Shown here: in pieces, positions 1-41,808 of the stretch
Position numbering within the stretch: the stretch's first letter is position 1
How the letters are laid out: each line of letters starts with the position of its first letter
NCBI GenBank assembly: GCA_002716045.1
Contig: PAZC01000011.1
Span: 152,029-193,836 of the forward strand
Length of the DNA: 41,808 nt
Source of the DNA: Opitutia bacterium
GTDB lineage: Bacteria; Verrucomicrobiota; Verrucomicrobiia; Opitutales; Seribacteraceae
Reading direction: 5' to 3'
The notes under the pieces: model-generated
Database searches by the model: none
What the model saw: the letters and a program-made list of their open reading frames with translations, nothing else
What the model was told of the DNA's origin: nothing
Position numbers and translations under genes: made by a program

Positions 1-53
1 GAAAAAAAGTTTGCATTAGCCTCGTAATCAGGCATGTAAGTCTATTCTCAAAG

Positions 54-1421
54 ATGGTAGCCCCTACCGTCCAAATCATGAGGCTTATCTTCCCAACGGC
101 CATCCGTACCGCGTTTGTTCGCGCGGGGCTAGTTTTTATTGCCTTGGGAATTACCGATTTGGGAGCCAAACCAGCTTGGAAAGCTGATGTGGAAACGGTG
201 CGGGCCGCAGCGATAAAGGGTGATTCGTACTATCAAGGATTGTTAGGCATTAAACTCAAATATGGAGATTCCGGTTTAAAGGTGGATTTGATTGAGTCAG
301 AAGAATGGTCTGCCAAGGCAGCTAAAAAGAATGGCGCTTTTGGGTTGTGCAATCTCGCGAGCCTCGAGATGAGGAAACGAAATTTTGAAAAAGGACGATT
401 TCTCTTCGACGAAGCCCATTTGCATTCCAATCTGCTTAGGCTTGCGAGAGCCGAGGACGCTGTAGCCATATTCTGCCTAGGTTTGATCGAGATGGAATCG
501 ACACCTAGAAATATCGTAAAAGCTGTCCGACATTTCGAGAAGGCCTCAAGTAAAGGCTTTGTTCCCGCCCAAGCGATCCTAGGCATGCTAAAACACAACG
601 GCATCGGAATACCTCAAGATAGAACAGAAGGCATCAAATGGTCGAGGGCAGCAGCCCAAGCCGGTTCTCCCCACGGAAAATTTCAACTTGGCATGGCCTA
701 CTCCATTGGTGAGGGAGTCGAGTTCGACCAATCGAAAAGCATGCAACTAATCATGGCAGCAGCCGAGCAGGGCCTGGGCTCTGCCCAGCTTACTTTGGGA
801 ATGAAGTTCGCCAATGGTGAGGGTGTGGAACATGATTATGCGGAAGCCATCAAATGGTTGCAGAAAGCGTCCAAACAAGGAATTGGCGAAGCGACATTTC
901 AGCTTCGCCGGTGCCAGACGATGCTCAAGCACCAGCCATCCATCGTAATCACGCCGACTCAACCAAGGGAAACGGTTGCCCAAACACCACCGACTAACCC
1001 AGTCGTAACGAACCCGCCCAAACCGGCCCCGGTTGAACCCGCCACACCGCCTGTGATCGATGAAGACATGAAGCTTCGCCTTCAACAAGCAAGGCACCTA
1101 TTGCTAGTGGAACGCAAAATCTCGCAAGCAAAGTCCATTCTTAAGCAATTATCGGCAGAAGGAGTCACGGAGGCTCAAAGACTCCTTGGAATCGCCCACT
1201 ACCGTTCAGAAGATTACAGAGATGCCCATAACGTGTTTGTGCAGGCAGCTCAAAAAAGTGATCCTCCATCGCAGCGATATCTAGGCATTATCTATTTTCT
1301 TGGGCAAGGAGTTGAGCGAGACTACGCCAAGGCTAACGAGTGGCTTGGAAAAGCCTCCATCCAAGGTGACCAAGAGGCAATTCGATATCAGGAGATCTTG
1401 CAGAAATTCTACAAGGAATAG
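54..1421 (+). CDS. Secreted Sel1/TPR-like repeat protein
   Basis: 455 residues. A hydrophobic stretch near the N-terminus (about residues 11-34) followed by AKPAWKAD looks like a signal peptide, so the protein is probably periplasmic or envelope-associated. Starting at the second in-frame ATG (position 78) would give a more usual signal peptide; no clear Shine-Dalgarno site decides between them. Sel1-type helical repeats are visible at about 155-283, with the hallmark pattern LGxxYxxGxGVxxDxxxAxxWxxxAA (for example around GEGVEHDYAEAIKWLQKA), and again at about 370-445 (GQGVERDYAKANEWLGKA). A Pro/Thr-rich linker at 300-335 separates the two blocks. Sel1 repeats are protein-protein interaction scaffolds; no catalytic domain is visible and the partner is unknown. 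It is the only protein gene on the plus strand and converges on the giant coiled-coil gene 54 bases away. The family is confident, the specific role is not. Confidence 0.8.
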   Translation: MVAPTVQIMRLIFPTAIRTAFVRAGLVFIALGITDLGAKPAWKADVETVRAAAIKGDSYYQGLLGIKLKYGDSGLKVDLIESEEWSAKAAKKNGAFGLCNLASLEMRKRNFEKGRFLFDEAHLHSNLLRLARAEDAVAIFCLGLIEMESTPRNIVKAVRHFEKASSKGFVPAQAILGMLKHNGIGIPQDRTEGIKWSRAAAQAGSPHGKFQLGMAYSIGEGVEFDQSKSMQLIMAAAEQGLGSAQLTLGMKFANGEGVEHDYAEAIKWLQKASKQGIGEATFQLRRCQTMLKHQPSIVITPTQPRETVAQTPPTNPVVTNPPKPAPVEPATPPVIDEDMKLRLQQARHLLLVERKISQAKSILKQLSAEGVTEAQRLLGIAHYRSEDYRDAHNVFVQAAQKSDPPSQRYLGIIYFLGQGVERDYAKANEWLGKASIQGDQEAIRYQEILQKFYKE

Positions 1422-1443
1422 GATACTAGATAATTCCTCGAGC

Positions 1444-1463
1444 TCGGGAAATATAAATCCCGA
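1444..1463. terminator. Candidate hairpin between convergent genes
   Basis: A perfect 6-bp inverted repeat (TCGGGA and TCCCGA) with an 8-base A/T loop lies in the 54-base gap between two convergent genes, where a bidirectional terminator would be expected. There is no run of T on either side, so termination is inferred from position only. Confidence 0.3.
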
Positions 1464-1475
1464 TATCAGAATCAA

Positions 1476-4400
1476 CTACTTGGCAAAATCAGCGCTGGCC
1501 ACGTCTAGGCTAACTTTGGACCCATCCTTGACTTGGATGGGCTTGGACCAAACTACCCCAACAGCTCCCAAGGGAGATGCGCCAGTGATAAAATATTCCC
1601 CTGCAGGCAGATTTTGAAGTCGTGCCAAACCATTCGCATTGGTTTTGAATCGAGCGATTGAAGACTGCGAAAGGGCATTGCGTATCTTTGCAGCTACTCC
1701 AGGATAACTGTAGCCACGATGAATGGAACGGGCCCAAAGCTCGGCAGCTGATGAAATCTTAGAAGGCAATCGAATACCTGCCCGCGCTACAATATCTTCG
1801 ATATCGCGCTCCTTAGTCAGGAAAAATTCGACGTTGGAAGCGGGTTTTATTTGGTTGTTAAGAAATTGTACGGTAACTTCGAAATCAACCTCAGCATTGC
1901 CACGGTCGACGGTTAAACCTACTGGTTCCGAAGGGCGAAAACTAACGCCTTCGGAAGTTGGAGCTGGCGAAACCCTGGTACGCGTCCTCCAGTCATCAAT
2001 TGATCTGCGAGAAGGCAGAGGTCGAGGCTGTAAACTTGGTGGTGTTCTGACCGGGGAATCAAAGGTGGTTATACGAGGAGTGAAAGAAGTGGTCCGCGAA
2101 GGAGGATTGGACAAACCTGGGCTTCTGCGGGTAAAGGGACCGGGATCGATCGAGGGTGCCCCTGGTTCGCCTCGTAAGGAGGCAATTACTTCGCGAGCCT
2201 TGCGAAGCCCTTCCTGTAAGGCCAAGGCTTTTGCTTCCTCGCGTTTTAGTTTGTCGTTGAGCAAGGTCACCATTTGGTTGGCTGCCTTTTCTCTTTCGAC
2301 GTCACTTCGCCGGCGAGCTTCCACTTGGGAAGACTGATCCTGCAGAATGGCAACACGCTGATTTGCTCGCTCCAGTTCCGATTGAGCGGCAAGCAACTTC
2401 ATCGAAGTGTCTCTTAATCGGTCTTCTGCTTGCGAGCGACTTCCACTGGCAGCTTGAGCTGCTTCCAATTCAGCCCGCAAACGAAGCACTTCGTCACGAA
2501 GAGACTTGGTGGTCGAGTTTTCAGCGGTTCTGCTAATAGTGGGCGAGACGGTTCGGATCGGAACAGTGTTCTGCAGTTGAGCGATGCGTCCCTCTGCCTG
2601 TGCCAGGTTTGTTTCCAACACCATGACTTGACGCATGGCATCCTTAAGCTGGGTGCTGACTCTGTCAAAATCGCCTCGAGAAGTCGCGTCAGACGTTTTG
2701 GAGATCTGCAACTGGCTTTCCAGTGAAAGGATTTTATCTTGCATGCTGGCTATGTCGCCAATCGATTCTCGTGGCGTAGCCAGACTTTGCTGCAAACGAC
2801 GAACCTCGGCTTTGTATTTTTCCAAGCCAGTTTGAAGTTCGAGGTTACGGCGAAACAAGTCATCACGTTCACGCTTGAGAAGCCCATCGTTTTCCGATGA
2901 CTGCTGGGATGCTTTGTTGGCTGCGGTCAGCTTGGCATTTAAATCCTCAAGGCCGGCTATTCTCTCATTCAAAGCTTTCTGGTCAAACGCGAGGGCATCC
3001 TTTTCATCTTTAAGTTTCTGCATGGCCAAAAATGATTTCTCCAACTCGTCGTCAAGGGCGGCTGCATCTTTCTCTTTTCTGGATAGGGCCTCTTCAGTCT
3101 TTTCCTTGTTTTTCTTTAAGTCTTCAATCGCATCGGTCATTAGCTGCAATCGCTTGCTTAACTCGGCGACGGCACTATCATCGCCCGCAGTGCGCGCAGC
3201 TTCTAAATCGGTGATGTCCTGCAGCTTTTTCTTGGAAGCAGAAAGTTCTGTCTGAAGATCGATGATTTGCCCCGTTGCTGCTTCAAGTTCACTTTGAAGT
3301 TTAATTTGAGCAGGGCTAGGCTTTTCGGAGCTTTGCAGGGATGTGGCCAAATCCTTTTTCAAATTGTCGATTTCTTGCCTAAGCAAAGCCAAGGCGGCCG
3401 CATCAGCTTCGTTCGGTTCCGCTGGAGCCGGGGAGACTGGATTAACCGGCATGCCTTTGGCCAAGGCCAACTGGCGCTTGAGATCGTCCAGTTCCTGACG
3501 GAGAACTGCATCGTTTCCAGCCATTTGCATGTCCATCATGTTCGCAAGTGCCTTTTCCAATTGAATCTCAATTTCAGTGTTTTCCTTGTCTCGAGCAATC
3601 AAAGCATTCTGTAACTCGCTTAATGCGACACGCGCGTCTCCAAGTTGTAACTCAAGAGCTTTAACAACTTCAGGAGACCCAGTCGTAGATGGATTTCCTT
3701 CCCGGGCTTGAAGAAGTAATGCGTTCAAGCGCTTTTGGGTTTCGGCCAATTGATTTTCGAGATCAAGGGCGCGCGCTGCCGATCCATCTGCTCCTTCTCG
3801 CTCTTTTAAATCATCTAGTTCCGCCTTGGTGTCAGCCAGTAACTTCTCGAGGGTGGCCACATGAGCTTGGCTTGTTCCGGTTCCCTGACCTCCTGCGCTC
3901 AATTCGTCCAATTTCGTTTTAGTCAAAACCAGTTCGCGTTCAAGAGCGGCCACGCTCTCCGACTTACCCTTGAGCAAATCATGCATGCGGCGTTCAGCAT
4001 CTAGTTTGTCCGCTTTGGTTCGAGCAAGCTCTTCTTCCAGATCAGCTATATCAGCTGCTGTGGAAGCCTCAGATTGACCCGATCGGGATTGGAGCGCGGC
4101 AATCTTTTCACGAGAAGCTTTCAGCTCGTCGTTTAGCTTGGAAAACAGTTGGCGGGAATTCACCATATCATTGGATTGCGCCTGCTGAGCCATCGCCAAA
4201 TCCATCTCCAGCGTCTGCATTTTCTTGCGAAGTGTCTCGACTTGCGCGTCCTCTCTTTCTTGGTCATTCATCTTTGATTCCATCGCAGTCGCCAGACGGA
4301 GACGGAGATCGTCTACTTCGGCATTCACTGATTCGGACTCGCTCAAATTTTGCTGCAAGACTTGGATTGTACCGAGAGCTTCTTGTAATTGCGAAGCAAG

Positions 4401-6893
4401 GTTCTCGGTTCCCACAGTCTCACCAACACCGGCTTGTTTGAGCCGAGCAATCTCACCGTCGGCTTGGTTCAACTTCGCTTTTAACTCGGCAATCAATTCA
4501 GCTCCTTCGCCGGTTACGTCATGGAACTGACCCCTGGCTAATTCCAGTTGATTCTGAGTATCTTTAAGCTGTTTCTCCAGAGAAGAAATACGAGTGGCTG
4601 CTTGACGCTGAACGGATTCCTTCGCTTCCTTTGCCAAGAGTGACTCCACTTTGGCTTGCTCCAATTCATCGCGCAATTGAGCGGACAGGGCGTTAGCTTG
4701 ATCGACGTTTACGCTCTGAACGGATTCGGTTGAGCGAAGAACAGCGTTTAGCTCGGCCAAAGTGGTGCTCATCGAGTCAACTTCCTTGAGTTGATTCTGC
4801 AAGTCAGCTGCTTGAGCAGCTATCCTGCGCAGCTCATCGTCCTTGTTGGCTAACAGTTCGTCTTTTTCCTTCACTTCATTCAAGACAACTTCCTTGCTAC
4901 GGCGAGAAGCCTCCAACTCAACTTGAAGATCTCGAATCAACCTAGCCGCTTCCATCCTTTCCTTGTCGATTTCACCAGAAAGTTGCTGCATCCGGTTTTG
5001 AGCCGCACCCAAGTCGGCATCCATAATCTCTATGACGTCAGAACCCTGATTCTGGGCATCAGCAGCTTGACGAAGGACTTGCTGTGTAACGGACAATTCA
5101 TTTTCCAAACCCTTCACCAAATCGGAGAATTCTAGTTCCTTGCGGGCCATGTCCACTTGGGCAAGATCAAGTTCGTCGCGAGATTGTTGCAATTGATCCT
5201 CCAAGTCAGCAACTTGCTTGGATAAGGAAGTTCTTACCTGAACCTGCTCTGCCCGAGCTTGCTCAAGGGCCAGCTTGGTGCCATTCAAGCTACGTATAAG
5301 TTCATTGACGCGCTCGGGATTAGACCCGGTGATGGGAGGGGTTTTACCTCCAGCAATTTGGCTTTCCAAATTAGCGAGTTGTTGCTCGAGGTCTTCCTTG
5401 CCAGAGAGATCGGCTCGTAGTCGCATAATTTCACCAAATGCCTTCTGCAGTTCACTTTTAAGCTGTGTCGAGCCAGATCCACTTTCCAAACTCTGCCGTT
5501 GCAAGGCGAGCAATTGAGTTTTTGTTCGGTTCAATTCCTCTTCCAATTCCAACATGCTGACAGCATCCCGGCCTTCGACGTTGGCCAATGCCTTGACGCG
5601 AATTAATTCTGCTTTGGTACTTTCCAAATCGGCGCCCAAAGTATTGATGACCGAGGCGGACTTGATTTTTTCCGCATTCAAAGATTCGCGAGCTTGGGTC
5701 AACTCGGCTTTGGCGGCAGACAATTCTTGTTCCAGTCGAACCACCATACGGTTCATGCCCTCAACACCCGAGATTCCCTCATTCTTCGATTGCAACAAAG
5801 ACGCTCTCTGACGCTCCAAATCACCAACCAATTTATTTGATTCCTCCAACTTCATTTGCATGGACAAAATTTGGCGAAAAGCTTGCTTGAGTTCATTTCG
5901 TAGCTTCTCCACATCTTCGTTCAAGCTGGCCTGCAATCCTTGAGATGCATCCACCTCGTCTTTCAGCTTACGGATAATATCTTCGGATTCCGCACGCCCT
6001 CCTTGATTGCGTCCCGCATCAATGTCAAGTTCGCCAATCTCAGGCTTCAAGCGAGGATCACTCGCCCCACCTTGCTTATCAGCAATCAAATCGATAGCGG
6101 CATCCAAATTGTTTCTGAGTTCGGCGGCATCCAGTTCATTACCTCGACCAACAGCTCGAGCAACCTCTTGGGCATCAGTCACTCCTTGACTGGCAGCGGC
6201 AAGGATTGCCTCAATGCCAGCAACTTCATCAAGCACAGTTTGCCCAAGACGCGAAGATTCATTCAGCGAATCGGCAATCGCGTCATGAGTATCCGTAAGA
6301 TTGTCCTGCAGGAGCGTAATCGCAGGCAAGGCTTCCTCGGGCGAAGCACCGCCGGCAAGCGAATCGGCAAAGATGCCTTCTGTTGCCTTTAACTTGTTCT
6401 CCAAGGCATCTAACTTGCGAATCGCCTCCACCTTTCCATTGGCGATGTTTTGCTCTCGCACTTTCAAACGGGACAACCCTTCGTTGACTTGGTTTTGCAA
6501 ACGGGTCAATTCGGTGACTCGATCGGCATCATTGGCAATGACTCTTTGGGCCAAGCTCAATTCGTCCTTGGAACGCTCCAAATCCTTCCGCATGCGCTGA
6601 AGCTTGGCTTGGGCGAGGCGATCAGCTTCGCTGTTGGCTTGCTTGGCACGAGCCAAGGCTCTTCGCGTGGTAGCCAAGTCCGCCTGCAGTCGCTTGATAG
6701 GATCGGCTGCCGCTGAAGACCCGCCAGATTCACCTCCAGGCAATGGAGGGAGGGCACCTCCGGGGAGCGACGGGGGAGATTCCTCAGGGGGATCTTCCGC
6801 AAGCTGGCTGAACGCCAAGCTTCCCAGTCCAATTAGCACGGCGCCAATTCCAAGGATAAAACGCCAAGAACGGGAGGGAACGAGCTTTCTCAT
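1476..6893 (-). CDS. Giant exported coiled-coil protein with C-terminal beta domain
   Basis: 1805 residues. The N-terminus (MRKLVPSRSWRF, then a hydrophobic stretch to about residue 30) is a signal peptide or anchor, followed by a Pro/Gly-rich segment at 35-60. Residues about 65-1570 are almost continuous heptad-rich Glu/Lys/Leu/Ala/Gln sequence, predicting a very long coiled coil broken by short Gly/Pro loops (for example near 515-525 and 1146-1160). A 16-residue motif of the form [QE]LxxA(x)3[IVM]xx[LM]xxxL recurs about seven times, starting near 334, 481, 835, 1111, 1202, 1283 and 1415. A Pro/Arg/Ser-rich linker (about 1575-1650) leads to a folded C-terminal domain (about 1655-1805) whose end, NGLARLQNLPAGEYFITG, resembles carboxypeptidase-regulatory or Ig-like beta domains. 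There are no Walker motifs, so it is not an SMC ATPase despite the likely similarity hits. A structural envelope role is inference. The gene ends in TAG and appears monocistronic. Confidence 0.8.
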   Translation of the reverse strand: MRKLVPSRSWRFILGIGAVLIGLGSLAFSQLAEDPPEESPPSLPGGALPPLPGGESGGSSAAADPIKRLQADLATTRRALARAKQANSEADRLAQAKLQRMRKDLERSKDELSLAQRVIANDADRVTELTRLQNQVNEGLSRLKVREQNIANGKVEAIRKLDALENKLKATEGIFADSLAGGASPEEALPAITLLQDNLTDTHDAIADSLNESSRLGQTVLDEVAGIEAILAAASQGVTDAQEVARAVGRGNELDAAELRNNLDAAIDLIADKQGGASDPRLKPEIGELDIDAGRNQGGRAESEDIIRKLKDEVDASQGLQASLNEDVEKLRNELKQAFRQILSMQMKLEESNKLVGDLERQRASLLQSKNEGISGVEGMNRMVVRLEQELSAAKAELTQARESLNAEKIKSASVINTLGADLESTKAELIRVKALANVEGRDAVSMLELEEELNRTKTQLLALQRQSLESGSGSTQLKSELQKAFGEIMRLRADLSGKEDLEQQLANLESQIAGGKTPPITGSNPERVNELIRSLNGTKLALEQARAEQVQVRTSLSKQVADLEDQLQQSRDELDLAQVDMARKELEFSDLVKGLENELSVTQQVLRQAADAQNQGSDVIEIMDADLGAAQNRMQQLSGEIDKERMEAARLIRDLQVELEASRRSKEVVLNEVKEKDELLANKDDELRRIAAQAADLQNQLKEVDSMSTTLAELNAVLRSTESVQSVNVDQANALSAQLRDELEQAKVESLLAKEAKESVQRQAATRISSLEKQLKDTQNQLELARGQFHDVTGEGAELIAELKAKLNQADGEIARLKQAGVGETVGTENLASQLQEALGTIQVLQQNLSESESVNAEVDDLRLRLATAMESKMNDQEREDAQVETLRKKMQTLEMDLAMAQQAQSNDMVNSRQLFSKLNDELKASREKIAALQSRSGQSEASTAADIADLEEELARTKADKLDAERRMHDLLKGKSESVAALERELVLTKTKLDELSAGGQGTGTSQAHVATLEKLLADTKAELDDLKEREGADGSAARALDLENQLAETQKRLNALLLQAREGNPSTTGSPEVVKALELQLGDARVALSELQNALIARDKENTEIEIQLEKALANMMDMQMAGNDAVLRQELDDLKRQLALAKGMPVNPVSPAPAEPNEADAAALALLRQEIDNLKKDLATSLQSSEKPSPAQIKLQSELEAATGQIIDLQTELSASKKKLQDITDLEAARTAGDDSAVAELSKRLQLMTDAIEDLKKNKEKTEEALSRKEKDAAALDDELEKSFLAMQKLKDEKDALAFDQKALNERIAGLEDLNAKLTAANKASQQSSENDGLLKRERDDLFRRNLELQTGLEKYKAEVRRLQQSLATPRESIGDIASMQDKILSLESQLQISKTSDATSRGDFDRVSTQLKDAMRQVMVLETNLAQAEGRIAQLQNTVPIRTVSPTISRTAENSTTKSLRDEVLRLRAELEAAQAASGSRSQAEDRLRDTSMKLLAAQSELERANQRVAILQDQSSQVEARRRSDVEREKAANQMVTLLNDKLKREEAKALALQEGLRKAREVIASLRGEPGAPSIDPGPFTRRSPGLSNPPSRTTSFTPRITTFDSPVRTPPSLQPRPLPSRRSIDDWRTRTRVSPAPTSEGVSFRPSEPVGLTVDRGNAEVDFEVTVQFLNNQIKPASNVEFFLTKERDIEDIVARAGIRLPSKISSAAELWARSIHRGYSYPGVAAKIRNALSQSSIARFKTNANGLARLQNLPAGEYFITGASPLGAVGVVWSKPIQVKDGSKVSLDVASADFAK

Positions 6894-6905
6894 GACTTTA
6901 AGTGA

Positions 6906-6934
6906 ATTACAAAAAAAGAAGGTGCGATCAACAA
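6906..6934 (-). promoter_or_regulatory. Weak candidate promoter for the coiled-coil gene
   Basis: On the minus strand TTGTTG and TGTAAT are separated by 17 bases just upstream of the coiled-coil start. Transcription would begin only a few bases before the ATG, and no Shine-Dalgarno site is visible, so this would be nearly leaderless. A perfect 10-bp palindrome, CTCGCGCGAG, lies further upstream at 6948-6957 and could be an operator. Both are weak calls. Confidence 0.2.
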
Positions 6935-7003
6935 TGAAAATTTACTACTCGCGCGAGGAAGTGAATTAATGGGGTATAAAAGGCAAAAGAGAAAGATCGA
7001 AGA

Positions 7004-7088
7004 TGGTGCCCGAGGAGGGAGTCGAACCCTCACACCTTGCGGCACCGGATCCTAAATCCGGCGTGTCTACCAATTCCACCACCCGGGC
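7004..7088 (-). tRNA. tRNA-Leu (anticodon UAG)
   Basis: On the minus strand the acceptor stem GCCCGGG pairs with CTCGGGC (one G-U), followed by discriminator A and an encoded CCA. The T arm contains GGTTCGACTCC. The anticodon stem CCGGA/TCCGG encloses the loop TTTAGGA, giving anticodon UAG, which reads CUN leucine codons. A long variable arm typical of a class II tRNA is present. It lies 69 bases downstream of nuoN on the same strand and could be co-transcribed with the nuo operon. Confidence 0.95.
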
Positions 7089-7157
7089 ATGAAAAAGAGC
7101 TGTACATCAAGTCATGCTCAAAACCAGGTCGCAAGACTGAAAATAGGGAAAGAATCC

Positions 7158-8702
7158 CTAGAAGTTTTCGCCGATTGATCCCTGGTAGATCCCCAAGCCG
7201 ATAATTGCAATGACCACTAGCATCAAAACTAGGGTCACGGGAAAGGAAATCACGATTGCCGACAACTTGGCTCGGCGCTGCTCCTCGACCTCATCAAAAG
7301 CTTGCAAGGGTGGAAAGATTGCCTGACGAATCCATGCAAAGTAATAATAGATGGAGATGACGACACCAATTAACATAACTCCGAATAAGCCATGCAACCC
7401 CGCCTGAAAAATAACGACAAAGAGCAGCAATTTCCCGATAAATCCAGCTAGTGGAGGAATGCCAGCCAATGAACCTAAGCTCGTTGCCAAGACGAAAGCC
7501 AAGAAAGGCTGTTTCTGGGCTAGGGAAGAATACCCGGATAGCGGTTGGTCAGAATCATCATCCGAGGGAACCAAGCTCATGACACCGAAAACTCCGTAGG
7601 AAGCCAACAAATATGTGAGCAAGTAAAAGGCAATGGCCCAAAATACTCTATGTTCGGGCACCTCCGGATGCATTGCTGCAACAATACCAACCAAAAGGTA
7701 CCCTGCATGAGCCACGCCAGACAGGCCCATCAAGCGCTTCACGTTGCGCTGGGTTAGAGCACCCAGGTTTCCCATCAAAATAGTGAGCGCTGCTACAACG
7801 GAGAGAGCGGGCATCAAGAAATCGCTCATGCCAGCCAAAGGACCCGAAACCAAGTTATAAAGAACAATGAAACCAGCTGACTTTGAAGCAACGGCCAAAT
7901 AGGCCGAAACGGCGGTTGGAGCTCCCTGATAAACATCGGGAACCCATGCCTGAAACGGAACGGCTCCAAGCTTGAAAGCCAAGCCTGCCAACAAAAAGGC
8001 TACTCCTGCCAGCAAAAGCGGATGATCCGGATGAGCTGCGCTAACGCTTCCCATCCACGAGAATCCAAGCAGATCCGGTGTGGATGCCAAGGAAAGCGCG
8101 GAATCTTACATGGACGAAAAATTGCCTGAAGCCCCATATAGAAGGGTTATGCCGAAAAGCAAGATAGCTGAACTCATCGCCCCGAAAATCAGGTATTTCA
8201 AGCCAGCTTCCAAAGAGTAAGCACTACCGCGATGGTAACCGACCAAAACATAAAAACAAACCGCTACCATCTCTAATGAAACAAACAACATCAGGAAGTG
8301 ATTGCTTTGAACCAGAAGCATCATGCCAGCCGCGGCCAGAGAGGTAATGGCATGAAATTCAGTGGTAGGCAACCTAAGCCTACGAAGACACGGAGTGGCG
8401 AAAAGAGAAGTCAGCAAGGCGCAAGCACTGAAAAAACAACGCATGACATCACCGCGATAGCCTTGATGAAGCAAGCCGTTGAAGGTAGTGTTGGAAGGGT
8501 TGGGATCAAAGGAAAGATAATTCAGGATGAGGTAAAGGAAGATCCCGCCTTGCATCGAGTAGGCAAACCAATCACTTGGTGCCTGACCCTCTTTCCGAAA
8601 AGCCTCGCGAATCAACAAAAGCAAGGAACCGCATGCCAAGAAAATTTCTGGAACCAACAGGGTCCAATCATTTGCCTCAGCATATGTCTTGAAAGCATCC
8701 AT
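7158..8702 (-). pseudogene. nuoN: NADH-quinone oxidoreductase subunit N, with in-frame TAA
   Basis: Membrane-arm, antiporter-like subunit of respiratory complex I. The frame runs 515 codons from MDAFKTYAEANDW (ATG at 8702, one base after the nuoM stop) to a TAG at 7158, a normal NuoN length. One codon, number 199 (8106-8108), is TAA. The sequence before it (LLFGITLLYGASGNFSSM) and after it (DSALSLASTPDLLGF, then GLAFKLGAVPFQAWVPDVY) stays in the same frame and is recognisably NuoN on both sides, with the proton-channel lysine region and many membrane helices intact. There is therefore no indel, only a nonsense codon in a loop between helices. TAA is one substitution from AAA, CAA or GAA. It may be a sequencing error, a recent null allele or a read-through site; the sequence alone cannot tell. 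A downstream restart would have to use TTG at 8090. Confidence 0.85.
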
Positions 8703-8703
8703 T

Positions 8704-10242
8704 TTATGGCTGCCTCCCTTGCCCATCAATAAGTTCAATGGAAAACTTGTGGCTCACTTCAGCATCAACGGGGTCTGCAATTGTTCGAGGCCAAATCCCA
8801 ATCCAAACCAAGGCGATCAACAAGACAAAGGCGGGTATGCGTTCGGTTGTAGTCAAATCCTTGACGGGATGATCCTTTTCTCGCTCAACCAAAGCTTTTG
8901 ATGGTTCGCCGAAAAGAATCCTGGAAATCGCCCGCAACCCGAAAAGGGTAGAAATCACGACACCTAAAAGAGCCAAGGCCAAGGTGAGGTCCTTTCCTCC
9001 ATCGGCGGCAATCGAGAGGAACACACCGAATTCGCCCCAAAAATTCGCGAAACCCGGAAGGCCAATGACAGCCAAAATACAAGCAATGAAAAAGCAGGCA
9101 AAAACTGGGATTTAGGAAGCAAGCCCACCCATTTCAGACATAACGGATGTTCCTGTTCGCTGCCAAAGATAACGCTCAAGCAAAAACCAAAGCGCCACAG
9201 CAAGACCATGTCCCATCATCAAGAGAACTGCGGCTGGAATACCCATGCTGGCTCCCATGGCGATCCCAAGAAAGCAGTAACCCATGTGCATGACGGAACT
9301 GTATCCGATCAAGCGTTTCAAATCGGTTTGGGCCAAGGAAACCAACCCTATCAACACAACATTACCCAAAGCCAGCCAAACCAAGAGCTCACCCCACCCT
9401 TGCATACCAACTGGAAGTAATGGCGCAGCTACTTGAACAAAGCCATAAAGACCAAATTTCTTGAGCACTCCCGCGTGCAACATGGAAACTGAAGTTGGAG
9501 CCGCTTGGTATCCTCTAGGCGCCCAGGTGTGAAAGGGGAAAAGAGAAACCAAGATACCGAAACCAAAGAGAAGCATAGGGAAAATCCACAACTGCACACC
9601 CTTGTCCAAAGGTGTTTGTCTCAAATGTTCAGCCAAGCTAGCTAAATCAAAGGAGCTGAGTCCCGAAGAGACGTACAATGCAATCAGGCCACCGAGAGAA
9701 AGCAAGGCGCCCAGGGTGAGGTAAATCGTTATCTCAACGGCTGCCCCTCGACCTTCCTTCCCTCCTTGCAGGCCTATCAATATAAAAGTGGGGATCAGAG
9801 CCAATTCGTGAGCGAAATAGAAAAAGAACACATCGACAGAGGCAAAGACCCCCATTAGTCCTGCTTGCATCAAGGCAAGCAATCCCATGCAAGCACGCGA
9901 TTCAACCATAGGTGAATTCAGAGCCTGCCAACCAGCTGCAAATCCAACGATTCCAGCCAGCGCGAAGAGCGGCATGGAAATTCCGTTCAAACCAAGGCGA
10001 AAGGCAATCCCCAGTTTGCGCAAACCAGTGTCCTCCCATTCCAAAACAAAACGATATCCGTTTAAGGCAACTTCAGCGTCTTGAAACCGAAACAGGGCCC
10101 AAATAGCCGCGAATGCGGGTACCCCAAAGGTCAGAATGGCCAATCCACGGCTCGAACCGAGACCAATGAAAAACAGTCCAGCCGTCACCAAGGGCACGAA
10201 AATGGCCAAAGCAAGGATTGATTGGTCTAGTTCAGCACCCAT
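8704..10242 (-). pseudogene. nuoM: NADH-quinone oxidoreductase subunit M, with in-frame TAA
   Basis: Membrane-arm, antiporter-like proton-pumping subunit of complex I. The frame has 513 codons from MGAELDQSILAL (ATG at 10242, one base after the nuoL stop) to a TAA at 8704, matching the usual length of about 500 residues. Expected motifs are present: the essential-glutamate helix (FFYFAHELALIPTF) and FHTWAPRGYQAAPTSVS. Codon 377 (9112-9114) is TAA inside the conserved segment EMGGLAS-stop-IPVFACFF, then GLPGFANFWGEF. Homologues normally carry a Lys or Arg there, so the likely ancestral codon is AAA. Both halves are in the same frame, so this is a single nonsense codon, not a frameshift. The truncated product would lack the last 136 residues, including the final helices. 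As with nuoN, error, pseudogenisation and read-through remain open. Confidence 0.85.
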
Positions 10243-10243
10243 A

Positions 10244-12079
10244 TCACCACTCCAAACAACCGCCAGCGTAAGCGAGCAATGCAACCAACCCCCCAAGAAA
10301 CCACAAGGCATAGCTTCGAATGCCTCCACGATGAGCGAAACCCGTCGCCAAACCAAATAAGGCCGTGATCCCGGCAACTCCACGGACCATCAATCCGGAA
10401 ATAAACAAGAGCTCCAAGGCTTCAAACACCTTGGCGATAGTCTTCAGTGGCCGGCGAAAACAAAAGTCATAGAATTCATCAAAGAAAAGACGGGAATGAC
10501 AGAGCCTGAAGAAGACGTTGGCTCTTTCCGCCAGAGGATCCGAATCCTTGGTTTCGGAATAGAAATTCCAAGAGCCCCAAAGCCCAAAAATCCATGCCAA
10601 GGAACCGAAGGTCATGACAAACAAATGGCCGCTTGAGTCGTGGACAAACGCGAGTTCGGCAGAAAATACCTGACTCAACTCATTGGGCCAGACAAACGAA
10701 AAGCCGCCAAAGATGGCGAACACAGCCAAAACGACCAAAGGAATAGTTACTACGGATTCGCTCTCCACGGCTGACTTGGCCGACTTGGATCGGGACGATC
10801 CATGAAACACCAACCAATACAGGCGACCCATGTAAAATGCAGTCAGCAAGGCACCAGCCAACAACATCGAGAAAACAGGGATACTGTCTTCGTAAGCAGC
10901 TAGCAACATGGCGTCTTTGCTAAAGAAACCGGAAGTGAGGGTGACACCGGATATTGCTAATACACCGAGAAGGAAAGTACCTGAGGTCCATGGCATTCGC
11001 TTACGAAGCCCGCCCATTTTAAAAATGTCTTGTTCGTGATGCATGGCCATTATAACCGAGCCAGCGCCAAGGAAAAGCAATGCCTTGAAAAAGGCATGGG
11101 TTGTCAAGTGAAACATGGCCAAACCAGGCATTCCTACCCCAACGGTGGCGGCCATGTAGCCGAGTTGGGATAGCGTGGAATAAGCCAACACTTTCTTGAT
11201 GTCAGATTGAACCAAGGCGCAAAATCCAGCATACAATGCCATAGCCGCTCCAAGCAATGCGATCAAGGTAGTGACCTCGGGAACGAGAAGGAAATCAATC
11301 CTGACCAGAAGATAGATTCCAGCAGCCACCATAGTTGCGGCGTGGATGAGGGCGGAAATGGGTGTGGGGCCAGCCATGGCATCGGGCAACCAGACATGCA
11401 AGGGGAACTGAGCGGACTTCGCCAAGAAACCACAAATCAGTAGAAAACCCAGTCCGGCCGTGACTAGTTCCGGGTGCAGAGGAACGACCTTTGCCAACTC
11501 CGTGAATTCAAGGGTCCCGAAACGCGCTTGGGTCAAGGCAATGCCCATGAGAAAACCGATGTCACCTAAGCGATTTACAACAAGAGCTTTCTTCGATGCC
11601 GCGGCGGATTCTTCGGCATGAAAGTAATGAGCGATCAGCATATAAGAGCTGAATCCAACCAATTCCCAAAAGATGAAAAGCATGGCAAGATTGTCTGCCA
11701 CCACGATGCCAAGCATCGAAAACATAAAGATGGACAAGCCTCCGAAGAAGCGACTCTTGGCCGGATCCTCCCGCATATAACCTAGACTGAACACATGTAT
11801 CCAAAATCCGACGAAGCTTACAACAAAGAGGAGCAGGCGGGCTTCTGCATCCAGAAGGAATCCAAATGACAGCTGCAAATCCCCGAGGGACAACCAAGAA
11901 ACTTTTCCCATGGCCGACTCGCTGTCTGCCAAAATGACACTCACAGAGATGAGCATAACCAAACCGGCAGCACCCGTGGAAACCTTGGCCGCGAGTTCAC
12001 CGTGCCGCCGCAAGAAAAACAGGATGATCACCGCAGAGACGAGCGGTATCAAAAGAATCGTCGAGATCAAGCCTTCCAT
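10244..12079 (-). CDS. nuoL: NADH-quinone oxidoreductase subunit L
   Basis: Distal antiporter-like subunit of the complex I membrane arm, 611 residues, which is the family length. I start it at MEGLISTILLIPL (ATG at 12079), one base after the nuoK stop; a longer frame reaching 12214 would only overlap nuoK. Recognisable NuoL features are the essential-glutamate segment FIFWELVGFSSYMLIAHY, FPLHVWLPDAMAGPTPISA followed by HAATMVAAGIYLL, and the lysine helix around SDIKKVLAYSTLSQLGYM. The C-terminal part carries the extra helices that form the long lateral helix region in this family. It is intact, unlike the next two genes, nuoM and nuoN, with which it is translationally close-packed. It ends in TGA. 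Confidence 0.96.
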   Translation of the reverse strand: MEGLISTILLIPLVSAVIILFFLRRHGELAAKVSTGAAGLVMLISVSVILADSESAMGKVSWLSLGDLQLSFGFLLDAEARLLLFVVSFVGFWIHVFSLGYMREDPAKSRFFGGLSIFMFSMLGIVVADNLAMLFIFWELVGFSSYMLIAHYFHAEESAAASKKALVVNRLGDIGFLMGIALTQARFGTLEFTELAKVVPLHPELVTAGLGFLLICGFLAKSAQFPLHVWLPDAMAGPTPISALIHAATMVAAGIYLLVRIDFLLVPEVTTLIALLGAAMALYAGFCALVQSDIKKVLAYSTLSQLGYMAATVGVGMPGLAMFHLTTHAFFKALLFLGAGSVIMAMHHEQDIFKMGGLRKRMPWTSGTFLLGVLAISGVTLTSGFFSKDAMLLAAYEDSIPVFSMLLAGALLTAFYMGRLYWLVFHGSSRSKSAKSAVESESVVTIPLVVLAVFAIFGGFSFVWPNELSQVFSAELAFVHDSSGHLFVMTFGSLAWIFGLWGSWNFYSETKDSDPLAERANVFFRLCHSRLFFDEFYDFCFRRPLKTIAKVFEALELLFISGLMVRGVAGITALFGLATGFAHRGGIRSYALWFLGGLVALLAYAGGCLEW

Positions 12080-12080
12080 T

Positions 12081-12392
12081 TCAGCGACCCAACAAATTGA
12101 GATCCTGCACGAGGAGACTCTTCCTCTTACGATACAAGGCGACAAGGATAGCCAAACCGATAGCAACCTCGGCAGCAGCCACGGTGATTGTGAAAAAGGT
12201 AAGGATAACTCCATCCATGTTGGCGTAGTATCGGGCGAAGGCCACCAACGCCAAGTTCACGGCGTTAAGCATTAATTCGAGACACATCAGCATGAGTAGG
12301 GCATCCCGGCGTATAAGAACACCCAGCAAGCCAATGCAGAACAGAGCCGAAGCCACTGCCAAATATTCACCGAGTCCAACTATACCGTCCAT
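12081..12392 (-). CDS. nuoK: NADH-quinone oxidoreductase subunit K
   Basis: Small membrane subunit of complex I, 103 residues with three transmembrane helices. It contains the conserved segment [19 protein letters not shown], including the helix-2 glutamate of the central proton-transfer axis, and a second conserved glutamate in [18 protein letters not shown]. The ATG follows the nuoJ TAG with no gap, and the TGA is one base from the nuoL start, which is typical of tightly coupled operon translation. The length matches the usual 100-105 residues. Confidence 0.97.
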
Positions 12393-12941
12393 CTAGGAGT
12401 CCTCTTGACCTTCGGCCATATCGATTTTTTGGCGCCGTCCAAGCAAGATGACGCCAACCATAGCAACCAACAAGAGGAAGCCTGTCACTTGAATCGGCAA
12501 CATGTACTTGGTCAGCAATGCAAAACCGAACGCTTTGGCTCCCTTGGCAAAAGCCAGAGGGTTTTCCGCAGTTGGCAGTGCTCCAACTTCCGGAGGTTGG
12601 ACGGCGCCTTGCCCCGCCCAGTGCAGGCCAATGGCAACTACCACGGCAGTCACAATCATCCCGGCGACGGCAGCAAATAGCTTTGGTTGAGCACGTTGTT
12701 CCTTATCCACGTTCAACATCATGATAACGAAAAGAAAAAGCACCATGATCGCACCCGCATAAACAAGAACCTGCAAGGCAGCCAAAAAGAAAGCGTCCAG
12801 CGTAAGGAATAAAACCGCCAAGGAAACCATTGACAAAATCATGCAGAGGGCGGCGTTAACCGGATTGCTACTGAAGACAACGGCAACCCCTCCGAATATC
12901 GTCAAAGTTGCAAAAACATAGAATACCCACTCAACGCCCAT
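12393..12941 (-). CDS. nuoJ: NADH-quinone oxidoreductase subunit J
   Basis: Membrane subunit of complex I next to the quinone cavity and NuoK, 182 residues with five predicted helices. Characteristic sequences are SSNPVNAALCMILSMVSLA and ALQVLVYAGAIMVLFLFVIM, the latter containing the pi-bulge helix typical of NuoJ. A loop of about 30 residues (QPPEVGALPTAENPLAF) precedes the last helix. It starts 3 bases after the nuoI stop. Confidence 0.95.
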   Translation of the reverse strand: MGVEWVFYVFATLTIFGGVAVVFSSNPVNAALCMILSMVSLAVLFLTLDAFFLAALQVLVYAGAIMVLFLFVIMMLNVDKEQRAQPKLFAAVAGMIVTAVVVAIGLHWAGQGAVQPPEVGALPTAENPLAFAKGAKAFGFALLTKYMLPIQVTGFLLLVAMVGVILLGRRQKIDMAEGQEDS

Positions 12942-12944
12942 GGA

Positions 12945-13517
12945 CTACTCTTCCTCCAGATTTTCAAGTGGCTTGACTAAACCTGACTTCTCCGCCGCCA
13001 CCCGCTTTTTGTCCCATTTGAAGTGTTGGTCCGGTAAGACCCCACCCATTTCATATAACTTATTCTTCTTGAAACGCAGCTCTTCTCGAGAATAGCCGTT
13101 AAGGGAAAAGGTATTCTGCAAAAAAATCGCTTCTTCGGGGCAAACTTCCTCGCAATAGCCACAATATATGCAACGCAACATATCGATCTCGAATTCCTCG
13201 GGAGCTTTTTCAACGTGAATTCGATCTTCCTCCTCGGCAGAAATTTCGCCAGGGGTGATACGAATGGCCTTGGGAGGACAAACGAATTCGCACAATTGGC
13301 AAGAAACGCACTTTTCTCGCTCATTGGGATCCTTGACCAAGGTAGGTACACCTCGATAGGCGTCTGGTATGGCAGGTCTTTCGTCAGGATACTGCAAGGT
13401 CACCTTGCGGCGAAATAGATTGATCAAGGTGGTCTTTAGCCCTGACAGGATTGGTGGCAAATAAATACGTTCGGCCCAAGTGAGGGGCTTGCGTTCGATT
13501 ACCTTCGTCTTGGCCAT
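12945..13517 (-). CDS. nuoI: NADH-quinone oxidoreductase subunit I, two 4Fe-4S
   Basis: Peripheral ferredoxin-like subunit of complex I, 190 residues, that carries electrons to NuoB. Two complete 4Fe-4S motifs are visible: CVSCQLCEFVCP (about residues 72-83) and CIYCGYCEEVCP (about 116-127), each C-x2-C-x2-C-x3-C-P. The N-terminal amphipathic region (ILSGLKTTLINLFRRKVTLQYP) docks on the membrane arm in this family. It lies between nuoH and nuoJ, as in the canonical order. Start ATG at 13517, 7 bases after the nuoH stop. Confidence 0.97.
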   Translation of the reverse strand: MAKTKVIERKPLTWAERIYLPPILSGLKTTLINLFRRKVTLQYPDERPAIPDAYRGVPTLVKDPNEREKCVSCQLCEFVCPPKAIRITPGEISAEEEDRIHVEKAPEEFEIDMLRCIYCGYCEEVCPEEAIFLQNTFSLNGYSREELRFKKNKLYEMGGVLPDQHFKWDKKRVAAEKSGLVKPLENLEEE

Positions 13518-13524
13518 TGAATTA

Positions 13525-14637
13525 CTAGGCTTTCGGAAAGTCCATCCAGGAAGCTAGGGCGGCATAGAAGATCAGGTTGGCAAGCGCCAATGGAAGTAAT
13601 TTCCCCCAACCGAGCTTCATTACTTGATCATACCGGAAGCGAGGCAAAGTCCATCGCACCCAAATAAAGAGAAAGACTATCGAGCAGATCTTGAATAAAA
13701 ACCAGACAACGGACAAGACCGCTCCAAGCCAACCCACGGGCCAAGGATCATCCATGCCTGGAAGAAAGTGCCAACCTCCGAGAAAAAGAATTGAGAAGAT
13801 GGCTGAACCAACAATTACATGAGCATATTCGGCTATGAAGAAAATGCCAAATTTGAAGGCACCGTACTCAGTATGAAATCCCCCCACTAGATCGGTCTCG
13901 GATTCGGGCATGTCAAAGGGTAATCGATTAGTCTCGGCAAACAAGGCGACGAGGAAAACCAAAGCTGAAACAGGTTGGAAAAAAACCATCCACAAACCAT
14001 TGGCCTGCCAATCCATCACCTGAACCAAACTAAGCCCTCCTGTTGAACCAGGTTGATTAACCCAGAGAAAAACTGGCAAGATGGAAAGCCCCATGGCGAG
14101 TTCATATGAAATCATTTGAGCGGAAGCTCGAACTCCTCCCAGAAAGGGGTATTTGCTGTTTGATGCCCAACCCGCAAGAACAATGCCATATACACCGAGA
14201 GAAGAAAGTGCGAAAATAAACAAAATCCCGACATCCAAATCCGTCAAAATCAGAGGAATTGAGGATGTCCCATCGTCCCTCGTATATTGACCGAAAGGCA
14301 CCAATGCGAGGATGCTCAATGCAGGCACCAAAGAAAGAATGGGAGCCAAATGATAATGAAACCGATTAACGTGCCCTGGGCAAATTTCCTCTTTAAACAA
14401 GAATTTCAAGCCATCTGCCAACGGCTGAAAAATGCCTAAGTTACGAAGCATTGGGCCGATGACCGGCAAATCTCCGATGATGGGTAGGGAAGTCTTGTTT
14501 GGACCAACCCTTCCTTGTATCCAAGCTGACACTTTACGCTCAGCTAGAACAGTGTATCCGGCGAAGGTCAACAAGGCGCCTAGCACCAAGATCCCGTAGA
14601 TCACTTTAATTGAAAGAATTTCCCAACTCGTTTCCAT
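13525..14637 (-). CDS. nuoH: NADH-quinone oxidoreductase subunit H
   Basis: Membrane subunit that forms most of the quinone-binding cavity at the junction of the two complex I arms, 370 residues with about eight or nine helices. Family motifs include ERKVSAWIQGRVGPNKT, QPLADGLKFLFKEEICP, GWASNSKYPFLGGVRASAQ and the acidic E-rich loop ETNRLPFDMPESETDLVGG followed by EYGAFKFGIFFIAEY. All are intact. It begins with METSWEILS, 6 bases after the nuoG TGA. Confidence 0.97.
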   Translation of the reverse strand: METSWEILSIKVIYGILVLGALLTFAGYTVLAERKVSAWIQGRVGPNKTSLPIIGDLPVIGPMLRNLGIFQPLADGLKFLFKEEICPGHVNRFHYHLAPILSLVPALSILALVPFGQYTRDDGTSSIPLILTDLDVGILFIFALSSLGVYGIVLAGWASNSKYPFLGGVRASAQMISYELAMGLSILPVFLWVNQPGSTGGLSLVQVMDWQANGLWMVFFQPVSALVFLVALFAETNRLPFDMPESETDLVGGFHTEYGAFKFGIFFIAEYAHVIVGSAIFSILFLGGWHFLPGMDDPWPVGWLGAVLSVVWFLFKICSIVFLFIWVRWTLPRFRYDQVMKLGWGKLLPLALANLIFYAALASWMDFPKA

Positions 14638-14643
14638 CTTAGC

Positions 14644-16362
14644 TCAACGGGTTTTCCGGGATTTGCTCTTTGTCTCTTTCTTGAAGTCAGCCAAATCAAA
14701 ATGAAGTCCTTTCCTCTCGACGTAGGCCAAGGAACGAAATTTGCCCGGATCCAAGAGTACGCCATCCAAGGGAGTGGTTTCGAAGAATTGTCCCTTGAGG
14801 ACGGATTCTTTCTGGTCATTTATTTCCAACCACAATTCGTTCAAGCTAATGGAAGGAACCTCCACTCCTCGGAGCTCGGCAAGCAAACGATTCAAGAGCA
14901 ACAAGTCGGGCAAAGTCCCTGATGGACCTGGCACTGCCTGCAGGAACTTTTGCAAGCGAAACTGCTGGTTAATAAAAGAACCGCTACGCTCGAAGGAAGT
15001 TTGAGCCGGAAGCACGACGCGAGCCTTGCGGCTAGTTTGATTCTCAAGCGTACCAAGATACACCACTTGAACCTGTTTCAATTGTTCCGCCGTCAACCCC
15101 GCTTCGAACAAATCCTCTCTGATCGAAAAAACGGTTTTTATCTCACCCTTGGAAATTCGGCGCCCCAAGGCTTTTAGGTTTTCAGACGGGTAGCGTGAAA
15201 TAAAACCAGTGGCCAAGGCACCCCGTAGATTGGGCGTGCGATCAGCCGATAGAAGCAAGCCATCCTCCTCTCCGATATGTCCCCGAACAAAAGTGGGAGC
15301 CTCAAGGTAATTGGCAATTTTCTTGAGCAAGAACTGCTCCTCAACGCTACAAGAGCCAGACCCCACAACGGCCACGGCCCCCTTGGAAAGAAAGTTGCTT
15401 GCTACGGCCAAAGCTTCATCCAAAGAAACGTCCTTTTGGGCGACACGAAAAGTTCGCAAGCGATTCTCGTCCTCGATCTCCCTGAACAATTCCCGTCCAC
15501 TGTCTGGCATCCAAGTATCGTTGACGGCATCGTTTCGTCTCGGGGTAATGCGATGTACCACGCCTTCTCGACTTGAAACCGTAATGTTGCAACCAACGCT
15601 GCTCTCGGTACAGATGGCGGGAGTCTCCTTGAGAAACCATGCACGCATGCTGAATCGAAAGCTTTTGCTGGTAAGGGCGCCCACTGGGCATATGTCGACG
15701 GTATTGAGGGAGTAATTGTTTTCCAGTTGTTTGCCAGGGTAGCAAGTAAGCGTGGAATGACTTCCACGATCAACAAAGCCCAATACATCGTCATCGGCGA
15801 CTTCTTGGCAAAATCGTATGCACCTAGAGCAAAGGATACAGCGTTCATCGTCTAGCATCACTCTGGGGCCAAGGTCCACCTGCTTCGGCTTAACGTTCTT
15901 CTCTTCTACAAATCGACTGTAACCTCGCCCGTAGTCTAGGGCAAATTCCTGAAGACCACACTCTCCGGCTTGATCGCAAATCGGACAGTCGAGGGGATGA
16001 TTAACGAGCAAAAACTCCATTACTCCATTGCGACAATCTAGCACTTCCTGCGAATCCGTTTTCACATGCATTCCAGGGCCTACGTTGGTACCGCAACCGA
16101 TAACTGGCTTCGGCATCCAACCAATCTTTTGCTCACCATCTTTGTCCAATAAAGGTTCACCGGTTGTTCGATCTTTCATGGGCATACCCATTTCGACCAA
16201 GCACATACGGCAATTGCCAACGACAGATAGTTTGGGATGGTAGCAATAGTGAGGAATCTCCTTGCCATGAAGAGAAGCCGCTTCAATCAGGTTGATGCCC
16301 GCCGGCACTTGAACGAATTCACCGTCCAAGTTAATGGTCAACATGTTTTCGGCTTCACTCAT
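14644..16362 (-). CDS. nuoG: NADH-quinone oxidoreductase subunit G, short form
   Basis: Iron-sulfur subunit of the complex I electron-input arm, 572 residues, shorter than the roughly 680-900 of many homologues. Visible in order: a 2Fe-2S ferredoxin domain with cysteines 40, 51, 54 and 90; the His-Cys3 4Fe-4S motif H122, C126, C129, C135 (NHPLDCPICDQAGECGL); and a Cys4 cluster from CILCSRC (175, 178, 181) with CPVGAL (225). A molybdopterin-oxidoreductase-like domain follows from about 247 but is cut down, and it keeps only two cysteines (CTESSVGC) where the extra N7 cluster would need four, so N7 is probably absent. The ATG overlaps the nuoEF stop as ATGA, suggesting coupled translation. The C-terminus is basic. 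Confidence 0.95.
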   Translation of the reverse strand: MSEAENMLTINLDGEFVQVPAGINLIEAASLHGKEIPHYCYHPKLSVVGNCRMCLVEMGMPMKDRTTGEPLLDKDGEQKIGWMPKPVIGCGTNVGPGMHVKTDSQEVLDCRNGVMEFLLVNHPLDCPICDQAGECGLQEFALDYGRGYSRFVEEKNVKPKQVDLGPRVMLDDERCILCSRCIRFCQEVADDDVLGFVDRGSHSTLTCYPGKQLENNYSLNTVDICPVGALTSKSFRFSMRAWFLKETPAICTESSVGCNITVSSREGVVHRITPRRNDAVNDTWMPDSGRELFREIEDENRLRTFRVAQKDVSLDEALAVASNFLSKGAVAVVGSGSCSVEEQFLLKKIANYLEAPTFVRGHIGEEDGLLLSADRTPNLRGALATGFISRYPSENLKALGRRISKGEIKTVFSIREDLFEAGLTAEQLKQVQVVYLGTLENQTSRKARVVLPAQTSFERSGSFINQQFRLQKFLQAVPGPSGTLPDLLLLNRLLAELRGVEVPSISLNELWLEINDQKESVLKGQFFETTPLDGVLLDPGKFRSLAYVERKGLHFDLADFKKETKSKSRKTR

Positions 16363-18278
16363 TTGGTCACCTTTTCACTAGCGGGAGCAAAAGGTTCGCT
16401 AACCTCAAGTTTCTGAGGGCTGGCCTTGGCAATGAAATCGTCCTTGAATTTTGAGACAAAGCTTTGCACGGGCCATGCGCAAGCCTCGCCAAAGGCACAA
16501 ATAGTTCGGCCCTCGATTTGGTTGGCGATGGACAAAAGCAAGTCAGCATCCTCTTTTCTGGCTTCACCACGAACCATCCGGGCAGTCACTTTTTTCATCC
16601 ACAGGGAACCTTCGCGACAGGGCGTGCATTGCCCACAACTCTCATGGGCATAAAAGGCAGAGACGTTGGCAAGGGCTTCCACCATGTCCACACTGTCGTC
16701 CATTACGATAATCCCTCCTGAACCAGACATGGAGCCAGCTGCCATGGGACCATCAAAGTCCAATGGAATGTCCTCTAGACTCCAATCAAACTCGGTGCCA
16801 TCTTTCAAACGACCTTGGTATCTCTCACCGGCACGCAAAACTTTTGCAGATGATCCGCCAGGGATGACGGCCTTGAGGGTACGACCAGGCAGCAAGCCCC
16901 CGCAGACTTCGTGAATCATTTGGCCAAGGGTTATCGCACCATTCTCGAACTCATAATACCCGGGACGCTTGACCTGCCCGGAGACACACCAAAGCCGGGT
17001 ACCGGTGTTTCCCGCATGTCCGAGCTTGGCATATTTCGAGCCCCCCATGTCCACGATGTGCCTGACATTACAGAGCGTCTCCACGTTATTCACGATGGTT
17101 GGACATTGGTACAAGCCAAGTGCAGCGGGAAAGTATGGCGGCTTAATGCGAGGGTATGGGCGCTTGCCCTCTAGAGACTCGATCAGCCCAGTCTCCTCGC
17201 CACAAATGTAAGCGCCAGCGCCCCGGTGTACAATAATTTCACAGGAATACTTGGATCCTGCTACACGATCACCGACAAAACCTTTGGCTTTGGCTTCGGC
17301 AATTGCTCTTTCCAAAATTCTGGCTCCCTCAAAAAACTCTCCGCGAATATAAATGAAAGCTAATTCTGCCTGAATTGCGTAAGCTGCAATCATCATGCCC
17401 TCAATCAATTGATGAGGATCCTTGTAAATGATTTGGCGATCCTTGAAGGTTCCAGGTTCAGATTCGTCGGCATTACAGATCAAATAAATGGGCTTGCCCG
17501 AGCGGCGATCCAAAAACTTCCATTTCATTCCAGCAGGGAAACCGGCTCCACCCCGACCTCGGACTCCAGATGCTTCAACCTCGGAGCAAAGATCTTCGGG
17601 CTTCCGCCTGACTGCGCCTTTGAGGATTTTGTAACCGCCATTCTTGAGATAAGTTCCGAGATCGTTTCTATACCCTGAGCTATCCCCTTTGCTCATAATG
17701 ATTTTCTTTTCACGAGGAGCTGAGCGAGGAGTCTTTTCGTGAGGCTCGAAAATACCCTTATTTACCTTCGTTTCGTAACTAGTAAATTCGGAATCGGTTT
17801 CAAGCGTGCCCTCCCTTAGGCATTGGGCGAAGTTCAGGGCGTTTTCACCCTCCACGTTCTCATAGGTTTCCTCATTCACGATAACCACTGGCCCAGTGCC
17901 GCAAGAGGCTTGGCACTCGACGAATTCAATCGAGTAATCGCCATTCTCGGAAACTTCTCCTTCCTTGCATTCCAATGAATCCTCCAAGGCTTTGCAGGTG
18001 CCGTGGGAACCTCGTAAGGCACAAGATAGGGTTCGGCAGACGCGAACATGCGTTTTGCCCAAGGGTTTGCGCCTGAACATAGGATAAAAGGTAACTAGTT
18101 CGTAGACGTTTATGGGTTGAAGTTTCAACTTGGAGGCGACCCATTCTATCGCTTCGTCGCTTAGATAACCCTGATCCTCCTGAATCAAGTGAAGCAAAGG
18201 CAATACGGCGCTTCGCTTGACCGGATAGCTCTTGATAGCTTCCTGTATGCGCTTATTGGTTTGCTTGCTCAATTTCAT
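16359..18278 (-). CDS. nuoEF: Fused NADH-quinone oxidoreductase subunits E and F
   Basis: NADH-oxidising module of complex I in one 639-residue chain. Residues 1 to about 160 are NuoE: a thioredoxin-like 2Fe-2S domain with C81, C86 (CRTLSC), C122 and C126 (CQASC). A charged linker of about 35 residues leads to a complete NuoF from about 195: the glycine-rich GVRGRGGAGFPAGMKWKF, the FMN/NADH segment NADESEPGTFKDR, GAYICGEETGLIESLEG, and the N3 4Fe-4S ligands C548, C551, C554 (CGQCTPC) and C594. No stop codon or Shine-Dalgarno site separates the halves at the internal Met-Ser-Lys-Gly, so this is a true fusion rather than two overlapping genes. I start at ATG 18278 (MKLSKQTNKR), 7 bases after nuoD; a GTG at 18296 would add six residues and overlap nuoD. 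Confidence 0.95.
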   Translation of the reverse strand: MKLSKQTNKRIQEAIKSYPVKRSAVLPLLHLIQEDQGYLSDEAIEWVASKLKLQPINVYELVTFYPMFRRKPLGKTHVRVCRTLSCALRGSHGTCKALEDSLECKEGEVSENGDYSIEFVECQASCGTGPVVIVNEETYENVEGENALNFAQCLREGTLETDSEFTSYETKVNKGIFEPHEKTPRSAPREKKIIMSKGDSSGYRNDLGTYLKNGGYKILKGAVRRKPEDLCSEVEASGVRGRGGAGFPAGMKWKFLDRRSGKPIYLICNADESEPGTFKDRQIIYKDPHQLIEGMMIAAYAIQAELAFIYIRGEFFEGARILERAIAEAKAKGFVGDRVAGSKYSCEIIVHRGAGAYICGEETGLIESLEGKRPYPRIKPPYFPAALGLYQCPTIVNNVETLCNVRHIVDMGGSKYAKLGHAGNTGTRLWCVSGQVKRPGYYEFENGAITLGQMIHEVCGGLLPGRTLKAVIPGGSSAKVLRAGERYQGRLKDGTEFDWSLEDIPLDFDGPMAAGSMSGSGGIIVMDDSVDMVEALANVSAFYAHESCGQCTPCREGSLWMKKVTARMVRGEARKEDADLLLSIANQIEGRTICAFGEACAWPVQSFVSKFKDDFIAKASPQKLEVSEPFAPASEKVTK

Positions 18279-18285
18279 GGCAATA

Positions 18286-19524
18286 TCAGCGGTCACATTC
18301 CCCCATCACAAAATCGAGACTACCCAAAATGACCGTTGCATCCGTCAACATATGCCCGGGAAGCATTCTTTCCAAAATGCTGAGATTGCAGAAACTTGGA
18401 GCCCGAATCTTCAGCCTGTACGGTACTCCCCCACCCTTCGAGACAATAAAAAACCCGAGGGCACCCTTCGGATTTTCGGCCTCGAAATATACCTCACCCG
18501 CAGGCAACTGGGGCCCCTCCGTAACAATCATGAAATTTTGGATCAACTCCTCCATGCTAGTCATCACCTTGTCCTTTGACGGTGGGAAAATTTTTCTGGC
18601 ATCCTCGGCGTACCAAAGGCCCGAAGGAAAGGTCTCAACGATTTGCCTTACTATACGTAAGCTCTGACGAACCTCTTCCATTCGAACCAAATAACGATCA
18701 TAGCAATCACCAGTGGTTCCAATGGGTACATCAAAGTCGTAGTTTTCGTATCCACAGTAAGGACGATCCTTACGCAAATCAAAATCCACCCCGGTCGCCC
18801 TCAGGTTGGGTCCAGTCAATCCATAAGCCAAGGCATCCTCTCGAGATATGACTCCTATGCCTTCAGTGCGATCGATGAAGATACGATTACGCGTAAGCAA
18901 CTTGTCACAATCATCCAGCGCGGTCGGCAACTCTTCGCAAAATTTGCTCACGCGACCAAGCCAACCATCCGGTACGTCGCGGGCCACACCGCCAATTCGA
19001 GTGTAGCTGGTAGTAAAACGGGCTCCGGTTAATTCCTCGAACAAAGCATAAAGTTTCTCACGCTCAGTAAAGGTATAAAAAAATGGCGTCCAAGCACCAG
19101 CATCCATAGCATAAACGCCGATTCCAAGCAAATGACTGGAGATCCTCGCTAATTCGCAAACCAAAGCCCGAATAGCCTGACAACGTTCCGGCATTTCAAG
19201 GTCGGCCAATGACTCCACCGCCAAAGCGAAGGCGACGTTGTTGGCCAAAGGAGAAATGTAATCCAATCGATCAGTAAAGGTAACGAATTGGTTGTAGGTC
19301 ATATTCTCAGCTATCTTCTCATCACCTCGATGAAGATAGCCCACAACTGGTTCGCATTTGGAAATGACCTCGCCATCCAATTCCATCATTAATCTTAGAA
19401 CGCCATGGGTGGTTGGATGAGAAGGCCCAACGTTCAGGGCCATGCGATCATTGCCCATTTTCTCCCCTGCTTCACCACGGGCAGCAACGTCGCGGTACTC
19501 TATTTCCTCGGAGCGTATACTCAT
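18286..19524 (-). CDS. nuoD: NADH-quinone oxidoreductase subunit D (49 kDa)
   Basis: Quinone-site subunit of the complex I peripheral arm, related to the large subunit of NiFe hydrogenases, 412 residues. Family sequences include NVGPSHPTTHGVLRLMMELDGE, containing the conserved quinone-headgroup histidine, PVVGYLHRGDEKIAENMTYN, DRLDYISPLANN and the C-terminal LDFVMGECDR, in which the usual Val before Asp-Arg is replaced by Cys. The chosen ATG at 19524 overlaps the nuoC TGA as ATGA; a longer frame to 19551 lies wholly inside nuoC and is less likely. It ends in TGA at 18286. Confidence 0.96.
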   Translation of the reverse strand: MSIRSEEIEYRDVAARGEAGEKMGNDRMALNVGPSHPTTHGVLRLMMELDGEVISKCEPVVGYLHRGDEKIAENMTYNQFVTFTDRLDYISPLANNVAFALAVESLADLEMPERCQAIRALVCELARISSHLLGIGVYAMDAGAWTPFFYTFTEREKLYALFEELTGARFTTSYTRIGGVARDVPDGWLGRVSKFCEELPTALDDCDKLLTRNRIFIDRTEGIGVISREDALAYGLTGPNLRATGVDFDLRKDRPYCGYENYDFDVPIGTTGDCYDRYLVRMEEVRQSLRIVRQIVETFPSGLWYAEDARKIFPPSKDKVMTSMEELIQNFMIVTEGPQLPAGEVYFEAENPKGALGFFIVSKGGGVPYRLKIRAPSFCNLSILERMLPGHMLTDATVILGSLDFVMGECDR

Positions 19525-20135
19525 CTTGGCTTGCCACGCTCCTCTGTCCAAGATTGATCCTTTCCTCGGGGTTCGCTCTGACTAACGTGACCCTCGGAAG
19601 GGGCCACGAAGGGACCACCCATCATGGGGGCAGGCAATACGGATACTCCAGTATCCTCTGCGACGTCAGCTGCTGGTAGTTCAGTAGGCTCTCCGGCCAA
19701 GGGAAAATCCTTCCGTAAAGGAAAATGAGGATAACCATCCCACATCAGAATACGTTTCAAGTTGGGATGATTGCTGAAACGAATGCCAAACATGTCGAAC
19801 ACTTCACGCTCATGCCAATCCGCGCCTGGAAACAAAGTGGCCAGCGAAGGAATCTCGGGTTCAACGTTGTTCGAACAATCTATGACGATTCTCAAGTAGT
19901 TCTTGAAGGACAGAGAATAAAAATGGCAAACAGTTGAAAATCTAGGTGAAGACTCCTCGCCCCAATCCACCGCAGTGAGGTCAACAAGCAAATCGAAACC
20001 TTCTTTTTGGGCCAAGGCCTCTCCAAGTTCCAACAGGTTCGAGGCAGGGCAATTGAAGGCAATGCAATCTGCGGATTCTCTTGGTGAAAGAAAAGCAAAG
20101 CGTTTCTTAAATTTCTTGGTCCAATCGTTATCCAT
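19521..20135 (-). CDS. nuoC: NADH-quinone oxidoreductase subunit C (30 kDa)
   Basis: Peripheral-arm structural subunit of complex I, 204 residues. The family signature is clear: GADWHEREVFDMFGIRFSNHP, followed by RILMWDGYPHFPLRKDFPL, with a preceding LVDLTAVDWGEE. It starts at ATG 20135 (MDNDWTKKFK), 10 bases after nuoB, with GGGA upstream; a TTG one codon earlier is possible. The C-terminal 40 residues are a low-complexity tail. It is separate from nuoD, not fused as in enterobacteria. Confidence 0.95.
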   Translation of the reverse strand: MDNDWTKKFKKRFAFLSPRESADCIAFNCPASNLLELGEALAQKEGFDLLVDLTAVDWGEESSPRFSTVCHFYSLSFKNYLRIVIDCSNNVEPEIPSLATLFPGADWHEREVFDMFGIRFSNHPNLKRILMWDGYPHFPLRKDFPLAGEPTELPAADVAEDTGVSVLPAPMMGGPFVAPSEGHVSQSEPRGKDQSWTEERGKPR

Positions 20136-20145
20136 CAATCCCTAA

Positions 20146-20667
20146 TCACAGAGGTTCAACGGTCTTTTGAGCATCAGCAGGATCTATTGAGTTCTCGTAC
20201 CCAATCTTGTGCTGCAAACTGATCATGGCATCAAGCAAGGCTTCTGGTCTAGGCGGACAACCACTGACGTAAACGTCTACTGGCAGAATTCGATCGACTC
20301 CCTGCAAAACCGCATAAGAGCGATACATTCCACCTGAGGAAGCGCAGGCTCCCATGGCGACGACCCACTTCGGGTCGCCCATTTGATCATAGATGCGCCG
20401 TACGACCTCAGCCATTTTATAGGTCACCGTCCCAGCAACTATCATGCAATCAGCCTGTCTAGGTGAGAAGCGCATGACTTCCATGCCAAAACGGGAAACG
20501 TCAAATCTCGAAGACGCGGCAGCCATCAGCTCAATTGCGCAACAGGCCAAGCCCATGGGCATGGGCCAAACAGAGTGTCTGCGAATCCAGTTCACCACGG
20601 CATCGCGCCGGGTAACTATTATTTCCCCCTCGATTTTGCTGTCGTAGGCAATGGATTGGTCAAGCAT
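20146..20667 (-). CDS. nuoB: NADH-quinone oxidoreductase subunit B (PSST)
   Basis: Carries cluster N2, the last iron-sulfur centre before quinone, 173 residues from [10 protein letters not shown]. The N2 ligands are visible as the paired cysteines in [13 protein letters not shown], the cysteine in [11 protein letters not shown] or nearby [10 protein letters not shown], and the one in [14 protein letters not shown]. The quinone-facing segment [19 protein letters not shown] is intact. I prefer ATG 20667; an upstream in-frame start at 20754 would add a 29-residue leader not expected for the family. This is the first gene of the operon. The usual preceding gene, nuoA, is absent: only about 200 bases separate this start from the divergent tRNA-Ser. 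Confidence 0.95.
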
Positions 20668-20820
20668 ATGAGCACTTGATTTAAGAGGAGGAAAATAAAG
20701 AGCGCCCTTGCATATGCAAACTTCAAATCGTGCCTGTGCAAAGTATATTGCCAATCAATTGGGGAAATGGGTTGAAAGGCCTTAATTTTAGTTGTTTCCA
20801 TTAGGCAAGATCCTTTGGGA
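20668..20820 (-). promoter_or_regulatory. Leader region of the nuo operon
   Basis: The stretch in front of nuoB. On the minus strand it contains TATACT (at 20742-20747 on the plus strand), a possible -10 element that would start a transcript about 70 bases before the nuoB ATG, with no good -35 partner. A perfect 12-bp palindrome, TTGCATATGCAA, lies at 20708-20719 just downstream of it and could be a protein-binding site. No complete nuoA or other gene fits here. Confidence 0.3.
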
Positions 20821-20850
20821 TTGACTCCGATCCCCCAGCGAAACTAACTA
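20821..20850 (+). promoter_or_regulatory. Promoter of tRNA-Ser
   Basis: TTGACT (20821-20826) and TAACTA (20845-20850) are 18 bases apart, close to the sigma-70 consensus, and sit 20 bases upstream of the mature tRNA-Ser 5' end. The position and strand fit a dedicated tRNA promoter. Confidence 0.55.
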
Positions 20851-20870
20851 AAACTTACTCTATCGGCTTA

Positions 20871-20960
<90 letters not shown>

Positions 20961-20990
20961 TCAATCAAGGGCAGCCAGAATGCCTTCTTC

Positions 20991-23900
20991 TCATGAACGA
21001 AGGAATATCTTGGCTTGGCTAGAGAAAGTCGCTTCCGCCACGTCGAGCAAGAGAGGCGCGGTCATTGGTTGGTCTTGACCAGGCAAATTTACTGTACCCG
21101 CTATCAAAACAGCGGTCTTGCCATACAAATCAACCTTCTCTCCGTCTTCCGGCGATATAACTGAACCTTCGTTAAGCCAGCGCCTAAGTTGGATTTGAGT
21201 CCATTGGCGGTATGGGTCACGCGAACTGATTATGTTCTCAGCAAAGCGAGATCCGGCCGTCTTCCACAAACTAGATGACAAGTCGCTTGACTCGCTCATT
21301 ACCTGTTGCATCGACTCGGTCGAAAGCCAAAGCGCGGTCACGGAGGTATCAGCCAAGACATTAGCGGTGCGAGGCACACCAGCCAACACCGACATTTCAC
21401 CGATTACGGCGCCTCGACCCAGAAGGTCGACTACCAAATCACCTATAGCAACTTGGACACTCCCTCTGGTGATAACAATCATTCCGTCACCGGCACCGCC
21501 TTGTTCCATGATTCGGTCACCTGAATTATAGGATCGTTGCTCGGATAGGTCGACGATCTTGGAGATCACCCTATCAGGCAAACCCTTCACCCAAGTAACC
21601 TCGCGAAGGACTTCCTCCGGTTCGGGGATGCGCAATTCAAGGGAACTTTCCATAACATCCTTCATGCGCTCTTCAACGGCTGTTACCATGCGATCCGTCT
21701 CATCCGGCTCGAGCATGCCTTCCTTACGCAATTTCTTGATGTTGGTTCGCTCATGATTAAGAACGGAACGGATGGCGTCCTTGGTTTCGATTCCGACCGT
21801 CACTTCAGGATATTGCTCGTGCAAATCCTTCAGATAATTCAACGCCAGCAAGCGATTTTGCCTTATTTCGTTCTTGAGTAGGTTGGAGACCTGAGCGACC
21901 TTCTCCGCATCGCCCGTGTCATCTAGATCCGAGGCCAGGCCGTCGACCAATTTGACCACTTCATCTTGGGCAACCACATAAGCCTTGGCCGCATCGTAGA
22001 CCACAGCCAAACGTTCAGTGAAAGAGTTCTTGAAGAAAGGTAAATCCTTCAATGCCTCGAGCAATTTTGGTATTCCGAGTATCTTCTCGAGGTATTCACG
22101 CTGATGAAGAGGCTCTTTACCCTGAAGGTCGAGGAATTCACTCAAATTGTTATCCAACAGGCCAAGGCTTTGGGCACCCAGTACGCCTTCCTTGAACTGG
22201 GCCCAATAACTACTTTTTTCCTTTTCAAGCAGCCGGCGCCGGGTTTCCGACAAGGTATCCATTTCAGCCACTTCGTCTGCGGTCAGCGGATAGGTAACGG
22301 GTTCGGGCAAATACTTGCGCACAACACTCCAATTTGCTCCGCTGAGAAAACGGTCGCCCTTGAGCAAATCCATTTCCGTTTCACAACCTTTCACGATGTT
22401 CCCGGAAGCATTGGAAAACATCAATTTCTTGACCGCGGGCAAGGCCGTCAATCCCAAGCGATTGACCAACCCCTTGATCGTGGTCGCATTGACTAACAAA
22501 GTGAGCAGCACTATGCCTGAAATGAGAAAGAGGAATTGTTCACGAACTTTGGTGGAAACACCGATCAAAGCGGCTTTGGCCACAGCACCGGAACCTTCGC
22601 CGACGATAAAAACCACCTGTTCACCAGTGCTTAATTTTTCGCGAACGTCCATGCTTCCTCCGCTCGAAAGAAAGCCAAGATTCTTTTCAGCGGTTTCAAC
22701 TGATTGGGAAATGCCAACAATCTTTCCATGGCTGATCTCCGCCTTGGCATGGGCAAGAAAAGCCAATTCATGATATCTGGCCGGCGCAATGGCAGCGAAA
22801 CGATTTGCTTCTTCTGCCGATGCCACGAATATTCCAGTGGTGCCTTCCTTGTATCCGGAGCCTCCTTCTTCGACTTGGAATTCATAGCGCAGATGCTCGC
22901 TGTAGACAACCAGAGCCAAAGCCAAGCCGATGGCTCCGCGCAAGGCACCCCACCACACTACGATGGCATCTTTCTTGGGCAAGCCATAGCCCGCTTTTTT
23001 CATCAGTGGATAGAAGGCCAGTATGTTGATGCCTCTGACCACATGGATGGCCAAATACACAAGGCCTAGGATAGCATAGTCCATCGGTTCGGGTTGAACC
23101 TTTTGAGCGATCACTACGCCAACCACTATGAAAATGATGACATTCGCTATGAAGGCAGCCATCTCCCAAAACTCATGCATAAAATGAGCGACTTCAGGGC
23201 TGATTCGCTTGGATCCCACACCAGCCATCAAGATGCCAAGGGCGACCAAGCCCAACACGCCGGAAACATGAAAAAAGTATTCGCAAATAAAGAAAACCGC
23301 ATATGAAGTAACCAGTACCACGGTAATTTCCACCATGGGGTCATTGAAAACTTTCCTCATCCAGAGGATGGCGATCAAACCGATGAGCACGCCCAACAAA
23401 CCGCCGGCTGCCCCAATCTTACCGAAGCCAATTACAGCGGCTCCCACGGTAAACGTTCCAGTTCCAAAAACCGCGGCGCTTAGAATGACGAAAGCCACGA
23501 TAGCAGTACCGTCGTTGAGCAAGGATTCTCCTTCAATCAAGGTCCCGAGCTTTTTACTGGCCCCCAATTCCTTGAGCAAAGCCACCACAGCCACGGGATC
23601 TGTGGCGCTGACAACCGCTCCGAACAACATGGAGATCAACCAAATGTATGCCCCTGCCTCCACGTTCCAATCAGCCAAGACACCGCCACTGTCACCAAAA
23701 AGCATGATCATGCCCGCAAAGCAGGATCCCGTCATGATTGTGGCAGTTACAATGCCTGGACCAGCAAGATAAAAGGCGTTTAGAACGGATTTCTTGAAAG
23801 TGTGGACGTCGAGGGCAAAGCCCGCCTCGAAAATCAAAATTGGCAAGAACACGTAAAGAATGAGGTGACCATCTAAATTACCTCCCCAAGTGATAGCTCC

Positions 23901-24179
23901 GCTGACTGTATCCACCACCTTGTGCCACAAGCCCTCGGCATGTGCGGCGTGTTCATCTCCATGTTCGTGGGCATGACCGCCATGCGGACCATAAGCCCGG
24001 TTGAGAGCACCCATGCCCAAACCGATAAGCAAAAGCAAAACGGTGAAAGGCAGGGGAACTTTTTGGAGAAAATGCTTGGTGGCGGCACCAATTATCAAGG
24101 CAAGTATCAAAAAGAACAGGCCGTATAAATAGTCATGGCCGCCAGAAGAGGCGAGAATAGCAAGGGGTTGGATCGTCAT
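20991..24179 (-). CDS. Na+/H+ exchanger (CPA1) with cyclic-nucleotide-binding-type tail
   Basis: 1062 residues from ATG 24179 (MTIQPLAILASSGGHD); a GTG at 24221 would add 14. Residues about 15-560 form a CPA1/NHE-type transporter of about 12 helices: a His-rich loop (about 66-80), FLPILIFEAGFALD, ATDPVAVVALLKELG and EGESLLNDGTAIVAF, whose Asn-Asp pair (222-223) is the ion-binding motif of electroneutral exchangers. An extra domain of about 110 residues (about 432-544) interrupts the membrane region between ALRGAIGLALALVVYSE and the last helix, REQFLFLISGIVLLTLLV. A helical linker (about 600-860) leads to a cyclic-nucleotide-binding-type domain (about 866-971) with GEMSVLAGVPRTANV, including the phosphate-contacting arginine position. 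A further 75-residue tail may be a degenerate second sensor. The architecture recalls plant SOS1 and sperm NHE. Probable role: pH/Na+ homeostasis in the inner membrane, gated by a nucleotide or other ligand; the ligand is unknown. Confidence 0.88.
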   Translation of the reverse strand: MTIQPLAILASSGGHDYLYGLFFLILALIIGAATKHFLQKVPLPFTVLLLLIGLGMGALNRAYGPHGGHAHEHGDEHAAHAEGLWHKVVDTVSGAITWGGNLDGHLILYVFLPILIFEAGFALDVHTFKKSVLNAFYLAGPGIVTATIMTGSCFAGMIMLFGDSGGVLADWNVEAGAYIWLISMLFGAVVSATDPVAVVALLKELGASKKLGTLIEGESLLNDGTAIVAFVILSAAVFGTGTFTVGAAVIGFGKIGAAGGLLGVLIGLIAILWMRKVFNDPMVEITVVLVTSYAVFFICEYFFHVSGVLGLVALGILMAGVGSKRISPEVAHFMHEFWEMAAFIANVIIFIVVGVVIAQKVQPEPMDYAILGLVYLAIHVVRGINILAFYPLMKKAGYGLPKKDAIVVWWGALRGAIGLALALVVYSEHLRYEFQVEEGGSGYKEGTTGIFVASAEEANRFAAIAPARYHELAFLAHAKAEISHGKIVGISQSVETAEKNLGFLSSGGSMDVREKLSTGEQVVFIVGEGSGAVAKAALIGVSTKVREQFLFLISGIVLLTLLVNATTIKGLVNRLGLTALPAVKKLMFSNASGNIVKGCETEMDLLKGDRFLSGANWSVVRKYLPEPVTYPLTADEVAEMDTLSETRRRLLEKEKSSYWAQFKEGVLGAQSLGLLDNNLSEFLDLQGKEPLHQREYLEKILGIPKLLEALKDLPFFKNSFTERLAVVYDAAKAYVVAQDEVVKLVDGLASDLDDTGDAEKVAQVSNLLKNEIRQNRLLALNYLKDLHEQYPEVTVGIETKDAIRSVLNHERTNIKKLRKEGMLEPDETDRMVTAVEERMKDVMESSLELRIPEPEEVLREVTWVKGLPDRVISKIVDLSEQRSYNSGDRIMEQGGAGDGMIVITRGSVQVAIGDLVVDLLGRGAVIGEMSVLAGVPRTANVLADTSVTALWLSTESMQQVMSESSDLSSSLWKTAGSRFAENIISSRDPYRQWTQIQLRRWLNEGSVISPEDGEKVDLYGKTAVLIAGTVNLPGQDQPMTAPLLLDVAEATFSSQAKIFLRS

Positions 24180-24279
24180 TGGTGTGGATAATTGGAGGGT
24201 GACTATAGTCAAAGAATCCACATCCGATTGCCAAGAGAAAACTTCCGCGGTCTGTAGACCTTGTATTCAACAGAGTGCT

Positions 24280-25218
24280 TTATCTGTCGAAAATACGTCC
24301 TGGAAAGGATTTGGATGAAGGAGGTGCAGTAGAAGTTGGAAATCTAATGGGCGGACCTGGAACGACTGGCAATTCCTCCACTTGCAAAGAATCGTTTCGA
24401 GAAGGAGCAGGTGTACTCGAACCAGTTGCATTATCTGGAGATTTTACAATTGGTTCTATTTTGCCTACGGCGGTGTCTTTAGTACGGAAGTGTTCATTCG
24501 CCGGGAGGTAGGATACACCCAAAAACAAGTCTACCCGTGCGGACTCGCCAACCATTCTCTTGGATTGTTTGTTAGCCACGTTGGCTAATGCACGAGTGAA
24601 AGAAGGCGGATTACCAAAAAGGCGGAGCAACCTGGATGTCTGGATGAGTTGAGCCAAATCTAAATCAACGATTCTTCCAAACTTACCTTCGGAGTTACAC
24701 TCGATTCTTTGCCCAGGATCGAGCTTCATTTGTTTGCGACGCTTTTTGGAGGTAACGGTCACACAAATGTCACCAGTTAACGCAATAACCCGCAAACCGC
24801 CATCGGAAATAGTTTCGGCTAAGAACGCCCCCTTCCCGTAAAGTTGAAACGAGTGAAGGTCGGTAGACAGAATTAGTTCGGCTGATTTTCTCATGGGTTT
24901 GGCAAGAATAGCGCCATTACTCAATTTTATACCCCCATCAAGAGCCGAAAATGAAATGTTTTTGCCGAGACGCAGAGTCCATCCTCCTCCCAACAGTTCA
25001 AAACCTCCTTCACTAGAGCTTGTAATGTGGGCTGCAGGTGGCAGAAAACGGCCCTTGGCCAAAGGCACAGCCTTGTCACCTGGAACTTGAGACGACCCCT
25101 CGGTCACACCGGAAACAAGGTACATGGTGGCAGCATGCCCCTTGAGAATGGACCAATGGAAAATTGGTGAGAGCAAAAACAGGTATATGACGAAATTCTT
25201 AGCCAATTTAATCTTCAA
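24280..25218 (-). CDS. Secreted FecR-like domain protein
   Basis: 312 residues. An N-terminal hydrophobic stretch (about 8-30, ending GHAATM) is a signal peptide. Residues about 35-190 are rich in short beta strands (FELLGGGWTLRLGKNISFSA, FQLYGKGAFLAE, VIALTGDICVTVTS, LDPGQRIECN), the pattern of the periplasmic FecR-type fold, but without the N-terminal sigma-regulator segment or membrane helix expected of a true anti-sigma FecR. A Pro/Ser/Thr-rich tail follows from about 265. The start is a TTG at 25218, the only one keeping the signal peptide. It lies 66 bases downstream of ftsZ on the same strand and may be the last gene of that transcript; the stop is TAA. Partner and function are unknown. 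Confidence 0.65.
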   Translation of the reverse strand: MKIKLAKNFVIYLFLLSPIFHWSILKGHAATMYLVSGVTEGSSQVPGDKAVPLAKGRFLPPAAHITSSSEGGFELLGGGWTLRLGKNISFSALDGGIKLSNGAILAKPMRKSAELILSTDLHSFQLYGKGAFLAETISDGGLRVIALTGDICVTVTSKKRRKQMKLDPGQRIECNSEGKFGRIVDLDLAQLIQTSRLLRLFGNPPSFTRALANVANKQSKRMVGESARVDLFLGVSYLPANEHFRTKDTAVGKIEPIVKSPDNATGSSTPAPSRNDSLQVEELPVVPGPPIRFPTSTAPPSSKSFPGRIFDR

Positions 25219-25284
25219 TGCGATGATTGAAGCATGAGGGCAAGAACTTTAGATTTAAAAAAACCAAACAAGTAGAAGGACTTG

Positions 25285-26553
25285 TCAGCTCAATACCTTG
25301 ATGCCTCTGCGAAGATAAGTGGGAACATCCAAATCCTCGTCTTCGTGCATATTGCGTTCGGTGTTGTCGAAATAGCCGCGTTGATTCTCTTGTTCGACAA
25401 AGTTGAACTCTGATTGCGAACGATCCGATTCAAGCCTCCTTTTACTGCTTTTCCTTAACTTTGAATCATGTGGTTGGCTTTGGGCAGGAGCAGTTGCCTT
25501 GGCATAGCGAGCTTTCGCAGGATCTGAGACAGCATCTGGAGCAACGTCTGCAACAGGAATCTCTGGCTCAAGGTCAGTGGCGCCAATCACGCAAATTTCT
25601 GCTCGGTCGCCCATGTTTTCCTCCACGCATGCACCAAACACAATCCTACCCTTGCTTTTGAAGCGCTCCTGCAAGGTTTTCATGACTTCATTAACAGCGG
25701 CCATGCCCAAACCAGGCCCTCCCATTACGTTAACGAGCAAAGTGTCTGCCACACGGGATGAATCGGGCACGTGAAGCAAGGGACTAAGAAGCAAATCCTC
25801 GAGAGCAGCATGCAAAGCATCCGGTCCTTCGCCTGATCCAAGCCCAAAGAGAGTGCGTCCGGATCGACGGGAAAAAGCACTACGTAAATCAGCGAAATCC
25901 ACCGACACCAAACCCGACCCATCAAGCATTCCGCAAAGCGATCGAACTCCCCGTCCAATCCATTGATTGGAGGCGGCGAAACAACCTAGCAACGACTCAT
26001 CCTCGTCATCCTGCTGGAGTAACAAATCATTGGAAAGAGGGATCACTGCATTGGAAGATTGGCGAAGAGCCATGATGGACTCCTCGGCCAATCGGCGGCG
26101 GGTTGCGCTTTCAAAATTGAACGGGGTGGTGACGAAAGAAAAGACAACCGCTCCAGCGTCCTTGGCACATTGAGCTACCAACGGTGCTCCGCCCGAGCCA
26201 ATCCCTCCACCCATGCCGGCCATGAGAAAAAGCAAGTCAGAACCTTCCACAAACCTTCGGACGCTTTGTATCTCATCCTCCAAGACTTTACGTCCCAGTT
26301 CATGATCTCCTCCAGCCCCAAAACCACCAGTGAGGCGACGGCCCAGAATAATTTTCTCGGGAGCAAGGCACTCGGACATTGCTTTAACGTCAGCATCAAC
26401 TGCTCCTGCCATAACTTGATTGAATCCATCAAGTCGCAGACCCGATGCCAAATTGCAACCAGCTCCGCCAACACCAATCGCTCGAATGCGAAGCGCTTCT
26501 GGCTTGGATTGGTTCCGGAGCATGGAATCGATGCTATCGTAGTTTTGAGTCAT
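25285..26553 (-). CDS. ftsZ: Cell division protein FtsZ, divergent
   Basis: Tubulin-like GTPase that forms the division ring, 422 residues. It is placed by its position after ftsA and by the fold motifs: RAIGVGGAGCNLASGL near residue 23, the GTP loop at 113-121, SVDFADLRSAF (217-227) as the T7 loop, VNVMGGPGLGMAAVNEV, and a C-terminal peptide DVPTYLRRGIKVLS that matches the FtsA/ZipA-binding tail. Several normally invariant positions differ: the tubulin signature GGGTGTG reads GGGIGSG, the N-terminal NTD motif reads AVDAD, and the T7-loop Asn is Ser, while both catalytic Asp residues of that loop remain. A linker of about 70 residues precedes the tail. Stop TGA. It is either the working, fast-diverged FtsZ of this lineage or an FtsZ-like paralogue. 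Confidence 0.88.
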   Translation of the reverse strand: MTQNYDSIDSMLRNQSKPEALRIRAIGVGGAGCNLASGLRLDGFNQVMAGAVDADVKAMSECLAPEKIILGRRLTGGFGAGGDHELGRKVLEDEIQSVRRFVEGSDLLFLMAGMGGGIGSGGAPLVAQCAKDAGAVVFSFVTTPFNFESATRRRLAEESIMALRQSSNAVIPLSNDLLLQQDDEDESLLGCFAASNQWIGRGVRSLCGMLDGSGLVSVDFADLRSAFSRRSGRTLFGLGSGEGPDALHAALEDLLLSPLLHVPDSSRVADTLLVNVMGGPGLGMAAVNEVMKTLQERFKSKGRIVFGACVEENMGDRAEICVIGATDLEPEIPVADVAPDAVSDPAKARYAKATAPAQSQPHDSKLRKSSKRRLESDRSQSEFNFVEQENQRGYFDNTERNMHEDEDLDVPTYLRRGIKVLS

Positions 26554-26586
26554 GACATTCTTCTTGGTAAATCGTTGCTTGGTAGA

Positions 26587-27786
26587 TCAGCCTCCTAAAA
26601 GTTTAACCAAAGTACCCATAAAGCCTCCACTTCTCTTGGTGAAATCAGTTTCCTTGGGCTGACCGGTGAGAGCATAATGAAGTAAACCTACGACGGTTGA
26701 AAATTCATGTTCGCGCAAATCCTCGGCTATTCCGCCGGAGAGAACCGCTCTCTTGGCGGGAAGTCCAAGGATGTCGGTTGCTACTTCCGTAATTCCAGGC
26801 AATAGAGAACCTCCACCAGTTAAATGAACGTTAACCGAACTTCCCTCGGGTATGGCTCCATCCAAATTCTTGCAAAGGATGTGAAAGATTTCCTCTACAC
26901 GAGCAGCGATTACTTGCCGGATAGCATTTCGAGAAACCTTACGGTCACCTATTACCTTGTTACCAAGCAACCAGACACGCTCGTCCTTGTCATCTTCCCC
27001 GACAAAGGCACGGCCATGCATTTTCTTAAGGCTCTCCGCATGATCTTCGTCCACACGCAAGCCCATGCTAATGTCATTGGTCAAATGGTCGCCGCCCAAG
27101 GGGATTACGCCTGCCTGGCCGGCGCAACCATCTCGATAAAGAACGTAATCCGTTGTTCCGGCTCCTAAATCAATTACCAAGGCTCCGGCTTTCCTATCGG
27201 CGCGAGATGTGGCAATTTCACCTGCCGCCAAGGAGGAAACGATGACATGGCGAACTTCCAAGCCATAACCGTTGATCACGTCTAGGAAATCCCTGACAAC
27301 GTTCTCGTCACCATCCACTGACCAATATCCGACTTCGAGTTCTTTGCCAACCAGGTCCATCGGATTGTCCACGGGGCGACCATCCAGAAGAAATGGATTT
27401 TGAATGAAATGCACGTATATTCGGTCATCGGGGAGCTCTTTACGCTTAGCTTCCTCAATGGCTCTCTGCACATCCGCTTGATTAACGCGATTATCGGCTG
27501 AGCGTACTCGAGCCGAACCGGGATTGAAAGACCCGTGAAGATGACGGCCCGTCATAGCCAAGTAGACCTCGTCGGCTTTGACACCAGCGCTCTTTTCCGC
27601 GGAATCAATGGCCAAATGAACCTGTTCGCTGGCCTCCTTGAAATTCACCACCTCGCCTTTCTTGACGCCAAGGGAAGCGACCGAATCATAACCCACGATG
27701 GTCAGACTATTTTCATTCGTTATTTCACCCAAGATGATTTTCACCTTGGACGTTCCAATCTCCACAGCTGCAACTATTTTGCTCAT
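26587..27786 (-). CDS. ftsA: Cell division protein FtsA
   Basis: Actin-like ATPase that tethers FtsZ filaments to the membrane, 399 residues. Nucleotide-binding segments are clear: AAVEIGTSKVKIILGE at the N-terminus, ALVIDLGAGTTDYVLYRDG in the middle, and HLTGGGSLLPGITEVA towards the end. The SHS2-type 1C domain is present (VYLAMTGRHL region). The C-terminus GGFMGTLVKLLGG is a short amphipathic helix suited to membrane attachment. It starts 4 bases after ftsQ and ends 33 bases before ftsZ. Confidence 0.96.
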   Translation of the reverse strand: MSKIVAAVEIGTSKVKIILGEITNENSLTIVGYDSVASLGVKKGEVVNFKEASEQVHLAIDSAEKSAGVKADEVYLAMTGRHLHGSFNPGSARVRSADNRVNQADVQRAIEEAKRKELPDDRIYVHFIQNPFLLDGRPVDNPMDLVGKELEVGYWSVDGDENVVRDFLDVINGYGLEVRHVIVSSLAAGEIATSRADRKAGALVIDLGAGTTDYVLYRDGCAGQAGVIPLGGDHLTNDISMGLRVDEDHAESLKKMHGRAFVGEDDKDERVWLLGNKVIGDRKVSRNAIRQVIAARVEEIFHILCKNLDGAIPEGSSVNVHLTGGGSLLPGITEVATDILGLPAKRAVLSGGIAEDLREHEFSTVVGLLHYALTGQPKETDFTKRSGGFMGTLVKLLGG

Positions 27787-27790
27787 GTCA

Positions 27791-28711
27791 TCACTTGTTT
27801 CTGACGAAAACGGATCGGCCGAGAGACAAGTCTATTGACTCCACTTGGGTAACACCCGCAAGGGACCGATCATGAAGAAGATATTTCAAGCGTTTCATTT
27901 GGTCGGGGAAACTCGTAGGACCAAATCGCAGGCGCTTGACCTTACCTGCCTTAATCAAAACATAGGCACCGGGATCTCCTTCGAAATCGGGGCCGAGTCG
28001 GTCGAACGAAAGAATCTTCCAGTCGCGATAAATCGAGGGATAGTACCGTCGGGCATGATCGAGGAGCTTACATACTTCGGCAGCTCCTTCGATCTTTTCT
28101 ATGCCCGCGGCAGTCTCGACCAACGAGGTGGTCGGCAAGAGAAAGGGTAGATTCTCGAGTAAGGTAGGCTTGAAATTCTGCGGCTTGAAAACGATGCCTT
28201 CCGAAGAGACCAAATATTCCTCTATTCCCTGATCTGGGCGCTGGGTACGCAACCTAAGGATAGGTCGGCGCTCTTTTAATCGGACCTGAAGTGAATCGGG
28301 GAAGAATCGTCTAATCTCGGCTGATTCAACTTGTCCTATCATTTCCAATTCTCGTCGCAACTCATGGATATCCACTTCCATCAAGGACCGGGTTTGCTTG
28401 ATAGAAATCCAGTTGGAAAACCACCGAATGTCGAGAGCCCCGTCGCTGGCAAACTCCACCTTTGCCACGGAATGCGAAGGTCCGGTCAAGTCGATGGGAT
28501 GACCTCGTTCGGAATACCATTTCGGAACATACCATGACAATCCGAGTAATGCTGCGGTTAAGGAACATAAACCGATCCATTTCGCGACTCGTACTACTTT
28601 TCGGTACCGCGCAAATTGGCTCCTTGCTCGAAGCCCTTTTGTCTGCTGTCGAATATCTTTCCATCCACGTGGACGAGTAGACGAGCTTTTCTTAGGCTTT
28701 CGAGTAGTCAT
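27791..28711 (-). CDS. ftsQ: Cell division protein FtsQ/DivIB, POTRA domain
   Basis: Bitopic division protein of 306 residues. A basic cytoplasmic N-terminus (about 45 residues, RKPKKSSSTRPRGW) precedes one membrane helix (WIGLCSLTAALLGLSWYV). A POTRA-like region follows (about 95-170: LMEVDIHELRRELEMIGQVESAEIRRFFPDSLQVRLKERRP pattern, here quoted as key parts only: MIGQVESAEI, PDSLQVRLKERRP), then the beta domain with EEYLVSSEGIVFKP. It scaffolds the FtsBL-FtsWI complex in known systems. Its ATG shares one base with the ddl stop (TGATG). Assignment rests on topology, POTRA motif and position. Confidence 0.88.
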   Translation of the reverse strand: MTTRKPKKSSSTRPRGWKDIRQQTKGLRARSQFARYRKVVRVAKWIGLCSLTAALLGLSWYVPKWYSERGHPIDLTGPSHSVAKVEFASDGALDIRWFSNWISIKQTRSLMEVDIHELRRELEMIGQVESAEIRRFFPDSLQVRLKERRPILRLRTQRPDQGIEEYLVSSEGIVFKPQNFKPTLLENLPFLLPTTSLVETAAGIEKIEGAAEVCKLLDHARRYYPSIYRDWKILSFDRLGPDFEGDPGAYVLIKAGKVKRLRFGPTSFPDQMKRLKYLLHDRSLAGVTQVESIDLSLGRSVFVRNK

Positions 28712-29661
28712 CAGTTTCTCTCCGCCAGAGTTTTCTCTTGGAATCTTTTGATCGAGGGAGCGATCAACGTGTTGACCAAGCGATCGAAATCATAGCCTGC
28801 GCAGGAAGCGCTCTTGGGCAGCAAACTTGTCTCGGTCAGACCGGGTATAGTGTTGATCTCCAGCAAATACCAGGGCCCATCACCAGTGGCGATGAAATCA
28901 ACCCGGGCAAAATCCCTGCAACCACAAACTCCGAAAGCAGTCTCGGCTGCAGTCCGCACATCGGTCTCCAGCTTGGGAGGCAAGACCGCTGGATAACGAT
29001 ATTCGGTGGAACCTGACACGTACTTGTGCTTGTAATCGTAAACACCACCTTTGGGGATGACCTCAACTACTCCAAGAGCCTCGCCATTGAGGACGCCCAC
29101 AGTCAATTCACGACCAAAAATGCGTTTTTCGATCATCCAATTGCCCCGAGGAAGAGGTGCAATCGCCTTCTTCAAAGCATCCAGTCCTTTCACCAAGGAA
29201 AGAGAAACACTACTGCCTTGATCCATTGGCTTAACCACTAGATCGGGGCCCAACCGGTCGACTACTTTCTCATGATCCACAAAGCCTGATTCCTCGAAAA
29301 CCACACCATCAGGCACAGGCACACCTGCAGTCTCCACAATGGCCTTGGTTCGTTGTTTGTCCATGCACAGGCGACTTGCTAGCACTCCGCTTCCGGCATA
29401 CTCTATGCCTCGGGCTTCCAACAAAGACTGTAGTTCTCCATCCTCGCCAAAAGTACCGTGGATGGCTGGAAAAACCACCATGCTGCTACCGTCCAAAACT
29501 TGAGGAGCTGCAGCTTCGTTTAGTTCGAGCAGGTCGACGGCATGTGTTCTCTCCAAAGCCGCCGCAACTGCGCGACCCGTGGCAAGCGAGACTTCGCGCT
29601 CTTCCCCCACCCCACCGGAGAGAACTGTAATCAAAGGTTCTTTTTGAATGTTTCCTCCCAT
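28711..29661 (-). CDS. ddl: D-alanine--D-alanine ligase
   Basis: ATP-grasp enzyme of 316 residues joining two D-Ala for the peptidoglycan stem. Family motifs: VLSGGVGEEREVSLATG at the N-terminus, FPAIHGTFGEDGELQSLLE, YAGSGVLASRLCMDKQRTK, VVKPMDQGSSVSLSLVK, and the Mg/ATP site ARVDFIATGDGPWYLLEIN followed by NTIPGLTETSLLPKSA. Length is typical. The ATG at 29661 overlaps the end of murC/B by 31 bases, with GGGAAA upstream; the family N-terminus makes a much later start unlikely. Confidence 0.96.
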   Translation of the reverse strand: MGGNIQKEPLITVLSGGVGEEREVSLATGRAVAAALERTHAVDLLELNEAAAPQVLDGSSMVVFPAIHGTFGEDGELQSLLEARGIEYAGSGVLASRLCMDKQRTKAIVETAGVPVPDGVVFEESGFVDHEKVVDRLGPDLVVKPMDQGSSVSLSLVKGLDALKKAIAPLPRGNWMIEKRIFGRELTVGVLNGEALGVVEVIPKGGVYDYKHKYVSGSTEYRYPAVLPPKLETDVRTAAETAFGVCGCRDFARVDFIATGDGPWYLLEINTIPGLTETSLLPKSASCAGYDFDRLVNTLIAPSIKRFQEKTLAERN

Positions 29662-31919
29662 GATTTTCCCATTAAAGTTACTTCAGGTTCCAAAACAATC
29701 CCTCGGGACGCCTCCACTTTGCGACGCACCAAACTAATGAGAGACAGAACGTCCTCTGCGGTAGCACCTCCCCGATTAATAATGAAATTTCCATGCTTGC
29801 GTGACACCTCGGCCTCACCCACGCGAATGCCCTTGAGACCTTCCTCGTCAATTAACCGACCAGCGGACTCACCCATCGGATTCCTGAAAATACATCCCGC
29901 GCTTGCTTGGTAGGGTTGCGTATGCTGACGAGTTTTCGCAAATCCTCGCAATTGATCCAAAATGAGGGAATCGGTGCTCGTTGCGGGCGCTCTCATGGTT
30001 GCATTGATCACAAAGGCATCCTTGAGTTCGGGGCATTCTCGATAAGCAGTGTGAAACTCCTTGCGATTCATCTCACGCCTCACTCCTTCCTTGTTCATAA
30101 TGGTGACACTCTCGACAAGATCAAAGATATCACCCCCCATGGCACCGGCATTCATCCGCAATGCCCCGCCTAAAGTGCCGGGAATTCCCTCAAGAAACTC
30201 GAATCCACTCAAGCCTTGACTGCAGGCCATTAGGCAAATCTCCTTCAAACGAGCACCTGAGCCGACAATCAAACGATTGTCGGACATGGTCTCGATGGAT
30301 CGCCAAGACGAACTTCGCATGCAAATGACAATCCCTTCATAACCCTCTGTGGGCACAATCAAATTAGATCCCCTTCCCAGTGCAAAGATCGGCAATTCGA
30401 AGAGACGGGCAGCCATAATCAATTCACGCAAATCATCCAGAGAAGATGGCTCGCAATAGAGCCTTGCCTTGCCTCCGACGCGGAGGGTGGTCTTACTGGC
30501 CAAAGGTTCGTTGAATCTAAATGCAGTCTCAGGTGACAAGCGTTGCCTCAAATAGCGACCACAAGCCAACCAACGATCTCTTCCAGTTGCCTCAAAATGA
30601 ACAAAGGCAGAAGCATACTTCTCTATGTCGCCGGCACCTAGAAAAAGAACGCAATCCTGATCGTCGGAGTTCTTTTCCAATGCATCCGACAACTCATAAA
30701 AGCCTTGATAAACACGTGTCTGGCTCAGGGAATCGGGAAGCAACCCAATCAAGGTATCGGAGCGACCCGAGTCAGAAGGCGTTTCACCTGCGCCGTAAGT
30801 TGGCAACAAGTACAAATCATCTGCAACTGACAAGGCTTCCGCAAAAGATTCGCGCAATGAAGTTTGTCTGGAAAAGCGATGTGGTTGAAAAACGACTCGA
30901 AGATGTCGCTGAGGTGAAACATTTCTGAAATGCCTAAGAATAGCCGTCAATTCGACCGGGTGATGGGCATAATCCTCCATGATCATCCGTTCGGCTGAGT
31001 CGCATAAAACAACTTGGCGTCGCTTCAATCCAGGGAAAGACCCCAGTCTGTCCAGGGGTGCCTGACCAGCAATTTTTTCGCAAACGACCAAAGCGGCAAC
31101 GGCATTCCAACCATTGAAATCTCCCAAGGCTCTGACAGATTCCTCGACCTTTCCATTTTCCGTATTTCGGATGACATGCAACCCGCGGTCAGTTTCCTTG
31201 ACCTCGGCGTCAAAACATCCGCCCGGGCCAAATGTTGAAACTTCGCAGGAAGCCTCTTCGTTTGCCAAATTTTGCAATTCATGGCCATAGGGGACAAAAA
31301 CCTGACCTTTTGTTCGCGCAAACAGTCGGCCATAGGCGGCTTTCATATCTTCAAGGTCTTCGTAACGATCAACGTGATCCAAATCACAATTAAGAACCAC
31401 AGTGATTTCTGGTTCAAAACACTCGATCGTGCCATCGCTCTCATCCACTTCGGCTATGACCCATTGATCAGCAGCCCAACGAGCTGAAGGTACGCCAGCC
31501 TCATCAAAGAAGCCACCCACGACATAACCAAAGGCAACGTCAGCATATCCCAACAAATGGACGAGCATGGCAGTCGTAGTGGTTTTGCCATGACTGCCCA
31601 CTACGGCAACGAGTTTCTTGTCGGTCACGGACTGAGCCAATGCCTGTCCTCTGCGGAAGATGGGAATTTCACTTTGGCGGGCAGAGATCATCACAGGATG
31701 ATTGGATTTGATCGCGCTGGAATGAACGATCTCGTCAAAGCCTTTTCCTGGATCAGGAAGCTCGGCTAACTTCACACCGCCAGACAGAAGCATTTCTCGA
31801 ACGGGTTGGGTAAATGCATCGTCACAGGCAGTCACGTCGTGACCCGCTCCACGAAGAAACAATGCCAAAGGAGCCATCCCCGTCCCACCGGCTCCCATCA
31901 TCAAGATCCTCTTTCTCAC
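29631..31919 (-). CDS. murC/murB: Fused MurC-MurB (UDP-MurNAc--Ala ligase / UDP-GlcNAc-enolpyruvate reductase)
   Basis: 762 residues carrying two consecutive cytoplasmic steps of precursor synthesis in reverse linear order. Residues about 1-460 are MurC: Rossmann start ILMMGAGGTGMAPLA, P-loop VVGSHGKTTTTAM (107-118), AEVDESDGTIECF and YAHHPVELTAIL. Residues about 470-762 are MurB: the FAD-binding RVGGKARLYCEP, LGRGSNLIV, EFLEGIPGTLGGALRMNAGA, AGCIFRNP and LEPEVTLMGKSW. The residue equivalent to the catalytic serine of E. coli MurB (Ser229) is Cys676. The start is GTG at 31919, with GAGGG correctly placed and overlapping the murG stop. The fusion would let the MurB product pass directly to MurC. 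Confidence 0.95.
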   Translation of the reverse strand: MRKRILMMGAGGTGMAPLALFLRGAGHDVTACDDAFTQPVREMLLSGGVKLAELPDPGKGFDEIVHSSAIKSNHPVMISARQSEIPIFRRGQALAQSVTDKKLVAVVGSHGKTTTTAMLVHLLGYADVAFGYVVGGFFDEAGVPSARWAADQWVIAEVDESDGTIECFEPEITVVLNCDLDHVDRYEDLEDMKAAYGRLFARTKGQVFVPYGHELQNLANEEASCEVSTFGPGGCFDAEVKETDRGLHVIRNTENGKVEESVRALGDFNGWNAVAALVVCEKIAGQAPLDRLGSFPGLKRRQVVLCDSAERMIMEDYAHHPVELTAILRHFRNVSPQRHLRVVFQPHRFSRQTSLRESFAEALSVADDLYLLPTYGAGETPSDSGRSDTLIGLLPDSLSQTRVYQGFYELSDALEKNSDDQDCVLFLGAGDIEKYASAFVHFEATGRDRWLACGRYLRQRLSPETAFRFNEPLASKTTLRVGGKARLYCEPSSLDDLRELIMAARLFELPIFALGRGSNLIVPTEGYEGIVICMRSSSWRSIETMSDNRLIVGSGARLKEICLMACSQGLSGFEFLEGIPGTLGGALRMNAGAMGGDIFDLVESVTIMNKEGVRREMNRKEFHTAYRECPELKDAFVINATMRAPATSTDSLILDQLRGFAKTRQHTQPYQASAGCIFRNPMGESAGRLIDEEGLKGIRVGEAEVSRKHGNFIINRGGATAEDVLSLISLVRRKVEASRGIVLEPEVTLMGKSWEETFKKNL

Positions 31920-31926
31920 GGCACCC

Positions 31927-33063
31927 TCATCCTAGTGTCGGCGCCAGTCCTGGCGCCGTGGTTTGTCGCTCTCTTTCCAATTCCTTGAAATAATCATCCA
32001 TGTCACGTGCGAGAAAATCGAGGGGGTCCCCTTTTTCGGCATGGTCTAGATTTCTTCGCAAGATGGCTTGCAACTCCTCATTGAAAGCAAGCTCCCTCAC
32101 TTCCTCGAATAGTGTATCCATGTCGGACTCCTCACACACGACTGCAGCGCCCTTGCTTTCCAGGAATCCTGCATTAAGTCTTTGGTGATCATCCGCCGCA
32201 TAAGGATACGGGATAAGTACGGAAGGGACCCGGCAGCGAATAATCTCAGCGATGGAACCGGCTCCGGCACGGGAAATCACAACGTCAGCGCTTGAAAGCA
32301 ATGCGGACATATCATCGCAAAAAGGTACGAACCGCGCCGTGACCCGATGGGGACCACTTTTCAACTCCACGGTGCCCTGACTTTCATTTCCCGGCCCAGT
32401 AACCGCGTAAATGGACATACCCTCAGATGCCAAAGCATCAGCATTTCGTTTGACCCAGCGATTGAGCGCGGAGGCTCCTTGGCTTCCTCCTATGAGTACA
32501 AGCAATCGACCGTCCACTCGCATGCCGATTCTGCGACGCGCTTGACTACGAGATATTTGACGAATTTCTCGACGCACAGGATATCCGCAAGCGCGAGCCC
32601 GCTTAGGTGAAAGCCCTTCGATCCGAACGCCTTCGGGCAAATAGGTGCGGGCGGAACCTCGAGCCAAGGCCTTTGTGGTTTTGCCCACCCCACGATTAGC
32701 CTCATGCATAAAATAAGGCATCCCGCGCAATTTTGCAGCCAACACAGGGGCAACGGAAGAATATCCCCCGAATCCGAATACATAATCAATCCTCGCCTTA
32801 CGAAAGAATCTCAGGGAAGAGTGAATTCCTAGAATAAGTTCCTTTGTAAAGAGGCCAAATTTCAGCGGATTCTTGGAAAAGGGAGCTCCGGGCATCTTAA
32901 CAAAGGAAAGATCCCCGTATTTTTCGGAAAGTCGGGCATCGACCTTCTTTTTACTAATGAACATCCAACAGGGATGTCCGCGTTCCTCCATTGCTTGAGC
33001 TAGCGAAATGCCGGGGGCCAGATGCCCTCCGGTGCCTCCGCAAGCTATTACCATGTTGCTCAT
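31927..33063 (-). CDS. murG: UDP-GlcNAc--lipid I GlcNAc transferase MurG
   Basis: GT28-family enzyme, 378 residues, making lipid II at the inner membrane face. Motifs: IACGGTGGHLAPGISLAQAM at the N-terminus, FGGYSSVAPVLAAKLRGMP, VLIGGSQGASALN in the C-terminal half, and ISRAGAGSIAEIIRCRVPSVLIPYPYA followed by DDHQRLNA, the UDP-GlcNAc site. Start overlaps the ftsW stop as ATGA, so translation is likely coupled. The C-terminal 15 residues are not conserved. Confidence 0.96.
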   Translation of the reverse strand: MSNMVIACGGTGGHLAPGISLAQAMEERGHPCWMFISKKKVDARLSEKYGDLSFVKMPGAPFSKNPLKFGLFTKELILGIHSSLRFFRKARIDYVFGFGGYSSVAPVLAAKLRGMPYFMHEANRGVGKTTKALARGSARTYLPEGVRIEGLSPKRARACGYPVRREIRQISRSQARRRIGMRVDGRLLVLIGGSQGASALNRWVKRNADALASEGMSIYAVTGPGNESQGTVELKSGPHRVTARFVPFCDDMSALLSSADVVISRAGAGSIAEIIRCRVPSVLIPYPYAADDHQRLNAGFLESKGAAVVCEESDMDTLFEEVRELAFNEELQAILRRNLDHAEKGDPLDFLARDMDDYFKELERERQTTAPGLAPTLG

Positions 33064-34202
33064 TGTTCCCTAACCGCGGAGAGGACCGGACGATTCCATG
33101 AATGAAGAACGTTCACGATGAACCCTATTAAAATGAAAGTTACGACTAAGTTTGAGCCACCGTAGCTGATGAATGGGAGAGACATCCCCTTGGTAGGCAA
33201 ACATCCTGTAACTACGCCGACGTTGATCAAGGCCTGCAGGGTAATTGCCAACAAAGAACCTTGAAGCAAAAGGAAATCGAAGAGCCGAGGAGCCTTTCTG
33301 GCATGCCATGAGACAACGAGGAAAATCAACAGGAACAAGAGTACCACTCCCACCGTGCAAACGAGTCCCAATTCTTCCCCTATAACGGCGAAGATGAAGT
33401 CGGTGTGAGCTTCCGGCAGAAACAACAGTTGTTGCCTGCCCCTTCCCAAGCCCACGCCTGTAACTCCTCCGGCTCCAAAAGCGAGAATACCTTGCCAGAG
33501 CTGGTAGGCGCCATCGTTCAAGTTGGCCTCGACGTCGAGAAAGGCTGTCACACGACGCAAACGAACGGGATCCAAATACACGAGGATCGAAAAGACTGTT
33601 GTTCCCAATGCCACCGTGGGTAACAGATAGAGCAAATTGGCTCCTCCCTGAAACAACATGATGGCTCCTACCGCTCCCAGCAGGAAACAAGTGCCGAAAT
33701 CTGGTTGCAGAATAACCAGACCGCATATGCCTCCAAGCATAATGCATGGCACGACGTATCCTTTCAGAAAAGTTTTGGTTTCGCGCTGATGCATCGCCAT
33801 GTAATGAGCCATGGACAACACCAAGCCGACTTTCGCGAATTCCGAAACCTGTAGTCGGACGGGACCGAAACCGAGCCATCTCTGGGCGCCGTTTACCTTG
33901 ATTCCAATTCCGGGGACGAGGATGAGAATCAATCCTAGGATCGATGCAGCGTAGAAGAACCAGGAAAACCGCCGAAGCACATCCAGCGGCGTTCGCCAGG
34001 CCAACAGAAATGAAAAGACGGCGATGACCATCCATACAGCTTGTTTCGCCAAGGTTTTGTAAGCTCCCGGGAAAGTGGATTGGGCCGCGCTGAATAGCAT
34101 GACCAACCCGAGAAGAGTCAGGGCAAAGGCCACCGCAACCACGAAGATCCATGGAAAAGAACTTCCGCGCAGACTCGATCCGTGGCTGATGGATGAATTC
34201 AT
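33060..34202 (-). CDS. ftsW: Septal peptidoglycan glycosyltransferase FtsW
   Basis: SEDS-family polymerase, 380 residues with about ten membrane helices. Family sequences are visible: GIKVNGAQRWLGFGPVRLQVSEFAK region (key part NGAQRWLGFG), AVIGEELGLVCTVGVV, GVVTGCLPTKGMSLPFISYGGSNL near the C-terminus, and FPEAHTDFIFA-like LPEAHTDFIFAVIG. It works with the class B PBP of the same cluster. It begins 27 bases after the LysM gene. Confidence 0.96.
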   Translation of the reverse strand: MNSSISHGSSLRGSSFPWIFVVAVAFALTLLGLVMLFSAAQSTFPGAYKTLAKQAVWMVIAVFSFLLAWRTPLDVLRRFSWFFYAASILGLILILVPGIGIKVNGAQRWLGFGPVRLQVSEFAKVGLVLSMAHYMAMHQRETKTFLKGYVVPCIMLGGICGLVILQPDFGTCFLLGAVGAIMLFQGGANLLYLLPTVALGTTVFSILVYLDPVRLRRVTAFLDVEANLNDGAYQLWQGILAFGAGGVTGVGLGRGRQQLLFLPEAHTDFIFAVIGEELGLVCTVGVVLLFLLIFLVVSWHARKAPRLFDFLLLQGSLLAITLQALINVGVVTGCLPTKGMSLPFISYGGSNLVVTFILIGFIVNVLHSWNRPVLSAVREQ

Positions 34203-34229
34203 TCAGAGGCCTCACCTTGGGCTTCCCGA

Positions 34230-35219
34230 CTATTCCTTCCGTGGTTGAAGTGGTATAACCGGAGCTTCCTCGGCACCCCGAAAAATATCCTCGAGGGAAT
34301 CGGGTGTATTCGCGTCTGGATCAGGACTGGGCTCCTCGACAATTGCCGCTGGGGTAATAATCAATGACTGGCCGACTTTCAAGGCAGCCGGATTGTCAAT
34401 GTTGTTCATATCTGCAAGCAATTGAGACGACACTGCATATTTACGGGCAATCGAAAAGAGGGTCTCTCCAACTTTGATCACATGCGTCACTTGGCCGGCG
34501 GGCGCAGGATCAACGGGAGCAGGATCCGCAGGAGAGGGACTCGGGGGAGGGGTCCCTCCAGAGGGAACAAGGAGCCGCTGACCGATTTGAATTACGTCTG
34601 AACGCAGATTGTTCGCATCCTTGATCGAATTGACCGACACACCATAGGTACGCGCAACCTCAGACAAGGTGTCGCCACTTCGAACCAAATGAACCTCAGC
34701 TCCGGTCGGGACTGGGACCGGTTGGTCAGGAGTGACCAAGGGCTCGGTGGTGGAAGAAGCGCTCACTGGCAGGAAAATTTCCTGGCCGATATTAAGAGTG
34801 GCATCCTTGGCAATGTCATTTGCCGATAGAAGGCGATCCACGGTTAGGTTGTTCTTGCGGGCGATTGACCAAAGGCTATCCCCTTTTTGCACCTTGTAGA
34901 TCGTTACGCCACTTGGACGCAGACCTCCTGATGTGGATGGTTCCAGACCTGGCTCGGTCGGCACCAACAAATCACCTGGTTGCGGCGGCGTCGGCGGAGA
35001 ACGCTCCCCAGAACCTGTGACCGTCGGCGCTTCGGAAAAGCTTTCACTTAGGCCAGAGTTAAATCCACTCGGAGAAGCGGGCTGAGCGGCTGTCTCGTTT
35101 TCGTCTTTTCCCTTCCCTTTGTCAGGAGAAGAAGTTTGGCAGCCTGGCTGCAACATAACGAGCAGAATCACGGCGACGTGCAATGAAAGCACGATTCCGA
35201 ATATCTTTGTTAATTTCAT
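34230..35219 (-). CDS. Triple LysM protein in the dcw cluster, probable lipoprotein
   Basis: 329 residues. The N-terminal hydrophobic stretch ends in LQPGC with Cys27, a possible but non-canonical lipobox, so the protein is exported and may be a lipoprotein. A Pro/Ser/Gly-rich stalk follows. Three LysM domains are clear at about 106-151 (YKVQKGDSLWSIARKNNLTV), 175-219 (HLVRSGDTLSEVARTYGVSV) and 245-290 (HVIKVGETLFSIARKYAVSS), separated by proline-rich spacers. No catalytic domain is present, so it is a glycan-binding adaptor by inference. It sits between murD and ftsW with AAGGA upstream of its ATG, in the place where canonical clusters have nothing, suggesting a role tied to septal wall synthesis. 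Confidence 0.9.
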   Translation of the reverse strand: MKLTKIFGIVLSLHVAVILLVMLQPGCQTSSPDKGKGKDENETAAQPASPSGFNSGLSESFSEAPTVTGSGERSPPTPPQPGDLLVPTEPGLEPSTSGGLRPSGVTIYKVQKGDSLWSIARKNNLTVDRLLSANDIAKDATLNIGQEIFLPVSASSTTEPLVTPDQPVPVPTGAEVHLVRSGDTLSEVARTYGVSVNSIKDANNLRSDVIQIGQRLLVPSGGTPPPSPSPADPAPVDPAPAGQVTHVIKVGETLFSIARKYAVSSQLLADMNNIDNPAALKVGQSLIITPAAIVEEPSPDPDANTPDSLEDIFRGAEEAPVIPLQPRKE

Positions 35220-35252
35220 GGTGTCTTCCTTGGTTGTGATAAAAGCTAATAA

Positions 35253-36548
35253 TCAAGCCATGTTGCTTCTGATAAGTTGTTTTTCGGGCTTCTTCAAATT
35301 CAAAACGGCGCGCTCGAAAGATTTTCCTCGATCTTCATAGTTTGCGAACTGATCGAAGCTAGCGAAGCCAGGGCTGAAAACGATGTCTGCCTTCCGGCCA
35401 GCTTCCTGAAAAGCCGCCCTCACTGCATCGCCCAGGCATGCGAAGGATTGAGCTGGCGTTCCTATGCGGGCAAAGTGAGAAAGCATATCGGGGGCACTCG
35501 ATCCTATCAAGTAGGCACGCTGCACAATATCTTTGAGGCGGTGACAAAAAACTTCCAGGTTCCCGCCTTTCGGTTGGCCACCGCCAATCCAAAAAGCCTT
35601 CTTTGCAAAATGACCGCAGGCTGCAACCGCAGCTCCGAAATTAGTTGCCTTGGAGTCATTCCAAAAAGATATCTCGTCCACCTTGATAGGCTCAGAGAAA
35701 CGATGATCAGGCAAATCAAATTCCCGAGCGACGCGCCGGACAAGATCGTCGGGCAAACCGCGTTCTCGGCAGAAAGCTCGAACCAAGGAATAATTCCCAC
35801 TTTGGGGACCTAGGGAAAAAGGAGAATCTTCAGGAATTTCCTCATCGGAATGGATCGTTGCCGATTGCCAATCGAAGCCTCTCAAGTAATGGCGCCCCAT
35901 AGATTTCGCGGCTTGCATGACACCCTCTCCTAAGAACAAACGATCGGGTGAAGTCCTACGGGCAAGGTTGGCCTTTGCTTCGAAATACTCATGCAAATTT
36001 GCATGCCTATCGAGATGATCTTCCGAGAAACTTGTCCATAGAACGGAAGATGGTCGCAGTAATTGTAGTGTCTCCGCCTGAAAGGAACTAACCTCACAAA
36101 TTGCAACGGCAGAGGAAGACGCATGTTCAATGACGGCGGCGGAAAGCGGATAGCCAATGTTGCCAGTGGCAAAAGCCTTGATTCCGTATTCCCTTAAAAC
36201 CTTGGTTAAAAACTTGGTAACTGAGGTTTTCCCATTCGAGCCGGTCACGGCAATGATCTCACCGGGCCAGACAATCGATGCAAAATCCAACTCTCCGATG
36301 ACGGAGCAGCCTGTACTTTCGGCTAATTGCAACCAAGGGTGATCCTTGGGGAAACCCGGGCTAGTCACTACTAATTTGGCCCATCTGGCTTCCTTTGGAC
36401 CGAAAAGCGCGCCGTTTTCGGCGAAAGTCTTCACCGAAGACCCAAGGGAACTAGCCAAGCGAGCAGCTGCTCGTCCGCTGACCCCATCGCCTAAAATAGC
36501 GACGGGGCAGCGAAGAGCGTATTTTCTTCTCTCGCGGTTTCCCTTCAT
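35253..36548 (-). CDS. murD: UDP-MurNAc-L-Ala--D-Glu ligase MurD
   Basis: Cytoplasmic Mur ligase, 431 residues, adding D-Glu. It shows an N-terminal Rossmann-like start (CPVAILGDGVSGRAAARLA), the P-loop AVTGSNGKTSVTKFL, SFSEDHLDRHANLHEYFEAK with the carbamyl-lysine region, LPDHRFSEPIKVDEISFWNDSKATN (key part: FWNDSKATN) and FSPGFASFDQFANYEDRGKSF. The identity follows from the N-D-S-K-A-T-N motif typical of MurD. It starts one base after the mraY stop. Confidence 0.95.
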   Translation of the reverse strand: MKGNRERRKYALRCPVAILGDGVSGRAAARLASSLGSSVKTFAENGALFGPKEARWAKLVVTSPGFPKDHPWLQLAESTGCSVIGELDFASIVWPGEIIAVTGSNGKTSVTKFLTKVLREYGIKAFATGNIGYPLSAAVIEHASSSAVAICEVSSFQAETLQLLRPSSVLWTSFSEDHLDRHANLHEYFEAKANLARRTSPDRLFLGEGVMQAAKSMGRHYLRGFDWQSATIHSDEEIPEDSPFSLGPQSGNYSLVRAFCRERGLPDDLVRRVAREFDLPDHRFSEPIKVDEISFWNDSKATNFGAAVAACGHFAKKAFWIGGGQPKGGNLEVFCHRLKDIVQRAYLIGSSAPDMLSHFARIGTPAQSFACLGDAVRAAFQEAGRKADIVFSPGFASFDQFANYEDRGKSFERAVLNLKKPEKQLIRSNMA

Positions 36549-36549
36549 C

Positions 36550-37662
36550 TCAACGTAGCTTTAAGGTAGCCAATCCCGCAATTGCGAATACCAGCGAGAG
36601 AATCCAGAATCGGATTACTACCTTGTTTTCGTGCCATCCTTTTAGCTCGAAGTGGTGATGAATCGGAGACATGCGGAAAATCCGCTTGCCCGTCATCTTG
36701 AAAGAAGCGACCTGAAGAATCACGGAGGTGGCTTCCCATACGAAAATGCCTCCCACGATTACCAAGGTGAAAGGTTGATGTATAAGGAGCGCGACAACTC
36801 CGATTAATCCGCCGATGGCTAATGAACCCGTGTCTCCCATGAAAACTTCCGCGGGATGGGCGTTGAACCACAGAAACGCCAAACCTCCGCCCAGAAGAGC
36901 GGAGCAAACTACGGTCAATTCCCCTGAACCCGGTATCCAACTCACAGATAGATACTGGGCGATCTTGGCGTGACCTGAGGCGTATGCCATAATGCCAAAA
37001 GCGAGGGCTACCGTAACGGTGCAACCGATTGCCAGACCATCCAACCCATCGGTCAAGTTGATAGCGTTGCTCGAGCCGCACAAGACTAGGAAAAAGAATG
37101 CCATCGCTGCAAGCAATGGCATGGATTCCACGAAGGGGCCTTTCCAGAAGGGAATCCACAGTTCCCGCATTTTCTCGGCGCTGCCCAAGCTTTCTCCAAA
37201 ACCACTGGTCAACATCAAGGTGACGACCACAGCGGTCAACGCTTGTAAAACAAGTTTCCAGCGACCTGCCAATCCCCCGCTTTTCCTTGAGGTGACCTTC
37301 AAATAATCGTCTAGAAAACCAACTCCGGTAAGAAGAGCGTAGGTAACTAGAGAAGTGAGTACATAGATGTTCGGCTCCGCCCACAACAAGGTGGAAATTG
37401 TCACCGCTAGAAAGATCATCAGCCCTCCCATGGTGGGCGTTTTTTCCTTGTCTTCGTGCAAGGTAGCCAGCTCGCCGACTTCCTCTTGATCTCGAAATGC
37501 CTGCGAGACATTTAGCGTTTTCAGTTTGCGAAAAAGCCAAGGGCCAATGAGAAAACCTACCAAGAGAGCAGTTCCTCCAGCCATAATCGCCCGAAACGTG
37601 ATGTATTGGAAAAGACGAAAAGGCCCGAAGATATCTTCGAATTGCTGTAGGTAACTCAGCAT
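36550..37662 (-). CDS. mraY: Phospho-MurNAc-pentapeptide transferase MraY
   Basis: Integral membrane enzyme, 370 residues with about ten helices, making lipid I. Motifs: HEDKEKTPTMGGLMIF near the N-terminus, GFLDDYLKVTSRKSGG with the catalytic Asp pair, INLTDGLDGLAIG, LWFNAHPAEVFMGDTGSLAIGG (key part MGDTGSLA), and the C-terminal MSPIHHHFELKGWHE with the three histidines. ATG overlaps the murF stop by 7 bases. All catalytic residues are present. Confidence 0.97.
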   Translation of the reverse strand: MLSYLQQFEDIFGPFRLFQYITFRAIMAGGTALLVGFLIGPWLFRKLKTLNVSQAFRDQEEVGELATLHEDKEKTPTMGGLMIFLAVTISTLLWAEPNIYVLTSLVTYALLTGVGFLDDYLKVTSRKSGGLAGRWKLVLQALTAVVVTLMLTSGFGESLGSAEKMRELWIPFWKGPFVESMPLLAAMAFFFLVLCGSSNAINLTDGLDGLAIGCTVTVALAFGIMAYASGHAKIAQYLSVSWIPGSGELTVVCSALLGGGLAFLWFNAHPAEVFMGDTGSLAIGGLIGVVALLIHQPFTLVIVGGIFVWEATSVILQVASFKMTGKRIFRMSPIHHHFELKGWHENKVVIRFWILSLVFAIAGLATLKLR

Positions 37663-39053
37663 TTGTCTTCATTAGATTCATCCTCGCCAAATCCGGGCAC
37701 CAATATTTCGAGACGGTGTTCGCGGCTCCCTTTCAAGAAAACAGCTCCAGAAAATGAATCCACATGTTCACGGGCCTGTTCCGCTGCTGCAAAGTATTCG
37801 ACTTGATCCGATTGACCGATTCCTTCACCCACGGCCTCAGCTGAATCACCGATCAACAGAACTCTGTCTTCCGGACGTAGGGGAAGACTGCTTCCTAATT
37901 CACGATGCAATTGCTCACTTTCGAGACCTAGTTCCTCCATGCCACCAATCACGTAAAGCCGCGGTTTCTCATTCTCCAAGCGATGAAAAAAGGAAAGTGC
38001 ATCCGCCATTGAAGCTGGATTCGCATTGTAGCAATCAACGTAATAAGAACGATCTCCCGAATCCAACTGATGTCCACGCATGGCTGAAGGACGATGAAGC
38101 TTCAAGCGCTCACGAGCATCCTCCGTTTCAACTCCGATTTCCAAGGCAGTCGCCAAGGCCAAGGCCAAGTTAGCGGTCATGCCGGGACTAAGGATGGGAA
38201 TCGAAAAAGAAGCCACCGGGTAGCCGCGCCGTCTAAGCCTTAACGACGCGGCATTCCCGGTTTGGTTTGTTTCAGTCGACGCATCGAAAATGATAGTCCC
38301 CTCATCGGGATCTTGTTCTGGGGAACCTCTTCGCAAGACGAGGCGTTTTCCCTCCAGATTTGCAAATGCCTCGTGCTGAAGGCAGCTCTCTGGCAAAACG
38401 GTTACAACATCTCGACCGGCTCGCTCACATAAGAGCGCTTTTTCCCGAGCCACTGTCTCTACTGATTTCAAACCTGCCAAGTGCCCGGGACCAACCATTG
38501 TAACAACTGCTATGTCAGGTGCAATGGCAGAGGCTAGTTTGGTCATTTCACCGACTTCGTTTATGCCGGCCTCAATAACTGCTCGACAATGACGCTTAGC
38601 ATCGATTTCCAGCAAAGTTAGCGGTACACCAATCAAATTATTGAAGTTTCCCGAAGTTGCATGGCAAACCTCAGGGTCAAGCAAGAGACGCAAGGCATCC
38701 TTTGTTGAAGTTTTTCCACAGGTGCCGGTTATACCAATCACCGTCCCCTTGAATCGTTGTCTGTGCTCTCGCCCAATGTTCAAGAAAGCTTCTCCACAAT
38801 CCCCCACCTTCAATTGAGGCAAATCGCTCGACTCCACCCAACGTTCAACCAAAGCGGAGGAAGCTCCCCTATCCTTGGCTGCATCAAGAAAATCGTGACC
38901 GTCACGCTTTCCTGTCTTAAGGGCGACAAACATTTGACCGGCTCCCAACCGGCGGGTGTCTTGACAAAAGCCTGTCACGGAAACCTCCGAGCTCCGACAG
39001 TTCCAATCGCCGTCGCTCCAAATTCGAAGTTCATCTGGACAAAAAATTGCCAT
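37656..39053 (-). CDS. murF: UDP-MurNAc-tripeptide--D-Ala-D-Ala ligase MurF
   Basis: Cytoplasmic Mur ligase, 465 residues, adding D-Ala-D-Ala. The N-terminal domain contains TGFCQDTRRLGAGQMFVALK, the P-loop GITGTCGKTSTKDALRLLL, EAGINEVGEMTKLASAI, and YYVDCYNANPASMADALSFF in the C-terminal half, the MurF signature. The Cys in GTCGKTST replaces the usual Asn/Ser of the P-loop. I start at ATG 39053, which overlaps the murE TAA as TAATG; a longer frame to 39068 lies inside murE. Confidence 0.95.
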   Translation of the reverse strand: MAIFCPDELRIWSDGDWNCRSSEVSVTGFCQDTRRLGAGQMFVALKTGKRDGHDFLDAAKDRGASSALVERWVESSDLPQLKVGDCGEAFLNIGREHRQRFKGTVIGITGTCGKTSTKDALRLLLDPEVCHATSGNFNNLIGVPLTLLEIDAKRHCRAVIEAGINEVGEMTKLASAIAPDIAVVTMVGPGHLAGLKSVETVAREKALLCERAGRDVVTVLPESCLQHEAFANLEGKRLVLRRGSPEQDPDEGTIIFDASTETNQTGNAASLRLRRRGYPVASFSIPILSPGMTANLALALATALEIGVETEDARERLKLHRPSAMRGHQLDSGDRSYYVDCYNANPASMADALSFFHRLENEKPRLYVIGGMEELGLESEQLHRELGSSLPLRPEDRVLLIGDSAEAVGEGIGQSDQVEYFAAAEQAREHVDSFSGAVFLKGSREHRLEILVPGFGEDESNEDKC

Positions 39054-40609
39054 TAGCATTTTTCCCAATCGGCCCTCTTGTTGCGAAGCAACTCGCTGGC
39101 AACCACCCTATCATCGAAGGGATGAGCGGTCCGATTGATTTCTTGAAATGTTTCATGACCTTTCCCGGCGATCAGAACACAATCACCGTCGTCCGCTCGG
39201 TCCAATGCCTTGCTGATGGCACTGCGACGATCACGGACAAACTGAATTTTCTCGGGATCAGAAACACCTTTTCTCATGTCCCTGAAAATACGGTCTTGCT
39301 TCTCCGTCCTGGGATTGTCCGCAGTTGCCCATGCCAAATCAGCCATACCGCAAGCAATTTCGGTCATTTGCAAACGCTTACCTCGATCACGATCACCCCC
39401 GCAACCAAAGACAACCTGTAAACGACCTGGCGTGAATTCTCGCAGCATTTGCAACGCATTACCCAAGGCGTCGGGGGTATGAGCGTAATCAACCAACACT
39501 TTGTAGGGTTGGCCTTCGTTTACTTCCTGCATCCGCCCATCAACTCCTTGAAAAGAAGGTAGAATCGCAAGAGATTGCTTAACTGGTTGCCCCATCGCCG
39601 ATGCAATCGCAAATGCCGCCAAGACATTTGATGTATTGTAACGACCTAGCAGAGGACTTGAGACAGCGAATTCGCCCTCTGGGCATTCAAGTAAAAATTC
39701 CGTGCCATTCTGCGACAAATTTATTTCCCGAGCGCGAAAATCAGCGTCCAAGGCTTCTCCGAAGGTCATAACCCTCACTTGGGGTGGAATTTCCTCAAGC
39801 AACCGGCGGCCCCAGGCACAATCGGCATTAATTACTCCAACTGAAGGCAATGAGCCATTGGAGCCATTGAAAATTTTGCACTTGGCCCGAAAATAATCCT
39901 CCATTGATCCATGATAATCAAGATGGTCTTGCGTCAGATTAAGAAAGGCAGTCACTGCTAGGTTCAAGCCATTCACCCGTTCTTGATCTATGCCGTGAGA
40001 GCTCACTTCCATGACTGCTTCGGCGCATCCTGCAGATTGCATGCTACGAAGCATGGCGTAAAGATCTGCGGACTCCGGAGTGGTCTTAAATGAAGGCAAT
40101 GCCCGATCACCTAGCTCATAACGCACGGTACCTATCATGCCCACCGGTTGATTTTCACGCTGCAATAGAAATTTAACGAGGGTGGAGACCGTTGTCTTGC
40201 CGTTCGTTCCCGTGACCCCTACCAACGCAAGTTCCCTGTCGGGAAATGAATGAAATCTCCTTGAGAATTTCGCCAATGCCTGTCGGGGATCGTTTACCTG
40301 AATGGAGGAAAAGCCATCTCCAGCTGGATAAGATCGGTTCGAGACCACGCCGATTGCTCCTCGCTTGATAGCATCCTCGATGAAGTCGTTGCCATCTTCA
40401 CGCAATCCCTCGAGGGCAAAGAAAAGGGATCCCGGGACTACTCGTCGACTGTCCGTCACCAAGTCAAACACAAGTGAACCATCAAGTCCGTGTGTCACTT
40501 GCACTCCATTCTTTGGCAACAAATCAGCAAGCGGAATACCGTTTGCTCGATTATCTTGTGACAAATCAATTTTTGCCTTGGAATCGTTTTTCAAACTTGC
40601 TTGATGCAT
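39053..40609 (-). CDS. murE: UDP-MurNAc-dipeptide--meso-DAP ligase MurE
   Basis: Cytoplasmic Mur ligase, 518 residues. Motifs: LVTDSRRVVPGSLFFALEG, P-loop GVTGTNGKTTVSTLVKF, EVSSHGIDQERVNGL, NLTQDHLDYHGSMEDYF and, deciding the substrate, DNPRTEKQDRI: the DNPR box selects meso-diaminopimelate rather than lysine. The wall is therefore predicted to be of the Gram-negative type. The N-terminal 25 residues are an extra charged segment. Its TAA stop forms TAATG with the murF start, evidence that TAA terminates translation here. Confidence 0.96.
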   Translation of the reverse strand: MHQASLKNDSKAKIDLSQDNRANGIPLADLLPKNGVQVTHGLDGSLVFDLVTDSRRVVPGSLFFALEGLREDGNDFIEDAIKRGAIGVVSNRSYPAGDGFSSIQVNDPRQALAKFSRRFHSFPDRELALVGVTGTNGKTTVSTLVKFLLQRENQPVGMIGTVRYELGDRALPSFKTTPESADLYAMLRSMQSAGCAEAVMEVSSHGIDQERVNGLNLAVTAFLNLTQDHLDYHGSMEDYFRAKCKIFNGSNGSLPSVGVINADCAWGRRLLEEIPPQVRVMTFGEALDADFRAREINLSQNGTEFLLECPEGEFAVSSPLLGRYNTSNVLAAFAIASAMGQPVKQSLAILPSFQGVDGRMQEVNEGQPYKVLVDYAHTPDALGNALQMLREFTPGRLQVVFGCGGDRDRGKRLQMTEIACGMADLAWATADNPRTEKQDRIFRDMRKGVSDPEKIQFVRDRRSAISKALDRADDGDCVLIAGKGHETFQEINRTAHPFDDRVVASELLRNKRADWEKC

Positions 40610-40611
40610 AT

Positions 40612-41808
40612 TTATTGGCGGTTGGTCATTGTTACCCTAAAGCCCTGTGATCTCGGGCGCTCATTCTGAACAGTTTCCTCCGGTTGAATGCCGAGATAAG
40701 CAACCACTCCCTCGGCAATTTTCCGAAAAGATGGCGCTGCCACGACTCCACCGTAACCGATCCCACTAAAGCGTGGCTCGTCAACTACCACCGTGATGAC
40801 AACACGAGGATTGTCAGCTGGCAGGAAACCGGAAAAGGAAGCGACATGTTTCTGGTTGGAATAACGGCCATCAACCAATTTACGGGTCGTACCCGTCTTT
40901 CCCGCCACCTGAAAGCCAGTTACGGCAGCCTTTTGAGCCGTTCCTTCGCTGGAAACGACATCGGTCAAAGCATCCGTCAACAAGGCACAGGAGTTACGAG
41001 ACAAAGCTCTTCGTCTAGAAATTGGTTTAAAAACCACCATAGATTGCTCGTCGTTCCGGTAGATGCGTCGAACGATTTGTGGCTTCATGAGAACACCGTA
41101 ATTGGCCACGGTCCCCATGGCGCAATGCACTTGCATGGGTGTCACGCTGACAGCATGGCCAATGGGCAAACGGGTAATAGTCAACGAGTCCCACTTTTTC
41201 ACGGGATGAAGAACTCCCGCGTTCTCAGCGCCGATTCCAAAGCTTGTACGTTCACCAAATCCAAAAGCCTTGCAATAGGAGTACAACCGGTTTTCACCCA
41301 AGCGCAATCCGAGCTGAGCAGCCCCTCTATTGCTTGATTTGGAGATAACTTGACGGAGGGTTAATTTCCCTAGCGGGTGATGATCTGAAGGCAAATTCAG
41401 CTTTCGGCCGCGATATATCGCCGATGACTCGGAGCAATCGATGACTTCATCCATTTCGCCAAGTTTCTCGTTGAGGACAGCTCCGGCTGCCACGATTTTA
41501 AAGGTAGAACCAGGTTCATATAAATCTGCAAGAGCTCTGTTTCGGAGGGAGCTAGTTTCGAATTCATTGAAACGATTTGGGTCGAAATCGGGAAAATTCC
41601 CCAATCCTAGAATATATCCAGTGGATGGTTCACTGACAATAATCGTGGCTGAAACGGGATTGAATTTTTCAGCGATGGAAGAAAGTTCTTTCTCCACCAT
41701 GTCTTGAATCATCAAATTTAGGGTAAGCTGTGCATTCAGACCATCGGTTGGAGGAACCTCCCTCAACCGATATTGAGCCAATTCGCGGCGGCGACCATCC
41801 TTTTCGGA
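40612..41808 (-). CDS. ftsI: Class B penicillin-binding protein (FtsI/PBP3), 5' end cut by window
   Basis: Septal transpeptidase; 398 residues are visible and the frame is still open at the window edge, so the membrane helix and most of the N-terminal domain are missing. Active-site motifs are complete: SxxK in YEPGSTFKIVAAG, SxN in ISKSSNRGAAQLG and KTG in VAGKTGTTRKLVDG. The segment SATIIVSEPSTGYILGLGNFPDFDPNRFNEF (key part FPDFDPNRF) is typical of division PBPs. No PASTA domain follows. It lies 2 bases before murE, the usual position of ftsI in the dcw cluster. Stop TAA. Confidence 0.94.
   Translation of the reverse strand, partial: SEKDGRRRELAQYRLREVPPTDGLNAQLTLNLMIQDMVEKELSSIAEKFNPVSATIIVSEPSTGYILGLGNFPDFDPNRFNEFETSSLRNRALADLYEPGSTFKIVAAGAVLNEKLGEMDEVIDCSESSAIYRGRKLNLPSDHHPLGKLTLRQVISKSSNRGAAQLGLRLGENRLYSYCKAFGFGERTSFGIGAENAGVLHPVKKWDSLTITRLPIGHAVSVTPMQVHCAMGTVANYGVLMKPQIVRRIYRNDEQSMVVFKPISRRRALSRNSCALLTDALTDVVSSEGTAQKAAVTGFQVAGKTGTTRKLVDGRYSNQKHVASFSGFLPADNPRVVITVVVDEPRFSGIGYGGVVAAPSFRKIAEGVVAYLGIQPEETVQNERPRSQGFRVTMTNRQ

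Follow-up and report, generated by a model that had tools for sequence, protein, structure and literature searches.

In-frame TAA codons interrupt nuoM and nuoN in a complex I operon of an Opitutales draft genome

Results

Two adjacent complex I genes are interrupted by in-frame stops

The reading frames of nuoM and nuoN, two genes of one complex I operon, are each interrupted by an in-frame TAA codon relative to their intact orthologues. We favour, with modest confidence, the reading that a loss-of-function allele arose recently in this operon; a local error of consensus or assembly is the main rival. The case looks like ordinary recent enzyme loss or local assembly error, not a new reading of the genetic code.

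The window, meaning the whole 41,808-nucleotide stretch of DNA that was analysed, comprises positions 152029-193836 of contig C15 in a draft genome of 3.92 Mb and 60 contigs (93.9% complete, 6% contamination). The source bacterium is uncultured and probably marine; its relatives fall in Opitutales/Opitutia (Verrucomicrobiota), and many come from marine metagenomes. The features under study, all on the minus strand, are the following.

7158..8738 (minus): interrupted nuoN, matching TIGR01770
8109-8738 and 7158-8105 (minus): N-terminal and C-terminal parts of nuoN, matching TIGR01770 positions 2-184 and 199-467
8106..8108 (minus): in-frame TAA in nuoN, at residue 211 of the open reading frame starting at 8738, in a variable loop
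8704..10383 (minus): interrupted nuoM, both parts matching TIGR01972 contiguously
9115-10383 and 8704-9111 (minus): N-terminal and C-terminal parts of nuoM
9112..9114 (minus): in-frame TAA in nuoM, codon 377 counted from the ATG of MGAELDQ
10244..20754 (minus): remainder of the nuo operon, uninterrupted, with nuoL, K, J, I, H, G, fused nuoEF, nuoD, C and B

The plus strand reads TTA at 9112-9114, giving TAA on the minus strand in the nuoM frame. The part before the stop matches positions 1-364 of the TIGR01972 profile and the part after it positions 367-481; the nuoM frame is therefore continuous across the TAA, without an indel. These results bear out the original prediction, which had described an in-frame TAA at codon 377 with normal NuoM sequence on either side, no indel and a loss of 136 residues (136 of 512). 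With both parts counted, NuoM and NuoN cover TIGR01972 and TIGR01770, respectively, to near full length.

At the nuoM stop site most of the aligned homologues have Lys, several have Gln (CAA) and two have Arg. The expectation that homologues carry Lys or Arg here was thus right in that Lys is the commonest residue, but Gln comes second and Arg is confined to those two. An AAA-to-TAA change, previously taken to be the simplest, is one option and not uniquely so, given the CAA codons and the AAG found at this site in the same-genus relative G001. In the Opitutales relatives examined, nuoM is open, which answers the related-genome check proposed earlier, and none of the nuoM and nuoN copies that the searches found in relatives has such a stop.

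The nuoN stop was absent from the original prediction. It lies in a loop whose length and sequence vary among relatives. A single TAA seen in the relatives' second matches proved to belong to weak matches past gene ends; a direct search for nuoN found these genes open.

Within the remaining operon, nuoH, I, J and K were assigned from their order and size and from a comparison with relatives. The operon lacks nuoA, two copies of which lie elsewhere in the genome (contigs C14 and C9), and relatives likewise keep nuoA apart from the operon. The genes nuoE and nuoF are fused (16359-18296, minus strand) into a 645-residue gene matching TIGR01958 and then TIGR01959, to which the gene of G001 aligns over its full length. 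Elsewhere in the window, a 1805-residue open reading frame (1476-6893, minus strand) has no Pfam match at 1e-5. A 312-residue one (24280-25218, minus strand), likewise without a Pfam match, adjoins ftsZ in the cluster of cell-wall and division genes (25285-41781).

Internal stops are rare in the rest of the genome

The frequency of internal stops was assessed by comparing open reading frames of G001, the nearest relative compared, with about 0.7 Mb of the genome. This survey yielded 127 matches over approximately 52,000 codons, with 27 stops within the alignments. All but two of these lay in 5' extensions upstream of the probable start codon or where alignments ended, and the only genuine internal stops in the approximately 52,000 conserved codons were the nuoM and nuoN TAAs. 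In-frame TAA codons are therefore not common across conserved genes of this genome, and the nuoM TAA is more than a chance occurrence. A scan of codon usage, seeking stops flanked by coding sequence, had proved too weak and was replaced by the G001 comparison; it missed nuoM and nuoN because these membrane proteins score low.

Elsewhere in the genome, none of 107 sulfatase matches contained a stop, and one of 42 ABC matches did. The latter, an ABC transporter domain at C32:20508-20926 split by one TAA, is probably a decayed gene.

If stops were placed randomly over the surveyed codons, the probability of a second stop falling in the same gene pair would be approximately 0.02. The pairing points to a common cause, either lost selection on the operon or locally bad sequence.

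TAA remains a normal terminator in this genome

Recoding or readthrough of TAA, yielding full-length NuoM and NuoN, would fit several observations: frame and conserved sequence run on past both stops, both codons are TAA, and amino-acid changes are not strongly in excess beyond the stops. Against it, nuoM itself, murE and a PBP gene of the window all end in TAA. The genome encodes RF1 (in two copies, on near-duplicate contigs) and, on C15, another class-I release factor that is probably RF2, and the tRNA genes found in the genome have normal anticodons, none of which reads a stop. Relatives, moreover, have no stop at either site. We consider this reading highly improbable, and on the evidence of the terminators, release factors and tRNAs stop-codon reassignment is rejected. 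The same evidence contradicts the recoded codon that had been listed earlier beside an error and a null allele; the other two options stand.

Nor is it credible, save at the very lowest probability that we assign, that each gene yields two assembling fragments through translation restarting after the stop. The position of the nuoN stop in a variable loop would suit such split subunits, as would the hydrophobic stretch directly after the nuoM stop. The first in-frame start after the stop, in contrast, is a TTG in both genes, 5 codons further on in nuoN and 12 in nuoM, with no recognisable ribosome-binding site at either; the nuoM restart would fall inside the hydrophobic stretch, and no split subunits occur among the relatives examined. 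Because TAA terminates normally, release factors and normal tRNAs are present, and the TTG restarts lack a ribosome-binding site, recoding, readthrough and split subunits are all unlikely. Even a form of readthrough or subunit reassembly confined to this operon's antiporter genes, with complex I still working, we regard as very improbable.

Substitution counts suggest that constraint on the operon was normal until recently

Across the whole operon, substitutions peculiar to this genome at otherwise invariant columns numbered 11, versus 13 in G001. The absence of an operon-wide excess suggests normal constraint until recently. At columns conserved in at least 80% of sequences, nuoM and nuoN together had 23 changes in this genome versus 10 in G001, and the rest of the operon 39 versus 50 (p = 0.014 in a post hoc comparison); the same comparison at a 60% threshold was not significant (p = 0.18).

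Nonsense changes make up approximately 3% of random point changes, so two of them should usually be accompanied by dozens of missense changes. Since a strong missense excess is absent, the events were very recent, few, or artefacts. Two changes peculiar to this genome, T425I and L428F, are no more than four codons away from the nuoM stop. Local C-to-T hypermutation would fit three changes within five codons at this site, but the bias is absent elsewhere in nuoM, nuoN and the operon, and we rejected this explanation.

A local assembly error is the main rival

The normal constraint across the operon and the clustering of T425I and L428F beside the nuoM stop are also what an artefact could produce: the TAAs would stem from low coverage or a mixture of strains, and nuoM and nuoN would be open in the cells. 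The genome is a mixed-strain consensus with near-duplicate contigs and scattered Ns. Besides the fragmentation into 60 contigs and the 6% contamination, the roughly 0.7 Mb read contains hundreds of Ns that stand singly, often at a spacing of three bases, a pattern that polymorphic sites would leave when a consensus is merged, and several contigs are near-duplicates of 99.5-99.95% identity (C8, C55, C18, C6 and C39). Isolated Ns of this kind also occur in the records of relatives, some of which are part of marine metagenome series. Minimus2 was used to merge contigs in one large Tara Oceans project (PMC5769542), and this genome may have been made in the same way.

Other observations speak against an error. 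The window contains no Ns, the operon has no indels, and the other conserved genes surveyed are free of stops. The near-duplicate contigs differ at approximately 82 coding sites (about 52 synonymous and 30 missense), none of them nonsense. Overall, we hold an error to be a serious possibility, short of probable.

A null allele would be compatible with other NADH-oxidising enzymes

Under the favoured null-allele reading, the nonsense mutations would truncate two of the three antiporter-like subunits encoded by a 14-subunit-type complex I operon. NuoM would be cut before the segment aligned with E. coli NuoM residues 385-490, which contains E407, and NuoN after its first approximately 210 residues, at about E. 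coli residue 185 in the alignment, with over half of the protein missing. In E. coli, a change at NuoM E407 alone lowers proton pumping (PMC9271201). Judged from these alignments, neither fragment should form a working proton channel, and this complex I would be inactive; the earlier statement that the enzyme cannot be expected to work was reasonable, as the missing part aligns with the E407-bearing segment (PMC9271201).

NADH would be re-oxidised instead by an NDH-2 candidate encoded on C14 and possibly by the product of a second complex I operon. That operon, on contig C9 (within C9:80001-100000), is uninterrupted and contains nuoA, B, C, D, I, H, J, L, two NuoM-type genes in a row and nuoN, with nuoC, nuoI and nuoJ assigned by order and length only; it has no nuoEF of its own. 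With this operon and the NDH-2 candidate present, loss of the window operon could be survivable. An antiporter cluster on C50 resembles Mrp by order and size, and a search of the genome for Na+-NQR found none.

Set against a null allele are the mixed-strain nature of the assembly and the likely cost of the loss: the only NuoF copy in the genome is in the window operon, and most relatives keep this operon, so losing it should be costly. The additional stop in nuoN, the rarity of internal stops elsewhere, and the second operon and NDH-2 candidate nevertheless tilt the balance to a null allele. The stops in the assembly, their rarity, the open genes of relatives and the second operon are observed; the presence of the stops in living cells, the loss of activity and compensation by other enzymes are inferred.

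Discussion

If the stops are real, a marine Verrucomicrobiota lineage has recently given up an otherwise conserved NADH-driven proton pump while retaining another complex I and an NDH-2 candidate, which makes it a natural case in which to ask what this other complex I is for. Should the stops be errors, they illustrate that mixed-strain consensus genomes can yield convincing false null alleles. The finding is ordinary under either reading, and knowledge of complex I and of the genetic code is unchanged by both.

Three known systems offer comparisons. As in the NCBI codes that use TAA as a sense codon, an in-frame TAA occurs here in a conserved gene; unlike in those codes, TAA still terminates genes as usual, the genome encodes release factors, and none of the tRNA genes checked reads a stop. 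Nonsense null alleles of nuo genes in bacteria likewise involve single-base nonsense changes in genes that are otherwise intact, in cells that have further NADH dehydrogenases, whereas the present case affects two adjacent subunits in one uncultured draft genome and may not exist in living cells. Our literature search on nuoM nonsense alleles found no matching paper; complex I mutations are reported from laboratory evolution (PMC8795404). Rhodobacter sphaeroides, with two complex I isozymes, likewise has two separate nuo operons in one genome (PMC4859585). In our genome, by contrast, nuoEF is missing from the second operon, which contains two NuoM-type genes, and the first operon is interrupted; the R. 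sphaeroides isozymes are not redundant (PMC4859585).
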